From NCBI GenBank assembly GCA_000153745.1, contig DS022282.1:478027-542026 (forward strand): 64,000 bases of DNA, in the 5' to 3' direction. Within the stretch, counting starts at the first letter, position 1, and the number at the start of each line of letters is the position of its first letter. The position numbers and the translations under genes are program-made. Source of the DNA: Rhodobacterales bacterium HTCC2255 (GTDB lineage Bacteria; Pseudomonadota; Alphaproteobacteria; Rhodobacterales; Rhodobacteraceae). Positions 1-64,000 of the stretch are shown here, one piece after another. The notes below the pieces were generated by a model. It ran no database searches. It was not told the DNA's origin and was given only the letters and a program-made list of their open reading frames with translations.

Positions 1-426
1 TTGTTCACTAATGATCCATTCAAATATTCGGTTAGCACCGTCCGGCTCAAGGTTAACTGTTACATTAGGTCTATTTATTAAAAATTCAGACAACACCCGC
101 GGCATATGGCTAGTAGAAAAACCTGGCAAACACGCAATTTTAAGATGCCCTGCATTTCCTGAAGTTAAGCTGTGCGTAATTTCATCAATATGCTCTAAAC
201 TATCAAGCAGTCGGCCAACTTCACGTAATAAAAATCTTGCATCTTGAGTGGGGACTAGTTTGCCATTTTGCCGATTGAATAATTTAAACTCTATGCTTTC
301 AGAATAACTTGCTAAAAGACGGCTCACAGCAGGTTGTGATATATTCAATTTTTTAGCCGCAAGCGTCATACTGCCAAGTTGCCCCACAGCATAGAATGCT
401 TCAAGTTGACGTAACTTCACACTCAT
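1..426 (-). CDS. LysR-family transcriptional regulator, N-terminal part (cut by window edge)
   Basis: The minus strand is open from an ATG at 426 to the window edge, giving 142 residues with no stop. The first ~60 residues are a typical LysR winged helix-turn-helix: it starts MSVKLRQLEAFYAV and continues GSMTLAAKKLNISQPAVSRL, the family recognition helix. The start of the effector-binding domain follows (LKIACLPGF at about residue 105). It is divergent from the glycerol-3-phosphate operon, so it may regulate that operon, itself, or both; this is inferred from position only. The C-terminal part lies outside the window, so the effector class cannot be judged. Confidence 0.9.
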   Translation of the reverse strand, partial: MSVKLRQLEAFYAVGQLGSMTLAAKKLNISQPAVSRLLASYSESIEFKLFNRQNGKLVPTQDARFLLREVGRLLDSLEHIDEITHSLTSGNAGHLKIACLPGFSTSHMPRVLSEFLINRPNVTVNLEPDGANRIFEWIISEQ

Positions 427-479
427 TAAATCCCCACTCTCTATTAATTGCTAAATTATTAGTCATTACATTCAATAAA

Positions 480-495
480 TAACTTACATAAGTTA
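480..495. promoter_or_regulatory. candidate LysR-type binding site
   Basis: TAACTT-ACAT-AAGTTA is a perfect inverted repeat with 6-bp arms, about 55 bp upstream of the lysR start and in the lysR/ugpB divergent gap. LysR proteins typically bind T-N11-A dyads like this one and repress their own gene. Assignment is by position and symmetry only; short AT-rich dyads also arise by chance. Confidence 0.35.
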
Positions 496-659
496 ATTTT
501 ATCATTATAACTAAATGTTATGAATTTTGTCAAAAAATACACTTGAATTATATCTCGCATCGTGTTTTCTTTTATTTTTAATAATGCTGCTTTTATGTTT
601 TATAAATAAATTCTTAAATCGCAAAAAACCTGAGCAGTAACGAAATAATATTTTATTTA

Positions 660-678
660 CAAACAGATGTTCTGTTTG
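660..678. promoter_or_regulatory. 19-bp palindrome just upstream of ugpB
   Basis: CAAACAGATGTTCTGTTTG has perfect 8-bp arms around a TGT centre and ends 30 bp before the ugpB ATG. Its position in the 5' leader suits an operator or a leader hairpin. The protein that would bind it is not evident. Confidence 0.4.
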
Positions 679-708
679 CTTGAAATATTTAAACGGAGAG
701 GAACTATA

Positions 709-2013
709 ATGAAAAAAATAATTATGAAAACCATTTTAGCCGCCGGTATTGCTGCTCTAGCAATTCCAGCATCAGCTAAAACTGAGCTACAATGGTGGCA
801 CGCCATGGGTGGTCGACTTGGAGAAGTAGTCGATGAAATAGCCAAAAACTACAATGCTAGCCAAAGTGAATACGAGATTATTCCAACATATAAAGGTGGT
901 TATGAAGACACAATGACTGCTGGGATTGCGGCATTCCGAGCAAAACAACAACCACATGTATTACAAATCTTTGACGCTGGCGCTGCAACAATAATCAACG
1001 CTCCCGGAGCTGCAATTCCAGTTGCAGATCTAATGAAAGAGCATGGTAAAGGTTTTGATAGCAATGATTACATTGAAGGTGTTCGTGGCTTTTACGCAGA
1101 TTCTGCTGGAAAAATGATTGGCATGCCATTCAACTCATCAACACCTCTGTTGTATTATAACAAGGATGCTTTTGCAGCAGCTGGGATAGCTAACCCACCT
1201 GCTACTTGGGAAGAATTTGAAGCTATGGCACCTAAATTAAAAGCAGCAGGTTATACGGCACTGGCACAAAGTCACAGCCCATGGATCTTATCTGAAAATT
1301 TCCACAGCCGACATAACATTCAGTTGTCTACTGGTAATAACGGATATGACTCAACTGATGTTAAGATTTTATATAACAATGATCACATGAAAATGCATTG
1401 GGGTAAAATGAAAGAATGGCTAGATGCTGGTCATTATGGCTTCTTTGGAAGAGCATGGGGCGATAATCAGGATGCATTTGTTCAGAAAAAAGTAGCAATG
1501 TGGATGGGTTCATCTGGTTCATTTGGTGGACTGAAAAAATCCACAGATTTTGAATTTGGCACTACTTTCTTACCATACTGGAAAAGCATTATTGATGAAC
1601 CAAAAAGTACATTCATCGGTGGAGCTGCTTTATTTGCAATGAGTGGTAAATCAGATGCTGAATATAAAGGTGTTGCAGACTTTTTTGCTTATATGACCAA
1701 CAATGAAAATCAAGTTTTCTGGCATAAAGAAACTGGATACGTACCAATAACAACAGCAGCTTACAATATGGCAAAAGCTGAAGGTTATTACGACGAGTCA
1801 CCTGATGCGGAAATTGGCATTCTTCAATTAAGTCAACCAGGTGGAGAATGGACAAAAGGCTACCGCCTTGGATACTACGTACAAATTCGCGAAGTTATGT
1901 ATAAAAAATATGATGATATTTTCTCAGGAAAATCTTCAGTTGAAAAAGCATTTTCAGAAATGGAAACTGAATCTAACGCATTGTTAGAGCGTTTTGCAGC
2001 AACATATAAATAA
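709..2013 (+). CDS. ugpB: sn-glycerol-3-phosphate ABC transporter, periplasmic binding protein UgpB
   Basis: Captures glycerol-3-phosphate or its diesters in the periplasm and delivers them to UgpAE. The 434-residue product closely resembles the E. coli UgpB pattern: WWHAMGGRLGEVVDE near the mature N-terminus, then IIPTYKGGYEDTMTAGIAAFRA. A Sec signal peptide ends in ASA at about residue 23. I chose the ATG at 709 because a GGAGAGGA ribosome site precedes it and the signal peptide starts there; the upstream in-frame start at 667 would lie inside a palindrome. First gene of ugpBAEC and followed by a strong hairpin. Confidence 0.93.
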   Translation: MKKIIMKTILAAGIAALAIPASAKTELQWWHAMGGRLGEVVDEIAKNYNASQSEYEIIPTYKGGYEDTMTAGIAAFRAKQQPHVLQIFDAGAATIINAPGAAIPVADLMKEHGKGFDSNDYIEGVRGFYADSAGKMIGMPFNSSTPLLYYNKDAFAAAGIANPPATWEEFEAMAPKLKAAGYTALAQSHSPWILSENFHSRHNIQLSTGNNGYDSTDVKILYNNDHMKMHWGKMKEWLDAGHYGFFGRAWGDNQDAFVQKKVAMWMGSSGSFGGLKKSTDFEFGTTFLPYWKSIIDEPKSTFIGGAALFAMSGKSDAEYKGVADFFAYMTNNENQVFWHKETGYVPITTAAYNMAKAEGYYDESPDAEIGILQLSQPGGEWTKGYRLGYYVQIREVMYKKYDDIFSGKSSVEKAFSEMETESNALLERFAATYK

Positions 2014-2019
2014 AACACA

Positions 2020-2051
2020 ATAGCTGGTGGCGAGGACTTGCCACCAGCTAT
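2020..2051 (+). terminator. intercistronic hairpin after ugpB
   Basis: A perfect 12-bp stem (ATAGCTGGTGGC / GCCACCAGCTAT) with an 8-nt loop lies 7 bp after the ugpB stop and before ugpA. No T-run follows, so it is more likely an mRNA-stabilising or partial-attenuation element that favours binding-protein expression than a full terminator. Confidence 0.75.
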
Positions 2052-2103
2052 CCAATAACTAATCTACAAATACAGAATATTTAATTTCTCTGAGGGCCAA
2101 TTA

Positions 2104-2982
2104 ATGAAACGCGTTCAATTTGAGCATAGTACGATACCCTATCTTTTCATTGCTCCACAAATTGCAATAATAGCGATTTTTTTCATATGGCCAGCTGGTC
2201 AAGCGATTCATCAATCCTTCCTCTTAGAGGATGCTTTTGGGCTTTCTTCTCAATTTGTCTGGTTCAGGAATTATGTTGATACAATCGGTGACGCCGCATG
2301 GCTACAAGCAGCTTGGTTCACTACAATTTTTTCTGCACTCGTCACATTTCTTTCTCTAGGCATTGCTTTACTTCTGGCTGTTAAGGCAAATGAAGTCATT
2401 AGAGGTGCCAGTACGTATAAAACTACATTAATGTGGGCATATGCAATTGCACCTCCTGTTGCAGGATTAATGGGAAACCTTATGTTCCATCCACTTATTG
2501 GTGACTTATATAAATTTTTTAATGCAATTGGCTGGGATTTCAATCATAAACTCGACTCATTTGATGCTGGGTTTGTGGTTGTTTTAATCGCAGTATGGAA
2601 ACAAGTAAGTGTAAACTTCATTTTCTTTTTATCTGGACTTCAAGGTATATCAAAAGCAGTAAATGAAGCTGCACTGATGGATTGCAAAAGCCCAACACGA
2701 CGTTTTTGGACTATAACATTTCCACTTTTAGCTCCGACAACATTTTTTTTGATGGTCATAAATATAACTTATGCATTTTTTGAAACATTTGGTATAATCG
2801 ATACAACTACAGGTGGAGCCCCCGGCGGTTCAACAAATACATTAGTATACAAAGTGTTCCAAGATGGCTTCAGAGGCGCTGATCTTGGTGGTTCATCAGC
2901 ACAGTCAGTTGTATTAATGATAATAGTATTAGCACTAACCATTATCCAATTCCGGTTCATCGAACGTAAAGTTCACTATTGA
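2104..2982 (+). CDS. ugpA: glycerol-3-phosphate ABC transporter permease UgpA
   Basis: One of two inner-membrane subunits of the Ugp importer. The N-terminus (PYLFIAPQIAIIAIFFIWPAG) and SSQFVWFRNYV closely follow E. coli UgpA, and the 292-aa length matches. Six hydrophobic segments are visible, and the ATPase-coupling EAA loop is seen as NEAALMDCKSPTRRFWTITFP around residues 197-217. The ribosome site CTGAGGGCC precedes the ATG. It is separated from ugpB by a hairpin and followed 10 bp later by ugpE. Confidence 0.93.
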   Translation: MKRVQFEHSTIPYLFIAPQIAIIAIFFIWPAGQAIHQSFLLEDAFGLSSQFVWFRNYVDTIGDAAWLQAAWFTTIFSALVTFLSLGIALLLAVKANEVIRGASTYKTTLMWAYAIAPPVAGLMGNLMFHPLIGDLYKFFNAIGWDFNHKLDSFDAGFVVVLIAVWKQVSVNFIFFLSGLQGISKAVNEAALMDCKSPTRRFWTITFPLLAPTTFFLMVINITYAFFETFGIIDTTTGGAPGGSTNTLVYKVFQDGFRGADLGGSSAQSVVLMIIVLALTIIQFRFIERKVHY

Positions 2983-2992
2983 GGATAATGAT

Positions 2993-3847
2993 ATGAAAAA
3001 TATTAATTGGCGATTAGCATCAAACCATCTAATTCTCCTTATTGGTGTCATATTTATGAGTCTTCCTGTATGGGTTGCTTTTTCGACTTCAACTCACACA
3101 GCCGAAACCATACTTCGTGAAGGATTACAATTTTGGCCAGGCTCAAACTTTATAGAAACTTATCGTGAAGTTATGTTTGAAGAAGCCGGGGTAATGAAAT
3201 CTGTTTTAGGTATAACCATGCTTAAAAACAGCTTAATACTAGGTATAGGTTTTGCGGTTGGTAAAGTAATTATTTCTATGCTTGCAGCATATGCGATTGT
3301 TTATTTCCGCTTCAAACTTGCGACACCTTTGTTTTGGATAATATTTCTAACATTACTATTACCTCTAGAAGTTAGGATTATTCCATCTTATGAAATAGTT
3401 GCAGGACTTGGTTTGTTAGATACTAATTTTGGTCTTATTGTCCCACTTATTGCATCAGCAACAGGTACATTTTACTTCCGGCAATTCTTTAAATCTATCC
3501 CTGACGAATTATTAGAAGCAGCGCGATTAGACGGAGCTTCACCTTGGCGCTTCTTTGTTGATATGCTTATTCCTTTATCAAAAACAATGATAGCTGCAAT
3601 TTTAATTATTATGTTCGTAGTAGGGTGGAACCAATATCTTTGGCCACTAATTATGACAACGAAAGAAGAAAACTATACACTCGTGATTGGCATCAAACAA
3701 ATTTATCAGATCCTTTCAGAAGGCGGTGAATTACCACAATATCAAAAAGCTTTTGCATTAACTATTATGGCGACCTTACCACCAGTCCTCGTCGTATTGT
3801 TCTTCCAAAATTGGTTCGTCAAGGGCCTAGTAGAAAGTGAAAAATAA
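2993..3847 (+). CDS. ugpE: glycerol-3-phosphate ABC transporter permease UgpE
   Basis: Second permease subunit of the Ugp importer, 284 aa, with about six membrane segments. The coupling loop ([18 protein letters not shown], about residues 171-188) and the [11 protein letters not shown] segment are typical of MalG/UgpE proteins. A GAGGATAATG start context lies 10 bp after ugpA. Its TAA overlaps the ugpC ATG by one base (TAATG), so the two are translationally coupled. A diverged paralogue lies nearby on the other strand at 4917-5747. Confidence 0.92.
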
Positions 3848-4911
3848 TGGCTACAGTTAAATTAAACAACATTAAAAAAGTATACCCGAATGGTGCAGAG
3901 GCTGTTTGTGGAGTTAGTATGGCCATTGAAAATGGTGAATTTATAGTTTTTGTTGGCCCATCAGGTTGTGGTAAATCTACAATGCTTCGAATGGTTGCAG
4001 GACTGGAAACAATCACTAAGGGTGACATTGAAATTGATAGCAAAGTAATCAACAATGTTTCTCCAGCTGATCGAGATGTTGCAATGGTTTTCCAAAATTA
4101 TGCACTTTACCCTCATATGACTGTAAGAGGAAATATGGCTTATGGATTAAAGAATAGAGGACTGGCTAAAGCAGAAATTAATACAAAAGTTAATGAAGCT
4201 GCAAAAATGTTAAAGATAGATGATTATTTAGATCGACAGCCTAATCAACTATCTGGTGGGCAGCGCCAAAGGGTAGCAATGGGTCGAGCAATCGTTAGAG
4301 AGCCAAAAGTTTTTTTATTCGACGAACCATTATCAAATCTGGATGCAAAACTTCGTGTGCAAATGCGGATTGAAATAAAACGCCTTCAACGTAGAATGGG
4401 TGTCACATCTATTTACGTAACACATGATCAGACTGAAGCGATGACACTTGCTGATAGGCTCGCAGTAATTAATGATGGTCGCATAGAGCAAATGGGAGCT
4501 CCAATTGAACTCTATAATAACCCTAAAACTTTATTCGTCGCGTCTTTCATTGGCGCGCCACATATTAATTTAATACCAGCAAGATTTGAGAATAAAAAAC
4601 TTGTTTGTGGTAATTTAAAATTACCAGGATTTAAAAATCTGCCTGAAGACATTGAATTGGTCTTAGGTATAAGACCTGATTTCTTAAGACCTGATACTAA
4701 GGGTCAATTAGAGATTCAAGTAGATCTTGTAGAACAACATGGTGCAGATAATTTAGTTTATGGAGCATTAAAAAATTCATCAAATGATACAGAACTGTGT
4801 TTTAAAACTACGCAAAACACGCTTCCAGATATTGATAGCAATTTAAAACTAAAGTTTGAACAGAAGCATGCGATGGTATTTAATAAAAGCACTGGTGAGC
4901 GACTAATTTAG
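3847..4911 (+). CDS. ugpC: glycerol-3-phosphate ABC transporter ATP-binding protein UgpC
   Basis: Cytoplasmic ATPase of the Ugp importer, 354 aa. Walker [10 protein letters not shown] at residues 37-45, signature LSGGQ at 135-139, Walker B VFLFDE at 155-160, and the H-loop in THDQTEA. The last ~120 residues form the OB-type regulatory domain of MalK/UgpC-class ATPases. Starts in a one-base overlap with ugpE and ends 5 bp before the convergent gene at 4917, leaving no room for a separate terminator. Confidence 0.93.
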
Positions 4912-4916
4912 AAAGA

Positions 4917-5747
4917 TTATTTTTGGGATAATTTATTTTCCACCCCTAATCCGCTGAAGAACCATCTTTGGAAGATTAATACCAGAATAAAAGGTGGTGC
5001 AATTGTTATCATTGTGAATGCCATACTAGTACCACTTCCCTGCCCCATGAATCTTATTCCTCTTACTAGTGTATAGAGCGTGTCGTCTGTACTTATCATT
5101 ATTGGCCATAAATATTGGTTCCACCCAATCATAAATGCAATAATAAATATTGCTGCCGCTCTAGAGAGAGAAAGTGGGATTAAAATATCCAAAGCGAATT
5201 TAAAGCTTCCTGCACCGTCAAGTAATGCGGCCTCGAGCAACTCTTCCGGTAAACTTAAAAAATATTGTCTGAAAAAAAATGTACCTAATGCTGCAGCAAT
5301 AACAGGAAGGATTATTCCAAGATGAGTATTTATTAATCCTAAATATGAAGCAATTTGAAAAGTTGGAATAAACCTAGCTTCTAATGGAAATAGCAATGTT
5401 GATAAAGCCAGCCAAAAAATTATATTTGCACTTTTATATTTGAAGAAAACTATTGAGTATGCGGTAAAAAATGAGAGTAAAGTCGTAAGGACACCTACTC
5501 CAATAGCAATAATCAGTGAATTTAATAGCATTCCCATTGGTGTTATTTCGTCTGTAAACCCAGACTCAAAATTTAATACACTATCATAGTTTTGTACTAA
5601 ATGATTACCAAATTCGAACTGCATACCACTAGTCCGCAAATCTGAAGTACTTTGTGATGAGGAAAAAAATATAAGCAAAATCGGGGAAAGCATAATAAAT
5701 ACCCCAAATAGCAAAATAACATGATTTAAAATTGTTCTATAAATCAC
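4917..5747 (-). CDS. orphan UgpE-like sugar-phosphate ABC permease
   Basis: A 276-aa carbohydrate ABC permease of the UgpE/MalG type with an intact coupling loop (EELLEAALLDGAGSFKF, about residues 168-184) and [12 protein letters not shown]. It is clearly paralogous to ugpE at 2993 but diverged along its length, and it is not degraded. It starts with GTG overlapping the TAG of the phosphatase gene by one base (TAGTG), so the two are co-translated. No partner permease, ATPase or binding protein lies beside it. It may assemble with the Ugp components encoded convergently, possibly replacing UgpE; this is inference. Confidence 0.85.
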   Translation of the reverse strand: MIYRTILNHVILLFGVFIMLSPILLIFFSSSQSTSDLRTSGMQFEFGNHLVQNYDSVLNFESGFTDEITPMGMLLNSLIIAIGVGVLTTLLSFFTAYSIVFFKYKSANIIFWLALSTLLFPLEARFIPTFQIASYLGLINTHLGIILPVIAAALGTFFFRQYFLSLPEELLEAALLDGAGSFKFALDILIPLSLSRAAAIFIIAFMIGWNQYLWPIMISTDDTLYTLVRGIRFMGQGSGTSMAFTMITIAPPFILVLIFQRWFFSGLGVENKLSQK

Positions 5748-6541
5748 TAAACATAAGCCTTATTTGCAATTTCAAGAATTTCATCAAATACTCCAGGACC
5801 AGATGCAATAACACGTCCACCGCTTTTCAACATTTCGTTTGCGTCCTGAACCTCAATAATACCACCTGCTTCTTTTATAAGTAACTGTCCAGCCAAACAA
5901 TCCCATGCATTCATATGGGGTTCAGCGTATCCTATTAATCTACCAGAAGCCACATAAGACAACATTAAAGCACCTGAAGCATTTCTGTAAAATATACCAC
6001 CTCGTTCAATCAATTTTTGAATAAAAGAAACAGTCATACGACTTGATGTTCTACTATTCATACCAACCCCTGTACTTCCATCGTTCAAAGATTTTGATTT
6101 AGATACGCCCATTGGTTCATCATTTATAAAAGCACCTTTACCTTGAGAACCCCAGAATAATTCATTGTGGCAGGGCTCATATACAGCACCTAATTTTGTT
6201 TTATTTTTATGCACACAAGCCAAAACAACACACCAAGATGGAATTTCAGTCAAAAAATTTGTTGTACCATCGATTGGATCAATAACCCATGTATAGCCTG
6301 AAACACCTTCAAAATTTTCATGTTCTTCTCCAACAATACCGTCGTCTGGATATCTATTTGAAATGTGTTCTCTAATAAAGATTTCAACTTCAAGATCTGC
6401 ATTAGATACGTAATCTTGAATACTTTTTTGTTGTATTTCCAATTCATTGATACAGTGAAAAAAAGAGAGAGCTTTTTTACCTGCTTCTTCTACAAGTTTC
6501 TTTGCAAAATCTAATCTTGATTGAATTTCATTATTTGACAT
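5747..6541 (-). CDS. inositol-monophosphatase-family phosphatase (SuhB/IMPase-like)
   Basis: A Mg2+-dependent phosphomonoesterase of 264 aa. The metal-site motifs are all present: GEEH at residues 71-74, DPIDGTTNF at 88-96, and NAWD (WD at 213-214) near the C-terminus. Substrates in this family include myo-inositol-1-phosphate, 3'-phosphoadenosine phosphates, histidinol phosphate and other sugar or polyol phosphates; the sequence does not decide between them. Co-translation with a Ugp-type permease and closeness to the glycerol-phosphate importer suggest a polyol-phosphate substrate. It is divergent from the M20 peptidase gene. Confidence 0.88.
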   Translation of the reverse strand: MSNNEIQSRLDFAKKLVEEAGKKALSFFHCINELEIQQKSIQDYVSNADLEVEIFIREHISNRYPDDGIVGEEHENFEGVSGYTWVIDPIDGTTNFLTEIPSWCVVLACVHKNKTKLGAVYEPCHNELFWGSQGKGAFINDEPMGVSKSKSLNDGSTGVGMNSRTSSRMTVSFIQKLIERGGIFYRNASGALMLSYVASGRLIGYAEPHMNAWDCLAGQLLIKEAGGIIEVQDANEMLKSGGRVIASGPGVFDEILEIANKAYV

Positions 6542-6695
6542 TCCTACAATCCTTTCAAATATAAAGTTAATAATTGCATATAAATCAGTGCGTTAATAGA
6601 TTTAATATATTGTAGCTTTACTGATCATCTAATAGTTTGAATAATGACAATAAACCTAGGAAATATATTTATTTTGGAAAAAGAAACATATCATC

Positions 6696-8072
6696 ATGAC
6701 ACTAAAAGATAAAGCAGTTCAGCATGCTTCACATTATTTTGATGAAGGTGGATTTAAAAAAGATCTTTCGGAATTAATTGCAGTAAAGACAGAGAGCCAA
6801 AACCAAAAATACAATCTAAAGAATTATTATAAAAACAATATAATACCCATGCTTACAGAAATGGGATTTAAATGTAATATAATGAAAAATTCATCTCCAG
6901 AATCTAATGTATTTCTTTTTGCAGAAAGAATTGAAAATCATAATTTTAAAACAATTCTTACTTATGGTCATGGTGATGTTGTCTTAGGGCAAGATGAATC
7001 CTGGGAAGATGACTTAACACCATACAAATTAATAGAAAAAGATGGTAGTTTTTACGGACGAGGCACTGCAGATAACAAGGGTCAACATTTTATAAATATT
7101 AAAGCACTCAATTCTTTATTATCAGTTCAAAATAAACTTGGGTTTAATTACAAAATACTCTTTGAAATGGGTGAAGAAATTGGATCTCCTGGTTTAAAAC
7201 TTTTTTGCGAAAAAAATAAAGAAAAGCTAAAAGCAGATGTTTTTATTGCATCAGATGGGCCACGTATCTCACAAAAAACACCAACAATATTTACAGGTTC
7301 CAGAGGAGGCATAAATTTTGATCTATCTGTATCCTTAAGAGATGGTGCACACCACTCTGGTAACTTTGGTGGAATATTAAAAGATCCCTCAATTATACTT
7401 TCACATGCTATTGCTTCAATTACTGATGCAAGGGGTCAAATCAATATTAAAGATTGGCTACCTACAAGTTTAACTCCTAAAATAAAACAAATATTATCTG
7501 AGCTTCCATTAGTTGATGCAGGTTTCAAGTTAGACCCAGATTGGGGACAAATAGAGTTAACAATGTCGGAACGTGTCTTTGGGTGGAATAGTTTCTGTGT
7601 TTTGGCGATGATTTCAGGGGAACCAAATGCACCCTTAAACGCTATATCGGGCTATGCCAAAGCAACATGTCAATTAAGATTTGTTGTAGGCACTGATGTA
7701 AAAAATATAATTCCAGCATTAAGAAAATATTTAGATGATCATGGATTTGAAGATGTTGATATTCACAAAACTGATATGAATCCATTTCCAGCAACAAGAT
7801 TAGACATGAATGATCCATGGCTTTCATTTGTAAAAAAGTCATTGGAAAGTTCTACTAATCTTAAAATTGACTTACTGCCTAACCTTGGTGGGTCATTGCC
7901 AAATGATTGTTTTGCTGAAGTTTTAAACTTACCAACAATTTGGATACCGCATTCTTATGCAGGCTGCTCTCAACATTCACCAAACGAGCATTTACCAATT
8001 GCAATTGCGCGCCAGGCTTTACTTTGCATGACTTCACTTTTTGCAGATTTATCCACCTCTGAAAAAGTTTAG
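6696..8072 (+). CDS. M20-family zinc metallopeptidase (dipeptidase-like)
   Basis: A cytoplasmic hydrolase of 458 aa, the length of M20 dipeptidase/carnosinase-type enzymes. Zinc-site motifs: HGDV (H92), GRGTADNKGQ (D126), and MGEEIGSP with the catalytic/ligand pair E160-E161. A dimerisation insert follows (GAHHSGNFGG near residue 222), and the closing histidine is in SQHSPNEH near the C-terminus. No signal peptide. The specific substrate is unknown. It stands alone on the plus strand and ends 11 bp from the convergent gene at 8084. Confidence 0.85.
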   Translation: MTLKDKAVQHASHYFDEGGFKKDLSELIAVKTESQNQKYNLKNYYKNNIIPMLTEMGFKCNIMKNSSPESNVFLFAERIENHNFKTILTYGHGDVVLGQDESWEDDLTPYKLIEKDGSFYGRGTADNKGQHFINIKALNSLLSVQNKLGFNYKILFEMGEEIGSPGLKLFCEKNKEKLKADVFIASDGPRISQKTPTIFTGSRGGINFDLSVSLRDGAHHSGNFGGILKDPSIILSHAIASITDARGQINIKDWLPTSLTPKIKQILSELPLVDAGFKLDPDWGQIELTMSERVFGWNSFCVLAMISGEPNAPLNAISGYAKATCQLRFVVGTDVKNIIPALRKYLDDHGFEDVDIHKTDMNPFPATRLDMNDPWLSFVKKSLESSTNLKIDLLPNLGGSLPNDCFAEVLNLPTIWIPHSYAGCSQHSPNEHLPIAIARQALLCMTSLFADLSTSEKV

Positions 8073-8083
8073 TCATATTTAAG

Positions 8084-9238
8084 CTAGTTAATATTTGATA
8101 TTGCTAATTCAAGGTCATTGATCAAATCATCAACTGCCTCAAGGCCAATATTTAATCTCACAAGCCTGCCTCCAAAGTCTTTATTTGGCCTAACAAGATC
8201 TGGGTAAACCACTGCAAGACTAGTAACTCCGCCCCAACTTAAACCTATTTTAAAAATATGTAATGCATTGATAAATGTTTCAACTTGTTTACTTGATACG
8301 TTGTCTACAAAAGTAAAAGAAAACACGCTAGCTGATCCTGTAAAATCTCGCTTCCATATATCGTGCCCTGGGCATGACTTGAAAGCTGGGTGATAAACTT
8401 CATGAATTATATTATTTTCAGACAACCATAATGCTATTTTTAATGTGGATTTTTCAAGCTGATCCAAACGAAGTGCTAAAGTCTGCAAACCCCTTAAAGC
8501 TAAACTGCAGTCATCTGGAGAAACAGCTAACCCAAGCTGCATGTAAATTGGACCAACTATATTATAAGCTTCCTCATCACGAACAGATACTGATCCAAGG
8601 AGTAAATCACTGTGGCCACCAATATATTTAGTTAAAGCTTGAATGCTAACATCTACACCATATTTAAATGCGTCAAATAACACTCCAGCGGCATAAGTAT
8701 TATCAAGTGCTACTGGGATATTTTTTTCATGAGCAGCTTTGACTATTGCTGGGATATCCTGAATTTCCATAGTCACAGAACCGGGACTTTCACACCAAAT
8801 TAAAGAAGTATTACTTCTAATAAGTTTTGAAATATCTTTTCCAATTAATGGATCATAGGCTTCGACCTCGACACCCAGACCTCGTAACATACCTTCAGCC
8901 ATAGATTTATTTGGCCCGTAAGCTGAGTGAGGAACAAGTGCGTGCGTACCAGATTTACAAAAAGAAAAGTAAACAAGTGCAATTGCAGATTGTCCTCCTG
9001 GCACTATAAATGTATGTTTTGCACCTTCAATTTGAGAAATTCTAGCTGCAAGTTCTAAAGTAGTAGGTGTGCCGTACAGTCCATATGAATAACCTTTTTC
9101 CGCTTGCTCCCAATCATCCTTTATTAAAGATTGCTCATCAAATACTACAGTTGAACCTCTATAAATCGGTGTAACTAAAGATTTATAATCTTGTCTTGCT
9201 AACTGATGCGGATTTAAAAGTTTGGTACGCCAATCCAT
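8084..9238 (-). CDS. cystathionine beta-lyase-like PLP enzyme (Cys/Met metabolism family)
   Basis: A fold-type I PLP enzyme of 384 aa. The Schiff-base lysine is K204 in ALTKYIGGHSDLLLGSV, the MetC-type context, and D179 (LDNTYAAG) binds the PLP ring nitrogen. MetC cleaves cystathionine or cysteine conjugates into a thiol, pyruvate and ammonia. It lies 21 bp after an M20 deacetylase-like gene on the same strand, and its start follows a weak AAGGA site. The neighbours are amino-acid deacylase and racemase genes rather than methionine biosynthesis, so it may act as a catabolic C-S lyase. Confidence 0.85.
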   Translation of the reverse strand: MDWRTKLLNPHQLARQDYKSLVTPIYRGSTVVFDEQSLIKDDWEQAEKGYSYGLYGTPTTLELAARISQIEGAKHTFIVPGGQSAIALVYFSFCKSGTHALVPHSAYGPNKSMAEGMLRGLGVEVEAYDPLIGKDISKLIRSNTSLIWCESPGSVTMEIQDIPAIVKAAHEKNIPVALDNTYAAGVLFDAFKYGVDVSIQALTKYIGGHSDLLLGSVSVRDEEAYNIVGPIYMQLGLAVSPDDCSLALRGLQTLALRLDQLEKSTLKIALWLSENNIIHEVYHPAFKSCPGHDIWKRDFTGSASVFSFTFVDNVSSKQVETFINALHIFKIGLSWGGVTSLAVVYPDLVRPNKDFGGRLVRLNIGLEAVDDLINDLELAISNIN

Positions 9239-9259
9239 ATATATTTCCTTTTATTATAC

Positions 9260-10411
9260 TCAGTTACATTGCAAATTTATAATAGCAGAAATATAAATAC
9301 TAACTGCATTTTTAATTTCTTCAATATCAATATATTCATTCAATGAATGACATTGTTCTAAAGAACCTGGCCCACAAATTACAGCTTCACAATTGAAATT
9401 TGGTGCATCAGTAGAACCAGGGAATGCTTTAATCACATGTGATCCAAGAATTTCGTCAGATGCTTTTTGTAATGCATGCATTAAAGGAGAATTTAATGGA
9501 GTATTAAGGGGTTTAATGTTTAAAAAAGGTGGCGAAATGGAATATTTAAAATTTTTAATATCTTGTTGTATAGCAAGACAAATTTCATTTAGTTCGTCTA
9601 AAAATTTTTCATGATTTTCGCCTGAAACAATTCTTCTATCTATATCTATTTTACAACTATCTGGTACTGAACAAGCATTATCACCACCAACAATCAAACC
9701 AACATTAAAGCTTGGATTACCAAGTAATTTATCTGCATTACGCTTACTTAAAGAAATGGAGTATTCTTGTAATTTTTGTAAAAGTATACTCATATGATTT
9801 ATTGCATTAATGCCATTCTCTGGCATACTTGAGTGTGCAGCTTTACCTAAAATTTCAATTGATAATAGTACTTGCCCTTTATGTACCGGACAAAGGTCAA
9901 GATTAGTCGGTTCAGCAATAATTGCATAATCAATTGATGGACCATTAGTACCAAAATCAATTGAGCCTATCATTCTATGCTCTTCATCAATTACACCTGC
10001 AATTATCAAATCACCTGATAATGAGATATCTTCTTCTTTTATTTTTCTCACCACATCCAAATATGCAGACAAGCCTGCTTTCATGTCACAAGAGCCACGA
10101 CCAAAGATTTTTCCATTTTCAATTTTAGGGACAAATGGATTATCATAACCATCTACACCAACTGTATCCATATGCCCTGCCAACATAATTGTTGGGCCGC
10201 CTCCTGTACCCTTTAAACGGCCCCAAACATTACGCCTACCATTTGCAACTTCACAACTTTCAACTTCTAAGCCTAACTTGATTAGTTGGCGCTCAAAGTA
10301 ATTTGACATTTCATTTTCTGGGTTCAGGTTAATATCGTTTGTTCCAAAGTTATTTATGCTTGGGATACTAATCATATTAATTAAGTCAAAAATGAGTGGA
10401 TCTGAATTCAT
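9260..10411 (-). CDS. M20A deacetylase (acetylornithine deacetylase ArgE / DapE-like)
   Basis: A zinc-dependent deacylase of 383 aa. Metal and catalytic motifs: LAGHMDTV (H80, D82), GRGSCDMKAG (D109), and DEEHRMIGS (E143/E144). The overall layout is that of ArgE: an inserted dimerisation domain beginning around HSSMPENGINA. It sits between a MetC-like lyase and a maleate-isomerase-type racemase, which favours catabolism of an N-acylated amino acid over arginine synthesis, but no substrate can be read from the sequence. Confidence 0.85.
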   Translation of the reverse strand: MNSDPLIFDLINMISIPSINNFGTNDINLNPENEMSNYFERQLIKLGLEVESCEVANGRRNVWGRLKGTGGGPTIMLAGHMDTVGVDGYDNPFVPKIENGKIFGRGSCDMKAGLSAYLDVVRKIKEEDISLSGDLIIAGVIDEEHRMIGSIDFGTNGPSIDYAIIAEPTNLDLCPVHKGQVLLSIEILGKAAHSSMPENGINAINHMSILLQKLQEYSISLSKRNADKLLGNPSFNVGLIVGGDNACSVPDSCKIDIDRRIVSGENHEKFLDELNEICLAIQQDIKNFKYSISPPFLNIKPLNTPLNSPLMHALQKASDEILGSHVIKAFPGSTDAPNFNCEAVICGPGSLEQCHSLNEYIDIEEIKNAVSIYISAIINLQCN

Positions 10412-10476
10412 GCTATATTTCTAATTTAAGAGTAAGATATACTTATGTACTAATACATTTTAATTGATATGAAACA

Positions 10477-11253
10477 TCATTTTTTAAAGAGTTGTCCATA
10501 TTCATCTAGAATATCATCAATTCCAGCTAGCCTTAAAAGATGCCATGCAAGCGCATGGTTGCTTGAAGTTACTGGTTTCCCAATAACTCTTTCAGCTTTT
10601 TCAATAATGTTTAGTGCTCTCAAACTTGTACAAGATATAAAAACACCATCACAACTTTCATTCAAACCTAAGCTAATGACAGAATGTAATATAGATTCTT
10701 CATCTATTCTTCCAACTACTTTATCATCTTCTTCATAATATGAGCCAACTAAAGCTACAGTTATTCCTGCTTCGTTAAATTTTTCTTGGATCGCAGCTGT
10801 CACGTCAGGTGCATAAGGGGTCAAAAGTGCAATTTTACTAATATTTAGACTTTCAAATGCTACTTTTGCAGCTGTTAATGGATTAGTTGATGGTACATCG
10901 GGGTGAAAGTTATTTAAAATTTCACTTACTTTATCTTCGCCAATAATAGTTGAAGCAGAAGTGCAACCATATCCAATTGAACTTAAATTGAGATAATCAG
11001 GTAAAAGTTTTGCAGCAACTGGCAACTGTTCTTCCATCATTGCCAAATTTGTGCTTGTAACTATGGCGTCATTAGCAAGTCTAGAGTGGTAAACAGAAAC
11101 ACCAGAAATATTTGTAATTTGTCGCATTTCCCACTCTAAAGATTGATCCGACTCAAGTACAAGGAGGCCAATTCGCGCTCTTTCACCAGCTCCACTATCT
11201 ACAGTAAAGGGTAATTTCTTTATATCAGCGTCAATTGATTTCAAATTAATCAT
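10477..11253 (-). CDS. Asp/Glu racemase-superfamily protein, maleate isomerase / EutA-like
   Basis: A 258-aa two-domain protein with the two symmetric catalytic cysteines of the superfamily: C97 in IGYGCTSAS and C208 in VFISCTSLRA. The GYGCTSAS context is typical of maleate cis-trans isomerases, arylmalonate decarboxylases and the EutA protein linked to ectoine breakdown. I chose the ATG at 11253 because TTAAGGAG precedes it; the in-frame start 60 nt upstream has no such site. It heads a minus-strand run with the ArgE-like and MetC-like genes. The exact reaction is undetermined. Confidence 0.8.
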   Translation of the reverse strand: MINLKSIDADIKKLPFTVDSGAGERARIGLLVLESDQSLEWEMRQITNISGVSVYHSRLANDAIVTSTNLAMMEEQLPVAAKLLPDYLNLSSIGYGCTSASTIIGEDKVSEILNNFHPDVPSTNPLTAAKVAFESLNISKIALLTPYAPDVTAAIQEKFNEAGITVALVGSYYEEDDKVVGRIDEESILHSVISLGLNESCDGVFISCTSLRALNIIEKAERVIGKPVTSSNHALAWHLLRLAGIDDILDEYGQLFKK

Positions 11254-11339
11254 ATACTCCTTAATAAAATAGTAATTTATTTTAATATGAGTTTGCCGCC
11301 TAAAGAGCGACATTTAACTTTCTAGTTACGCCAATTCTT

Positions 11340-11524
11340 TTATTGATTTCCAGAAATAGCTTTTTGAAATGCTTTAGGAGTTCTTTTTTATGTTTCATAA
11401 TCAACATGCACGAAACCAAGACGTTTCTCATAACCATATGCCCACTCATAATTATTCGAATTTGGTGATCCAATAAGTCAGCATAAACCAAAGTATCAGA
11501 TCGCATTGGTTCAACTAATTTCAC
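11340..11524 (-). pseudogene. 3' remnant of a GH1 beta-glucosidase gene
   Basis: Read on the minus strand, this stretch encodes the diagnostic C-terminus of glycosyl hydrolase family 1: NNYEWAYGYEKRLGFVHVDYET, then a TAA stop at 11388-11390 where the family has Gln, then KRTPKAFQKAISGNQ and a second stop. Upstream, a different frame shows VYADLLD, matching the start of the family's LLDN(F/Y)EW motif. The two frames are separated by an apparent 14-nt insertion (CACCAAATTCGAAT). A frameshift and an in-frame stop are therefore both visible. The 5' ~90% of the gene is absent, because the remnant abuts the xylA stop. Confidence 0.82.
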
Positions 11525-12826
11525 TTATTTATAGCGGTTAACTAAGTTTTCTAATCGCTCCTGGCGACCCGATATAGGCTCTGGATTAATATTTTCACGT
11601 AAAACTTTAGAATAAATAGCATCAAGATCACTGTTTAAGATTTCTTTTCCATTTTGCGTATTCCAACCAGCATAGCGTTCATTCCTTAACGTTTCCAGCT
11701 TTCCATCTTCAAGCATTTTTGCAGCAGCTTTGAGCCCAGCCGCACAAACATCCATTGCGCCAATATGACTTAGTATCAAATCTTCGGGATCTAAAGACTG
11801 ACGGCGCAACTTAGAATCAAAATTCGTTCCTCCATTTTGGAAACCACCCGCTTTCAGAACTTCATAATATGCTAGTGTTACTTCAGGTATATTATTAGGG
11901 AATTGATCTGTGTCCCACCCTGATTGATAATCATTTCTATTCATATCTATTGAACCAAAAATGCCCAATTCTCTAGCAAGGGCCAGCTCATGTTCAAATG
12001 AATGACCTGCTAAAATAGCATGCCCCTGTTCAATATTCACTTTAACCTCATCTTCAAGATTAAAATCTTTCAAAAAGCCATAAACTGTTGCAACATCATA
12101 ATCGTATTGATGTTTTGTTGGTTCTTGAGGCTTTGGCTCAATCAATATGGTGCCGTTAAATCCAATTTTATGCTTATAATCAACAACCATTTGGAGCATG
12201 CGACCTGCTTGTTCACGCTCTCGACCCATGTCAGTGTTCAGTAAAGTTTCATACCCTTCACGACCACCCCACAAAACATAATTCTTTCCTCCCAACTTGT
12301 GTGTTGCATCAAGACAGGTTTTTATAGTTGCGGCACTGAATGCAAATACATCAGGATCTGGATTTGTTGCAGCCCCTGACATATATCTTCTGTTAGAAAA
12401 TAAATTTGCTGTTCCCCATAACAATTTTGTTTTTGACTGGGTCATTTTTTCTGCAAAATATTCAATTATTTCTTCAAGATTTTTTGTGTTTTCAGAAAAA
12501 TTATTACCCTCTGGGCGAACATCCGCATCATGAAAGCAGAAAAAAGGTACATCCAATATATTAAACATTTCAAATGCAGTATCAGCTTTTAATTTTGCCT
12601 GCTTCATATCATTGCCAAACCAAGGACGGTCGAAAGTTTGACCGCCAAATGGATCTCCACCTTCAAATGCAAATGAATGCCAATATGCGACTGAAAACTT
12701 TAAATGTTCTCTTAATGATTTTCCAAGCACAATTTCATCTGGGTTATAATGACGAAAACAAAAATCATTATCTGACTCTTGACCTTCGTATATAATTTTT
12801 GGAATTCCATTAAAAAAATCAGTCAT
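11525..12826 (-). CDS. xylA: xylose isomerase XylA
   Basis: Converts D-xylose to D-xylulose with two divalent metals in the cytoplasm. The 433-aa product has the family signatures: FHDAD at residues 98-102 (catalytic H99 and D102), [31 protein letters not shown], and [19 protein letters not shown]. Length matches class II XylA. It is the last gene of xylFHGBA, 9 bp after xylB. A broken beta-glucosidase fragment follows its stop directly. Confidence 0.96.
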
Positions 12827-12835
12827 TATATTCCC

Positions 12836-14275
12836 CTATGTTAATGTTTTTAGTGCCTTATAAGCTGAACGATAAGAATTTAGAGCAGATAGATATTCAT
12901 CGTGCAATGGCATAACTGGTTCAATTATCTTTTTTATTTTAGGTGAAATTGCAACTTCATCTTTACTAGCGCCTTGAGCTATCATGCTCAATCTTGCTGC
13001 ACCAAACGCTCCACCATAATCTCCAGATACTGGAATACTTATTGGCAAACCAAGTGTGGTAGCAATTGCTTGAACCCAATATTCAGATTTTGAGCCACCT
13101 CCAACAGCGACCAATTGTTTTATATCAGTGCCTGTAGAAGTCAACGCATCAAAGCTATCTCGAAACGCAAATGTAACGCCCTCAATTACGGCTCGTATCA
13201 TTGTTTCACGATCTGCATTGTGATCTAAATTTATAAAGGAAGCACGGATTTTTGAATCATTATGTGGTGTTCTTTCGCCTCCTAGATAAGGTAAAAATAA
13301 GGTATCAGATGGAGCTTTGAGTTCTCCAAGATTATTCGTCATTTCTTGAACTGATGAATTCAAGACCTTGCTAAACCAATTCATAGCATCTGTCGCCGCT
13401 AAGATAACTCCCATTTGATGCCATGTATCAGGAAGAGCATGGCAGAAAGTATGAACAGCACTGGCTGCGTCAGGCTGGTATGCGTCAGAAGCCGCAAACA
13501 GTACGCCTGATGTACCTAAACTTACAAATGCATCTCCACCTTTCACAACACCAACGCCAATAGCACTAGATGCATTATCACCACCACCACCTGCAATAAT
13601 TACATCACCAGACAAACCCCATTTTGCAGCAAGTTTTCCTTTTAATAATCCAGAAATTTCACTGCCTTCGACCAGTCTAGGCATTTGATTTCTATCTAAT
13701 CCTGTTGCAGCAAGTAAATCATCAGACCAATCACGTTTCTTAACATCCAACCATGAAGTTCCAGCAGCATCAGACATTTCTGCAACATATTCACCACTAA
13801 GCCAAAATCGCAAATAATCTTTTGGTAACAATACTTTCGAAATTTGATCAAAGATTTTAGGTTCGTGTTTTTTTAACCAAGCAATTTTAGGTGCTGTGAA
13901 ACCAGGAAATACGATATTACCGGTTAGATCCCGAAAAATAGCTTTTGAGTCTAGATAAGATGCTTCTTCAAATGATCTTGTATCATTCCACAATATACAT
14001 GGCCTCAACACATTACCATTTTGATCTAATATTGTAGCTCCATGCATTTGACCTGAAAGACCAATCGCCTTTACTTGGTCAAGCTTAACTTGAATTGAAA
14101 GTGATGCCATGACATTTTCTGTGGCTACTATCCAATCATTTGGATCTTGCTCAACCCAACTATTTTTTGGGCGCTTAACATTTAAAGGAAAAGATGCTTC
14201 TGCACAAATATTTTGGGCATCGTCAATGACGATGCCCTTTAAATGTGATGTACCTAAATCAAGTCCAATAAACAT
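12836..14275 (-). CDS. xylB: xylulokinase XylB
   Basis: Phosphorylates D-xylulose to xylulose-5-phosphate for the pentose phosphate pathway. This is a FGGY-family kinase of 479 aa with the N-terminal phosphate loop (FIGLDLGTSHLKG), the GLSGQMHGA substrate segment, and a glycine-rich GGGGDNASSAIG motif at mid-length. The ATG at 14275 gives the usual MFIGLDLGT start; longer in-frame starts run into the preceding gene. It begins one base after the xylG stop. Confidence 0.94.
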   Translation of the reverse strand: MFIGLDLGTSHLKGIVIDDAQNICAEASFPLNVKRPKNSWVEQDPNDWIVATENVMASLSIQVKLDQVKAIGLSGQMHGATILDQNGNVLRPCILWNDTRSFEEASYLDSKAIFRDLTGNIVFPGFTAPKIAWLKKHEPKIFDQISKVLLPKDYLRFWLSGEYVAEMSDAAGTSWLDVKKRDWSDDLLAATGLDRNQMPRLVEGSEISGLLKGKLAAKWGLSGDVIIAGGGGDNASSAIGVGVVKGGDAFVSLGTSGVLFAASDAYQPDAASAVHTFCHALPDTWHQMGVILAATDAMNWFSKVLNSSVQEMTNNLGELKAPSDTLFLPYLGGERTPHNDSKIRASFINLDHNADRETMIRAVIEGVTFAFRDSFDALTSTGTDIKQLVAVGGGSKSEYWVQAIATTLGLPISIPVSGDYGGAFGAARLSMIAQGASKDEVAISPKIKKIIEPVMPLHDEYLSALNSYRSAYKALKTLT

Positions 14276-14276
14276 T

Positions 14277-15035
14277 TTAACCTTTATCTTTTGGGTTCTT
14301 TCCAAGAATTATCATTGAAAGAATGTCATCTTCTGTTACATCCTTAACTCGCTCAGTACCAACAAGTTTACCATTTTTCATTACACTAGCTCTATCGCAC
14401 AACTTCATCACATTATGGATATCATGCTCAATAAGAAAGATACCAAGACCTTGCTTTTTAAGTTCTTGTATCAACTCAGCAACCATCTCTGTTTCTTGAG
14501 GACCAAGCGCAGCAGTTGGTTCATCCATAATTAATATCTTGGCATCAAAATATACAGCACGTGCAATCGCAACAGATTGTCTTTGACCACCAGATAAAGC
14601 AGACACTGGAACATCAAACTTTTTAAAATTTGGATTCAGTCGTGCCATAATTTTTCTAGTTTCTGCTTCCATTTTACTTTCATCTAAAAAACCAGATTTA
14701 GTAATAATTTCTCGACCAAGAAACAAATTAGATGCGGCATCTAAGTTATCAGCTAACGCAAGTGTTTGGTAAATTGTTTCAATATTCTGATCTCTTGCGT
14801 CGCGGGGATTATTTATGACAACCTTTTCGCCACTAATAAATATTTCACCTGCTTCAGCATTATAAGCACCTGATAAGCATTTGATTAATGTAGATTTTCC
14901 AGCACCATTGTGGCCTAACAAACCAACAACTTCACCAGGATGAAGATCAACACTGACCTTATCCACAGCTTTAATACCACCAAAAGAAATTGAAATATCT
15001 TTTAACTCAACAAGAGGAGTACTTTTATTTGTCAT
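14277..15035 (-). CDS. xylG: xylose-type CUT2 ABC transporter ATP-binding protein
   Basis: ATPase of the sugar importer, 252 aa, with Walker [10 protein letters not shown], signature LSGGQRQSV, Walker [13 protein letters not shown], and the H-loop in [10 protein letters not shown]. coli XylG and RbsA carry two fused ATPase domains; this protein has a single domain and must work as a homodimer, as in the FrcA-type systems of alphaproteobacteria. It lies between xylH (11-bp gap) and xylB (1-bp gap). Confidence 0.9.
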
Positions 15036-15046
15036 TTTCTATCTCC

Positions 15047-16378
15047 TCACTTTTTAACACGTTTATTATATACAATATCTAAGTATACAGCGAAAACTAA
15101 AACCATACCGACAACTATACGTTGAATTGCACTATCAAAGCCAATCAACACCATTCCAGATTGCAAACTTTGCATAACCAAAGCACCTAATATTGCTCCA
15201 TATATTTTACCAACACCACCAGCCAGTGAAGTCCCGCCAATAACTGCCGCAGCAATTACATAAAGTTCATCTAATATTCCAAGAGCGTTTGTTGCCGAAT
15301 TAAGTCTAGCTGATGCGATAACTGATGCAATTGCCGTTAACATGCCCATCAATGCAAAAACTTTCATTGTCACCCATTTGGTATCAATACCAGCTAATGA
15401 TGCAGCTTCAGGATTGCCTCCAATTGCAAAAACATAACGTCCAAAACGTGTACGTGTCATTAATATAGTCATTCCAATACCAACCGCTGCTAAAATTAAA
15501 ACAGGGATCGCAAAACCATGACTAATAAATGTACCCTCTAAATCTTGTCCAATTCGAGCACCATATTGACGAACAATTCCTTTTGGCCATGGATAAGAAT
15601 TTACTAATACGACCGAACCGAGAATAGTAGCACATCCAACTAATGCCAGCATTACTTCAGCCCACATTGGTCGTAAATTAAAATTGTGTTTAATGCGTGA
15701 CTGACGTCCTGAATAAATTATATATGCAACACCTAAACATGCAATTATGCCAATAATCCAGCTCGTTGTAGCCCCCACAGCACCATAAGGTCCACCACCT
15801 AGTAGGGCAAAAGTTGGGTCAACTGGGGAAATCGTTCGTCCGCCACCAGATAAAAAAGCCATACCACGCCAGACCATCAAACCACCAAGAGTTACAATAA
15901 AAGCTGGTATTTCACGATATGCAATTAACCAACCATGTAACGCCCCAATGAGAGTTCCAAAAACTAAACCAAAAACAACTGCAATCATCCAGATTGACCA
16001 ATGGCCAAGTCCAACGAATTGAGGCAAATATTCTACTTGTAAAAGCCCCATTGCCATTGCAATAACTCCAATCATTGAACCTACTGATAAATCAATATTA
16101 CGCGTAACAATGACAAGAACCATTCCAGTTGCCATTATCCCAATTGATGATGTCTGGACAGATAGGTTCCATAAATTTCGGGGCGTTAAAAATGCTCCAA
16201 AGTTGTTAAATATTACTCCATAAAAATGAAATCCAAACCATATTAGTGCTAGTGCACCAAGCATTCCTAATAAGCGTGGGTCAATTTCTGTGGCAGCTAT
16301 AAAACGCGAAATAAAACTTTCTTGTTTATCATCAGCGTTATTCGAAGAGGTAGTATCGTTCATGGGTAAATCCAGCAC
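15047..16378 (-). CDS. xylH: xylose-type CUT2 ABC transporter permease XylH
   Basis: Inner-membrane channel of the xylose importer, 443 aa, with about ten hydrophobic segments. Family features are the SVGSMIGVIAM stretch after the first helices, GGLMVWRGMAFL in the middle, and FAIGGNPEAASLAGI on the coupling face, as in RbsC/XylH. The length fits the XylH rather than the shorter RbsC subgroup. It lies downstream of xylF and is separated from it by an intrinsic terminator. Confidence 0.9.
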   Translation of the reverse strand: MLDLPMNDTTSSNNADDKQESFISRFIAATEIDPRLLGMLGALALIWFGFHFYGVIFNNFGAFLTPRNLWNLSVQTSSIGIMATGMVLVIVTRNIDLSVGSMIGVIAMAMGLLQVEYLPQFVGLGHWSIWMIAVVFGLVFGTLIGALHGWLIAYREIPAFIVTLGGLMVWRGMAFLSGGGRTISPVDPTFALLGGGPYGAVGATTSWIIGIIACLGVAYIIYSGRQSRIKHNFNLRPMWAEVMLALVGCATILGSVVLVNSYPWPKGIVRQYGARIGQDLEGTFISHGFAIPVLILAAVGIGMTILMTRTRFGRYVFAIGGNPEAASLAGIDTKWVTMKVFALMGMLTAIASVIASARLNSATNALGILDELYVIAAAVIGGTSLAGGVGKIYGAILGALVMQSLQSGMVLIGFDSAIQRIVVGMVLVFAVYLDIVYNKRVKK

Positions 16379-16467
16379 GTTTAAAGGTTAAAATTGGATC
16401 AGTGATTAATTTAAATAGTTAAATTTGTGTTAATCTATTTCAGCTCAACAATAAATAACCGTAATTC

Positions 16468-16512
16468 AAAAAAAAAGCTTGGCGCTAACCTTTTAAAGAT
16501 TAGCGCCAAGCT
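16468..16512 (-). terminator. intrinsic terminator/attenuator between xylF and xylH
   Basis: On the minus strand a perfect 13-bp stem (AGCTTGGCGCTAA / TTAGCGCCAAGCT) with an 11-nt loop is followed immediately by nine T residues. It begins about 10 bp after the xylF stop. Partial read-through would give abundant XylF and less of the transporter and enzymes. Confidence 0.88.
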
Positions 16513-16522
16513 ATTAGACTAA

Positions 16523-17548
16523 TTAACAGCCGTTAACGCCATTGATTGCGCCTGCACAAGCTTGTGCTTTGCTGATGTGGCCACCATCGATTGCTACGCT
16601 TAAATTGTCACGTGTCAAAGGAGTTGGTTCCATTAAGATTGCATTGATAGCAATACCTTTTTCACCACCGTCAAAGATTGAAGCACCTTCAATGTCTGAC
16701 ATTGCTGTACCGTCTGCCAATGCAGATGCAATTTCACCCGCTGCTTTACCTAAGTTACGTGCGTCTTTCCAAACAGAAACTGTTTGAGATCCACGTGCAA
16801 CGCGGTTGATAGCTGCTAAATCACCATCTTGTCCACCAACTGGAATAACAAGACCTTGAGCAGATAATGCAGCAACTACGCCACCAGCCATACCGTCGTT
16901 TTCAGAAAGAACGGCATCAACATTATTATCGTTTGCAGTTAGGATTTGCTCCATGTTTTTCTGAGCATTTTCTGGCTTCCAGCTATCAGTGAATGATTCA
17001 CCAACAATCTTAATTTTACCAGACTCAACGTCACCACCGATTACTTCCATCATACCTTGAAGTAAGAACATCGCATTTGGATCGCCTGCGTCACCTTTGA
17101 TGATGGCGTAGTTACCAGTAGGCTGAACTGCTTTTACTGATTTTGCGATAATGCGGCCAACACCAACGTTATCGAAAGTTAGGTAGAAAGTACGAGCGTC
17201 TTCGATAAGACGGTCATAGCCAACAACAGGAATGCCTTCGTTTGCTGCAGCTTCGATTGCTGGAGCAATAGCGTCTTTGTCCCAAGCGTTAATGATTAAA
17301 GCGTCAACGCCTTGAGTAATTAAAGCTTCGATATCTGTAAGCTGCTTTGCTGATGATGATTCAGCATCTGCAGATACATATGTATTACCTTCAGCTTCAA
17401 TTGCAGCAACCATTGCTGCTTCGTCAATTTTCCAGCGCTCCTCTTGGAAACTTGCCCAAGATACGCCAATTGATTTGCCTTCAGCGAAAACTGAAGAACC
17501 AGAAAATCCTGCAGCAACAACAGCAGCTGCTAAAACTAACTTATTCAT
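16523..17548 (-). CDS. xylF: D-xylose ABC transporter periplasmic binding protein XylF
   Basis: Captures D-xylose in the periplasm. The mature protein matches XylF in its hallmark segments: an N-terminal SWASFQEERWKIDE (ERW pattern), GVDALIINAWDKDA, VVGYDRLIEDA, and FYLTFDNVGVG. It has a Sec signal peptide ending near SVFAEG. I chose the ATG at 17548 because GGAG precedes it and the signal peptide starts there. First gene of the operon, divergent from the ROK regulator, and followed by a terminator that should raise its level relative to xylH. Confidence 0.94.
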   Translation of the reverse strand: MNKLVLAAAVVAAGFSGSSVFAEGKSIGVSWASFQEERWKIDEAAMVAAIEAEGNTYVSADAESSSAKQLTDIEALITQGVDALIINAWDKDAIAPAIEAAANEGIPVVGYDRLIEDARTFYLTFDNVGVGRIIAKSVKAVQPTGNYAIIKGDAGDPNAMFLLQGMMEVIGGDVESGKIKIVGESFTDSWKPENAQKNMEQILTANDNNVDAVLSENDGMAGGVVAALSAQGLVIPVGGQDGDLAAINRVARGSQTVSVWKDARNLGKAAGEIASALADGTAMSDIEGASIFDGGEKGIAINAILMEPTPLTRDNLSVAIDGGHISKAQACAGAINGVNGC

Positions 17549-17623
17549 ATTTATTTCTCCCAAAAATTTTTTTGATGCTCCAATAGAGCTGTAACCTATT
17601 AAAGCCACCAATACATACTGCGT

Positions 17624-17705
17624 GATTTAATTCAGTTGTCAAACTAAATCTTTCAATTTTATATAAAAATGTACTAATTTGTATTGATTTACTTATAATT
17701 TAGTA
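17624..17705. promoter_or_regulatory. candidate ROK/XylR operator region between xylF and xylR
   Basis: The 224-bp divergent gap contains repeated ACTAAA/TTTAGT-type half-sites: GATTTA (17624-17629) with TAAATC (17645-17650), an inner AGTT-GTCA-AACT, and TACTAA (17672-17677) with TTAGTA (17700-17705). ROK xylose repressors bind AGTTT/AAACT-type dyads, so this cluster is the likely control site for both directions. Boundaries are approximate. Confidence 0.45.
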
Positions 17706-17772
17706 TTTTATCTTTGTAATTCTCATTGACAATAATAAATTTTTACCAATATTTAATTCAGGGAGTGAATTA

Positions 17773-19038
17773 ATGTCTATAAAAAGAGTGCAAAAAAAAC
17801 CAAAATTGATTCGGCTTCCTGAGGGATATGGTCCAATACTTCGACCAACGGCACGTGAGACATACTCATTAAGACAACAAATATTTGAACTTGTAAGAGC
17901 AACTGGTAGAATTGCTCGAGCAAAAATAGCACGAACTCTTGATATTAGCCCAGGATCAGTTACAGCTTTAACAGCTGAATTAATTTCAGATGGTTTTTTA
18001 AGGGAAGTAGAAGAAACTTCGCGAGAAACAAGTCGTGGCCGGCCTCCTGTAGCCCTTGAGCTAGTTCCTGACGCACTTTATGTTATTGGCGTTAAACTCT
18101 CTGATGAACTGCACACAGCAACTTTAACTGATTTCGGTGGAAACGCTTTAGCAAGCGCTTCACAGATAACAACCGCAGATAAAAAATCTGCAGATGAACT
18201 TCTTACAGAAACAGAAGCGATTATTAGAAAAGTTTGTAAAAGTGCAAAAATTTCACAAAAAAAAATTTCAGCTATCGGTGTTGGGATTTCTGGAATTGTA
18301 AATTACGAGACTGGGGTTGTTGCTTGGTCCCCATTACTTGAAGAATTAGACACCCCTCTTGGTGATATTTTTTCGACCTACTTCAAAACACCCGTTTGTA
18401 TAGATAATGATGCAAATGTTTTGACCCTTGCTGAACTATGGTTTGGTGCTGGAAGAGCATTAAGCAATTTTGCAGTCATAACCATTGAACATGGCGTTGG
18501 CATGGGATTTGTTAGTGACAATAGGCTTTTTCGTGGCGCACATAGCATGGGGCTAGAACTAGGCCACAGCAAAGTACAATTAGACGGCGCTCTATGCCGA
18601 TGCGGCCAACGTGGCTGCCTCGAGGCTTATCTTGCAGACTATGCGCTTGCAAGAGAGGCTTCAACTGCCTTGATAACTCCATCAAGCAAACGACAGGATT
18701 TAAACGATTACCTCAAAAGTTTATATGAGATGGCTAAGTTAGGAGATCAAGCAAGTTTAAAAATTTTTAAACGAGCAGGTAGATATCTTGCAGTTGCACT
18801 TTCTAATATAATTCATTTGTTTGACCCAAAGTTAATTATTTTATCCGGAAAACCTATGCAATACGAGTTTTTATATGACGAAGAAATGCAAATTGAAATG
18901 CGCTCTCTTGCACTTTATAAAAGCCGTTTTGATACTCAGATTGAAATTCAATCTTGGGGAAGTATGGTTTGGGCTCGAGGCGCAACAGCATTAGCACTGA
19001 CTGAGCTGACAAAAACTATTATAGTTGAAGGGCATTAA
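17773..19038 (+). CDS. xylR: ROK-family transcriptional regulator, probable xylose repressor XylR
   Basis: A 421-aa DNA-binding repressor. An N-terminal extension and winged helix (about residues 30-85: ARTLDISPGSVTALTAELI) is followed by a ROK sugar-kinase-like domain with GVGISGIV, DNDANV, and the structural zinc motif CRCGQRGCLE at residues 275-284. Divergent from xylFHGBA, hence the probable local regulator with xylose as inducer. The start has a strong GGGAG site 8 bp upstream. An unrelated secreted-protein gene begins 2 bp after its stop. Confidence 0.88.
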   Translation: MSIKRVQKKPKLIRLPEGYGPILRPTARETYSLRQQIFELVRATGRIARAKIARTLDISPGSVTALTAELISDGFLREVEETSRETSRGRPPVALELVPDALYVIGVKLSDELHTATLTDFGGNALASASQITTADKKSADELLTETEAIIRKVCKSAKISQKKISAIGVGISGIVNYETGVVAWSPLLEELDTPLGDIFSTYFKTPVCIDNDANVLTLAELWFGAGRALSNFAVITIEHGVGMGFVSDNRLFRGAHSMGLELGHSKVQLDGALCRCGQRGCLEAYLADYALAREASTALITPSSKRQDLNDYLKSLYEMAKLGDQASLKIFKRAGRYLAVALSNIIHLFDPKLIILSGKPMQYEFLYDEEMQIEMRSLALYKSRFDTQIEIQSWGSMVWARGATALALTELTKTIIVEGH

Positions 19039-19040
19039 AT

Positions 19041-20507
19041 TTGAAAATTTTTAGTTTGTTTGCAATTCTTATCACTACACAATTAAATGCATCACCATTA
19101 TTTGAAAATTTATCAAATAATTTGCCAAACCATGCCTACTCAGGTGAATGGAATCACTTTGTGGGTGGTGGTGTCGCAGTCTTGGACTGCAATAATGACA
19201 ATCTACCTGATATTTTTGCTGCCGGAGGTACTTCTCCTTCAAAGCTTTTTGTAAATGAAAGTAATTTCAAATTTAGCGAAAAAAAATTGCAGGAAATAAC
19301 TGGTTCAACAGGTGCATATCCAATTGATATAAATGCTGATGGCTTCATGGATCTTTTCATTCTTCAATTAGGTCCAAATATCCTTCTTAAGGGTGGCCCT
19401 GACTGTAGCTTTTCTGATGCAACAAAAGAATTTAACATTTCCAATGAAGCCCAGTGGTCAACAGCTTTTACTGCATGGTGGCAAGATGATAAATTACCAT
19501 TTATGGCCGTAGGCAACTATGTTGATTTAAATGACCCAAAAGGCCCTTTTTTCGCATGTGATAGTCATCAAATATTAAAACCAAGCGGTAAGATCTATAA
19601 AAGTAATAAATTTGAACCTGGCTTTTGCGCACTTTCAATGCTCACAGCACAAGACGCGAGCGGAACAAAAAGGCTAAGAATTTCAAACGATAGGCAGTAT
19701 TATGTCCGAAATGGTTATGAACAAATGTGGGATTTGTCCGATCAAAGGTTTCTAGATGAGACCGATGGTTGGGATAAATTTTCTATCTGGGGCATGGGCA
19801 TTGCTAGTAGAGACATCACTGGTGATGGCAGAGACGAAGTCGTACTCACATCAATGGGTGACCAGTTATTAAGAATAGCAAATTCTGACGGGACTTATAA
19901 AAATGCACCCTTTGATATAGGAACATATGCACATAAGCCATATTTTGGTGATGATGGGCGCCCATCAACCGGTTGGCACGCACAATTTAGTGATATTAAT
20001 AATGATGGATTAGCAGATCTTTTTATAGCCAAAGGAAACGTTGACCAAATGCCCTCAAATGCAATTAAAGATCCCAATAATTTATTAATTCAGCAATCAA
20101 ATGGGTTATTTAATGAAGTTGGTTTGGATGCTGGGATAGCAAGTCTAGAAAGAAGTCGAGGTGCAGCTTTAGCTGACTTTGATCTTGATGGGCGGATTGA
20201 TATCCTGGTCATGAATAGAAGAGCGCCAATGGAGATTTACCGAAATATTACAAAGAATACTGGTAATTGGGTAGCTTTTCAATTGGTGCAAAAAGGTGGA
20301 AATAGAAACGCCATTGGGTCTAGAATAACTATCGGTAAAGACAGTCAGCAGGTCACAATTGGTGGCGGTCATGCTGGCGGCCAAGCGACACCAATCCATT
20401 TTGGCTTAGGAAATGCCAAGACTGCAACTATTAGCATCGAGTGGCCAGATGGATCGCTAACAAAGCACGAAACTAAAACAAACCAAATAATAAAAATTTA
20501 TCATTGA
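19041..20507 (+). CDS. secreted FG-GAP/VCBS beta-propeller protein with ASPIC/UnbV C-terminus (CRTAC1-like)
   Basis: A 488-aa exported protein with a signal peptide ending near LNASP. At least five calcium-binding FG-GAP motifs of the DxNxDGxxD type are visible: CNNDNLPDIF, DINADGFMDLF, DITGDGRDEV, DINNDGLADLF and DFDLDGRIDIL. The last ~85 residues form an ASPIC/UnbV domain (RNAIGSRITI, then TISIEWPDGS). The start is TTG, 2 bp after the xylR stop with GAAGG upstream, so it appears translationally coupled to the regulator. Its 3' end overlaps the convergent dihaem peroxidase gene by 7 bp. Its ligand is unknown. Confidence 0.85.
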   Translation: MKIFSLFAILITTQLNASPLFENLSNNLPNHAYSGEWNHFVGGGVAVLDCNNDNLPDIFAAGGTSPSKLFVNESNFKFSEKKLQEITGSTGAYPIDINADGFMDLFILQLGPNILLKGGPDCSFSDATKEFNISNEAQWSTAFTAWWQDDKLPFMAVGNYVDLNDPKGPFFACDSHQILKPSGKIYKSNKFEPGFCALSMLTAQDASGTKRLRISNDRQYYVRNGYEQMWDLSDQRFLDETDGWDKFSIWGMGIASRDITGDGRDEVVLTSMGDQLLRIANSDGTYKNAPFDIGTYAHKPYFGDDGRPSTGWHAQFSDINNDGLADLFIAKGNVDQMPSNAIKDPNNLLIQQSNGLFNEVGLDAGIASLERSRGAALADFDLDGRIDILVMNRRAPMEIYRNITKNTGNWVAFQLVQKGGNRNAIGSRITIGKDSQQVTIGGGHAGGQATPIHFGLGNAKTATISIEWPDGSLTKHETKTNQIIKIYH

Positions 20508-21823
20508 GGGTTTGGAATTTTAAGGCCACTTGGCACTGTTTCTGGAATGCCTAACCGCCCTTTTTGAGCTCTTGTATCTGTCAAAGTCCCTAGAAAAGCA
20601 AGAAGATCAGTAACCTCACCTTCAGAAATCATTACAGGCTTAATGGTTATTGAGTCTGCAATGGCTTTTACTTCACTTGCATCATCCATAATTTTCCAAT
20701 CATTGGTGTCATACTTTGTTAAAGTAACATTTGATTTATCATAATTAGCTAAAGCCAAATAAGGGTCTATGTGTGCACTTAAAAATGCCTCGAGTTCATT
20801 ATAGGCCCCCGCATGTCCCCATGGGCCAGTCAACTCAACATTTCGTAATGATGGTGTTCGAAATGCGTATTTATCTTTAATATTCCCTGTCACACGGAAG
20901 CGACCTAAATCACGCGAGTGGCTTTGAAATCTTGCCGCTTTTCCTGGGCCAACTTGGGGCTGCCCAGTTGCGTGAAATTGATGATCCGTAAATAATGCAC
21001 CAGCGTGGCAACTGGAACAATTCGCTTTACCATAAAATAATTCCATACCCTTTTCTTGGGAAATGCTTAAATCAAATCTACCTTGTAAAAAATCATCAAA
21101 TGGTGATGTATCAGATCTCCATTCAAATTCCATAAAAGCTGCAACAGCATTTGAAATATCAGTGAATTTGATATCTTGTGCTGTTTTAATGTGATCATAA
21201 GTATCAGTGAAAAAATCAGAATATTCAGGAATTGCTTGTACTCTTTTAGATATCAAGTCCCAAGCTCCACCTTTTCCAGTGAGAGTTCCTCGCCTTACAG
21301 CTTCAGAGATTTCGTTTTCTGAATAGTGACCAGCCATTTCATCTGCAGAGAGAACTGGGAACATTGTTTGGGCTGATATAATTGAATTAAAGCCTTTAAC
21401 CATTTCTTCTTCTAATGGTGTACGCAAGCCAGATGGCCGTGACAAATCCACTTGAACTCTTCCATCATGGAATAAGGTTTTGAATTGTTTTGCACCTAAA
21501 TTAAATAATGGTTGAGCATTTCGAGGTACTCTTTGCTCAGGGAGGTTTTCGTAATCTACAATTCGTTTGTTTCCAAGGCCCTTACCACCATCACCAAGAG
21601 ATAAGGATAATCCATCACCCGTACCTAAACTTGGATGATGGCAAGTAGCGCATGCGACTTCTTTGTTTCCAGATAAAATTGGATCATAAAATAAAAGTTG
21701 CCCTAACTTGGCCTCATTCTCATTAACAGATCTATAATCACTATCATCTAGGGGCAGTGGCAATTTGTTTGCTGAAACCTCTAAGCTAGTCAATATGAAG
21801 ATAAGAGTTACAAGAAAACGCAT
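20501..21823 (-). CDS. dihaem cytochrome c peroxidase / MauG-family protein
   Basis: A periplasmic dihaem c-type protein of 440 aa. A Sec signal (MRFLVTLIFILTSLEVSA) is followed by two haem attachment sites, CATCH at residues 58-62 and CSSCH at 269-273, the MauG/CcpA spacing. The family either reduces peroxide or, as in MauG and its relatives, oxidises tryptophan or other residues in partner proteins. The ATG at 21823 is preferred over a longer in-frame start because it begins the signal peptide. Convergent with, and overlapping, the FG-GAP protein gene. The function is unassigned. Confidence 0.86.
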   Translation of the reverse strand: MRFLVTLIFILTSLEVSANKLPLPLDDSDYRSVNENEAKLGQLLFYDPILSGNKEVACATCHHPSLGTGDGLSLSLGDGGKGLGNKRIVDYENLPEQRVPRNAQPLFNLGAKQFKTLFHDGRVQVDLSRPSGLRTPLEEEMVKGFNSIISAQTMFPVLSADEMAGHYSENEISEAVRRGTLTGKGGAWDLISKRVQAIPEYSDFFTDTYDHIKTAQDIKFTDISNAVAAFMEFEWRSDTSPFDDFLQGRFDLSISQEKGMELFYGKANCSSCHAGALFTDHQFHATGQPQVGPGKAARFQSHSRDLGRFRVTGNIKDKYAFRTPSLRNVELTGPWGHAGAYNELEAFLSAHIDPYLALANYDKSNVTLTKYDTNDWKIMDDASEVKAIADSITIKPVMISEGEVTDLLAFLGTLTDTRAQKGRLGIPETVPSGLKIPNPQ

Positions 21824-21970
21824 ATTTAAAATTCCACTCAACTTTATATACTTTAAAATTCCAGAAATAGAGAACATGGCTCAGGTATATGTGCAAGCTG
21901 TTTTGTTTGAATAGTACAAATAATTTGCAAAAAAAGTACATATTCTAACTATTAACCATGAGCAAAAAAA

Positions 21971-23029
21971 TTAAACTGCATTTTCCAACAATTTATTCAC
22001 CTCTTTTTGGTAAGGAGTTGCTCCCTCAGGAAGTTCTGGAATAATAACAGCATTTTCATATTTTAATTGCTTTATTAATACTGGAAGCAAACGTTTATAT
22101 GCACTAAATATTGATAATTCAGGCTTGGGAACATCATGTTTTATTAATTCATGGAGCTTTGGAAGATTATAGTATGGTACCATAGTAAACATATGATGTT
22201 CCAGATGATAATTCATATTTAAGTAGATAAAACGACTTATAGGGTTCATCAGCACAGTCCGTGTATTTAAACGATGATCCGACACATTTTCAGCAAGACC
22301 AAGATGCTGCAAAACCCCTGTTAAAACATGATGCCAAGCGCCATAAAGTCTTGGCAGGCCAACAACCATAAGAGGTAATATTGAACTCAAATTTAAGCAC
22401 AGTAAAATAATACACAAATAAATTAACAACCATATTCTAGCTATTAAAAAAACTTTAGCATAATCTTTAGTTCTCACATATGTAGTCTCTTCAGCATTTA
22501 TACGTCCACTGGCGTGCAACAAAATTCTTTTGAATGCTTCAAACACATCAATTATTCCAAACAGATTTAAAATAATTCTTCTTAGATCAGGTGGGCGCAT
22601 TGCAACAATTTCAGGATCTCGGCCAACAATTATTGTATCAGTGTGATGTCTTACGTGGCTTGAACGCCAAGCAACCGGATTTCTCATCATCATAAAACAT
22701 GCAATTTGGTATACAATCTCATTCATCCATAGTGTTTTAAATGCTGTCTTATGCCCACATTCATGCCATCTAGCGTCAGCTGCTGATCCATACAGCACTC
22801 CATAGGTCATCCAGAATGGCACTGATATCAATGATGGGGACAATAAAATAGCTATGTAAACGGTGATAGCCATTACACCAAGCCAAATTAAAGTATCTCG
22901 AAGAGCTAGTTTATCAGATTTTTCCATTAGAATACGGATATCATTTATATCAACTTCTGGCCGAAACCACCTCACATTCTTCACATCTTTATGTTCAGAG
23001 TTTCCTATAAGGGAATATTTGTTTTCCAT
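21971..23029 (-). CDS. membrane fatty-acid desaturase
   Basis: A membrane di-iron enzyme of about 352 aa with three histidine boxes: HECGH (residues 89-93), HVRHH (125-129) and HLEHH (275-279), separated by hydrophobic segments. It would introduce a double bond in acyl lipids, or act as a related hydroxylase. The start is uncertain: in-frame TTG 23065 and ATG 23050 lie upstream, and none has a clear ribosome site; 23029 gives a soluble N-terminus. Flanked by genes without obvious lipid roles. Confidence 0.83.
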   Translation of the reverse strand: MENKYSLIGNSEHKDVKNVRWFRPEVDINDIRILMEKSDKLALRDTLIWLGVMAITVYIAILLSPSLISVPFWMTYGVLYGSAADARWHECGHKTAFKTLWMNEIVYQIACFMMMRNPVAWRSSHVRHHTDTIIVGRDPEIVAMRPPDLRRIILNLFGIIDVFEAFKRILLHASGRINAEETTYVRTKDYAKVFLIARIWLLIYLCIILLCLNLSSILPLMVVGLPRLYGAWHHVLTGVLQHLGLAENVSDHRLNTRTVLMNPISRFIYLNMNYHLEHHMFTMVPYYNLPKLHELIKHDVPKPELSIFSAYKRLLPVLIKQLKYENAVIIPELPEGATPYQKEVNKLLENAV

Positions 23030-23191
23030 AATTAAATTGTTAATTAGCATGTAGGTAAAGGTCAATAATCATACCTTATAAGTGCATTTAAAACAATTAG
23101 CATTAGATGTAGTCTTTGGGAAATATCTAGTTATCATTTAGTATTTTTAGCCTATGATATAAATGTAATTTTAGAAAAATATAGGTTTTAT

Positions 23192-24343
23192 ATGTTAACC
23201 GATCTCGACTTATTGGAATTATCTGAATTTCGAAGAGAACTTCATCAATACCCAGAATTGTCTGGGTATGAACTAGAAACTTCTAAAAAGATTTTAACCG
23301 CTTTAAAAGAGATGGGGCCTTCTCAAATTATAGATAAAATGGGGGGATATGGATTAGCTGCAATATTTGATAGTCAAAAGAAAGGTCCCACAATACTTTT
23401 TCGAGCTGAGTTAGATGCTTTGCCTATTCAAGAAAAAAACAATTTGCCTTGGGCCTCTAAGTTGCCCGGAGTAAGCCACACTTGTGGTCATGATGGCCAT
23501 ATGACAATGCTTTTAGCTTTGGGTAGAGTAATTTCACGCAACCCAATAAAATGTGGTAAAGTGGTGTTAATGTTTCAACCATCAGAAGAAAATGGTCAGG
23601 GAGCAAGAGCGGTTGTATCTGACGCGCGGTATAAACAAATTAAACCTGATTTAGCATTTGCAATTCATATAGAACCAGGGCGACCATTTGGTTATGTCTC
23701 TACACGCCCTGGCTTGATAAATTGTGCATCTCTTGGATTAAAGATTACCCTTAATGGTAAAACTGCCCATGCAGCTGATCCAAGTGACGGAATATCACCA
23801 TCCCTTGCAGTTGCAGAATTTATACAAAAAATAGCCAAATTTAATCATGGTGACGAACTAAATAATAATTTTAAATTGACTACTATTACACATGTTCAAA
23901 TCGGCGAGCAATCATTTGGGATATCTCCTGGAGACGCTTCAATATTTGTTACTCTTCGAACATCAAATGATGATAGTTTATCCCAACTTGATAAAGATGT
24001 GCGTGAATTAGTATCAAATATTTCTACAAAATTTGAACTAACCTTTGATTTTGAGATCTTTGACCATTTTGCAGCGTCAATTAATGATAAAGAAGCACAT
24101 GATATTGCGGTTGATGCAATGAAGGCTTTGAATATAAATTATGGGAGTATTGGTGTGCCTATGCGTGCATCTGAAGATTTTGGTATATTTGGCATGCAAT
24201 CAAGAGCAGCAATGTTATGCCTGGGTCCAGGTGAGGATTATGCAGCGCTTCACAACCCTGACTATGATTTTAATGATGACCTCATTCCAATAGGAACAGG
24301 TATCTTTGAACGTATAACGAGGGATTTACTTGGAACTTATTAA
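23192..24343 (+). CDS. M20D amidohydrolase (hippurate hydrolase / IAA-amino acid hydrolase-like)
   Basis: Hydrolyses an N-acyl or amide bond of an amino acid conjugate. The 383-aa protein has the M20D metal motif HTCGHDGHM (C98, H100, H103), PSEENGQGA with the catalytic glutamate, FAIHIEPGRP, and GKTAHAADPSDGISP in the dimerisation domain. It lacks a signal peptide, so it is cytoplasmic. Monocistronic; divergent from the desaturase gene. The substrate is not deducible. Confidence 0.86.
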   Translation: MLTDLDLLELSEFRRELHQYPELSGYELETSKKILTALKEMGPSQIIDKMGGYGLAAIFDSQKKGPTILFRAELDALPIQEKNNLPWASKLPGVSHTCGHDGHMTMLLALGRVISRNPIKCGKVVLMFQPSEENGQGARAVVSDARYKQIKPDLAFAIHIEPGRPFGYVSTRPGLINCASLGLKITLNGKTAHAADPSDGISPSLAVAEFIQKIAKFNHGDELNNNFKLTTITHVQIGEQSFGISPGDASIFVTLRTSNDDSLSQLDKDVRELVSNISTKFELTFDFEIFDHFAASINDKEAHDIAVDAMKALNINYGSIGVPMRASEDFGIFGMQSRAAMLCLGPGEDYAALHNPDYDFNDDLIPIGTGIFERITRDLLGTY

Positions 24344-24440
24344 AAGAATTAGGCAATTATGATAAAAATATGTTGATTCAGCATAGATTTATAAACTTAC
24401 ATTTAATATCCGTCTTGTTCCCAGAAGAAATGTATTTTAA

Positions 24441-25235
24441 GTGAAACAAATGAAATTAAAAAATCCTTTCCGAAAAAAACGCAAATCAGTTTCAATTGTA
24501 AACCTAAATGGAATGATAGCAACTGGCCGTGGCTTGAATGACGCAGGTCTTGCCCCAGCGCTAGAAAAAGCATTTTCTAAAAAGCCTGATGCTGTGGCAT
24601 TGGTCATAAATTCACCTGGAGGCAGTCCAGTACAATCGTCGCTGATTGGTGCAAGAATTAGGCGTTTAGCTAATGAAAAAGATATCCCAGTATACGCATT
24701 TGTTGAAGATTTAGCTGCATCAGGCGGTTATTGGTTAGCAGCAAGCGCAGATGAAATTTATATTGATCCTTCCTCAGTTGTTGGCTCAATTGGTGTAATT
24801 TCAACAGGCTTTGGTCTTGACCAATTAATTAATAAACACGGCATAGAGCGAAGAGTTCATACTGCGGGAAACTCAAAATCAATGCTTGATCCATTTCAGC
24901 CTCAAAAGGATGAAGATATTAAACGTCTCAAAAAACTTCTAGAAGACGTTCATCAAAACTTTAAAGACCATATTTCTTCATGCCGTGGATCAAAACTGGC
25001 AGATAGGGACTTATTTACTGGTGAGATTTGGGTTGGTCAGAGAGCTATTGATGATGGTTTAGTAGATGGCATTGGTCATGTAATACCATTTTTTAAAGAA
25101 AAGTTTGGGGATAAGGTAAGCTTCAAAACATTCGGACAAAAAAAATCAATTCTTTCACGATTTGGCACAAAAATTTATGGTGATATTGGTCACAGCATTG
25201 AAGAACGCGCAGCTTTTGCACGCTTTGGAATGTAA
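24441..25235 (+). CDS. S49 family serine peptidase (SppA-like, short form)
   Basis: A 264-aa Ser-Lys dyad peptidase of the short SppA type. Nucleophile S94 in LAASGGYWLA; general base K146 in GNSKSMLDPF; INSPGGSP forms the oxyanion region. It lacks a cleavable signal or clear membrane anchor; the N-terminus is basic (FRKKRKS), so it may sit at the inner face of the membrane and degrade signal peptides or membrane-protein fragments. The listed start is GTG; an ATG 9 bp later is equally possible. Confidence 0.85.
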   Translation: MKQMKLKNPFRKKRKSVSIVNLNGMIATGRGLNDAGLAPALEKAFSKKPDAVALVINSPGGSPVQSSLIGARIRRLANEKDIPVYAFVEDLAASGGYWLAASADEIYIDPSSVVGSIGVISTGFGLDQLINKHGIERRVHTAGNSKSMLDPFQPQKDEDIKRLKKLLEDVHQNFKDHISSCRGSKLADRDLFTGEIWVGQRAIDDGLVDGIGHVIPFFKEKFGDKVSFKTFGQKKSILSRFGTKIYGDIGHSIEERAAFARFGM

Positions 25236-25289
25236 AATAAGATTCCTACTGTCTAAATATATAGTGCATGCCGCATAGAAGCAGTTGGG

Positions 25290-26105
25290 TTAATCCTTTG
25301 GGCTTCCAAAAGTTTGTGTCAGAATTAAGAAAACTGATGATATGATAATTAATATAGTTGAGATTGCAGCGATTGTTGGATCTATTTGGTCTCTTAAAGC
25401 TAAGAACATGCTACGCGTAATCGTTGAGTTATCTCCTCCAGATACAAAAAGAGAAATAATTACTTCATCAAATGATGTTAAAAATGAAATCAAAGACGCA
25501 GAAATAATCGAAAATTTAATTTGCGGCAAAGTAATTTCAAAGAAAGCACGCAACCTACTAGCACCAAGTGATCGTGCAACTTTCTCTTGATTCATATCGT
25601 AATTATTTAAGGCTGATAGAACAATAATTAGCACCAGTGGCATAGCTATCAATGAATGACCTAAAACCAATCCCAAAATACTATTAACCATTCCAAATTG
25701 CACATAAAAATAAAACAGTCCGATCGCGACAAGTATGACAGGAACCATCATTGGAGAAATCATTATTGGAAATAGAATACTACGCAATCGAGAGTTGCTA
25801 TTTACCAATCCATATGCTGCCATAATACCTAAAGGAGTTGCTAAAAAAATTGTCAGCACTCCAACTTTGACTGAAGTCCAAGTCGCCTGAAGCCAATCTA
25901 TTGAATAAAAGTAGTTCTCATACCAACGAGTTGAATAGTTCTTTGGTGGAAATTCTAAATACTGACTGTCAGAAAATGACATTGGAATAACAACAAGAGA
26001 TGGCACAACAAGTAAAAACAAAATTAGTAACGCTATAAAATATAACCAAATTCTGTCTTTTAATTTAATTTGTGTTTCTGAGACTGTATTATTTAAGATA
26101 CCCAT
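25290..26105 (-). CDS. potC: polyamine-type ABC transporter permease (PotC-like)
   Basis: An inner-membrane permease of 271 aa with six hydrophobic segments. The coupling loop is EKVARSLGASRLRAFFEITLPQ, the PotC pattern, and LISFLTSFDEVIISLF is typical of polyamine and related permeases. It begins 3 bp after potB and is the last gene of the operon. The substrate is assigned from family and neighbours only. Confidence 0.87.
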   Translation of the reverse strand: MGILNNTVSETQIKLKDRIWLYFIALLILFLLVVPSLVVIPMSFSDSQYLEFPPKNYSTRWYENYFYSIDWLQATWTSVKVGVLTIFLATPLGIMAAYGLVNSNSRLRSILFPIMISPMMVPVILVAIGLFYFYVQFGMVNSILGLVLGHSLIAMPLVLIIVLSALNNYDMNQEKVARSLGASRLRAFFEITLPQIKFSIISASLISFLTSFDEVIISLFVSGGDNSTITRSMFLALRDQIDPTIAAISTILIIISSVFLILTQTFGSPKD

Positions 26106-26108
26106 AAC

Positions 26109-27008
26109 TCAGCTCCTATTGCCTAATTGATCGATAGAAACAAGCTTGGAGGCAATAAATAGTATAATCATTGTTACCACTAAAAGCACTACACCAAGTG
26201 CACTTGCTGCTCCCCAGCTGAAATAAAGCTCTATATTATCTGATATTTTCATTGCAGCCATTATTACTTTGCCACCACCTAATAAAGCAGGAGTGACATA
26301 AAATCCTAAACATAAAACAAAAACAATCAACAAACCTGCAAACAATCCTGGTAAAGACAAAGGAAAGAAAACTGTCCAAAATGCACGCGTGGGAGTTGCA
26401 CCAAGATTTGCAGCAGCTTTCAGGCAATCCTTATCTATTGTTCTCATATTTGCATAAAGAGGTAAAATTAAAAATGGCAGCATGATATGCACCATACCAA
26501 TTAACGTCCCCGAAGTATTATGCACGAATTTGATGGGTTCAGACCATAAACCCCAATCTATTGCCAATGAATTGATCAAACCCTTCTTCTGCAGTAATAC
26601 TAACCAAGCATAAGTCCTCACTAAAAGACTTGTCCAAAATGGAATAAGCACACCAATCAAACAAATATTGGCCCACCTATTTGAAAGTTGAGACATAAAA
26701 TAAGTCAAAGGATATCCAAGTAGTACACAAATTAGAGTTGTTAAAATACTAATCTGAAATGTTGTTTTGAAAATTCTGAAATAGGCTTTGCTATTCCAAA
26801 TTCTCTCATAATTTTCCAAAGATAAAGTTTCATCACGCCCAATAAACGACATATAAAAGAGCCAGCCAATTGGGATAATAATTAACCCAAGCACAAGAGC
26901 CAAATAAGGCACGGTAAGACCGAAGAGTGTATACCGCTCTTTTCGATCCAATTGATCAAGCTCAATCTTATTAATATGCTCTTTGTTTAATATTGTTTTT
27001 GTCGCCAT
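26109..27008 (-). CDS. potB: polyamine-type ABC transporter permease (PotB-like)
   Basis: A 299-aa permease with six membrane segments and a ~25-residue hydrophilic N-terminal extension. The coupling loop is KAAANLGATPTRAFWTVFFPLS, typical of PotB. The FYVTPALLGGGK segment is characteristic of the PotB/PotH class. It lies 4 bp after potA. Confidence 0.87.
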   Translation of the reverse strand: MATKTILNKEHINKIELDQLDRKERYTLFGLTVPYLALVLGLIIIPIGWLFYMSFIGRDETLSLENYERIWNSKAYFRIFKTTFQISILTTLICVLLGYPLTYFMSQLSNRWANICLIGVLIPFWTSLLVRTYAWLVLLQKKGLINSLAIDWGLWSEPIKFVHNTSGTLIGMVHIMLPFLILPLYANMRTIDKDCLKAAANLGATPTRAFWTVFFPLSLPGLFAGLLIVFVLCLGFYVTPALLGGGKVIMAAMKISDNIELYFSWGAASALGVVLLVVTMIILFIASKLVSIDQLGNRS

Positions 27009-27012
27009 TACT

Positions 27013-28086
27013 TTATTCCACCAGAAAACTATCAGATTTTTTTAACCCGACTGTTACTGAGGCGCCCAAGGATGGCAGCTCCTCCATAGATGAAGTGCCA
27101 TTTGGAATACGCATGCGAAGTATCTGATCTCCATGAGTATTTGGATCAAGTTTAATCATTATCAATTGGCTTTCACCTTGATAGATAGATTCTATGACAG
27201 TTCCAGTGAAAGTGTTGCAATTATCAGTTTTTCCATTGGTCAAAAAGAGTTTTTCTGGACGAACAACTAGCAAAAAATCTCCATCTTTCTTAACTGAATG
27301 ATCAACCAGAATTTTAACATTACCAAGGTAAACATTTTTTTTGCTTACTTTTACGGAAAGCAAACTGCTTTCACCTATGAAATCTGCAATAAAAGCATTA
27401 TTTGGGTTTTGGTAAATCTCATTAGGCGTACCAAGTTGCATGAGACCACCACCATTTATAACAGCGATACGGTCTGACATCGTAAGGGCTTCTTTTTGGT
27501 CATGCGTCACATAAACAGTTGTCATATTTAAACTGTCATGAAGTTGGCGTAATTCAATTTGCATTTCTTCTCGTAGTTTTTTGTCTAGTGCAGATAAGGG
27601 TTCATCCATTAGAAGTATCTTAGGTTGAAAGACAATTGCTCTCGCTAACGCCACCCTTTGTCTTTGACCACCAGATAATTCAGCAACACCTCGATGACCC
27701 AATCCATCTAATTTGACTGTTTTTAAAGCCTCATTGACTGTATCTTTAATATCTTTTTTTGAAACACCCCGAAGCTTCTGTGGATAGCCAACATTTTGTT
27801 CTACATTCATATGAGGAAATAGTGCATAGTTTTGGAATACCATTCCAATATCTCGCAAATGTGGTGGTTTTAGCACTACTTCTTCTGTGCCAAATTTCAC
27901 ACTTCCGTAATCAGGACGCGTAAATCCAGCTAATACCATTAAAAGAGTTGTTTTTCCTGAGCCAGAGGGCCCTAGTAGGGTCAGAAACTCTCCTGAGTTG
28001 ACCTCAAGACTCACATCTTTTAGGGCAAAAAAATTACCATATGTTTTTGTAACATTTTCAATAGATATATTTAACGCATCAGACAT
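27013..28086 (-). CDS. potA: polyamine-type ABC transporter ATP-binding protein (PotA-like)
   Basis: ATPase of 357 aa with Walker A GPSGSGKTT, Q-loop [12 protein letters not shown], signature [10 protein letters not shown], Walker B ILLMDEPLSALD, and a C-terminal TOBE domain with LLVVRPEKL. It follows the binding-protein gene after a hairpin and precedes potB. Polyamine specificity is inferred from the set of homologues and the adjacent putrescine-oxidase-like gene. Confidence 0.88.
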   Translation of the reverse strand: MSDALNISIENVTKTYGNFFALKDVSLEVNSGEFLTLLGPSGSGKTTLLMVLAGFTRPDYGSVKFGTEEVVLKPPHLRDIGMVFQNYALFPHMNVEQNVGYPQKLRGVSKKDIKDTVNEALKTVKLDGLGHRGVAELSGGQRQRVALARAIVFQPKILLMDEPLSALDKKLREEMQIELRQLHDSLNMTTVYVTHDQKEALTMSDRIAVINGGGLMQLGTPNEIYQNPNNAFIADFIGESSLLSVKVSKKNVYLGNVKILVDHSVKKDGDFLLVVRPEKLFLTNGKTDNCNTFTGTVIESIYQGESQLIMIKLDPNTHGDQILRMRIPNGTSSMEELPSLGASVTVGLKKSDSFLVE

Positions 28087-28105
28087 ATTAAATTTTCTTT
28101 CATTT

Positions 28106-28134
28106 AAAAAGGGGAGAATGGATACCCTCCCCTT
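28106..28134 (-). terminator. hairpin with T-run between the polyamine binding-protein gene and potA
   Basis: On the minus strand AAGGGGAG...CTCCCCTT forms an 8-bp GC-rich stem with a 10-nt loop, followed by TTT after the stem (five T in total). It lies 10 bp after the binding-protein stop. Probable attenuator that lowers potABC relative to the binding protein. Confidence 0.75.
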
Positions 28135-28143
28135 GGTATTTTT

Positions 28144-29202
28144 TTATTCAGTCATCATTTCAGTGTACATTTCAGCTGCAATTGTGCGCCATTTTGCATA
28201 CCAATCTTGGCTAATAGTTAACTGATGTTTAGCATTTTCTGGATGACTTGGTAAGGCTCTTGCAAGATCATCTGGAATTAGGCCAAGCTCGTAAGTCTTT
28301 TTATTTGTTGGACCATAAGTAATATATTTTGCAAATTCTGCCATATACTCTGGTTTCATCATTTCATTAATGAACTCCATAGCTAGGTCTTTATTTGCTA
28401 TTCCTTTTGGAATTCCATAGCCTTCCCAATCCATAATACCAGTTTTATAGTCATATGATACTTTAGCCCCATCCTTTTTAGCTACATCAAAACGACCATT
28501 CCAGCCTGTTGTCATATCTACTTCGCCGTCTTTCATTAACTGCGCATGCATTGCACCAGAAGTCCACCATACATCTATATGATCCTTTATTGATCTAATT
28601 TTATCTAGTGCACGGTTTATTCCCTCTTCACTATCAAGAACAGTATAAACGTCTGCAATAGCAACACCATCTGCAAGTAATGCAGTTTCTAATTGGCCAT
28701 CAACTTTACTACGCATTGCTCTTGAACCAGGGAATTTTTTTGTATCGTAAAAGTCTGCCCAAGATCTTGGGCCATTTTCACCATATGTATCAGTATTCCA
28801 GGCCGCAACTACTGAAAAGATATCTGCTCCAGCACAGTAATCACTATACATCCCAGTTAAATGATTGCTTACGTCAATTACAGAATAATCTAATTTTTCA
28901 AGAACACCTTCAGCACCACCAGAAGCACAGCTACCAGCCCCACTTGAGAAAATGTCAAACTTATCCGCTCCCGACTTAACCATCAATTTAACGTCAGAAA
29001 TACCACCATAAGTATCTTCGTTGATTGTAATACCCATAGCTTCACCCGCGGGTTGGAAAATTCCAATTGATTGAGCATTTTGATATGCCCCTCCCCAGGA
29101 AACAATCCGTAAATCTTTTGCTATTGCTACGGATGGTAACGATAACATACCTGCCATGACAGCTGTCATAGCTATATTTTTATAGTTTTTCATAGTATTC
29201 AT
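28144..29202 (-). CDS. potD: polyamine-type ABC transporter periplasmic binding protein (PotD/PotF-like)
   Basis: A 352-aa type II periplasmic binding protein. A signal peptide ends near VAIAKD, and the mature N-terminus LRIVSWGGAYQNAQS is typical of the PotD/PotF-related solute-binding family. The ATG at 29202 follows GGGAG and starts the signal peptide; a longer in-frame ORF has no support. It lies downstream of a flavin oxidase of the gamma-glutamylputrescine type, which supports a polyamine substrate, but relatives also bind opines, spermidine analogues or other cations. Confidence 0.83.
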   Translation of the reverse strand: MNTMKNYKNIAMTAVMAGMLSLPSVAIAKDLRIVSWGGAYQNAQSIGIFQPAGEAMGITINEDTYGGISDVKLMVKSGADKFDIFSSGAGSCASGGAEGVLEKLDYSVIDVSNHLTGMYSDYCAGADIFSVVAAWNTDTYGENGPRSWADFYDTKKFPGSRAMRSKVDGQLETALLADGVAIADVYTVLDSEEGINRALDKIRSIKDHIDVWWTSGAMHAQLMKDGEVDMTTGWNGRFDVAKKDGAKVSYDYKTGIMDWEGYGIPKGIANKDLAMEFINEMMKPEYMAEFAKYITYGPTNKKTYELGLIPDDLARALPSHPENAKHQLTISQDWYAKWRTIAAEMYTEMMTE

Positions 29203-29300
29203 TTTATACTCCCATTGTGTTTTCAGTTTTATAATAACCGAGTTTAAATGCCTTATATATTTTCCTAATCTTTGGCATAATTTGAAATTAGGTTTCATTT

Positions 29301-30644
29301 TCAAGCAACCACTCTCCTCGAAGCTTGTTGATATTGAATACGATCTTGCATGCGATACCACGAAACAACAGCAGGTAAGAACCAAGGTCTACCATTATAG
29401 AGAGGTCGCGTTGGAAAAGGCAGGCCGTCAAATGCTGTTTTACCTTCTGGAATACCTAAGACTTTTTGTCCTAGTCGCATTCCTAGATAGCTCGCCATTG
29501 AAACACCAGAACCACAATATCCCATTGAGTAATATATCCCATTGTGTTGACCAGTATGAGCCATTTCATCAAATGTATATGCGACTGTCCCAGTCCAGGA
29601 ATGTGAAATTTTGGTTCCTTTTAATTGAGGAAAAATTCGAAACATATCTTTTAGCAATTTCGGACCACTAACCATTGGGTTAGTTTCCGTAGCCGAGACA
29701 CGCCCACCAAATAAAATTCGTTTGCGATCCGGTGATGTTCGATAATAATAAACTACCTTGCATGTATCACTGGCAATCCTATTTGTTGGAAATAGTTCTT
29801 GTACCATAACCGGATCTAATTCCTCAGTAGCAATAATATAACTTCCTATGGGAATTACTCTTTTTTGCAACCAAGGGGTCAAATTAGAAGTATAACCATT
29901 AGTTGCAATTACTACATCGCGAGCTTTCACTTCACCTTCTTGTGTCGTAATTACAAAACCATCCGATTTTTTTTCAATATCCAATACAGCACAGTGACCA
30001 ACTACATCAACTCCAGCTTCGGTAACTTTTTGCAAAAGCCCCCTGTGATACTTGCCTGGATCAACGGAAGCATGTCGTGGAAATATGACACCCCCATGAT
30101 AAACATCTGAACCAAGCTCTTTTAGTTGCTCATTTTTTGATACTGTATAGGCTTCAATCCCCTCAGATCGCTTAATTTCTTCTGCATTTCTTGCAATTAA
30201 TTCATAATGCTTTTGAGTGTGAGCTGCGTGGTAACGTCCAACTCGTGAAAAACTGCAATCAATCTTTTCAGATTTAATAAGGTCTTCAATCCATTTAAGG
30301 GCATTCTCACCTTCTTGTCTTATTGCAAGCCCTTTTTGAGCACCAAACTTTGCTGAAAGTTTTTCTAATGAGGGCTTTATACTAGTGCTAATTTGCCCTC
30401 CATTTTTCGTACTACAACCTTGCCCAGGCACACCAGACTCTAAAACTACAGTGGAGCGACCTCCTCTTATTGTTTGGAGGGCTGCATTCAGACCAGTATA
30501 TCCAGAACCTACTATTGCAACATCAACCTGGCGTGGTGGCTGATTAATAATATCTTTAAATTCAGGCAAACCCTCCAACCAGTACGATGTTTCCTTACGA
30601 TTGTGGCACCATATCGCATCATTAAAATATTCTTTTTTATGCAT
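29301..30644 (-). CDS. FAD-dependent oxidoreductase, gamma-glutamylputrescine oxidase (PuuB)-like
   Basis: A DAO-family flavoenzyme of 447 aa. An N-terminal dinucleotide fold begins VDVAIVGSGYTGLNAAL, then STKNGGQIS, a PuuB-like motif, and near the C-terminus MGYCGSGVSMASYLG. PuuB oxidises gamma-glutamylputrescine to an aldehyde with H2O2 release. It heads a minus-strand run with potDABC (98-bp gap), linking uptake with oxidation. Relatives oxidise other amines, so the substrate stays provisional. Confidence 0.82.
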   Translation of the reverse strand: MHKKEYFNDAIWCHNRKETSYWLEGLPEFKDIINQPPRQVDVAIVGSGYTGLNAALQTIRGGRSTVVLESGVPGQGCSTKNGGQISTSIKPSLEKLSAKFGAQKGLAIRQEGENALKWIEDLIKSEKIDCSFSRVGRYHAAHTQKHYELIARNAEEIKRSEGIEAYTVSKNEQLKELGSDVYHGGVIFPRHASVDPGKYHRGLLQKVTEAGVDVVGHCAVLDIEKKSDGFVITTQEGEVKARDVVIATNGYTSNLTPWLQKRVIPIGSYIIATEELDPVMVQELFPTNRIASDTCKVVYYYRTSPDRKRILFGGRVSATETNPMVSGPKLLKDMFRIFPQLKGTKISHSWTGTVAYTFDEMAHTGQHNGIYYSMGYCGSGVSMASYLGMRLGQKVLGIPEGKTAFDGLPFPTRPLYNGRPWFLPAVVSWYRMQDRIQYQQASRRVVA

Positions 30645-31050
30645 AAGGCTATTTATTATCCTATCTGAGAAGCATCCTTGTTAATCTTTTTTTGGTAATT
30701 AAGAAAAATATTAGAAAAAATAATTCAATTAAGCAAACAAATTTGAATTTATGATAATACTGATTAGTGATTTTATATTTGCAAAAAATTTGTAAAAATG
30801 AAAAATTTACACACATTATTGCAATTTTTTACATTGTTTTGTGCTCATGAATTCGATCCCTCATAAATTAAATTTCATTATTACATCATTCATCGCAACC
30901 TTTGCCAAATAAAGAGACAGATGCTTGGAATGAAAAGGACAGATGGTTTTGCTAGAGACATGAGGTTTCACAGTCGATTAAAACAAAACAGAAAAGATTG
31001 CCTTCATAAAAATTATTAATAATATTTACCATAAATTAGAATAATTAATT
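30645..31050. other. intergenic region between the oxidase operon and dddQ
   Basis: A divergent gap of about 0.4 kb, very AT-rich at both ends. The stretch 30890-31000 is less AT-rich and contains a short coding-like run (NKETDAWNEKDRWFC) ended by a stop; I recognise no protein or RNA family in it. It presumably holds the promoters for both directions, but I see no convincing sigma-70 pair. Confidence 0.4.
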
Positions 31051-31080
31051 AAAGAAAGTTCATTAAAAGAAAGTTCATTA
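31051..31080 (+). repeat. perfect 15-bp tandem duplication at the dddQ ribosome-binding site
   Basis: AAAGAAAGTTCATTA occurs twice back to back and ends one base before the dddQ ATG. Each copy carries a weak purine-rich ribosome-site-like AAAGAAAG, so the duplication doubles the candidate initiation region. Confidence 0.85.
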
Positions 31081-31081
31081 A

Positions 31082-31663
31082 ATGAAAGACCAAAAAAATC
31101 TTATTCATTTTCTAAATATTCTTGGTGAAAGAATTAAAGAACATCAGAGTGATATAGCTTGTGAAATATCTGATACGTTACTTGGCTCATCAAAGAGACA
31201 AAATAAAAAACCACCTGTTGCTCGATCATGTTCTTTTGATCGCAAATCATTAGCAGGCTTTGACAGCAATTTGATTAGTCTATTGGAAGACAATTTAACT
31301 CATCTTAATTGGAGAGAAGCTGGCTTTGGAAAATTACCTTTAGAAATCTCAAACCAAGTTTGTGTATCAGAGTTAATTGGGCCAAATGGTTTCTATAATC
31401 ATTCATCTGTAAGAATTGGCCTATTGTTACAAATGCCAAAAACACACTATCCATGGCATCAACATGCAGCAGAAGAGTTATACTTCATTCTTGGTGGTAA
31501 CGCAGATTGGGCTGTTGATAGAAAAGAAAGCACATTTAAATCATCTGGAAGCTTTATCCATCACAAATCAAACCAAGCTCATTGCATGACTACAAATGAT
31601 CAATACATGTTAGCAGTTTGGGGGTGGACTGGAGATATAAATGGATCAACATATTCAATATAA
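31082..31663 (+). CDS. dddQ: DMSP lyase, DddQ-like cupin
   Basis: Cleaves dimethylsulfoniopropionate to dimethyl sulfide and acrylate using a cupin-bound metal. The 193-aa length fits DddQ. The C-terminal cupin holds YPWHQHAAEELY: H126, H128, E132, Y134, then H167 and W182. The spacing H128/+4 Glu/+6 Tyr reproduces the DddQ metal ligands and catalytic tyrosine, Y123 corresponds to the substrate-pocket tyrosine 11 residues before it, and the second histidine and tryptophan also fall at matching distances. No signal peptide is visible. First gene of a plus-strand run with a GMC dehydrogenase and an aminotransferase. The family call rests on motifs; activity is inferred. Confidence 0.78.
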   Translation: MKDQKNLIHFLNILGERIKEHQSDIACEISDTLLGSSKRQNKKPPVARSCSFDRKSLAGFDSNLISLLEDNLTHLNWREAGFGKLPLEISNQVCVSELIGPNGFYNHSSVRIGLLLQMPKTHYPWHQHAAEELYFILGGNADWAVDRKESTFKSSGSFIHHKSNQAHCMTTNDQYMLAVWGWTGDINGSTYSI

Positions 31664-31704
31664 ATAAGTTAAAATTTTTGTTAAATTAAAAAGAAAGAAG
31701 CTCA

Positions 31705-32058
31705 ATGATTGATTTAAGTACCTATAAAGATCTTAATACTATTGAAGTAAATGAATTTAAACCAAAACCGACAACTCTAACTGTAGGTCAGAAAGAAGCA
31801 GCCAGACAGTTATGGGCGTCTGATGATGGAACAACTAAAATAGGTGTCTGGGAATGTACTCCAGGAGAGTTTACCGCTGATAGAACATCCGCTGGAGAAT
31901 ATTGTCACATCATCTCTGGTTCAGCATCTGTCAAAAATACAGACGGAAGCAACATAAGAGATCTTGGCCCTGGCGATTTGTTGGTCTTACCCATTGGTTG
32001 GAAGGGACATTGGACAATCCATGAACACGTTAGAAAATTATACATACTGCAATCTTAA
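31705..32058 (+). CDS. small cupin protein (DUF861/EutQ-like)
   Basis: A 117-aa single-domain cupin. TADRTSAGEYCHIISGSASV and DLGPGDLLVLPIGWKGHWTIHE fit the cupin_3/EutQ-like fold, where Glu and His may bind a metal. Preceded by an AAAGAAAG site. It lies 41 bp after dddQ and probably shares its transcript. No catalytic role can be assigned; related proteins occur beside aminotransferases and oxidoreductases. Confidence 0.75.
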   Translation: MIDLSTYKDLNTIEVNEFKPKPTTLTVGQKEAARQLWASDDGTTKIGVWECTPGEFTADRTSAGEYCHIISGSASVKNTDGSNIRDLGPGDLLVLPIGWKGHWTIHEHVRKLYILQS

Positions 32059-32100
32059 ATATAAAAAATGGTAAGAGATTATTGAAAACTTAGAGCGTGT

Positions 32101-32128
32101 TTGACAATTTTTTTGCTGTGATTATGGT
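32101..32128 (+). promoter_or_regulatory. candidate sigma-70 promoter upstream of the GMC oxidoreductase gene
   Basis: TTGACA at 32101-32106 and TATGGT at 32123-32128 with 16-bp spacing, about 60 bp before the gene start, in the only sizeable gap (129 bp) within the dddQ run. This would allow expression independent of dddQ. Confidence 0.4.
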
Positions 32129-32187
32129 AAAATTATTGGAATTAATTTTGACACCCTATCTCGAACATTTCACGGGAGGGAGAATAA

Positions 32188-33825
32188 TTGCATCAATATG
32201 ATTATGTTATAGTAGGAGCAGGATCTGCTGGATCCGCCCTAGCTAATAGACTTTCTGAAAGTGGCAAATTTACAGTTTGTTTACTTGAAGCAGGCGGTTC
32301 AGACAAAAAGTTTTGGGTTCAAATGCCACTGGGTTATGGAAAAGTATTTCATGATCCTTCCGTTAATTGGCGATACATGACTGAACCAGAGCCCAACCTT
32401 GATAATCAATCTGTCTATTGGCCTCGTGGGAAGGTCTTAGGAGGCTCAAGTTCCATAAATGCAATGGTATGGGTTCGCGGGCATAAACGTGACTACGAGG
32501 AATGGGCTTCTGTCGCTCCAGGGTGGGATTGGAATAATGTTCAAAAAATATTTAATAGGATTGAAAATTGGGATGGATCATCAGATGTTTCACGTGGCAT
32601 GAACGGTCCACAAGCAGTTCATGATGTATCATCAGATGTACACCCATTAACGATTTCTTATTTAGAGGCTGCTTCTCAGATAGGTATAAAGACTAATGCT
32701 GACTATAATGGGCCAAATATGGAGGGTGCATCTTGTTATCAAATATCAACAAAGGGTGGTATCCGCGCTTCAGCATCTAGAAGTTATCTTTGGCCATTAG
32801 GAAAACGCCGCAACTTAAATATTCAAAAAAAGGCTCATGTTACACGTGTTATTTTTGAAGGTAAACGCGCAGTAGGTGTGAAGTATATACAAAAAGGTCA
32901 AACAAAAACAGTTCATGCTAGAGCTGAAGTAATACTTTCGGGTGGAGCAATAAATTCACCACAACTTCTCCAATTATCAGGTATCGGTCCCGGTAAACTT
33001 TTGCAAAAGCACAATATTAATATCATTCATGCATCTCATCATGTTGGTAAAAATTTACAAGACCATCTAGGGAGTGACATTTATTATCGTGCAAATGTAC
33101 CAACGCTTAATCAAGAGCTAAACCCTATGTTTGGAAAACTGCGAGCCGGGTTAAAATATATTATGACACGCAAAGGTCCACTCTCATTAAGCTTAAATCA
33201 AGGTGGTGGTTTTATTCAACTAGACCCCAATGCAAGCGGCCCTGATCTACAGCTTTACTTTTCTCCAGTAAGTTACACCCGAGCGCCGGCTGGAGTGAGG
33301 CCTTTGATGAATCCGGACCCCTTTCCTGGATTCTTAATGGGTTTTAACCCATGTAAACCAACCAGTGTTGGCAACATTCAAATAAGTTCAACCGACCCGT
33401 TGCTTCCGCCAAAAATATATTCCAATTATCTCGATACAGAATATGACAAAAAAATGATGATTGAAGGTATTCGTTTAATTCGCCGTATAGCAAATGCTCC
33501 AGCTCTTAATTCAATCATTAAAGATGAGCTCGCACCTGGAGACGGAATCAAGAGTGCAAACGATATAGCTAAATATATCCGTCAAAAAGCTTGGTCAGTA
33601 TTTCACCCTTGTTCCACTTGTCGAATGGGAAATAATCCAAATATTTCTGTCGTAGATCCAAAACTTCGTGTCCATGGCGTAGATAATCTTCGAGTAGTAG
33701 ATGCATCTATTTTTCCAACTATTCCCACTGGAAATATTAATGCACCCTCAATTATGGTAGGAGAATATGCTTCGGACATTATACTCAAAGATGCAAAAAA
33801 CCGAAAGGGCCTGTCATGCACCTAA
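32188..33825 (+). CDS. GMC-family FAD oxidoreductase (choline dehydrogenase/DddA-like)
   Basis: A 545-aa GMC flavoprotein that oxidises an alcohol to an aldehyde. FAD-binding YDYVIVGAGSAGSALANRL at the N-terminus, GMC signatures WPRGKVLGGSSSINAM and SGGAINSPQLLQLSGIG, and the C-terminal catalytic histidine in VFHPCSTCRMG with TGNINAPSIMVGE. The start is TTG, supported by a strong GGGAGGGAG site; no in-frame ATG fits the N-terminal fold. It overlaps the next gene by 10 bp. Next to dddQ, a DddA-like role (3-hydroxypropionate to malonate semialdehyde) is plausible but unproven; the family is broad. Confidence 0.87.
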   Translation: MHQYDYVIVGAGSAGSALANRLSESGKFTVCLLEAGGSDKKFWVQMPLGYGKVFHDPSVNWRYMTEPEPNLDNQSVYWPRGKVLGGSSSINAMVWVRGHKRDYEEWASVAPGWDWNNVQKIFNRIENWDGSSDVSRGMNGPQAVHDVSSDVHPLTISYLEAASQIGIKTNADYNGPNMEGASCYQISTKGGIRASASRSYLWPLGKRRNLNIQKKAHVTRVIFEGKRAVGVKYIQKGQTKTVHARAEVILSGGAINSPQLLQLSGIGPGKLLQKHNINIIHASHHVGKNLQDHLGSDIYYRANVPTLNQELNPMFGKLRAGLKYIMTRKGPLSLSLNQGGGFIQLDPNASGPDLQLYFSPVSYTRAPAGVRPLMNPDPFPGFLMGFNPCKPTSVGNIQISSTDPLLPPKIYSNYLDTEYDKKMMIEGIRLIRRIANAPALNSIIKDELAPGDGIKSANDIAKYIRQKAWSVFHPCSTCRMGNNPNISVVDPKLRVHGVDNLRVVDASIFPTIPTGNINAPSIMVGEYASDIILKDAKNRKGLSCT

Positions 33826-34919
33826 AAACAATTGAAACTTTCACCAATCAAGATGTTGGCTTTGTACGCGTTACAGCAGAAGATGGTAGCCAAGGATGGG
33901 GACAAGTTTCCACATATCACTCTGACATTACATGTCAGGTATTACACCGTCAGGTTGCTCCTTGGACATTAGGGCAAGATACCAACGATTTAGATAATCT
34001 TTTAGACGTTGTTGCTGAAAGAGAGCATAAGTTTCCTGGTTCTTATCTACGCCGAGCCATGGGTGGTCTTGATACAGCCATCTGGGATATGCGAGGTAAA
34101 AAGTCAGGAAAACCAGTAGTTGAACTTTTAGGTGGAACACCTGGCCCAATCCGCGCCTATGCTTCATCAATGAAACGAGATATAACTCCCAAAGCTGAAG
34201 CAGATCGTATGAAGATACTGCGAGACACAAAAGGCTTTGATGCATTTAAGGTTCGTGCCGGAGCTGAAGTAGGCCGCAATAAAGATGAATGGCCAGGTAG
34301 GACTGAAGAAATAATTCCTACCATAAGAAAAGAATTGGGTACTGATGTAGACCTTCTAATTGATGCTAATAGTTGTTATTCGCCTGATCGTGCGATTGAA
34401 GTTGGTCATATTCTACAAGATAATGGATATTGCCATTATGAAGAGCCATGCCCTTATTGGGAACTTGAACAAACTAAATTGGTTACCGATGCGCTACAAA
34501 TTAATGTTACAGGTGGAGAGCAAGATTGTGATTTACCTACTTGGAGACGGATGATTGAAATGAGGGCTGTAGATATTATACAGCCTGATATTTTGTATTT
34601 GGGGGGTATTAACCGAACATTGCGAGTTGTAGAAATGGCAATCTCAGCAGGACTTCCTGTAACTCCGCATTGTGCAAACTTGTCTATGGTCACACTTTTC
34701 ACGATGCACCTTTTGAAGGCCATCCCTAATGCTGGTAAATATCTAGAGTTCTCTATAGAGGGTTCAGACTATTATCCTTGGCAAGAGGGCCTCTTTGTTG
34801 AATCTCCATATACCATTAAAAATGGTCATGCGCATATTGTCGATTTACCTGGATGGGGTGTTGAAATAAATCCCACTTGGTTGGATCGCTCAAATTACCA
34901 AATTAGTGAACTAAATTAA
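33816..34919 (+). CDS. enolase-superfamily (mandelate racemase/muconate lactonizing) enzyme
   Basis: A Mg2+-dependent acid-sugar dehydratase- or racemase-type enzyme of 367 aa. Metal ligands D183 (LIDANS), E209 (YEEP) and E235 (GGEQD); the general acid/base dyad D258 (QPDILYLGG) and H285 (TPHCA) is of mandelate-racemase type. The usual KxK motif reads K145-V-R147, so the second lysine is replaced by arginine. It overlaps the GMC gene by 10 bp and lies 10 bp before an aminotransferase, so all three probably act on one substrate. The substrate is unknown. Confidence 0.85.
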   Translation: MHLKTIETFTNQDVGFVRVTAEDGSQGWGQVSTYHSDITCQVLHRQVAPWTLGQDTNDLDNLLDVVAEREHKFPGSYLRRAMGGLDTAIWDMRGKKSGKPVVELLGGTPGPIRAYASSMKRDITPKAEADRMKILRDTKGFDAFKVRAGAEVGRNKDEWPGRTEEIIPTIRKELGTDVDLLIDANSCYSPDRAIEVGHILQDNGYCHYEEPCPYWELEQTKLVTDALQINVTGGEQDCDLPTWRRMIEMRAVDIIQPDILYLGGINRTLRVVEMAISAGLPVTPHCANLSMVTLFTMHLLKAIPNAGKYLEFSIEGSDYYPWQEGLFVESPYTIKNGHAHIVDLPGWGVEINPTWLDRSNYQISELN

Positions 34920-34929
34920 GTCATCTATT

Positions 34930-36249
34930 ATGAGCAATGTATTTCCTAGACAAATTACAAATCCCCCAATCAAGGCGGTATCCAGTGACGGCTGTTATAT
35001 AATTGATGAGAATGGAAAACAATATTTTGATGGATCAGGTGGAGCTGCTGTATCTTGTTTAGGCCATGGTGATCCTGATGTTATTAAAGCTGTTCAGGAT
35101 CAAACTTCAAAAATGGCTTTTGCCCATACTGGTTTTTTCTCTTCTGACCCCGCCGAAGAACTGGCTGAATTATTAATTGATAATGCGCCTGGTGAATTAG
35201 ATCGCGTTTACTTTGTTTCAGGAGGCTCAGAAGCAATTGAAGCTGCTATAAAATTAGCACGACAATTTCATATAGAAAATGGTGAACCAAGCCGGCATCA
35301 TATAATCGCTCGAAAACAGAGCTATCATGGAAACACGCTTGGCGCTCTCGCTGCAGGGGGTAATAAATGGCGGCGTAATCAATTTGAACCAATACTTATC
35401 GATGCTTCACATATTTCTCCATGTTATGAGTATGTAGATAAATTAAAAGAAGAAACTTCTTTTGATTATGGTCAAAGAGTTGCTCAGGAACTCGAAGATG
35501 AAATTCTTAGATTAGGTACTGATAAAGTCATGGCTTTCATTGTAGAGCCAGTTGTGGGCGCCACAATGGGAGCAGTTCCTGCTGTTCCCGGATATTTTAA
35601 AAAAGTGCGCAATATATGTGATAAATATGGAGTATTATTAATATTAGATGAAGTAATGTGTGGGATGGGTAGAACTGGTCATCTTTTTGCATCTGAATTT
35701 GATGAGATAGCACCAGATATTTTATGCATTGCAAAAGGCTTAGGTGCTGGTTACCAGCCAATAGGTGCAATGCTTTGCTCAAAAAATATTTACAATAGAC
35801 TAGGTAAAGGGTCAGGTTTTTTCCAACATGGCCATACTTATATGGGACACCCAGTTGCATGTGCAGCAGCATTAGCCGTTCTGAAAGCAATTCTTAATCG
35901 GAAGCTTTTAAGTTCAATTAAAAGCAAATCCAACCAATTATTTAATTGTCTCGAAACTCAATTAGGACATCATCCAAACATTGGTGATATTAGAGGTAGA
36001 GGTTTATTTATTGGTATTGAAATTGTAAAAAATATTGAAACTAAAAAACCTTTCGATCCTAACTTAAAAGTTGCAGCATCTATTAAACACGCAGCTTTTG
36101 AGGCTGGCCTTATTTGTTACCCTATGAGTGGCACAAGGGATGGGAAATGGGGTGATCACATACTTTTAGCTCCACCATTTATAATAAATGAAAATCAAAT
36201 AATAGAACTTGTAAACAAGTTATCTATTTCGATTGAGAGCTTGAAATAA
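34930..36249 (+). CDS. class III PLP-dependent aminotransferase
   Basis: A 439-aa omega-amino-acid-type aminotransferase. SGGSEAIEAAIKLARQFH is the PLP-phosphate region, D240 in LILDEVMCGMGRTG contacts the ring, and the Schiff-base lysine is K269 in IAKGLGAGYQPIGA. Members transfer amino groups between a distal amine such as beta-alanine, GABA or taurine and a keto acid. It sits 10 bp after the enolase-superfamily gene and 9 bp before the CMD gene. Beside a DddA-like dehydrogenase it could aminate malonate semialdehyde; this is inference. Confidence 0.88.
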   Translation: MSNVFPRQITNPPIKAVSSDGCYIIDENGKQYFDGSGGAAVSCLGHGDPDVIKAVQDQTSKMAFAHTGFFSSDPAEELAELLIDNAPGELDRVYFVSGGSEAIEAAIKLARQFHIENGEPSRHHIIARKQSYHGNTLGALAAGGNKWRRNQFEPILIDASHISPCYEYVDKLKEETSFDYGQRVAQELEDEILRLGTDKVMAFIVEPVVGATMGAVPAVPGYFKKVRNICDKYGVLLILDEVMCGMGRTGHLFASEFDEIAPDILCIAKGLGAGYQPIGAMLCSKNIYNRLGKGSGFFQHGHTYMGHPVACAAALAVLKAILNRKLLSSIKSKSNQLFNCLETQLGHHPNIGDIRGRGLFIGIEIVKNIETKKPFDPNLKVAASIKHAAFEAGLICYPMSGTRDGKWGDHILLAPPFIINENQIIELVNKLSISIESLK

Positions 36250-36258
36250 GGGATAAAA

Positions 36259-36822
36259 ATGACACCAGAAAGATTATTTGCACCTATAAAAGAAAATGAA
36301 TGGCCAAGTGAAATTGATGATATGAAGTCATCATTTGCTGATAAATTAAATGTTTATCGTTCTATGGCACATCACCCAAACTTAATTCGAGCATGGGCAG
36401 ATCTGCGAGAGCATATTGTTGTTAATTCTGCACTTTCACAACAACAAAGCGAAGTTGTAATTCTACGAACAGGAAATAATCTTCAAGTAGATTACGAGTG
36501 GTATCATCATGTATCTCGTGCAAGGGCATGTGGAATGAATGATCATCGAATAAACTCAATGAAACTTGCCACAGAAAATATGAATACCGAAGATGCTATA
36601 TTTGCTGGTGCTGTTGATGAAATAATGGAAAAGAAGAAAATATCACCAAACACATTGAAAAATTTATATTCTTTAGTTGGAAAAGAAGGGGTTTTAGATA
36701 CAATCGCTACTGTTGGATTTTATTCAACATTAGGCTTTATGATAAATTCTTTTAATACACCTATAGATGACGATATTATTAATGAAATGATCAACCAGCC
36801 AATAAGTGAAGAAAATTTATAA
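36259..36822 (+). CDS. carboxymuconolactone decarboxylase-family (AhpD-like) protein
   Basis: A 187-aa all-helical protein of the CMD/AhpD-like family. The core segment SEVVILRTGNNLQVDYEW, followed by YHHVSRARACGM, matches the helix that carries the active-site region in CMD proteins. The AhpD-type CxxC pair is absent (a single cysteine in RACGM), so peroxidase activity like AhpD is unlikely. Last gene of the dddQ run, 9 bp after the aminotransferase. The role is unknown. Confidence 0.8.
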   Translation: MTPERLFAPIKENEWPSEIDDMKSSFADKLNVYRSMAHHPNLIRAWADLREHIVVNSALSQQQSEVVILRTGNNLQVDYEWYHHVSRARACGMNDHRINSMKLATENMNTEDAIFAGAVDEIMEKKKISPNTLKNLYSLVGKEGVLDTIATVGFYSTLGFMINSFNTPIDDDIINEMINQPISEENL

Positions 36823-36852
36823 TTTAATCTCAAATTTTAAAGTGACCCCACA

Positions 36853-38073
36853 TCAGAATGATTTTTTTAGCCTTTTGTTCCTTTGACGGACATATATTAT
36901 CACCGCTACTCCACTAAGTGAAGAAAACCACATTAGCATTAATAATGGCATCTCATTACTACCAGGAACTAAGAATGCACCAGCTAATGTTGACAGGGCA
37001 GCCCCGATGGCAATCATCATTGCCCCTCCAAGTCCTGATGCAGTACCTGCTAAGTGAGGTCGAACTGAAAGCATACCTGCTGTTGCATTCGGTATAGTAA
37101 GTCCATTCCCCAAGCCAACAAAAATCATAAAGCCAAAAAATGTTTCAACTGTACCATATCCAATATAACTGCAAACCATCGACAATGATAGGCCAGAGAA
37201 TATTATCCAAAGCCCCCAAAGTATCATAGCATCGATGCCAAATCGTATGGTAAAGCGTCCAGATAGGAAATTACCAAAAAAATAACCAATTGCGGGTGCG
37301 CCAAAATAAAGCCCCAGCATTTCAGGACTTAAATTATAAACAATTGAACCCACAAATGGCCCCCCACCCAAATATGCAAAAAATGCACCCGCACCAAAAG
37401 CTGATGCTAAGCAGTACCCCCAAAAACGGCGCGACAAAAGGAGTTCCGGGTATTCAGAAAACTGTTGCCTAAATCCTTGAGTGTTTTCAGGGACAGTTTC
37501 TCCAAGATCAAAATAAGCAATTACTAATATTAAAAGTCCCAATCCACCAATGAACCAGAAATTAGCTTCCCAACCGAACCAACCATCCATGAGGCCACCC
37601 AGTGCAGGCCCAAACATAGGGCAAATAGCTGTTCCCATTGAGATATATGCTATTTTGGAGCCGGATGCTTGTGTTTCGGTAGTATCTCGTACAATTGCCC
37701 GCGCAACCACAAAAGTACATGCAGCAATAGCCTGTAAGGCGCGAAGACACATAAATACAAATGTATTTGGGGCGTATACACACGAGATACTTACTACAAT
37801 AAATATTATAAGAGACCACAATGAAACTGTTCTACGCCCTATTCTATCGGAGAGTGGCCCCACCAAAATTTGAAATACAGCACTGGTTCCTAAGTAAACT
37901 CCTACTGATAATCCCATAAGTGCTGTAGAAGACCCAAAATGTTCAGCCATATTAGGAAGGCTAGGTAAAAAGCTATTCATTGCTAAGGCTGAAATACTAG
38001 CCAAAAGTACCAACGTTAACATGCTAGGTTGGGTTTCTTTATTTAGGAAAACTGGTTTTGAAAATTTTGACAT
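36853..38073 (-). CDS. MFS multidrug exporter, Bcr/CflA type
   Basis: A 406-aa twelve-helix transporter. The N-terminal FLPSLPNMAEHF and the motif PLSDRIGRRTV between helices 2 and 3, together with RALQAIAACTFVVARAIVRD in helix 4, are characteristic of the Bcr/CflA drug:H+ antiporter group. Single gene, convergent with the dddQ run. The substrate is not deducible. Confidence 0.88.
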   Translation of the reverse strand: MSKFSKPVFLNKETQPSMLTLVLLASISALAMNSFLPSLPNMAEHFGSSTALMGLSVGVYLGTSAVFQILVGPLSDRIGRRTVSLWSLIIFIVVSISCVYAPNTFVFMCLRALQAIAACTFVVARAIVRDTTETQASGSKIAYISMGTAICPMFGPALGGLMDGWFGWEANFWFIGGLGLLILVIAYFDLGETVPENTQGFRQQFSEYPELLLSRRFWGYCLASAFGAGAFFAYLGGGPFVGSIVYNLSPEMLGLYFGAPAIGYFFGNFLSGRFTIRFGIDAMILWGLWIIFSGLSLSMVCSYIGYGTVETFFGFMIFVGLGNGLTIPNATAGMLSVRPHLAGTASGLGGAMMIAIGAALSTLAGAFLVPGSNEMPLLMLMWFSSLSGVAVIIYVRQRNKRLKKSF

Positions 38074-38155
38074 GAATTCGAGCTATGTCATTTATAAAGC
38101 CTTGTCCATTATCTCAGTAAAGTTAAATCAAAAACAAAGTTTAGAATAAGTCATT

Positions 38156-39136
38156 CTATTTTTTATATTGTTTAAAGTTTCTTCTATTACGGTTTAATAT
38201 GTGCTCTCCTGCTGTAATTTTCTCAAATTTATTTGGATTTTGAGAGAAGTCACTAGGATTTATTATAGTTTGGCTGGAAGGATCACAAAATATCGGAATG
38301 GAATACCGAGCACCTTCATTTCGATTTATCACACGATGCTTTGTCGAAACCAAATAACCATTTGTCCATCGCTCTAATAAGTCACCAATGTTACAAACAA
38401 AACTATTTTCTATAGGTGGCGCCTCAATCCATTCATCATCTTTGTTCAAAACTTGAAGACCGCCCTGCATATCTTGAAGTAAAATGGTTAAAACTCCAAA
38501 GTCTGTATGCGGGGAAGCACCAAAACGTTGTTCATTGAGATCGTTAAATTTCATTGGAGGATAGTAAACTAATTGACCTCTGCCCAATGGTTTCTTGTAG
38601 GCAAGTTCAAAAAAATCTTTAGGTTTTCCTAATCCATAAGCCAAAGCACTTAAAACAGACTTACTAAGATCAATTACAGCGTTATAATAAGGTAATACAT
38701 CACTCCTTAAGAATGGCGCAACATTATCTGGCCATTGGTTTGGGAAGACCATAGGTACTCCTGAAATAACATCTTGATCATCAGCATCAACATCCCATCC
38801 CCAAAAAAATACTTCTTTTGCATCATGTGTTTTTGCCCCTTCTAATTGCGCCATGCCTTGGCCCATCCATCCACGTTGATTAACATCTACTTCGATGGAT
38901 GATTTTGCATCTAAAGGAAGCTCAAAAAACCTTTTAGATGCATTAAAAGCTTGCGAAATTAATTCTGGTGAAATCCCATGACCTTTTATATAAAAAAAAC
39001 CTATTGATCTTGCAATGTGAACAAGTTCAATAGCAGTTTTTTCAAAACCATCTTTTGTGTGAATTTCTGAAATATCGACAACCGGTATCTGTTCAAAACT
39101 TGTAGATTTTGCCGATGCAAAGTCATTATTTTTCAT
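38156..39136 (-). CDS. 2-oxoglutarate/Fe(II) oxygenase, isopenicillin N synthase-like
   Basis: A 326-aa non-haem iron oxygenase. An N-terminal DIOX_N region (PVVDISEI, then GFFYIKGHGI) precedes the iron facial triad H210-x-D212 (SPHTDFG) and H267 (STKHRVIN), with R277 (RYSIP) as the 2-oxoglutarate anchor. It is the last gene of a run with an Asp/Glu-type racemase and a TRAP transporter, 11 bp after the racemase gene. It probably hydroxylates, desaturates or demethylates the imported compound; the substrate is unknown. A second family member lies at 56982. Confidence 0.87.
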   Translation of the reverse strand: MKNNDFASAKSTSFEQIPVVDISEIHTKDGFEKTAIELVHIARSIGFFYIKGHGISPELISQAFNASKRFFELPLDAKSSIEVDVNQRGWMGQGMAQLEGAKTHDAKEVFFWGWDVDADDQDVISGVPMVFPNQWPDNVAPFLRSDVLPYYNAVIDLSKSVLSALAYGLGKPKDFFELAYKKPLGRGQLVYYPPMKFNDLNEQRFGASPHTDFGVLTILLQDMQGGLQVLNKDDEWIEAPPIENSFVCNIGDLLERWTNGYLVSTKHRVINRNEGARYSIPIFCDPSSQTIINPSDFSQNPNKFEKITAGEHILNRNRRNFKQYKK

Positions 39137-39147
39137 TGCAAAGTCCT

Positions 39148-39816
39148 TTATAAAAAATATGGGTGTACAGAGTCAGGAAGTTCTTTCTCAATAGCAGTCA
39201 ATATATCATATATTGGTACATCAGAAATTCTTCGTATATCAATTTTATATGGTGGCAAATTAGTACATTCTAGTAGAATGCCTTTAGTAGATTTTTTTTT
39301 ATTTGCACGAACCACTGCACAAATATCAGCTGTAGCTTTTGAAATATCGATATGTGAAATATTATTTTCGATTATACTTTTAAGATGGGTATCAGAGTTC
39401 AATCCACATACTGATTTATTAAAAGCTTCGCAACCTATTGGTAGATGTGTAGGACCCAGCTTCGCAGCGTCAAAGGTTATTATCTGCAACTCAGGTGGTT
39501 TATAAATATTTTTCAAATGCTCTAATTGTCTAAGCGAAGACGAAATAAATGGGACATCACATACCTCGTCTAATTCATTTTGAAATGGAGAAAGAAAACC
39601 ACATGAAGTTGTAATTAAATCTCCAGTGGCTTTATTTATAGCATCGAAGAATGGATCTAAGTCAATTTGATTAGGATCAGCGCTAACAACCTGTTTCACA
39701 GTAGCATTTGGTACACGTATAATTTCCAGCTCACACTTAAATGTATCAAATGACCCCACATCGCCCGGAATACGTGGAAAGTGGGTATCGAGTTGTAGGA
39801 GAGTAATACGCTTCAA
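39148..39816 (-). CDS. Asp/Glu/hydantoin racemase-superfamily protein
   Basis: A 222-aa protein with paired cysteines at superfamily positions: C72 in ITTSCGFLSPFQ and C184 in LLECTNLPPY. It probably interconverts or isomerises amino-acid-like substrates through a two-cysteine proton shuttle. It is only distantly like the maleate-isomerase-type protein at 10477. Located 15 bp after dctM and before the 2OG oxygenase, downstream of a D-amino-acid-dehydrogenase-like gene, which suits a role in D/L interconversion. Confidence 0.75.
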   Translation of the reverse strand: MKRITLLQLDTHFPRIPGDVGSFDTFKCELEIIRVPNATVKQVVSADPNQIDLDPFFDAINKATGDLITTSCGFLSPFQNELDEVCDVPFISSSLRQLEHLKNIYKPPELQIITFDAAKLGPTHLPIGCEAFNKSVCGLNSDTHLKSIIENNISHIDISKATADICAVVRANKKKSTKGILLECTNLPPYKIDIRRISDVPIYDILTAIEKELPDSVHPYFL

Positions 39817-39831
39817 ATAATAACTTTCATG

Positions 39832-41139
39832 TTAATTTCGCGATCGAATGTTTTCAGGCAACCAAGTCGCAAGCTCTGGGAATACCACTAGAATTACAAC
39901 CATCAACAACATCAAACCAACCATTGGGATAGCAGTTTTTGCGATGTAACCAATCTCATGTTTAGTCATGCCTTGCAGAACAAATAGGTTAAACCCAATT
40001 GGAGGAGTAACTTGTGCAGTTTCAATAACCACAACAAGGAATATACCAAACCAAATCACATCAATGCCAGCGGCCCGGATCATTGGCTCTACGATTGCCA
40101 TAGTGAGAACAACAGATGACAACCCATCCATAAACATGCCCAAAATTAAATAGAACACTGTCAGCACGGCGATCAATGCGATAGGTGATAAATTATACCC
40201 TTCGATCAGTTCTGCCATTGCACGTGGCAATCCAGTGAACCCCATTGAAAGCGATAGAAATGCCGCCCCCATCAGGATCAATGCAATCATTGCTGAAGTG
40301 CGTGTAGCACCCATCAAACTCGTTGAAAAAGTTTTCCAATTTAATGATCCCTGAAAAGCAGATAGTGTAAGTGCACCTACAACACCAACTGCAGCAGCCT
40401 CTGTTGCAGTTGCGTAACCTGTGTACATTGAACCAATAACGACAAATACTAAGCCCATTACAGGCAACAAAAACATGCTTTCTTTCATCATCTGGCCAAA
40501 AGACATCGCAGGTTCAGGCTTTGGGCGTGGACCTTTTGTCGTAAAGTGCCAAAAAACGATATAGGCCATAAATAACCCAGACAGAACCAACCCAGGGAAT
40601 ATACCCGCCATAAAGAGTTTAGTAATACTTTCGTTGATAGATACCCCGTAGACAATCAATGTGAGAGATGGTGGTATCATCAAGCCCAAGGTAGCCGCAC
40701 CAGCCAATGTACCAATGATCATATGCTCAGGATAACCCCGTGAGCGTAGCTCTGGGATCGACATTTTACCAACCATATTCAAAGTGGCTGCAGAAGACCC
40801 TGAAACAGCCGCAAAAATGGTACAGCCTGCAATGTTTGTATGTAATAACCCACCTGGTAAGAACCGCAACCAGGGTGCAAGTCCACGAAATAGATCTTGT
40901 GACAATCGAGTTCTAAATAATATCTCACCCATCCAAATAAATAGAGGGAGCGCAGTTAATGTCCAACTACTTGCGCCAGTCCAAATAGTTGTAATCATTG
41001 CATCACCTGCAGGACGAGATGTGAATAACTCCATTCCAACCCAAGCAACACCCATTAGGGCCAAACCTACCCAGACAGAACTACCAAGCAGTAAGAATAA
41101 TACAAAAAGAAAAATAAATATTGCATAGAGTTCGGTCAT
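39832..41139 (-). CDS. dctM: TRAP transporter large permease (DctM)
   Basis: A 435-aa membrane protein with about twelve hydrophobic segments that forms the ion-coupled transport channel. Family hallmarks are LPLFIWMGEILFRTRLS, GSSAATLNMVGKMSIPELRSRGYP, and the C-terminal TPPIGFNLFVLQGMT. It overlaps dctQ by 4 bp (ATGA). Confidence 0.92.
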   Translation of the reverse strand: MTELYAIFIFLFVLFLLLGSSVWVGLALMGVAWVGMELFTSRPAGDAMITTIWTGASSWTLTALPLFIWMGEILFRTRLSQDLFRGLAPWLRFLPGGLLHTNIAGCTIFAAVSGSSAATLNMVGKMSIPELRSRGYPEHMIIGTLAGAATLGLMIPPSLTLIVYGVSINESITKLFMAGIFPGLVLSGLFMAYIVFWHFTTKGPRPKPEPAMSFGQMMKESMFLLPVMGLVFVVIGSMYTGYATATEAAAVGVVGALTLSAFQGSLNWKTFSTSLMGATRTSAMIALILMGAAFLSLSMGFTGLPRAMAELIEGYNLSPIALIAVLTVFYLILGMFMDGLSSVVLTMAIVEPMIRAAGIDVIWFGIFLVVVIETAQVTPPIGFNLFVLQGMTKHEIGYIAKTAIPMVGLMLLMVVILVVFPELATWLPENIRSRN

Positions 41140-41849
41140 TCGACGGTCTCACTTTTAATGCTAGTGACTTTATTAATTAACAGTCGATAAAGATTATCCC
41201 ACACAGCAATTGCCAAAAGTATTGTACCAATAGACATTGCAATTTGTGGCAACCAAACAGGTGTATAAACCATGTCTGAACTAGAACTTGCCCATAACTC
41301 TAACCAATTCCATGGCCATGTACCAAATGTTGCAACCACAGTCAAAACCCATTCAGGAACCTGATCTAAACCTTGGGTTCTATCATTTAGCATCTCTGAA
41401 AAGAAATTTGTTTTTACCGCGTAACGCGCAAAATATGTTGCAGTTATTGCAGAAATTAACATCGCGAACGCGTCTAACCAGTAGCGCAAAAAATCATTCA
41501 TATTTAAAAAAATAGAAACACGGATGTGAGCGCCGTGGTTTAAGGTATAAGCTAGCGCAAAGAATGAGGTGCAAGCCATTGCATACCCTGCAAATTCTGT
41601 GCCCCCGGGAAACACCGTACCTGTCCACCTTGAAACCATTTGACCAACGATTAAACAAAGTATTATTGCCATAAAGCTTGCTGCAATTACACCAGAAATT
41701 TTATAGATTGGATCTAATACACGCCAAACAGGCGTTATAATTCTTCGTGCAATATTTCTGTTATAAAGGCAAAAAAGAGCAAACAAGCTTGGTGCAATAA
41801 ATAACCAAAACCAAAGAGGAAGACCCAAAATGGGCTGCCAATCACGCAT
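41136..41849 (-). CDS. dctQ: TRAP transporter small permease (DctQ)
   Basis: A 237-aa membrane protein, longer than most DctQ proteins (about 160-200 aa). It has an extra N-terminal hydrophobic segment before the conserved region with WTGTVFPGGTEFAGYAMA, then LNHGAHIRVSIFL. It connects the binding protein with DctM. Located 57 bp after dctP, separated by a hairpin, and coupled to dctM. Confidence 0.88.
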   Translation of the reverse strand: MRDWQPILGLPLWFWLFIAPSLFALFCLYNRNIARRIITPVWRVLDPIYKISGVIAASFMAIILCLIVGQMVSRWTGTVFPGGTEFAGYAMACTSFFALAYTLNHGAHIRVSIFLNMNDFLRYWLDAFAMLISAITATYFARYAVKTNFFSEMLNDRTQGLDQVPEWVLTVVATFGTWPWNWLELWASSSSDMVYTPVWLPQIAMSIGTILLAIAVWDNLYRLLINKVTSIKSETVE

Positions 41850-41870
41850 ATGTTAATGTCCCGAATAAAT

Positions 41871-41894
41871 AGGCCCTATCAATTGATAGGGCCT
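41871..41894 (-). terminator. intercistronic hairpin between dctP and dctQ
   Basis: AGGCCCTATC-AATT-GATAGGGCCT is a perfect 10-bp stem with a 4-nt loop, 12 bp after the dctP stop. On the coding strand no T-run follows, so it probably protects the dctP transcript end rather than terminates fully. Confidence 0.72.
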
Positions 41895-41906
41895 TAACTT
41901 TGGTTT

Positions 41907-42887
41907 TTAATTAGCCATCGCTTTGTAATTATCAATGATTGCTTGACCATCAGAACCTGCTGCTGACAACCAATCAGCTGTCATTTTAGTGCCAATTGCT
42001 TCCAACTCAGCTAAGAAATCTAAGCTTGCATCTTCAACGGACATGCCATTTGCAGATAATTGTTCAAAGTACCAATTTGCCAATTCAGCAGATTTTGCAG
42101 AACATGCTGCGCCTGTTTCATCAGCAGCTTTTTGGACATTGGCTTTAGTATCAGCTCCTAAACCATCCCAAATACCCTTGTTTACAATAACATAATTACG
42201 CGGCAACCATGCATTAACTTTGTAATAATGCGTCAAAGATTCCCAAACTTTACGATCGTATCCTGTTGAACCAGAAGAAATGAAGCTTTCTGCAACGCCT
42301 GTTGCTAATGCTTGTGACAATTCTGCAGCTTCAACTTGTACTGGAACCATACCTAACTCTTCTGCAAATGTAGCAGTTGCAGAATTATATGACCGGAATT
42401 TAATACCTTGCGTGTCCGCAGAAGAATTTACAGCTTTTTTGAAGTAAAACCCCTGTCCTGGCCAAGGGCAAGTATATAGTGCCACAAGATTTAAATCAGA
42501 TAATTGAGAATTAACTTTATCTTTAGCTGCTGCCCATAGCTTATCATTAGCTTCATAAGTAGTTGCTAAAAAAGGGAGATTGTCCCAACCTAGTAGTGGA
42601 GCTTCATTTGCATGCGCTGACATGAAGCGTTCACCAATTGGAGCTTGGCCTGTTTGTACTGCTCGCTTAATTTCTCCACCTTTAAATAATGAACCACCTG
42701 GATGAACTGTTATGTTTATGTCACCACCAGTGTAATCACGAACTTTATCAGCAAAAATTACGCCCATTTCTGAATGGAAATTGCTTGCTGAGTATGCCAT
42801 AGGCATATCCCAATTTTCTGCAATAGCCGTACCTGCAGCCAAAACACCCGCGACTGATACAGCAATCATTTTTGTATATTTTTTCAT
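41907..42887 (-). CDS. dctP: TRAP transporter periplasmic binding protein (DctP)
   Basis: A 326-aa DctP-family receptor. A signal peptide ends near GTAIAEN, then the typical region FADKVRDYTGGDINITVHPGGSLFKG, and the substrate-arginine segment GIKFRSYNSATATF, where the conserved arginine contacts a carboxylate. The ligand is therefore likely an organic or amino acid. It lies 38 bp downstream of a DadA-like gene and heads the dctPQM set. Confidence 0.9.
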   Translation of the reverse strand: MKKYTKMIAVSVAGVLAAGTAIAENWDMPMAYSASNFHSEMGVIFADKVRDYTGGDINITVHPGGSLFKGGEIKRAVQTGQAPIGERFMSAHANEAPLLGWDNLPFLATTYEANDKLWAAAKDKVNSQLSDLNLVALYTCPWPGQGFYFKKAVNSSADTQGIKFRSYNSATATFAEELGMVPVQVEAAELSQALATGVAESFISSGSTGYDRKVWESLTHYYKVNAWLPRNYVIVNKGIWDGLGADTKANVQKAADETGAACSAKSAELANWYFEQLSANGMSVEDASLDFLAELEAIGTKMTADWLSAAGSDGQAIIDNYKAMAN

Positions 42888-42925
42888 TAATTTAGTCCTC
42901 CCTTTTATAGCGCTCTAAATAATCA

Positions 42926-44164
42926 TCACATGTAACGATTTGGATTAAATTCGCTTAAATCAATATTTGGTTTTTTTTGATCTATAAGATCTGCAAGTAT
43001 ACGGCCAGTTTTTGCGCCTCCTGTCAAGCCAACGTGCTGATGCCCAAAGCCAGTTAGAACATTATCATATTTATTTACTCGCCCAATTATAGGCAAACTA
43101 TTGGCGGTAGTTGGCCGATGCCCAAGCCATTCATCTAAGCGATCATATCTTATTTCAGGGAATAATTTAGCAGCATTAGATTTTAATAGTTCAACCGGCG
43201 CTTTACTGGCCACTGCATTCAAACCACCAAACTCAACAACCCCAGCCAATCGAATGCGACCGTCCATGGGTGTAACGACAAACTTCCCAGATGCTACCAT
43301 AATGGGTGCTTTTGGCATAATAGATGGATTAACTAACTCAATGTGATATCCACGTTCACTTTCAAATGGAACAGACAACCCAAGTTGTTTAGCAATATCT
43401 CCAGACCAAGGACCCAGAGTAAAAATAATATGATCTGCCAAGATATCTTCGCCGTCAGTCTTTACGCCAATGAGGCTTCTTCCATTTTCAATTAAGCCCG
43501 TGACACTAGACTTAATAAAAGTTCCACCATTTTTTTCAAAATGCTGAGCTAATTTTTTTATATAAGCTCCAGGATCACTTATTTTACCATGATTTTTGTT
43601 AGCAACGACTACCTCAAATTTATTTTTGTAAATATTATCAAGTTTCTCAAATTCATCTTTATTAAGAACTTTAAAAGATATACCGTTTTTTTTACGGACA
43701 TCCCATGCAAATGCATCTGCATCAAAAGCAGCTTTAGTTTCGTATCCAAAATAATAATCATCATTTGTGATATATTTTTCTGCACCTGTTCCATCTGCCA
43801 ACGCACGATGTTGTTCAACTGTGTCGTAAAGCAATTTTGACATTGCCTTTGCATAAAGTTTTACATGATTTGAATTTGCATGAGACAGATATTTTATTAA
43901 AAAAGGAAAAACTTTAGGCAGATATTTCCATCGTACAAAAAGTGGTGCGTTTGGGGCTAAAATCATCTTTGGAATTTTAGCTAATAAACCAGGAGTTGTA
44001 ATTGGTATAATAGATCCAGCAGCTAAAACGCCAGCATTTCCATATGATGTACCTGAAGCTGGTCCTTCACGATCGATCAAAATAACTTCGTGGCCAGCAC
44101 GTTGCAACCAAATAGCACTTGAAACTCCATTAATGCCTGCGCCAGCAACAACTACTTTTGCCAT
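42926..44164 (-). CDS. FAD-dependent D-amino acid dehydrogenase (DadA-like)
   Basis: A 412-aa DAO-family flavoenzyme. FAD-binding VVVAGAGINGVSSAIWLQRAG at the N-terminus, GTSYGNAGVL as the DadA-type second motif, and near the C-terminus WLGHRPTTANSLPIIGR and GHQHVGLTGGAKTG. DadA oxidises D-amino acids to 2-oxo acids and passes electrons to the respiratory chain; close relatives oxidise D-hydroxyproline. Its position directly upstream of a TRAP transporter and a racemase supports catabolism of an imported D- or cyclic amino acid. Confidence 0.86.
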   Translation of the reverse strand: MAKVVVAGAGINGVSSAIWLQRAGHEVILIDREGPASGTSYGNAGVLAAGSIIPITTPGLLAKIPKMILAPNAPLFVRWKYLPKVFPFLIKYLSHANSNHVKLYAKAMSKLLYDTVEQHRALADGTGAEKYITNDDYYFGYETKAAFDADAFAWDVRKKNGISFKVLNKDEFEKLDNIYKNKFEVVVANKNHGKISDPGAYIKKLAQHFEKNGGTFIKSSVTGLIENGRSLIGVKTDGEDILADHIIFTLGPWSGDIAKQLGLSVPFESERGYHIELVNPSIMPKAPIMVASGKFVVTPMDGRIRLAGVVEFGGLNAVASKAPVELLKSNAAKLFPEIRYDRLDEWLGHRPTTANSLPIIGRVNKYDNVLTGFGHQHVGLTGGAKTGRILADLIDQKKPNIDLSEFNPNRYM

Positions 44165-44227
44165 AAGCTTTCTTTCAAATTAGTTATTTTTAATTTTGAT
44201 CAAATTTAGTTATAACTCAATACCTAA

Positions 44228-44602
44228 CTACGCATTCCTTTGCTTATAGTAAGTGTCTTTGTGAACAATCATTCCATCTTTAAAAGTTAAAATATCAACA
44301 CTTAGATATTCTTCAGTGGTCCCATCTTTATGTTTGGCGGTTCGACGATATTCACAATAAGCCTTATTCGCAACAATGCCACATGCCAATGTTTCCCAAT
44401 GAACATTGTCAACTTTTTCAAAAAGACCTGAAAAAACTCCTCGGATCACATCTGCACCTTGGAAACGAACACCATGTTCTTCAGTGCCAACTGCATGATC
44501 AAATATTGCGTTGGGTGCAAAATATTGCATTACCTCATCAATATCATTTGCATTAAATGCGTCTCCAACAGCATCTACCATTTTGCGTGTTAGCTCTTTC
44601 AT
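44228..44602 (-). CDS. SnoaL-like / NTF2-fold protein
   Basis: A 124-aa single-domain protein with an alpha+beta-barrel pattern typical of the SnoaL/NTF2-like group: FNANDIDEVMQYFAPNAIFDH at residues 17-37, and a later DGTTEEYLSVDILTFKDGMI. Such proteins serve as small cyclases, isomerases, dehydratases or binding proteins. It overlaps the upstream hydrolase gene by 4 bp (ATGA), so they are co-translated. The function is unknown. Confidence 0.78.
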   Translation of the reverse strand: MKELTRKMVDAVGDAFNANDIDEVMQYFAPNAIFDHAVGTEEHGVRFQGADVIRGVFSGLFEKVDNVHWETLACGIVANKAYCEYRRTAKHKDGTTEEYLSVDILTFKDGMIVHKDTYYKQRNA

Positions 44603-45495
44603 CTATTTGTCCTTTCTAGGCCAAGAATGGCACATATTTTATTGAAGAAAATACTACCCGGATCAGCCAGTACATTTAATTCGTCAAAATGGTCTACATT
44701 TGGAACAACATACATATCGATCTGTCTTTCGGAAGTATTAAAACTATTCACATACATTTGTGATTGGCGATGAAACTCAGTCGTTTCAGCACCACCTACA
44801 ACGACCAATTGTTGCGCATCAGTAGAAGGCGGATGATTAGTCATTGGGCTTTCATGATCTGCTTCTTCAATATCCATTTTAAGATTTGCGTTAAGAGCCG
44901 ACGTCAAGCGAACCGGTTCCAAATAACTAAGTGGCGAAACAGGAATTCCAGCTTTTATAATATCCAATGGAAATGCTGGGTCTCGAGTTGGCCAATCAGT
45001 AGCCATCATCATTTGTGTTAAATGTCCCCCAGCAGAATGCCCCATGACACATATCCTATCACGGTTAATACCTAGTATGTTATTATTGCTCCAGATAAAA
45101 CTAATGGCCTCTCGAAGCTCTTCTGAAATACGCGTCATACTAATATTTGGGCAAAGGTCATAACCTACAACGATAACATTCACACCGCGATTAACAAATG
45201 GTGTCGCCAAAAAGCTATAAATAGATTTATCACCACGTTGCCAATAACCACCATGTATCCATATTAAAGTCGGTGCTTTATTATCCCCACATCGAAACAC
45301 GTCCAGCTTTTGCTTGTCTCCATCAGCATATCGAACATCCAATATGCAATCCAAATTATCACGCGCTATTTGACTTTCAGCGATCCATTTTGGAATTACA
45401 GTTTCTTCGTAGTCTGGCCGACCTGCTCGCAAATTGTATTGTGCATCAAACCATTCAGGTGAATTTCCTTCATGAAATTTTAAGTAATTTGTCAT
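44599..45495 (-). CDS. alpha/beta hydrolase, arylformamidase (kynurenine formamidase)-like
   Basis: A 298-aa serine hydrolase. The oxyanion motif HGGYW at residues 81-85 is diagnostic of the kynurenine-formamidase/carboxylesterase group; the nucleophile is S154 in GHSAGGHL, and the catalytic histidine is in VPNVDHFDELN near the C-terminus. It probably hydrolyses an amide, formamide or ester. Nothing from tryptophan breakdown is nearby, so the substrate is likely different. Co-translated with the SnoaL-like gene. Confidence 0.83.
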   Translation of the reverse strand: MTNYLKFHEGNSPEWFDAQYNLRAGRPDYEETVIPKWIAESQIARDNLDCILDVRYADGDKQKLDVFRCGDNKAPTLIWIHGGYWQRGDKSIYSFLATPFVNRGVNVIVVGYDLCPNISMTRISEELREAISFIWSNNNILGINRDRICVMGHSAGGHLTQMMMATDWPTRDPAFPLDIIKAGIPVSPLSYLEPVRLTSALNANLKMDIEEADHESPMTNHPPSTDAQQLVVVGGAETTEFHRQSQMYVNSFNTSERQIDMYVVPNVDHFDELNVLADPGSIFFNKICAILGLERTNR

Positions 45496-45561
45496 GATTG
45501 ATCCTCTATTAAAATTTTATAAAAAAAGTGACTATAGAAGACCGATAGTTGATTTGTTTTG

Positions 45562-46239
45562 TCATGTTATTCCTTCTGACTCACAGGCTTTTTCAAGTGC
45601 AGCCCAATCGGTAGGATTCTCACCAAAATGACGCATGACATTTTTGCGGTAAGCTGGCCTTTCAGATAATCTTTGATACCAAGCCTCAACATTAGGCAGT
45701 TTTGGTCGGTCAACTTTAATATTAAAATATCGATAAACAATACAACCCAGAGGAATATCACCCATCGTGAACTTGTCACCACAAACGTAAGCTTGGTTTG
45801 ACAAATGTTGATCGAGAATAGTTAGTGCTTCATGTGCTTCATCACGTAAGCGTGTAATTTTTACTATATCACGCTCTGCTGGTTCAGTGCGTACCGTAGC
45901 AAAAAACAAATAAATAACAGGACCAAACGCTTTACTCGCAGACCACTCCATCCATTGATCTGCTATTGCTTTTACTTGAGGATCTGATGGTAATAGTGAC
46001 CCTTTTCCATACTTCTCAGATAAATAACGGATAATGGATAGGCTTTCCCATAATGCAAATTCACCATCTTGAATGGCTGGTATCATACGATTGGGATTAA
46101 TTTTTGCATACTGATCAGTATCAAGCTTGCCAAAGCTACCACCCGCCAGCATTAAATCATATTTTAAACCTAATTCATTTAGTGCCCAAATAACTGGTAT
46201 GACGTTTGAAGAATAAGGTCGCCCCCATACTTTAAGCAT
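45562..46239 (-). CDS. glutathione S-transferase family protein
   Basis: A 225-aa cytosolic GST. An N-terminal thioredoxin-like domain (LKVWGRPYSSNVIPVIWAL, then NPNRMIPAIQDGEFALWESLSI with the cis-proline and the ESxxI gamma-glutamyl contact) precedes a helical C-terminal domain. It overlaps the LLM monooxygenase gene by 8 bp, so the two are co-translated, suggesting that glutathione adds to or reduces a reactive product of the monooxygenase. Confidence 0.88.
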   Translation of the reverse strand: MLKVWGRPYSSNVIPVIWALNELGLKYDLMLAGGSFGKLDTDQYAKINPNRMIPAIQDGEFALWESLSIIRYLSEKYGKGSLLPSDPQVKAIADQWMEWSASKAFGPVIYLFFATVRTEPAERDIVKITRLRDEAHEALTILDQHLSNQAYVCGDKFTMGDIPLGCIVYRYFNIKVDRPKLPNVEAWYQRLSERPAYRKNVMRHFGENPTDWAALEKACESEGIT

Positions 46240-47422
46240 TAATATCTTCCCTCTTTTGAGCTATAGATTGAGTTCCAAAACGTGGTACTACACTTTCGAA
46301 TAAACGTTTCCAACTCGCAAGAATTTTCTCGTATGGAACTCCAGTATATTGCTGCATAAGCATTAAATGATCTAAGCCAATAGTTTCTTGCTTTTCAGCA
46401 AATCTATCAGCAACATAGTCTGCATCTCCCACCACAATAATTCCACGCTTATTTAAAAAGTCGAACCAGTCCATTTTATCGTCTTCAGGTGTCATTTCTT
46501 CACCAATGTCTAGATATCCTCGCTTAGTCCATTCACCGGCAGGTCGAGACCCCCCAAGGAATTCATAATATGCATTAATAGCCGGCCGAATAGTATCGAT
46601 AGCTTCCTGCATTGTTTCGCCAACATAGAATGAGGTACATACTCCCACCCCTTCTCCTAATTCAACTTCTCTATTTGAACTTTTTGCTAGTGCGTCACGG
46701 TATGTTTCCCAACAAGACAGAGTAGCCTTAGGGCCTGCAGACATGGAGATAACACCCCAACCTTTTTCACCGGCTAGTTTAAAAGTAGGTGGGGCATTAG
46801 ACATTAGCCACACAGGGGGATGTTTGTCTGTGTAGGGCCGAGGGTGAATATACATGGCCTTATATTCACCGTTTTCATCATGATATCTGGGATCTAAAGG
46901 TTCAAAAAATCGGTTTTTTTCTTGCCAACCTGGCACAGGAAACTCCCAAAATTCACCCTTATGGGTAAAAACTTCATTGTTCCAAGCTTTTAATATAATT
47001 TCCAGATTTTCTTGATATAGCCGCATGACCTTATCATTATTCCTTCGATCTGCATCAGGATTAAATTGTATTGTAGAACGTTCATTTATCCCTTTAGCAA
47101 CACCAAAATCTACTCTTCCCAATGTCATATTATCAAGCATTGCAACATCTTCAGCCACACGAATAGGATGCCAGTCTGGCAAAACTATAGGTGCAGTACC
47201 TACTCGTAATTTTTCGCAATGAGCTGCAATATGAGTTGCCATTTGTATTGGATTTGGTGGCGCATTCATGTAGCCATTATGTGCAAAATGGTGCTCAGTA
47301 AACCATGCAGTCGTAAAGCCAGCCTGCTCAGCCAAAGTGCACTGTTCCTTTATCATTTCTAATACTTGTGGCCATGGTTTTGTTTCACCAGGGCTAAAAT
47401 TTGCAATTATATCAAATCTCAT
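46232..47422 (-). CDS. LLM-class (luciferase-like) flavin-dependent monooxygenase
   Basis: A 396-aa TIM-barrel monooxygenase that would use FMNH2 and O2. AEQAGFTTAWFTEHHFAHNGYMNAPP, LRVGTAPIVLPDWHPIRVAEDVAMLD and TLGRVDFGVAKG are hallmark luciferase-family segments. A GDADYVADRFAE segment marks the C-terminus. Members oxidise thioethers, sulfonates, amines or aromatic ketones; the sequence does not decide. It heads a four-gene minus-strand module, divergent from an XRE-cupin regulator across a long perfect inverted repeat. Confidence 0.87.
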   Translation of the reverse strand: MRFDIIANFSPGETKPWPQVLEMIKEQCTLAEQAGFTTAWFTEHHFAHNGYMNAPPNPIQMATHIAAHCEKLRVGTAPIVLPDWHPIRVAEDVAMLDNMTLGRVDFGVAKGINERSTIQFNPDADRRNNDKVMRLYQENLEIILKAWNNEVFTHKGEFWEFPVPGWQEKNRFFEPLDPRYHDENGEYKAMYIHPRPYTDKHPPVWLMSNAPPTFKLAGEKGWGVISMSAGPKATLSCWETYRDALAKSSNREVELGEGVGVCTSFYVGETMQEAIDTIRPAINAYYEFLGGSRPAGEWTKRGYLDIGEEMTPEDDKMDWFDFLNKRGIIVVGDADYVADRFAEKQETIGLDHLMLMQQYTGVPYEKILASWKRLFESVVPRFGTQSIAQKREDINA

Positions 47423-47439
47423 GATTAAATCGTAGATCC

Positions 47440-47474
47440 AGTTAGTTGAATTTTATTATCAAATTCAACTAACT
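47440..47474. promoter_or_regulatory. long perfect inverted repeat, probable operator of the XRE-cupin regulator
   Basis: AGTTAGTTGAATTT (47440-47453) and AAATTCAACTAACT (47461-47474) are perfect 14-bp arms around a 7-bp TATTATC spacer. It lies in the 98-bp gap between the starts of the LLM monooxygenase and XRE-cupin genes, where a terminator would make no sense, so an operator shared by both is likely. Confidence 0.75.
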
Positions 47475-47520
47475 AGATATTTAGGTGGAAAGTCAAGAAA
47501 GTTTATTTTAGAATTGTGGT

Positions 47521-48126
47521 ATGACTAATTCTGACAAAATTCGCCTTGGTAGTGAAATACGAGAGGTTCGAAAAGCACGCGGGCTGACACTTAATAATCT
47601 TAGTTCAATGTTAAGTTGCTCGACAGCCTATCTTAGCCGTATAGAAAGAGGAACGGCACAAGTATCAGAGATCTTAATTGTAGAAATTAGTACGGCTTTA
47701 AATATAGAAAAAAACTGGTTTTTTCCGAATAAATTAGGGGTTGGCCCGTTAGAAATAGCTCATGTAGTTAGGTCACAAAACCGTCGCCCATTATCAGACA
47801 TGTATACCAGGTCAGAAGCTGAACTTGGATTTAGAGACGAACTCCTTTCCAGTACTTTATCAGGCCAATGTTACCTAATTATGTCACACTTTCCACCAGG
47901 TGTAGGAGAACCACCATCACCGCAAGAAGGATTTGTTTATGAGGGAGAGCAACACGCGATTGTAATTTCCGGAGAAGTCGAATTAAAATTAGGAGATGAA
48001 AAAATTGTATTACGAAAGGGTGATAGTTTATCATATCCAACAATGATCGCACATCGTTTTTGCAATAGAACTGACAAAGAAGCGACTGTGGTCTGGGCCA
48101 TGTCACCAGTAAGAATTAGCTGGTGA
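47521..48126 (+). CDS. XRE-family regulator with C-terminal cupin
   Basis: A 201-aa regulator: a helix-turn-helix of the XRE type (residues about 10-65, ARGLTLNNLSSMLSCSTAYLSRIERG) joined to a cupin sensor domain (about 125-200, including HAIVISGEVELKLGDEKIVLRKGDSLSYP). Such proteins, like PuuR, bind a small metabolite in the cupin. It is divergent from the monooxygenase module and separated by a perfect inverted repeat, so it most likely controls that module and itself. Confidence 0.88.
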   Translation: MTNSDKIRLGSEIREVRKARGLTLNNLSSMLSCSTAYLSRIERGTAQVSEILIVEISTALNIEKNWFFPNKLGVGPLEIAHVVRSQNRRPLSDMYTRSEAELGFRDELLSSTLSGQCYLIMSHFPPGVGEPPSPQEGFVYEGEQHAIVISGEVELKLGDEKIVLRKGDSLSYPTMIAHRFCNRTDKEATVVWAMSPVRISW

Positions 48127-48172
48127 TCATCTAAATAATTAAATTTTAATACACTTTATATTACTAAATTAT

Positions 48173-48862
48173 CTAAACACCTAAATATTTGTCAGCAATA
48201 TTAGTTGTTAGATTACTTGGAATTCCACTCCAAACAGTTTCACCACGCTCTAAGATAAAACAATTATCTGACAAAGCTAATAATTCTTTCAAAGTCTTAT
48301 CTACAATTAGAATTGATATACCCTCATCTTTTAATTTGTGTATTGCTTCCCAAATTTCTTGACGGATTACAGGAGCCAAACCTTCTGTAGCTTCATCTAA
48401 AATTAATAGTTTAGGATTAGTCATAAGGGCGCGCGCAATAACTAACATTTGTTGCTCTCCACCTGAAAGGGTTGAAGCAGATTGTTTTGACCGTTCCTCT
48501 AATTTAGGAAATAAATTATATACTTGTTGTAGACCCCAAGGCCCACTGGTTGAAGCTGCCGTTAAGTTCTCAAGAACACTTAAATTTGGAAAAACGCGGC
48601 GTCCTTCAGGGACCAAGCCTATGCCTTTGCGCGCAATATTATGTGATGGGATTGAGGTTATAGAAGTTCCCGCAAACTCAATTTTTCCTTCAACACGAGA
48701 CATCATTCCAAGTATTGAAGATATAGTAGTTGATTTACCCATACCATTCCTTCCCATAAGTGAAATCACTTGTCCCTCTTCAACAGTCAGACCTACATTA
48801 TACAGAACTTGAGTATTTTCGTACCATGCCTTCAATCCTTCAACATTTAGAAGTATGCTCAT
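48173..48862 (-). CDS. livF: branched-chain amino acid-type ABC transporter ATPase LivF
   Basis: A 229-aa ATPase of the HAAT family: Walker A GRNGMGKST, signature LSGGEQQMLV, Walker B LLILDEATEGLAP, typical of LivF. The GMGKST variant is the usual LivF form. It overlaps livG by 4 bp and ends the operon. Confidence 0.9.
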   Translation of the reverse strand: MSILLNVEGLKAWYENTQVLYNVGLTVEEGQVISLMGRNGMGKSTTISSILGMMSRVEGKIEFAGTSITSIPSHNIARKGIGLVPEGRRVFPNLSVLENLTAASTSGPWGLQQVYNLFPKLEERSKQSASTLSGGEQQMLVIARALMTNPKLLILDEATEGLAPVIRQEIWEAIHKLKDEGISILIVDKTLKELLALSDNCFILERGETVWSGIPSNLTTNIADKYLGV

Positions 48863-49611
48863 AGGTCTTCACTCCCAAGGTAAGCTTCTTTGACGTTTGC
48901 ATTACTTCGAATTTCATCCACAGTTCCAGTGGCAATAATACGTCCATAAACTAAAACTGAAATACGATCTGCTAGTGCAAAAATGGCATCCATATCATGT
49001 TCGATAAGTAATATTGGCGCCCTACTCTTTAATTTTGCCAATTGTTTCGTCATGACTTTTGATCCTGCTGCTCCCAATCCAGCCATTGGTTCATCAAGTA
49101 AAAATACTTTTGGTTCCAAAGCCAACGCCATTGAGATCTCTAACTTACGCCTTTCACCATGACTCAGTTCTGATGCAAGAATAAACATACGTAGTTTCAG
49201 ATCTACTTGATCCAAATAACCATGCGCAGCATTAATTAATTCTTGGTTTTTGGATACTGGTTTCCAAAATTTAAAAGTCTGCCCTAGATTTCCCTGAATG
49301 GCCAATATTACGTTTTCGAGCACAGTGATGCTTGGAATTATAGAAGAAACTTGGAAACTACGTGCCAGCCCCATTTTAGCACGTTGAAAAACTGGTTGAT
49401 TTGATATTTCATTTTCTCCAAGAACAATTTTTCCACTGTCTTGCTTAATTTCACCTGAGATTTGCTTTATCAATGTAGATTTTCCGGCGCCATTGGGACC
49501 AATAAGCCCATGTATTTCGTCTTGATATAAATCAATTGATACATCTTCATTTGCAATTACTGCACCAAATTTTTTTGATAAATTTTGAATAGAGAGAATT
49601 GGGCTAACCAT
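48859..49611 (-). CDS. livG: branched-chain amino acid-type ABC transporter ATPase LivG
   Basis: A 250-aa ATPase: Walker A GPNGAGKST, signature LSHGERRKLEI, Walker B VFLLDEPMAGLG, and the H-loop in LIEHDMDAIF. The SHGERR signature and the MAGLG segment are the LivG hallmark. It overlaps livM by 8 bp and livF by 4 bp. Confidence 0.9.
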   Translation of the reverse strand: MVSPILSIQNLSKKFGAVIANEDVSIDLYQDEIHGLIGPNGAGKSTLIKQISGEIKQDSGKIVLGENEISNQPVFQRAKMGLARSFQVSSIIPSITVLENVILAIQGNLGQTFKFWKPVSKNQELINAAHGYLDQVDLKLRMFILASELSHGERRKLEISMALALEPKVFLLDEPMAGLGAAGSKVMTKQLAKLKSRAPILLIEHDMDAIFALADRISVLVYGRIIATGTVDEIRSNANVKEAYLGSEDL

Positions 49612-50584
49612 TACGGCGCTCCTTAGCTATCATCCCTATAATTCCACCTTTTGCAAACAAGACTACAATAATTAAGATAAATCCTAACCAAAACTGCCAA
49701 TTTTCTGTGATGCCCCCAAGAAATTGTTCTAAGATAATAAATAATGCTGCACCAACCAAAGGCCCAAATAACCTTGCAGTACCACCTAGGATTACAAAGA
49801 CCATTATCTCACCTGATGTATGCCAACTTAGCACTGACGGACTAACGAAACGATTGAGGTCTGTATAAAGCGCTCCAGCAAGGCCAGTGATTGCTCCAGA
49901 AATTACAAAAGCGATTAACTGAACTTTAATGGGTTCTATTCCAACCGCTGCAACTCTTTCAGGGTTTTGTTTTGCTGATTGTAATGCGAGTCCAAAATTT
50001 GAGTTTACTATTCGAGAAATTATAAAAAGAACAAATATTAATAAAACAAAACAAATGCTAAAAAAGCTAAACCCATCCATTGTATTCAAGCCTGGAAAAT
50101 TATTTCTTAAATAAACTGATAATCCATCTTCACCCCCATATGCAGGCCAGCTAATTGCAAAATAATATACCATCTGTGCAAATGCCAATGTAATCATTAT
50201 GAAGTAAACACCACTAGTCCGCAAACATAGCATTCCAATTAAAAACGCAAAGCCTCCAGAGATTAACATTGCTAGAGGTAAAATAATAAGCATCTGAGTT
50301 GTACCCTCTATAATAAAAGGCCATTCAATAATTGGGTAATAATTCAGTGCATGACTAGCCAATATACCCGAAACATATCCTCCGATGCCAAAAAAAGCAG
50401 CATGCCCAAAGGAAACAAATCCTCCATAACCCAACACTAAGTTTAATCCGGCACCAGCAATTGCTAATATCACTACTTTAGTAGCAAGAGTTATATAGTA
50501 AGGTTCATCAAGGATAAGACCTAGAAAAGGAACACTAAGAAGAAGTATGATACAGATTATATTAAAGTAATTCTCTTTAATCAT
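49604..50584 (-). CDS. livM: branched-chain amino acid-type ABC transporter permease LivM
   Basis: A 326-aa permease with about nine hydrophobic segments. GAGLNLVLGYGGFVSFGHAAFFGIGGYV is the LivM start region, and SAKQNPERVAAVGI is the coupling loop. It overlaps livH by 4 bp and livG by 8 bp. Confidence 0.9.
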   Translation of the reverse strand: MIKENYFNIICIILLLSVPFLGLILDEPYYITLATKVVILAIAGAGLNLVLGYGGFVSFGHAAFFGIGGYVSGILASHALNYYPIIEWPFIIEGTTQMLIILPLAMLISGGFAFLIGMLCLRTSGVYFIMITLAFAQMVYYFAISWPAYGGEDGLSVYLRNNFPGLNTMDGFSFFSICFVLLIFVLFIISRIVNSNFGLALQSAKQNPERVAAVGIEPIKVQLIAFVISGAITGLAGALYTDLNRFVSPSVLSWHTSGEIMVFVILGGTARLFGPLVGAALFIILEQFLGGITENWQFWLGFILIIVVLFAKGGIIGMIAKERRNG

Positions 50585-51504
50585 TTTGCATTATTCCCAA
50601 ATAAACCCGACGGCTTCCAAATCAAGACTGCTGCCATAAGAATATAAATCATCATTGATGATAAAGCTGATCCGATATCAGTTGCTGAAGATGGATTCAA
50701 AAATATCTTAAAAAATGATGGAAGCAAAAAACGACCCAATGTGTCAGTAAGCCCAACCAAAATAGCACCAACCAAAGCCCCTTTAATAGACCCAATACCA
50801 CCAATTACAATTACAACAAATGCCAATATGAGCACCGGTTCCCCCATTCCCACCTCAACTGACTGTATTGCTCCAACCATTGCACCAGCAAGGCCAGCTA
50901 ATGCTGCACCCAATGCGAAAACCAAAGTATATAATTTAGATATATCAACACCAAGCGCTGCAATCATCTCACGATCGCTTTCACCTGCTCTGATACGAAC
51001 TCCAAGTCTAGTTTTACTAATGAGTGAAAATAGTCCAACTGCAATAAGGATACCAACCACAATAATCATCATGCGATATTTAGAATATTCAATTCCTAAA
51101 GGTAAACTTAGAGTACCTGATAGAATTTCTGGAACATCCAAAAATAGGGGAAAAGCACCAAAAATCCAGCGCATTGCTTCTGAGAAAAGCAAAATTAATG
51201 CAAAAGTAGCCAGAACTTGATCCAAATGATCACGCTTATATAATCTTCGGATAATAACAATTTCTACAATAACACCAGCTATGGCTGCAGCCATTAAACT
51301 AGCGACTAAACCCAACCAAAACGATCCAGTCCAAGATGCAATTGCAGCAGCTGCAAAAGCTCCAATCATGTACAAAGAGCCATGAGCAAGATTAATTAGC
51401 CCCATGACACCAAAAACCAACGTCAATCCAGCTGACATTAAAAATAACATCACGCCAAACTGAAGCCCGTTTAAGACTTGCTCTAAAAATAAGCTGATGC
51501 TCAT
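50581..51504 (-). CDS. livH: branched-chain amino acid-type ABC transporter permease LivH
   Basis: A 307-aa permease with eight or so hydrophobic segments. GLQFGVMLFLMSAGLTLVFGVMGLINLAHGS and VIVIGGIGSIKGALVGAILVG are classic LivH segments, and GESDREMIAALGVDI is the coupling loop. It lies 51 bp after livK with a hairpin in the gap. Confidence 0.9.
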   Translation of the reverse strand: MSISLFLEQVLNGLQFGVMLFLMSAGLTLVFGVMGLINLAHGSLYMIGAFAAAAIASWTGSFWLGLVASLMAAAIAGVIVEIVIIRRLYKRDHLDQVLATFALILLFSEAMRWIFGAFPLFLDVPEILSGTLSLPLGIEYSKYRMMIIVVGILIAVGLFSLISKTRLGVRIRAGESDREMIAALGVDISKLYTLVFALGAALAGLAGAMVGAIQSVEVGMGEPVLILAFVVIVIGGIGSIKGALVGAILVGLTDTLGRFLLPSFFKIFLNPSSATDIGSALSSMMIYILMAAVLIWKPSGLFGNNAK

Positions 51505-51526
51505 AGGAAAATACCTAGTAAATCAA

Positions 51527-51545
51527 GTGGGCTAAAACAGCCCAC
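51527..51545 (-). terminator. intercistronic hairpin between livK and livH
   Basis: GTGGGCT-AAAAC-AGCCCAC forms a 7-bp GC-rich stem in the 51-bp gap after livK. No T-run follows on the coding strand, so it is probably a stabilising or partial-attenuation element. Confidence 0.6.
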
Positions 51546-51555
51546 CTGAATCTAA

Positions 51556-52689
51556 TTACATTTTACATTCGCTAACATAAGCGTTTGAACGATCTTTCAA
51601 TCCTGTGGCTACGATTTTATTTGTGAAAATATCACCTTCTTTGATAACCTCACGAACATAAATATCTTGGATTGGATGGTTGTTAGTATCGAAACTAAAA
51701 CTACCTCTCGTGGATGCAAAATCAGCTTTTTTCAGTGCCTTACGAAATGCATCTTGATCATTTACACTAGTAGTTTTTAAGGCAGATGCTAGAAGATTTG
51801 CTGTGTCGTAGCCTTGTGAAGCATACAATGAAGGCAATCTTCCATACTCAGCTTGAAAGTCTGCAACAAATTTAACGTTTGCGTCATTGTCCAAGTCTTT
51901 TGACCATTGAGATGTATTCTTCACACCCATTGCAGCTGCACCAACAGCTTGCAAGATACCTTGATCAAAAGAGAATGCAGGACCAACAACTGGCAGATCT
52001 ATGCCTGACTGTGCAAACTGCTTCATAAATCCAATACCCATGCCACCTGGTAAGAAGAAAAATACAGAATCTGCTCCTGATGCACGAATTTGTGCTATTT
52101 CAGCCGCATAATCTTTTTGACCTAACTTAGTATAAATTTCACCAGCCAATTCTCCCTCATAGAAGCGCTTGTATCCAGTCAAAGCATCTTTACCAGCAGG
52201 ATAGTTTGGAGCCATTATAAAAGAATTCTTATAGCCTTCAGAGTTTGCGTATCCGCCTGCAGCTTCATGCAAATTGTCATTTTGCCATGCCACATTAAAA
52301 TAATTCTTATGACATCCAGCACCAGCCAAAGCAGATGGGCCTGCATTTGGTGAAAGATAAATTTTTCCTTGATTTACTGCTGCTGGTACAACTGCCATAG
52401 CCAAGTTAGACCATATAATTCCAGTTAAAATATCAACTTTTTCAGATTGGATCATTTTATCCGCCAACTGCACTGCTATATCTGGCTTACGTTGATCATC
52501 TTCAATTACAACTTCAATGTCATTATTGCCTTTGAGCGCTAATAAGAAACCATCTCGGACATCAATTCCCAATCCAGATCCCCCACCAGATAATGTGGTG
52601 ATCATCCCGACCTTCGCTTTGTGATCATCTGCAAAAACCGGTAATGCAATAACAGCACTTAACGCAAACATACTTATCAGTTTTTTCAC
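51556..52689 (-). CDS. livK: branched-chain amino acid/amide-type periplasmic binding protein (LivK-like)
   Basis: A type I periplasmic binding protein of 377 aa. A signal peptide ends near LPVFADD; the mature protein begins KAKVGMITTLSGGGSGLGID, a LivK-like opening, and YLSPNAGPSALAGAGCHKNYF follows. The start is GTG at 52689, preceded by GGGAGGA at ideal spacing; a longer in-frame ATG would put that ribosome site inside the coding region. The ligand could be an amino acid, amide, urea or aromatic acid. Confidence 0.88.
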   Translation of the reverse strand: MKKLISMFALSAVIALPVFADDHKAKVGMITTLSGGGSGLGIDVRDGFLLALKGNNDIEVVIEDDQRKPDIAVQLADKMIQSEKVDILTGIIWSNLAMAVVPAAVNQGKIYLSPNAGPSALAGAGCHKNYFNVAWQNDNLHEAAGGYANSEGYKNSFIMAPNYPAGKDALTGYKRFYEGELAGEIYTKLGQKDYAAEIAQIRASGADSVFFFLPGGMGIGFMKQFAQSGIDLPVVGPAFSFDQGILQAVGAAAMGVKNTSQWSKDLDNDANVKFVADFQAEYGRLPSLYASQGYDTANLLASALKTTSVNDQDAFRKALKKADFASTRGSFSFDTNNHPIQDIYVREVIKEGDIFTNKIVATGLKDRSNAYVSECKM

Positions 52690-52763
52690 TTTTTGTTCCT
52701 CCCAAAACATATTTAATGCGGTCAATAATATCCGCATGATTAATAACGCTTTAATTATTCGTA

Positions 52764-53435
52764 CTAGTCAAGAAGGAAAGCTTGAATGGCTTTAGCCATT
52801 TTTTGTCCAAATCGTTGATGATTTTCTTTATCCCAGTGAATTGGATCAAGCTCAGATGAAGAGCCAAATTGGTTACCATCGATCATATTTATATTCACAG
52901 CATTGCAAGCCCGTTTCAAAGTATCCACTAATAAAATTGATTTTTCATATGCCCCTACCCATTCCTCAAATCTGTCCCATTTTAAGTCACTTACTCTTTG
53001 CCCAATTATTAGTGGACAAATTACGCTTACATTAGGCGTTTGATCAGAAAACCATCCACCTCTACCTGCAGGTGTAGATCTAGCAATTTCCGCAAGGTTA
53101 ACAATTGCTTCTGCTATATCATTTATATTTCTATCAAACTTTGCTTTTAAGTCATTGGTTCCAAGCATTATTAAGACATGATCTAGCGGTTGGTGTGATA
53201 ATAAAACTGCCTCAAGAGTTGCCTCCCCATTAAATGATGATCCTAATTCTGGATCAGCAAGATTTGTAGTTCGCGCAGGAAGACACTCCTCTATTAAAGT
53301 GATTGAAAGGTCGTACGATAAATGTTTGTCCATTTCAACTGGCCAGCGATCTTGAAACCGTTCCCCACTACCATCATCTAAATATCCCCAGCTATTTGAA
53401 TCTCCATAAACCAAAATGCGCTTATTTTCAGACAT
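52764..53435 (-). CDS. SGNH/GDSL hydrolase
   Basis: A 223-aa esterase of the SGNH type. Block I ILVYGDSNSWGY carries the nucleophile serine, block III reads MLGTNDLK, and the C-terminal DPIHWDKENH supplies the Asp-His pair. No signal peptide, so it is cytoplasmic. Directly upstream of livK on the same strand (74 bp), which suggests it hydrolyses an ester imported by the Liv-type system. The start at 53435 (MSENKR) is chosen over an ATG 12 bp upstream; the evidence is weak either way. Confidence 0.83.
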   Translation of the reverse strand: MSENKRILVYGDSNSWGYLDDGSGERFQDRWPVEMDKHLSYDLSITLIEECLPARTTNLADPELGSSFNGEATLEAVLLSHQPLDHVLIMLGTNDLKAKFDRNINDIAEAIVNLAEIARSTPAGRGGWFSDQTPNVSVICPLIIGQRVSDLKWDRFEEWVGAYEKSILLVDTLKRACNAVNINMIDGNQFGSSSELDPIHWDKENHQRFGQKMAKAIQAFLLD

Positions 53436-53447
53436 TAGTTTCCTCAA

Positions 53448-53709
53448 TTAAAATAAATCGATATTACTCTAATATTAAATACACATAAATTAATTTTTAT
53501 ATAGTTGTGTTATGTCTTTGAGTTGAGAAAATTTACGTAAGATGATATAATCAACTGTATTTATTACATTTTTCTAAATAAAATATGATAATGAATTTTA
53601 TATTTTTAATTTAAACGAAAAAAAGCGAACATTCTTTATTGAAGTTTCATCTGAATTAGTGTTCCATAATATTTCTAAATTATAGAGTTCATTACATCTG
53701 AAATGGTTA
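53448..53709. other. AT-rich intergenic region upstream of the TAXI-TRAP operon
   Basis: Part of a 320-bp divergent gap between the SGNH hydrolase and TAXI receptor genes. It is extremely AT-rich with no ORF, RNA gene or terminator that I can recognise, and presumably holds both promoters. Confidence 0.4.
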
Positions 53710-53723
53710 ATTAACTAGTTAAT
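53710..53723. promoter_or_regulatory. 14-bp perfect palindrome upstream of the TAXI-TRAP operon
   Basis: ATTAACTAGTTAAT is fully self-complementary and ends 45 bp before the receptor start codon, a position suited to an operator near the promoter. No cognate regulator is encoded nearby. Confidence 0.4.
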
Positions 53724-53768
53724 CTTCTGAACAGATATAATTTTTAAAAAAAACAAAAAGGGAAAAAA

Positions 53769-54773
53769 ATGATTAAATTATTTAAAACAGCTGCCTTAAG
53801 TGCTGTATTAGCGCTTGGTCTTGCAGGGAACGCATCTGCCCAAGACATAAACTTCTTTACAATAGGAACAGGCGGAACAGCTTATACTTATTATCCTGTT
53901 GGCGGTGTGATTGCTAATGCAATTTCTAAACCACCAGGCTCACGTGAGTGTGGCAAAGGTGGATCTTGTGGCGTTGATGGCCTAATAGCCTCTGCTGTGT
54001 CTTCAAGAGGTTCTGTCGATAACGTAAATGCAATAATTTCTGGTTTGCGTAATTCTGGCTTTGCACAGTCTGATGTTGCTTATTGGGCTTATACCGGAAC
54101 AGGCACCATGGAAGGAAGCAAACCTGCTACTGATCTAAGAACAATCGCAGCATTATTTGAAGAACATATTCACCTAGTCGCTTTAGCAGACAGTGGTATC
54201 AACTCTGTGGCAGACTTAGCTGGTAAGCGCGTTTCATTGGATGAGCCTGGATCTGGCACATATGTGGATGCAAATTTAATTTTAGAAGCAAATGGCCTAT
54301 CTTCTGATGACGTTACAGCAGAAGCACTTAAAGGTGGTGCAGCCGCTGAGGCATTGCGTAATGGTAAAATTGATGCATTTTTTGTAGTTGCTGGATACCC
54401 AACTGGTTCTCTAGTTGAATTAGCATCTGCAGCTGACATTAAACTTGTACCTATCGATGGTGCGGGCGCTAGAGCCTTGACTGACAAGTATGGTTTCTTT
54501 GCTTCTTCTGATATTCCAGCTGGAACATATGAAGGCGTAGCAAAAACTTCAACAGTATCAGTTGGCGCTCAATGGTTTACTTCAGCGTCTGAAGATGAAG
54601 AGTTAATCTATAATATCACAAAAGCGTTATGGAACAAAGAGTCACGTAAATTACTTGATGTGGGTCATGCCAAAGGTAAAACTATTACTCCAGATACAGC
54701 TTTAGCTGGTGTAGGTGTACCTTTACATGCAGGAGCAGAACGTTTCTATCGTGAAGTTGGTTTAGTTAAATAA
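53769..54773 (+). CDS. TAXI-family TRAP transporter periplasmic receptor
   Basis: A 334-aa receptor with a signal peptide ending at NASAQD. NFFTIGTGGTAYTYYPVGGVIANAIS is the TAXI-family opening, and FAQSDVAYWAYTGTG and RVSLDEPGSGTYVDANLIL follow the family. TAXI receptors pair with fused TRAP permeases and mostly bind carboxylates such as 2-oxoglutarate or glutamate. An AAAAAGGGAAAAAAATG start context. It is followed by an intrinsic terminator and the permease gene. Confidence 0.9.
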   Translation: MIKLFKTAALSAVLALGLAGNASAQDINFFTIGTGGTAYTYYPVGGVIANAISKPPGSRECGKGGSCGVDGLIASAVSSRGSVDNVNAIISGLRNSGFAQSDVAYWAYTGTGTMEGSKPATDLRTIAALFEEHIHLVALADSGINSVADLAGKRVSLDEPGSGTYVDANLILEANGLSSDDVTAEALKGGAAAEALRNGKIDAFFVVAGYPTGSLVELASAADIKLVPIDGAGARALTDKYGFFASSDIPAGTYEGVAKTSTVSVGAQWFTSASEDEELIYNITKALWNKESRKLLDVGHAKGKTITPDTALAGVGVPLHAGAERFYREVGLVK

Positions 54774-54792
54774 ATCATAAACAAACAATTAG

Positions 54793-54829
54793 GCCTCAGG
54801 CGCTCATGTGCCTGAGGCTGTATTTTTTT
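54793..54829 (+). terminator. intrinsic terminator/attenuator after the TAXI receptor gene
   Basis: GCCTCAGGC-GCTCATGT-GCCTGAGGC is a perfect 9-bp GC-rich stem followed by TGTATTTTTTT. It lies 20 bp after the receptor stop and before the permease start, so permease expression depends on read-through. Confidence 0.88.
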
Positions 54830-54846
54830 CTTACATGGAACTAATT

Positions 54847-56889
54847 ATGTCTACAGACACCACTCCTGAACTTACTCCAGAACAGCTAGCTGATATTGAA
54901 CGTAAATTTGACCCTGAAACAGCATTTCGCCAAACTGGAAAAACTTTAGGGTTTATGATCTCATTGATACTGGTTTTAATGTCAGTTTATCATTTTTATG
55001 CATCAGGATTTGGTTTGGTTCGCGAATTAGTTCACCGTGGCATCCACTTATCATTTGTTTTAGGACTAGTGTTTTTATTATTTGGAGCACGAAAAAATAG
55101 CGATACATTATCCCCCAAGGCTTGGTATAGGCTTGATGGAATTCCACTAATTGATATTATTTTTGCATTTTTGGCTGTCACAGCTGCTATGTATTTACCA
55201 TTATTACCTGCATCTGCTTTGGCCCAGCGTGTAGGCAACCCATCACAATTTGATGTTTTCATGGGTTCAGCTTTACTCATTCTTACTCTTGAAGCTGCTA
55301 GGCGAAGTGTTGGACCTACGCTTCCAATTATTGGTTTGATTTTTATCGGGTTTGCATATTTTGGCCCTATAATGCCTGGTGCACTAAAACATGGCGGATC
55401 ATCCTGGCTCGGCATTGTTAATCATTTATACATGACAAACCAAGGCATCTACGGAATTGCCATAGGAGTAATGGCTCAATATGTTTTCCTTTTCATTTTA
55501 TTTGGTGTTTTGGCTACGCGCATTGGTCTAGGTCAATTGTTTATCGATATGGCAATGGTAATTGCTGGACGATATTCTGGTGGCCCAGCTAAAGTTGCAA
55601 TTTTTTCAAGTGCTTTTATGGGAACAATATCAGGCTCATCAATTGCTAACACTGTCACAACCGGTGCACTTACCATCCCAGCAATGAAGCGCGTTGGTTA
55701 CCCAGCACATTTTGCGGGTGCTGTTGAGGCTACATCTTCAACTGGCGGTCAAATTACTCCTCCAATTTTGGGTGCTGCAGCATTTATAATGGTCGAATAT
55801 TTAGAGATCCCACTGCGTGATGTACTAGCCGCAGCACTTTTTCCTGCTTTACTGCACTATTTTGGCATTTTCATTATGGTGCATTTAGAAGCTAAAAAAT
55901 TAGGCTTACGTGGATTGAGATCAGAAGAATTACCAAGGCTTGGAATAGTTTTAAAAGATCATTGGCTTAGCCTTATTCCACTACTCATCTTAGTCTACAT
56001 GATCCTATCGGGCAAAACTCCAGATTTTGCAGCAGTTTATGGCATCATTGCATGTGTTGTTGTTGGCTTCCTTAATCCCAACCACAGGCTTTCTTTAAAA
56101 GATTTATGGGATAGTTTGGCAGCTGGCGCAAAAAATACTTTGGCGGTAGGTGCAGCAGCAGCGACAGTAGGAATAGTCGTAGGTGTAGTCACCTTAACTG
56201 GTGTTGGCTTTCGATTGGGATATGTTGTTGTTCAGACAGCAACAGACATTGGTACGCTTTTAAGCTCTCTGCCCTTACTTGGTTATTTTAGCGTAGCTCA
56301 ATGGGCATTGTTTACCTCTTTAATCTTAATAGCTATCTCATGCATCATAATGGGTGCAGGAATACCTACAACGGCCACATACATAATATTAGTAGCTGTG
56401 GCGGCGCCAGCATTAGCTGTGCTGAATGTAGAGCCAATTGTAGCACATTTCTTTGTTTTTTATTATGGCGTACTAGCAGATATTACGCCACCAGTTGCAT
56501 TGGCTGCATATGCCGCCGCAGGTATTGCTGGTTCCAACCCATTTAAAACTGGCAATACTGCATTTCGGCTCGGAATTGCAAAAGCTCTTGTACCTTTTGT
56601 TTTTGTTTATTCACCGGCCTTGTTGCTTATTGCAGACGGTTTCACTTGGTGGTTGTTTACAGTTACACTTATTGGGGCAATGTTAGGAATAGCATCTCTT
56701 GGGGTTGCATTCTCTGGGTACTTTATTTCTTCATTGCAAAAATGGCAGCGTTGGTGGGTAGCAATTGTTTCGTTCTTTTTTATTGCGCCAGGTTTAGCAA
56801 CCATGGCCATAGGATTGGTGCTAATGCTTCCAATTCTTTTCATGCAGATTAAGGAGTTTAAAATTAAAACAAATAATTTTATTGAATAG
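54847..56889 (+). CDS. TRAP transporter fused permease (DctQM type)
   Basis: A 680-aa membrane protein in which the small DctQ-like and large DctM-like subunits are fused, the usual partner of TAXI receptors. FSSAFMGTISGSSIANTVTTGALTIPAMKR and SSTGGQITPPILGAAAFIMVEY are the core DctM loops, with DITPPVALAAYAAAGIAG late in the protein. I chose the ATG at 54847 because earlier in-frame starts lie in or just after the terminator hairpin, and GGA lies 7 bp upstream of this ATG. Confidence 0.9.
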   Translation: MSTDTTPELTPEQLADIERKFDPETAFRQTGKTLGFMISLILVLMSVYHFYASGFGLVRELVHRGIHLSFVLGLVFLLFGARKNSDTLSPKAWYRLDGIPLIDIIFAFLAVTAAMYLPLLPASALAQRVGNPSQFDVFMGSALLILTLEAARRSVGPTLPIIGLIFIGFAYFGPIMPGALKHGGSSWLGIVNHLYMTNQGIYGIAIGVMAQYVFLFILFGVLATRIGLGQLFIDMAMVIAGRYSGGPAKVAIFSSAFMGTISGSSIANTVTTGALTIPAMKRVGYPAHFAGAVEATSSTGGQITPPILGAAAFIMVEYLEIPLRDVLAAALFPALLHYFGIFIMVHLEAKKLGLRGLRSEELPRLGIVLKDHWLSLIPLLILVYMILSGKTPDFAAVYGIIACVVVGFLNPNHRLSLKDLWDSLAAGAKNTLAVGAAAATVGIVVGVVTLTGVGFRLGYVVVQTATDIGTLLSSLPLLGYFSVAQWALFTSLILIAISCIIMGAGIPTTATYIILVAVAAPALAVLNVEPIVAHFFVFYYGVLADITPPVALAAYAAAGIAGSNPFKTGNTAFRLGIAKALVPFVFVYSPALLLIADGFTWWLFTVTLIGAMLGIASLGVAFSGYFISSLQKWQRWWVAIVSFFFIAPGLATMAIGLVLMLPILFMQIKEFKIKTNNFIE

Positions 56890-56981
56890 ACATATTGATT
56901 TAAAAGAATTCTTAAATTAGTTTTTAAAAAAAAAGACATACCGTAGAGATAATTCTTATAAATTCTTCCTAAAGGCCGCAA

Positions 56982-57920
56982 ATGCCTGACTTTACTAAGA
57001 TTGCTATAATAGACCTTTCAAACCCTCATGATAGTGTCGTATCAAAATTTGCAGATGCATATTCCACAGCAGGATTTGCTTATATAAAAAACCATAGTGT
57101 TTCTCAATTACTTATTGATGAAACTTTTAAAGCTTCGAAAAATTTTCACAGATTGAATGAAGCAGAAAAGCGGACAATATTACTTGATAAAAACCATCGC
57201 GGATACATTCCAATAAACACCTCAACTGATGTTAATTCAAAACTTGCAGATGTAAAAAAACCAAATCAATCTAGCAGTTTCATGATGATGCGTGAAAGCG
57301 ATGAAAAACCAAATGAATATCTATCAGGCCCCAATCAGTGGCCTGATATTGTTGGTTTTCGTAATACGTTAACTGCTTACACAGAACAAATGTCCACCTT
57401 AGGAAAACGTCTCATCAGTATTGCTGCGGAAGCTTGCAATGCCAAACCCAATGAACTTACGCCGGCATTTAATTTACCTACTACATGGCTTAGATTATTG
57501 CACTATCCACCAAGTCCAATACTTAGCCCTGATGATTTATATGGTTCCGCACCACATACTGATTTTGGAGCACTTACACTTCTTGCACAAGATGGTATTG
57601 GAGGCCTACAAGTCCAAACGCCCCATGGTGATTGGATCGACGTCCCTAAAATTGATGGTACATTTGTGGTAAACGTTGGTGACATGCTCAACCGGTTATC
57701 TAACGGTTTACTTAAGTCTACGCCTCATCGAGTTATAAACCGCTCAGGAAAAGAGCGGTACTCAATTCCATTCTTCTTTGATCCACACGTCAATACAATC
57801 ATAAAACCTCTAAAAGGTACGGGTGATCCACAGTTTGAACCAATGCATTTTGGTGATTTTCTGCGATCTGAGCTTGGCGCAAGTTACGACAGCCACAAAA
57901 AATCAGCTAATCAAACATAA
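56982..57920 (+). CDS. 2-oxoglutarate/Fe(II) oxygenase, isopenicillin N synthase-like
   Basis: A 312-aa non-haem iron oxygenase. Iron ligands H192-x-D194 (APHTDFGAL) and H249 (STPHRVIN), and the 2-oxoglutarate anchor R259 (RYSIP). The core follows the 38156-39136 protein closely while the N-termini differ, so the two are paralogues. It lies 92 bp after the fused TRAP permease on the same strand and probably acts on the transported compound or uses imported 2-oxoglutarate. The product is unknown. Confidence 0.87.
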   Translation: MPDFTKIAIIDLSNPHDSVVSKFADAYSTAGFAYIKNHSVSQLLIDETFKASKNFHRLNEAEKRTILLDKNHRGYIPINTSTDVNSKLADVKKPNQSSSFMMMRESDEKPNEYLSGPNQWPDIVGFRNTLTAYTEQMSTLGKRLISIAAEACNAKPNELTPAFNLPTTWLRLLHYPPSPILSPDDLYGSAPHTDFGALTLLAQDGIGGLQVQTPHGDWIDVPKIDGTFVVNVGDMLNRLSNGLLKSTPHRVINRSGKERYSIPFFFDPHVNTIIKPLKGTGDPQFEPMHFGDFLRSELGASYDSHKKSANQT

Positions 57921-57968
57921 TAATAAAATACTTTTCATTAGTAGTTATTAAGCTGAAGGATCTATTAC

Positions 57969-59585
57969 TTATCTAGATTTAACTAATTTTGTTAGCCAAT
58001 CTGGATCCATTTCAGGAACAGAATTAAGTAAAAGTTGAGTGTATTCTGGATGTGGTGGCGACATAATTTCACTCTTCAAACCCTGCTCGATTACTGCTCC
58101 TTGATACATGACAACTATTTCATCTGAAATCGCATTAACAACAGCAATATCATGTGTGATGAACAGATAGGTAATATTGTACTCTTTTTGTAAATTCAAA
58201 AGAAGTTTCAATATACCCTCTTGGACAATTTGATCTAGTGCAGACGTAACTTCATCACAAATGATGATTTCAGGATCAGCCGCAAGTGCGCGAGCAATAC
58301 AAACGCGCTGCTTTTGCCCCCCCGATAACTCACTTGGGAAGCGATCATAGAAACTCTCATCAAGTTCTATCATTTTCAATAGCTCAAGAATTCTTTCCTG
58401 CTTTTGCAATCCGGAGAGCCCGTGATAAAACTCTAAAGGTCTGCCAATAATTTCGGCAATTGTTTGCCTTGGATTCATTGCAGTATCCGCACTCTGATAG
58501 ATCATTTGAATGCGTTGTAATTGATCTTTTGTACGGTCTTTAAGTTCTGCAGGGAGTGCGCCATCATTAAACTCAACGTTGCCGACCATTGGCGGCAACA
58601 AACCTGTTATTACCCTAGCCGTTGTTGATTTTCCTGAACCACTTTCACCTACGACGGCAACTGTACGTCCACGTGGGATTTTTATATTTACATCATGTAA
58701 TACTTTTAATGAGCCATTATAGGCAGCATCCACATTGTTTATCGATAATATAATGTCATCACTGGGAGCTTCAGCTTTTTCCAATGCACGTACTGACCAA
58801 AGAGACTTAGTATATTCTTCTTTGGGGGATTTAAGCATCTTACGAGTATCAGCTTCTTCCACCTCTTTACCATAACGCAACACTTTAATTACATCAGCCA
58901 TTTGCGCAACCACTGCTAAGTCATGAGTTATATATAGTGCTGCAGTATTAAATTTTTCTACTATAGAACGCATCGCCACCAACACTTCTACTTGAGTTGT
59001 AACATCAAGAGCTGTTGTTGGTTCATCAAAGATAATTAGATCAGGGCGTGGCGACATAGCCATGGCAGTCATCATACGCTGTAATTGTCCTCCAGAAACT
59101 TGATGAGGGTATCTATCACCGATATTTTCAGGCTCAGGCAATTGTAATTGCTTATACAAATCACGGGCATCTGCCTCTGCTAAATCTCGCGATTGTAAAT
59201 TTTGATTGAGACTTGCTTCAACTGTTTGATTTAATAATCGATGTGCAGGGTTAAAAGAAGCAGCTGCTGATTGTGCAACATATGCAATGCGAGTACCCCA
59301 AAGAGATCGTTTTTCATCTTCACTTGCTGTTACCAAATCTTTTCCATCAAAAACAACAGATCCAGATGTAATTTTGCACCCAGGTTTAGTAAATCCCATA
59401 CTAGCTAAGCCAAGTGTGGATTTACCTGCTCCAGACTCACCTATCAAACCCATAACTTCGCCTCGATGGAGAGTGAGATCAATGCCTTTAATAATTTTAT
59501 GCCAACGCTCATCAGAAAAGCCATCTATTCTGATATCTTTCATTTCAAGAAGAATGTCACCTTTTTTGCCATGCTTAGTGCTCAT
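57969..59585 (-). CDS. oligopeptide-type ABC transporter, fused double ATPase (DppD-DppF)
   Basis: A 538-aa protein with two complete ATPase domains. Domain 1: Walker A GESGAGKST, signature VSGGQLQRMM, Walker B LIIFDEPTTALD. Domain 2 (from about residue 270): Walker A GESGSGKST, signature LSGGQKQRVC, Walker B IIICDEVTSALD. The fusion replaces separate DppD and DppF. It overlaps the dppC-like gene by 11 bp and ends the operon. Confidence 0.9.
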   Translation of the reverse strand: MSTKHGKKGDILLEMKDIRIDGFSDERWHKIIKGIDLTLHRGEVMGLIGESGAGKSTLGLASMGFTKPGCKITSGSVVFDGKDLVTASEDEKRSLWGTRIAYVAQSAAASFNPAHRLLNQTVEASLNQNLQSRDLAEADARDLYKQLQLPEPENIGDRYPHQVSGGQLQRMMTAMAMSPRPDLIIFDEPTTALDVTTQVEVLVAMRSIVEKFNTAALYITHDLAVVAQMADVIKVLRYGKEVEEADTRKMLKSPKEEYTKSLWSVRALEKAEAPSDDIILSINNVDAAYNGSLKVLHDVNIKIPRGRTVAVVGESGSGKSTTARVITGLLPPMVGNVEFNDGALPAELKDRTKDQLQRIQMIYQSADTAMNPRQTIAEIIGRPLEFYHGLSGLQKQERILELLKMIELDESFYDRFPSELSGGQKQRVCIARALAADPEIIICDEVTSALDQIVQEGILKLLLNLQKEYNITYLFITHDIAVVNAISDEIVVMYQGAVIEQGLKSEIMSPPHPEYTQLLLNSVPEMDPDWLTKLVKSR

Positions 59586-60495
59586 CGTTTAATCCACTTG
59601 TTATGTGCAAAAACCAATCAACTACAAAATTCACAGCTACAGTTAAAAGTGCAATAGCGCCCGCAGGGATCATCGGAGTTAATGCAGCCGTGAGATCATA
59701 TTTAGCAAATTGTATCATAGATGCATTATCACGAACCATTGACCCCCAATCTGCTGTTGGTGGCTGAATGCCAAGTCCTAGAAAGCTCAAAGCCGCAATT
59801 GTTAGGAAAACAAAGCTAAAGCGAAGTCCAAACTCAGCGATTAATGGAGGCATGATATTTGGCAATATTTCTCGCCTCATTATCCACCCCAATTTCTCAC
59901 CGCGTAGTTTCGCCGCTTCAACATAGTCCATAACAACAACACTCACTGAAACTGAACGTGTAAGCCTAAACACGCGCGTACTGTCTAAAACTGCAATAAT
60001 CATAATTAAGGATAAAATACTGGATCCAAAAATAGTTAGAAGCATAAGTGCAAAAATTAATCCTGGAATAGCCATTAATACATCAACAAAACGACTTAAA
60101 AGTTGATCTAACCAACCTCCAGAAATGGCTGCAATCAATCCAAGAGAGCCTCCAATTGCAAATGAAAGTAAAGTCGTTGCAAGAGCTATTCCAATAGTAT
60201 TACGAGCACCGTAAATTAATCTAGAAAATATATCCCTTCCAATTTGATCAGTTCCAAAGACAAAATCCCCACCCCAAGGAGCAAATGATGCAGGAAATAT
60301 CTCAGCTTCACCATGAGGTGCAAGCAGAGGTGCGAAAATTGCAACAAACAAATATATTGCAATTACAATTAACCCAAACCAGGCTGAATAAGGCGCCTTT
60401 TTGAGTTCAATCTTGGCGATTTGTATCCAAGTACGGCGTTCTCGAATTTGACCTATTTCTGCTGCGGCAGAGTAAGCTTGAGGTGTATCTGTCAT
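59575..60495 (-). CDS. dppC: oligopeptide-type ABC transporter permease (DppC-like)
   Basis: A 306-aa permease of the DppC/OppC type: LLAPHGEAEIF, HDxxGTDQIGRDIFSRLIYGA-type segment (FGTDQIGRDIFSRL), coupling loop EAAKLRGEKLGWIMRREILPN, and LSFLGLGIQPPTADWGSM. It overlaps dppB by 4 bp and the ATPase gene by 11 bp. Confidence 0.9.
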   Translation of the reverse strand: MTDTPQAYSAAAEIGQIRERRTWIQIAKIELKKAPYSAWFGLIVIAIYLFVAIFAPLLAPHGEAEIFPASFAPWGGDFVFGTDQIGRDIFSRLIYGARNTIGIALATTLLSFAIGGSLGLIAAISGGWLDQLLSRFVDVLMAIPGLIFALMLLTIFGSSILSLIMIIAVLDSTRVFRLTRSVSVSVVVMDYVEAAKLRGEKLGWIMRREILPNIMPPLIAEFGLRFSFVFLTIAALSFLGLGIQPPTADWGSMVRDNASMIQFAKYDLTAALTPMIPAGAIALLTVAVNFVVDWFLHITSGLNDEH

Positions 60496-61472
60496 CTTGG
60501 ATGCAACAATCTTGGGTTCGTGACTATACCGATAATATCTGCTGTCAGATTAAGTAAGATATAGGTTGTTGCAAATATTAAAGCACAAGCTTGAACAACT
60601 GGAATATCACGAGTTGTAACAGCATCTACCATCAATTGACCAATGCCTGGATATACAAAAACAACTTCAACCACCACAACTCCAACAACCAAGTAAGCTA
60701 GATTAAATGCTATAACAGTTGCAATAGGCGCCCATGCATTAGGAAGCGCATGACGCATAATGACCTTTGCTTTTGACAATCCTTTTAATTGTGACATTTC
60801 AATATATGGGCTTGCTAATAAATTTATAATTGCAGCGCGTGTCATGCGCATCATATGAGCAACAATTACAAGTGTTAAAGTTAGTGCTGGTAATATACAT
60901 TTATATATTCGATCAATCAATTCAGTTTCAGCATTTACGTTAGCTAAAGATGGAAATACTGGCCATAAAGATGCGAAAAACAAAATTAATAAATACGCTA
61001 AGAAGAATTCTGGAAAAGAAATTGTTGTAAGTGTTACAGCATTTACAGAGCGATCATAAAATGAATTGCGGTAAAGCGCAGCTGTGATTCCAAGAACCAA
61101 AGCTAATGGAACAGAGACTATTGCAGCCATTCCAGCAAGAAAAAGTGTGTTGCCTAATCGAGGCGCAACCAAATCCACAACAGCTCTTGATCGATCGACT
61201 CCAGATGCACTTCGCCCAGAGAATGAGTATCCAAGATCCCCTTGAGCAACCGCTCCAATCCAATCAAAATAACGAATATATGCAGGCTTATCCAAGCCAA
61301 GCTCTGCTCTAAAAGCAGCTACAGTATCTTCTGTTGCAGCTTGTCCAAGAATTGCTTGAGTAAAATCACCAGGTAAAAATTCAACAGAGCTAAAAATTAT
61401 TAGTGAAACAAAAAATAGTGTTACTAAACCTAATAAAAGGCGTTGAATAATAGTACCCAAAATTGGATGCAC
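60492..61472 (-). CDS. dppB: oligopeptide-type ABC transporter permease (DppB-like)
   Basis: A 326-aa permease of the DppB/OppB type: LLLGLVTLFFVSLIIFSSVEFLPGD at the N-terminus, RAELGLDKPAYIRYFDWIG, and the coupling loop MSQLKGLSKAKVIMRHALPNA. A strong TTAAGGGAGGA ribosome site precedes the ATG. Divergent from the binding-protein gene, sharing a ~250-bp control region. Confidence 0.9.
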   Translation of the reverse strand: MHPILGTIIQRLLLGLVTLFFVSLIIFSSVEFLPGDFTQAILGQAATEDTVAAFRAELGLDKPAYIRYFDWIGAVAQGDLGYSFSGRSASGVDRSRAVVDLVAPRLGNTLFLAGMAAIVSVPLALVLGITAALYRNSFYDRSVNAVTLTTISFPEFFLAYLLILFFASLWPVFPSLANVNAETELIDRIYKCILPALTLTLVIVAHMMRMTRAAIINLLASPYIEMSQLKGLSKAKVIMRHALPNAWAPIATVIAFNLAYLVVGVVVVEVVFVYPGIGQLMVDAVTTRDIPVVQACALIFATTYILLNLTADIIGIVTNPRLLHPR

Positions 61473-61557
61473 AAATAAATCCTCCCTTAAACGCGAAGAC
61501 TATCCGCATCATTTCTACAATTAAAGCTAGTGGTATGCATCTTGTAAAGATAAATCT

Positions 61558-61575
61558 TCATAATAAGAATTATGA
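61558..61575. promoter_or_regulatory. short inverted repeat in the dppB/dppA divergent gap
   Basis: TCATAAT-AAGA-ATTATGA has perfect 7-bp arms and lies midway between the divergent starts. It could be an operator, but symmetry is the only support. Confidence 0.3.
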
Positions 61576-61720
61576 GGCAGTATTATTTAAAGATAGTAGT
61601 AAAATTAAAAAACGTTAACTTTGTAAATCAACAATAACTGTGCAACAGTAATCCAAGTAACGATTCTAAATAACTAATTATAACAAAGAATTGGGTACCA
61701 AAAATAAGGAGGGAAAAATT

Positions 61721-63322
61721 ATGAAAAAACAATTTATATCATTACAAAAATTCAAGTTAACAACAGGTCAGATTGATCGTCGTCAATTTGTAATGTCAGC
61801 ATTAGCTGCAGGTGTTGTCTTACCATCAGCTCTAACTATGGCAGATAAAGCTATGGCAGCTGCACCTAATAAAGGCGGCATCATGCGCTACGGTGTGGGA
61901 CATGGCTCTACAACAGATTCACTTGATTCTGGTACATTTGAAAATTCAATGATGACAAACACTGGTATGACATTTGGCAACCACTTAATGGAAATTGGTA
62001 GCGACGGACAGTTACGCCCTGAATTGGCAGAAAGTTATGAATCATCAGACGCCAAAACTTGGATATTTAACTTACGCCAAGGTGTTGAATTCCATAATGG
62101 CAAAACCTTAACTGCTGAAGATGTGGTTGCTACATTTGATTATCACCGCAACGAAGACAGTAAATCAGCTGCAAGAGGGCTTCTAACTGCAGTCACTTCT
62201 ATTAAAGCTGACGGTCCAAATAGAGTTATTATGGAATTAAATGCTCCAAATGCAGGCTTCCCATATATCGTGAGTGATTACCATTTATTGATCAAACCAT
62301 CAAAAGATGGAAAAATTGACTCACAATCTGGCATCGGTACTGGTGGGTATGTTTTACAAGACTTTGAACCAGGCGTTCGCGCTACATTTAAACGTAATGC
62401 AAACTATTGGAAAGAAGGCGCAGCTCATTTCGATGAAGTTGAAATGATTTCGCTACTTGATACTGCTGCTCGTCAAAGCGCGGTAATGAATGGTGATGTT
62501 GATGCAATCGACCGTGTCGATCCAAAAACTGTTGCACTGCTTGCACGCGTTCCAACACTTGAAATTTTGGAAATAGCTGGCACACTACATTATACTATGC
62601 CAATGCGTGTCACTTCAGAGCCATTTGATAATCTTGATCTTCGTTTAGCTCTTAAGCATTCAATCAAGCGCCAAGAATTGGTTGATAAAATCCTACTTGG
62701 GCATGGATCACTTGGTAATGATCATCCAATCTCTACTGCAAACCCATTCCATGCGTCTGGTTTACCTCAACGGGAGTTCAATCCAGAACTAGCTATGAAG
62801 CACTATAAAGCTTCTGGGCACAGCGGTACAATCCAACTATCAGCGTCTGACGCGGCATTTGCAGGTGCAGTAGATGCAGCACAATTGGTTGCAGCATCAG
62901 CAAAAGAGGTAGGAATTGATATTGAAGTTGTACGTGAACCATCCGATGGTTACTGGTCAAATGTTTGGAACAAAAAAGGCTGGTGCACATGCTACTGGGG
63001 TGGACGTCCAACAGAAGACTGGATGTATTCATCAGCATATGTGGATGATACAGAATGGAACGACACAGATTGGCGCTCAACACCTGATGCAGTTAAATTC
63101 AACAGTATTGTTAAAGAGGCACGTGCTGAACTGGATGTTGATAAACGTCGATCAATGTACGAAGAAACTCAGAGACTTATCGCTGATGACGGTGGTGCAA
63201 TTGTACCAATGTTTGCAAATCACATTCACGCAGTTAGCAAAACTATTGCTCATGGTGATAATGTTGCAGGCAACTGGTCATCTGATGGTGGTAAATTTGC
63301 TGAACGTTGGTGGAAAGCGTAA
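61721..63322 (+). CDS. dppA: oligopeptide-type ABC transporter periplasmic binding protein (DppA-like), Tat-exported
   Basis: A 533-aa family 5 solute-binding protein. The N-terminus carries a twin-arginine signal (DRRQFVMSALAAGVVLPSA), so it is probably exported folded by Tat. Family segments include NLRQGVEFHNGKTLTAEDVVATFDYH, GTGGYVLQDFEPG, and VEMISLLDTAARQSAVMNGDVDA. The ATG at 61721 follows AAGGAGGG. Divergent from the membrane and ATPase genes it serves, and followed by a bidirectional terminator. The ligand may be a peptide or another small molecule. Confidence 0.9.
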   Translation: MKKQFISLQKFKLTTGQIDRRQFVMSALAAGVVLPSALTMADKAMAAAPNKGGIMRYGVGHGSTTDSLDSGTFENSMMTNTGMTFGNHLMEIGSDGQLRPELAESYESSDAKTWIFNLRQGVEFHNGKTLTAEDVVATFDYHRNEDSKSAARGLLTAVTSIKADGPNRVIMELNAPNAGFPYIVSDYHLLIKPSKDGKIDSQSGIGTGGYVLQDFEPGVRATFKRNANYWKEGAAHFDEVEMISLLDTAARQSAVMNGDVDAIDRVDPKTVALLARVPTLEILEIAGTLHYTMPMRVTSEPFDNLDLRLALKHSIKRQELVDKILLGHGSLGNDHPISTANPFHASGLPQREFNPELAMKHYKASGHSGTIQLSASDAAFAGAVDAAQLVAASAKEVGIDIEVVREPSDGYWSNVWNKKGWCTCYWGGRPTEDWMYSSAYVDDTEWNDTDWRSTPDAVKFNSIVKEARAELDVDKRRSMYEETQRLIADDGGAIVPMFANHIHAVSKTIAHGDNVAGNWSSDGGKFAERWWKA

Positions 63323-63343
63323 TTACTACTTAATTCATTAACT

Positions 63344-63376
63344 AAAAAGGCGGCTATTTTATAGCTGCCTTTTTTT
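63344..63376. terminator. bidirectional terminator between dppA and the EamA transporter gene
   Basis: AAAAAGGCGGCTA and TAGCTGCCTTTTT pair over 13 bp with one G-U, followed by more T on the plus strand. The matching A-run on the left side makes it work for the convergent minus-strand gene as well. Confidence 0.85.
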
Positions 63377-64000
63377 ATCTATGAGTTCGTAATGGACCAT
63401 TCTTATTAGTATTTTTTTTGGCAATTGCCTCTCGCCATAACATCAACAAGCCACTACTTAAAATTAAAGCTATTCCTGTCCATGCCACGCCGTCTGGCCA
63501 CTCATTAAATATAGCTATTCCCCAGAAAACTGCCAAAACAAGAGCAACATATTCAATTGGCGCAATTATAGCAGCTTCACTTAATCTGTAAGCCTGGCTA
63601 ATTGTATAACCACCTACGGCACTCGCAATTCCAATACATGTCATTATTATCAAATCAAATTGATTGGGCCAAACCCAAGGCCGCAATAAGAATTCAAGTG
63701 CAGAACTATCTTGATCTGCATATTTTCCATCCCCAAAGGCAAGCCCCATAGTGATGGAGACAATAATAAAGGTAAATTGTAAGTAAAATGACATAGTTGA
63801 AGCTTTTTCATCTCTACCCATTTTGCGAGTTAATATATGTAAACTCGCATAACAAAAAGCTGCCCCAATTGGAAATAAACCAGCTAATTGGAAACTATTA
63901 AGAGATGGCCTCAACATAACAACTGCACCAACGAGGCCCATAATTACTGCGAACCAACGCCACGGCCCAACCTTCTCTGAAAGAAAAATTACTGAGAAAA
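63375..64000 (-). CDS. EamA/DMT-family transporter, C-terminal part (cut by window edge)
   Basis: The reading frame stays open to the right edge, so the N-terminal portion lies outside the window. The visible 208 residues begin FSVIFLSEKVGPWRWFAVIMGL, the end of the first EamA repeat (xEKVGPxRWxAVxxG), followed by a full second repeat of about five helices with PIEYVALVLAVFWGIAIFNEWPD. A 10-helix drug/metabolite exporter. The minus-strand end shares a bidirectional terminator with dppA. Confidence 0.88.
   Translation of the reverse strand, partial: FSVIFLSEKVGPWRWFAVIMGLVGAVVMLRPSLNSFQLAGLFPIGAAFCYASLHILTRKMGRDEKASTMSFYLQFTFIIVSITMGLAFGDGKYADQDSSALEFLLRPWVWPNQFDLIIMTCIGIASAVGGYTISQAYRLSEAAIIAPIEYVALVLAVFWGIAIFNEWPDGVAWTGIALILSSGLLMLWREAIAKKNTNKNGPLRTHR

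Follow-up and report, generated by a model that had tools for sequence, protein, structure and literature searches.

Within the 64,000-nucleotide stretch of the Rhodobacterales bacterium HTCC2255 genome analysed here (contig DS022282.1; hereafter the window), four minus-strand enzyme genes and a divergent regulator gene form a set. We tentatively read it as a self-contained catabolic cassette that has spread horizontally and serves to break down a single imported aromatic acid, in all likelihood an amino- or N-heteroaromatic compound of the tryptophan/kynurenine or picolinate type. The original reading of these genes as a catabolic module was partly borne out: the module is conserved and catabolic-looking, with its genes linked wherever they were seen. 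What that reading had missed were a flavin reductase, an operator and a linked LIV-type transporter.

Organization of the locus

The four minus-strand genes span positions 44228-47422 and encode an LLM-class (bacterial-luciferase fold) flavin monooxygenase of 396 aa (46232..47422), a glutathione S-transferase (GST) of 225 aa (45562..46239; Pfam GST_N/GST_C), an alpha/beta-hydrolase of the kynurenine-formamidase family of 298 aa (44599..45495; Pfam BD-FAE/Abhydrolase_3) and a SnoaL-like (NTF2-fold) protein of 124 aa (44228..44602), which belongs to SnoaL_2 (PF12680, 1e-14; 55.3 bits against a cut-off of 27). The LLM and GST genes overlap by 8 bp, and the hydrolase and SnoaL genes by 4 bp. Divergent from them, on the plus strand, lies the gene for a 201-aa XRE-cupin regulator (47521..48126; Pfam HTH_3 and Cupin_2). 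Gene calls and Pfam agree on this arrangement, as it had first been described from the sequence. None of the five proteins scores above the cut-off of any NCBIfam model.

Beside the XRE gene, a LIV-type ABC transporter occupies positions 48173-52737 of the minus strand: LivF (48173-48862), LivG (48859-49611), LivM (49604-50584), LivH (50581-51504) and the 393-aa substrate-binding protein LivJ (51556..52737; Peripla_BP_6, 5e-74). On the SnoaL side, also on the minus strand, are a FAD (DAO-type) amino-acid oxidoreductase (42926..44164; PF01266, 2e-52) and a TRAP transporter, DctM-DctQ-DctP, assigned by Pfam (39832..42887).

Conservation and spread of the cassette

A search of other genomes for the five-gene set and its linked transporters, proposed with the original prediction, recovered a conserved cassette with a linked LIV transporter. 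The LLM, GST and hydrolase genes stand together in 40 of 42 related loci in named records, so that unlinking in relatives was not seen, most close relatives having no set; all five genes are present in 30 loci and all six, counting the flavin reductase described below, in 23, and some of the absences can reflect contig ends. As the Ruegeria rows are close kin, these counts overstate the number of independent events; L003 and contig C177 of G027 were taken as one contig, likewise L039 and L091, and are not independent. Loci L045-L049, with 25-32% LLM identity, were kept out of the 42-locus tables. The flanks differ between loci while the core is kept, and no extra gene family is common to most flanks. 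With the window excluded, the 8-bp overlap is retained in 38 of 40 related loci and the 4-bp overlap in 19 of 36. Over the 31 copies that have all five proteins (window included), the pairwise distances of these proteins are correlated (r 0.64-0.87), and none of 500 permutations reached the observed value for any of the ten pairs, a correlation to which shared host descent also contributes.

LLM orthologues are 76-94% identical along their full length in 41 loci and 67% identical in L090, a distant relative, and the next LLM protein in 385 genomes of the class is only 36% identical. Record titles of the module include Rhodobacterales genera, Hoeflea, Kiloniellaceae, SAR116, Granulosicoccaceae and other Gammaproteobacteria. 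At E<=1e-100, and its own genome apart, the LLM protein was detected in 1 of 100 relatives and in 3 of 394 family genomes; at the same threshold it was found in 13 of 54 genomes of the Ruegeria group, and just one of 384 other genomes of the class has an orthologue, 86% identical. Occurrence is thus sparse and transfer-like, and the cassette appears to have spread horizontally. An origin as a phage or plasmid gene was considered and rejected: a pattern scan of viral contigs, a method limited to close relatives, found none, and all 960 matching plasmid records were below 60% identity.

The cassette is well delimited, with conserved overlaps, its own putative operator and an importer attached in some genomes. 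Roseobacter, SAR116 and gammaproteobacterial records share it, and the substrate is therefore probably dissolved organic matter of wide occurrence, a compound for which consumers are at present unrecognisable from their genomes. Naming the operon would provide a metagenome marker (LLM at least 67% identical, the next LLM being clearly set apart at 36%).

The LLM monooxygenase and its flavin reductase

Bac_luciferase (PF00296, 7.4e-45, residues 1-347) spans the LLM chain, and in a fold search the AlphaFold model (pTM 0.76) matched 2i7g, 6ket, 7bip, luciferase and diketocamphane monooxygenase with Z values of about 27-30; together these results place the protein in the LLM class of flavin monooxygenases. 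No title in the VIA-align list for the model names a trigonelline enzyme, an absence that is uninformative either way. None of the distant LLM proteins at L081-L086 (28-36% identity) is adjoined by a GST, hydrolase or SnoaL relative at E 1e-3, and these loci therefore give no hint of the substrate. A beta-hydroxyacid dehydrogenase encoded upstream of the LLM gene in L090 and L038/L039 was discarded as a part of the module, being just 27% alike.

A flavin reductase gene lies between the GST and hydrolase genes in 23 of the 42 loci, with an open reading frame in every one; the copy checked by Pfam, that of L016, is PF01613. The module in the window has no such gene. Since L025 and L028 keep deletion remnants of one, the flavin reductase was probably an ancestral part of the module. 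The rest of the assembly contains four Flavin_Reduct genes, of which one lies on a doubtful contig (C2). The composition of the operon in the 23 loci points to a putative two-component, FMNH2-dependent oxygenase.

The GST, hydrolase and SnoaL-like proteins

Conserved residues were read from samples of the available copies (21 LLM, 21 GST, 20 hydrolase and 18 SnoaL); the hydrolase rows of L012 and L029 and the LLM row of L036 were excluded, as the stretch selected for them contained an in-frame stop, and the L031 hydrolase was trimmed at its end in the alignment. In the GST, WGRPYSSNVIP, S10/S11, P54 and E65-S66 are invariant. We take S10/S11 (the serine near the N-terminus), P54 (the cis-proline) and E65-S66 (the Glu-Ser pair) to be glutathione-site residues, and the motifs of that site are thus in place. 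The protein recalls the maleylacetoacetate/maleylpyruvate isomerases in being a small GST beside ring-cleavage-type enzymes and in a weak match to TIGR01262; however, its 60 bits are far below the curated cut-off of 171, and its closest solved relatives are 6nv6 (1e-61 in a profile search) and 4kdu.

The hydrolase has HGGYWQ, GHSAGGH (with Ser154) and His269 invariant in all 20 copies. It shares with kynurenine formamidase the HGGYW oxyanion motif, the GHSAG nucleophile motif and the catalytic histidine in a DHFD region, aligned to 4e11, which assigns it to that family. A profile search of the PDB returned 9n8r, 2pbl and the kynurenine formamidase 4e11 (4e-27), and the fold search ranked 9n8r, 2pbl and 4e15 first, although 9n8r and 2pbl, a lipase and a putative thioesterase, scored ahead of the formamidase. 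Hydrolysis of an N-formyl aromatic amine is accordingly a prediction from family membership.

Asp35-His36, Asp103 and Asp116 of the SnoaL-like protein are invariant in 18 copies. Four loci that have LLM, GST and hydrolase (L035, L036, L038 and L039) gave no SnoaL match even at E 1, so this protein may be dispensable; L033, which ends 28 residues into its SnoaL match, is cut rather than lacking the gene.

The XRE-cupin regulator and its candidate operator

The XRE-cupin gene is present in 32 of the 42 loci. A palindrome, GTTGA-N15-TCAAC, occurs in 29 of 33 XRE-bearing copies, where 0.025 would be expected by chance (spacers of 13-18), and in none of the nine loci without XRE. In the window it takes the form AGTTGAATT-N9-AATTCAACT at 47444..47470, between the XRE-cupin and LLM genes; this is the sole copy in the window, with none before the LIV genes, and the sole exact copy in the genome. 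Its conservation makes it a likely operator of the XRE-cupin protein. When up to three mismatches were allowed, eight places were found in the genome against five for a reversed control, and for this reason only the exact site is trusted and the search for further regulon members was abandoned. One weaker operator-like place lies near a flavin reductase gene.

Linked transporters and the amino-acid oxidoreductase

In L090, LivJHMGF lies directly downstream of the SnoaL gene; its LivF, LivG, LivM and LivH orthologues are 51-66% identical to those of the window, and LivJ is 78% identical. Given this second arrangement, the unit is probably larger than 44228-48126. The solved chains nearest to LivJ are 4evq and 4ey3.

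LivJ was searched in 43 genomes, a set outside which the genome of L033 falls, and we chose for inspection nine of the 19 genomes with a LivJ at least 62% identical, plus four of 111 plasmid records. Five of the nine genome contexts place LivJHMGF relatives in a cluster with a benzoate-CoA-ligase-family protein and a salicylyl-CoA-hydroxylase-like monooxygenase, and one also has tryptophan 2,3-dioxygenase and kynureninase. The aromatic cluster was seen in none of the four plasmid contexts: at L111 just the thioesterase/RidA/MarR end of it is present, and Rieske, MttB-like and sarcosine-oxidase-like genes occur in one of the four. Over all 13 contexts, 2-aminobenzoyl-CoA/kynurenine-type clusters adjoin transporter relatives in five. 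The 2-aminobenzoyl-CoA (anthranilate) cluster of roseobacters thus has a related LivJHMGF (in five such loci its LivJ is 63-79% identical across the mature protein), but it relies on a CoA ligase together with a bifunctional monooxygenase/reductase, and the LLM module contains neither. All nine genomes bear the module, and in none does LivJ adjoin it, so LivJ may serve the other pathway there. Among the Ruegeria genomes, 7 of the 13 that bear the module and 13 of the 41 without it carry a LivJ of at least 74% identity, which makes the link a loose one. In a tree of 20 LivJ rows, the window clusters with L093, L090 and the LivJ from the genome of L037; as support is weak (82/83), nothing was drawn from it.

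Outside the window, L003 and L043 are the only loci where the DAO gene adjoins the module; DctPQM is also beside the module in these two, with proteins 94-99% identical. These genes (39832-44164) travel with the module in this lineage only.

Proposed pathway and alternative substrates

In the reading that we favour, the XRE-cupin protein would bind GTTGA-N15-TCAAC and govern its own gene as well as the operon until the substrate is sensed through its cupin domain. LivJHMGF, linked in two arrangements, would import the acid, and the flavin reductase, which in this genome would come from elsewhere, would feed FMNH2 to the LLM enzyme. Insertion of one oxygen would break a C-C or ring bond; next to the resulting N-formyl or ester group there would be a reactive unsaturated carbonyl, to which the GST, with its glutathione-site motifs intact, may add glutathione before isomerisation. 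The kynurenine-formamidase-type serine hydrolase, with its conserved Ser and His, would remove the formyl or acyl group, and a late isomerisation or hydration could fall to the SnoaL protein. The core set has neither a dehydrogenase nor a CoA ligase; therefore, after one NADH-driven monooxygenation, the remaining steps would be hydrolysis or isomerisation.

A bolder version, which we regard as improbable, is a previously undescribed dehydrogenase-free and CoA-free dismantling of N-heteroaromatic acids through intracellular glutathione conversion of an unsaturated aldehyde. One FMNH2 monooxygenation would open the ring to this aldehyde, which would pass through a hemithioacetal and a double-bond shift (GST/SnoaL) to a glutathione thioester, from which the hydrolase would set free the acid along with formate. 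The redox cost of oxidising the aldehyde would be covered internally, as the double bond is reduced. If a GST-plus-hydrolase finish does replace a dehydrogenase, this would be new enzymology.

Assays of the monooxygenase with thioethers, sulfonates and aromatic ketones had been suggested with the original prediction. The first two found no support, and the indirect pointers favour aromatic carboxylates instead; sulfonates, thioethers and EDTA-like compounds were set aside, as the SfnG and NtaA/DmoA models match weakly and the flanks read contain no sulfur genes. A Baeyer-Villiger-type route for an aromatic or alicyclic ketone, in which the LLM enzyme yields an ester or lactone that the hydrolase opens, SnoaL acts as an epoxide-hydrolase-like enzyme or isomerase and the GST guards against enones, would suit the grouping of the LLM model with luciferase, 3,6-diketocamphane monooxygenase and RslO1 and the lipase as best solved match of the hydrolase. 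However, members of the LLM group differ little in Z value and fold rank does not reveal the substrate, the set has no alcohol or ketone dehydrogenase, and the linked transporter has relatives in aromatic-acid loci; we judge this route rather unlikely. Quite unlikely, in our estimate, is a detoxification cassette, in which oxygenation, glutathione conjugation and hydrolysis would together inactivate an aromatic toxin from algae or animals, or an antimicrobial. A self-contained, sparse cassette of mostly marine genera with a GST in 40 of 42 loci would fit such a role, whereas the ABC importer linked in two arrangements, the adjoining amino-acid oxidase and TRAP importer of this lineage, and the lack of any further gene family common to most flanks argue against it.

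A serious rival, though we hold it doubtful, is that the module is the homarine (N-methylpicolinate) operon. This operon, reportedly named homABCDER, is said to comprise five enzymes and a regulator, a number equalled by LLM, GST, flavin reductase, hydrolase and SnoaL plus XRE, and possibly to share the distribution of the module; the products would fit as well. The LLM enzyme and flavin reductase would open the pyridinium ring, the hydrolase would deformylate, and GST and SnoaL would isomerise, to give N-methylglutamate and formate. The formulae balance (C7H7NO2 + one O + 3 H2O = N-methylglutamate, C6H11NO4, + formic acid, CH2O2), therefore one monooxygenation and no dehydrogenase suffice, which is exactly the composition of the module; a formamidase-family hydrolase and an amino-acid oxidase also adjoin, and the DAO-type enzyme could demethylate N-methylglutamate here. 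A paper that cites the homarine pathway of Ferrer-Gonzalez et al. (2026; doi 10.1038/s41564-026-02313-7) states that an N-methylglutamate dehydrogenase has a part in it. According to one passage (PMC12817926), Ruegeria pomeroyi draws down homarine; yet none of 47 genome-scan loci is titled R. pomeroyi, whose genome was not recognised among the 54 Ruegeria-group genomes searched, and its megaplasmid, the one replicon covered, has no copy above 60% identity. A separate LLM operon of the HTCC2255 genome, L055, also with five enzymes and a regulator, competes for the role. It encodes an AA_synth protein, a hydrolase, a flavin reductase, an LLM protein and an aldehyde dehydrogenase, with a LysR-like gene upstream; its five enzyme types recur together in L086 and also in L045, there with the dehydrogenase on the other strand.

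Comparison with known systems

The tgn operon combines an LLM oxygenase, a flavin reductase, an alpha/beta-hydrolase, an aldehyde dehydrogenase and a LysR regulator. The module resembles it in joining the first three in one operon but differs in having GST, SnoaL and XRE-cupin: its regulator is not of the LysR type, it contains no aldehyde dehydrogenase in the window, and no such family is common to most loci. A tgn-type set is found instead at L055, whose LLM protein is just 22% identical to that of the module; trigonelline/homarine chemistry would suit the L055 set no less well than the module. The TgnA/TgnB oxygenase system of trigonelline degradation is described as opening the aromatic ring (PMC8269262). 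A match of the set to a characterised gene cluster, which would have spoken against an undescribed system, was not found: searches of open-licence PubMed Central text, a comparison outside which the published hom genes fall, brought up no characterised LLM-GST-hydrolase-SnoaL catabolic cluster. The one paper to mention at least four of the five terms concerns rishirilide biosynthesis in Streptomyces (PMC8093152). Separately, the genome contains two SoxB-like operons that score over the curated cut-off and are candidates for an N-methylglutamate dehydrogenase.

Composition and spread of the module

Gene and domain calls confirmed the five genes of the module where the original prediction had placed them, with the same families and overlaps: genes for an LLM monooxygenase, a GST, an alpha/beta-hydrolase and a SnoaL protein (44228–47422, minus strand), divergent from an XRE-cupin regulator (47521–48126, plus strand). 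The 8-bp LLM/GST overlap was kept in 38 of the 40 related loci having both genes and the 4-bp hydrolase/SnoaL overlap in 19 of 36; since they recur across related loci, the overlaps are inherited features of one unit. The protein distances of the LLM, GST, hydrolase, SnoaL and XRE products were correlated (r 0.64–0.87), and none of 500 permutations reached the observed value for any gene pair.

When named genomes were scanned with the LLM protein, 47 loci were obtained, 42 of them close orthologues, and the gene set recurred as the original prediction had proposed to check. Of the 42 loci, 23 had all six genes, a flavin reductase among them, and 7 had five, lacking the reductase; the remainder carried LLM, GST and hydrolase (5 loci), these three plus SnoaL (4), hydrolase, LLM, SnoaL and XRE (1), LLM and XRE (1), or the set minus XRE with the reductase as a remnant only (1, L025), gene absences being upper limits, as some loci are short contigs. 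L033 ends inside SnoaL, and no SnoaL match at E 1 was found in L035, L036, L038 and L039. The flanking genes vary between loci, and the record titles include Ruegeria, Marivita, Litoreibacter, Octadecabacter, Sulfitobacter, Planktomarina, Hoeflea, Kiloniellaceae and SAR116, as well as gammaproteobacterial ones, e.g. Granulosicoccaceae. At E ≤ 1e-100, whole-genome searches showed that the LLM gene is sparse: it was found in its own genome and 1 of 100 relatives, in an additional 3 of 394 genomes of the family, and in 13 of 54 genomes of the Ruegeria group. A search of the class (385 genomes, E ≤ 1e-40) detected the orthologue in its own genome and one other; the lowest orthologue was 67% identical and the next LLM protein 36%. 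Every match in plasmid records was below 60% identity, and a scan of viral contigs gave no relative. We read the module as a chromosomal cassette moving as a block. A Granulosicoccus MAG (L037) keeps LLM and XRE, with GST and hydrolase absent nearby; the LivJ encoded in this genome shares 78% identity with the window's and has no other LIV genes beside it (L102).

Within the search made, no published match to this composition was found, in agreement with the claim of an undescribed catabolic system. The module is of an ordinary kind, a catabolic operon, with an unusual composition that is undescribed as far as searched.

A putative operator accompanies the XRE regulator

XRE and LLM are separated by 98 bp, within which lies a putative operator, AGTTGAATT-N9-AATTCAACT (47444–47470). 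It is the sole match in the window allowing up to three mismatches and the sole exact match in the genome. Of 33 XRE-bearing gaps, the window's among them, 29 hold the motif GTTGA-N15-TCAAC with the same spacing (L009, L029, L030 and L037 lack it), against a chance expectation of 0.025 of 33 (first-order Markov control, spacers 13–18); in 15 of those 29 it occurs twice, 28 bp apart. It was found in none of the nine XRE-less loci in the 150 bases upstream of LLM. Because the palindrome tracks the presence of XRE, its conservation in sequence ties the regulator, as a candidate, to the operon. No such site precedes the LIV genes of the window.

The ancestral set probably included a flavin reductase

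A flavin reductase gene (PF01613 in L016) sits between GST and hydrolase in 23 of the 42 loci. All 23 copies have an open frame: 22 passed a scripted test, and L010 reads open for 159 residues up to its sole later stop, the terminal one. Remnants were seen in L025, a SAR116 record with a reductase fragment carrying an internal deletion (about 4775–5090), and in the GST–hydrolase gap of L028, a Marinovum MAG, where the start of the reductase is fused to the apparent tail of the same protein. From this distribution, the ancestral module was probably a two-component FMNH2 oxygenase whose reductase was lost in the window's line. Four other Flavin_Reduct genes exist in the window's assembly, at L055, L067, L088 and on the doubtful contig C2; those at L055 and L067 each adjoin another LLM gene and are 31–41% identical to four copies of the module reductase. 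C2 (L089) is a small second contig of 65 kb, in an assembly with a reported contamination of 3.35%; by gene order its genes are presumably gammaproteobacterial, and it may be contamination.

The LIV transporter and the candidate substrate

In L090, a member with 67% identity from another genus of the same family, LivJHMGF comes immediately after LLM-GST-hydrolase-SnoaL, and its LivJ shares 78% identity with the LivJ of the window (51556–52737). In the window, LivJHMGF (48173–52737) lies on the opposite side of XRE, and in L003 LivF stands beside XRE at the contig edge. Three features, the operator, the missing reductase and the transporter, now define the limits of the module. Of 43 module-bearing genomes searched, 19 have a LivJ relative of at least 62% identity, in most cases unlinked; within Ruegeria, the association is loose (at least 74% identity in 7 of 13 module-bearing versus 13 of 41 module-free genomes).

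Nine of these LivJ contexts were fetched, all from module-bearing genomes and none adjoining the module. In five, the neighbours of the transporter include relatives of three enzymes: one of the benzoate-CoA-ligase family, another of 381 residues, and the salicylyl-CoA-5-hydroxylase/oxidoreductase equivalog (two scanned, 1290–1296 versus 1078 bits), a family that we take to include 2-aminobenzoyl-CoA monooxygenase/reductase. One of the five also has a tryptophan 2,3-dioxygenase just below the cut-off (387.2 against 390.7 bits) and a kynureninase (286 versus 246 bits). The aromatic cluster was absent from the four plasmid contexts; one (L111) has the thioesterase, RidA and MarR genes found at the end of that cluster. 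Another, from an Alisedimentitalea plasmid (L112), places LivJHMGF next to genes for Rieske oxygenases, sarcosine-oxidase-like subunits, an MttB-like methyltransferase and an XRE regulator, which suggests that part of this transporter family takes N-methylated substrates. The nearest solved chains to LivJ are 4evq and 4ey3, presumably aromatic-acid binders. Together, the contexts and these structures suggest an aromatic acid as the candidate substrate, and it may derive from tryptophan/kynurenine.

Enzymes, reaction scheme and alternative readings

The LLM predicted model (pTM 0.76, mean pLDDT 72) fits the luciferase/diketocamphane monooxygenase/RslO1/PuwE group, a fold from which the substrate is not deducible. 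The hydrolase shares with kynurenine formamidase the motifs HGGYWQ and GHSAGGH as well as a DHFD histidine region; it matches the lipase 9n8r and the putative thioesterase 2pbl better than kynurenine formamidase. The GST retains the glutathione-site residues and fails the curated cut-off for maleylacetoacetate isomerase, and the PDB relatives of SnoaL are weak. Because the core set has neither dehydrogenase nor CoA ligase, the simplest scheme would be a single monooxygenation and then isomerisation and hydrolysis.

We tentatively read the module as a cassette for an imported aromatic acid built on a two-component FMNH2 oxygenase, its substrate class being a supported guess. This reading is slightly weakened because the LivJ contexts pointing to aromatic acids, although all from module-bearing genomes, are not at the module itself; the same placement slightly favours a detoxification cassette, which we consider unlikely. 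A homarine operon stays the leading named rival, since by formula the conversion of homarine to N-methylglutamate and formate takes one O and three H2O, exactly one monooxygenation plus isomerisation/hydrolysis. Against it, the genome has a second LLM operon, likely of trigonelline or homarine type (L055, G000:C1:394000-410000, 5092–9885), encoding AA_synth (DUF1185), alpha/beta-hydrolase, flavin reductase, LLM and aldehyde dehydrogenase, with a divergent LysR-like gene upstream. These enzyme types also occur together in L086, on a Leisingera methylohalidivorans plasmid (L113) and in L045, there with the dehydrogenase on the opposite strand. PMC8269262 ascribes ring opening of trigonelline to the TgnA/TgnB system, which it judged unlikely to act on homarine, and found that R. 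pomeroyi grew more poorly on homarine than on trigonelline; PMC12817926 describes fast drawdown of homarine by R. pomeroyi, and PMC13390433 cites a homarine-operon paper.

In L045 (uncultured alphaproteobacterium, 7135–9228), a CoA-transferase family III domain is fused to a flavin reductase domain, next to LLM and AA_synth genes. A third LLM gene of the window's genome (L067, G000:C1:228000-242000, 4203–10579) accompanies a flavin reductase and, as assigned by reading translations, an aldo/keto reductase, a TRAP transporter and a divergent GntR-like regulator.

Neighbouring genes

Only in the window, L003 and L043 do genes for a DAO-type oxidoreductase and a TRAP transporter stand next to the module; they may act last on a product, such as an amino acid or N-methyl amino acid, or simply be unrelated neighbours. 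The DctPQM proteins (39832–42887) are 94–99% identical to the L003 and L043 copies, versus 76–94% for neighbouring genes. In DNA the corresponding identities are 87–91% versus 76–88%, so the likeness looks more like strong purifying selection than recent transfer. Two 2OG-Fe(II) oxygenases with DIOX_N domains (38156–39136 and 56982–57920), one adjoining a weak Asp/Glu-racemase match below the Pfam cut-off, lie near TRAP-type transporters.
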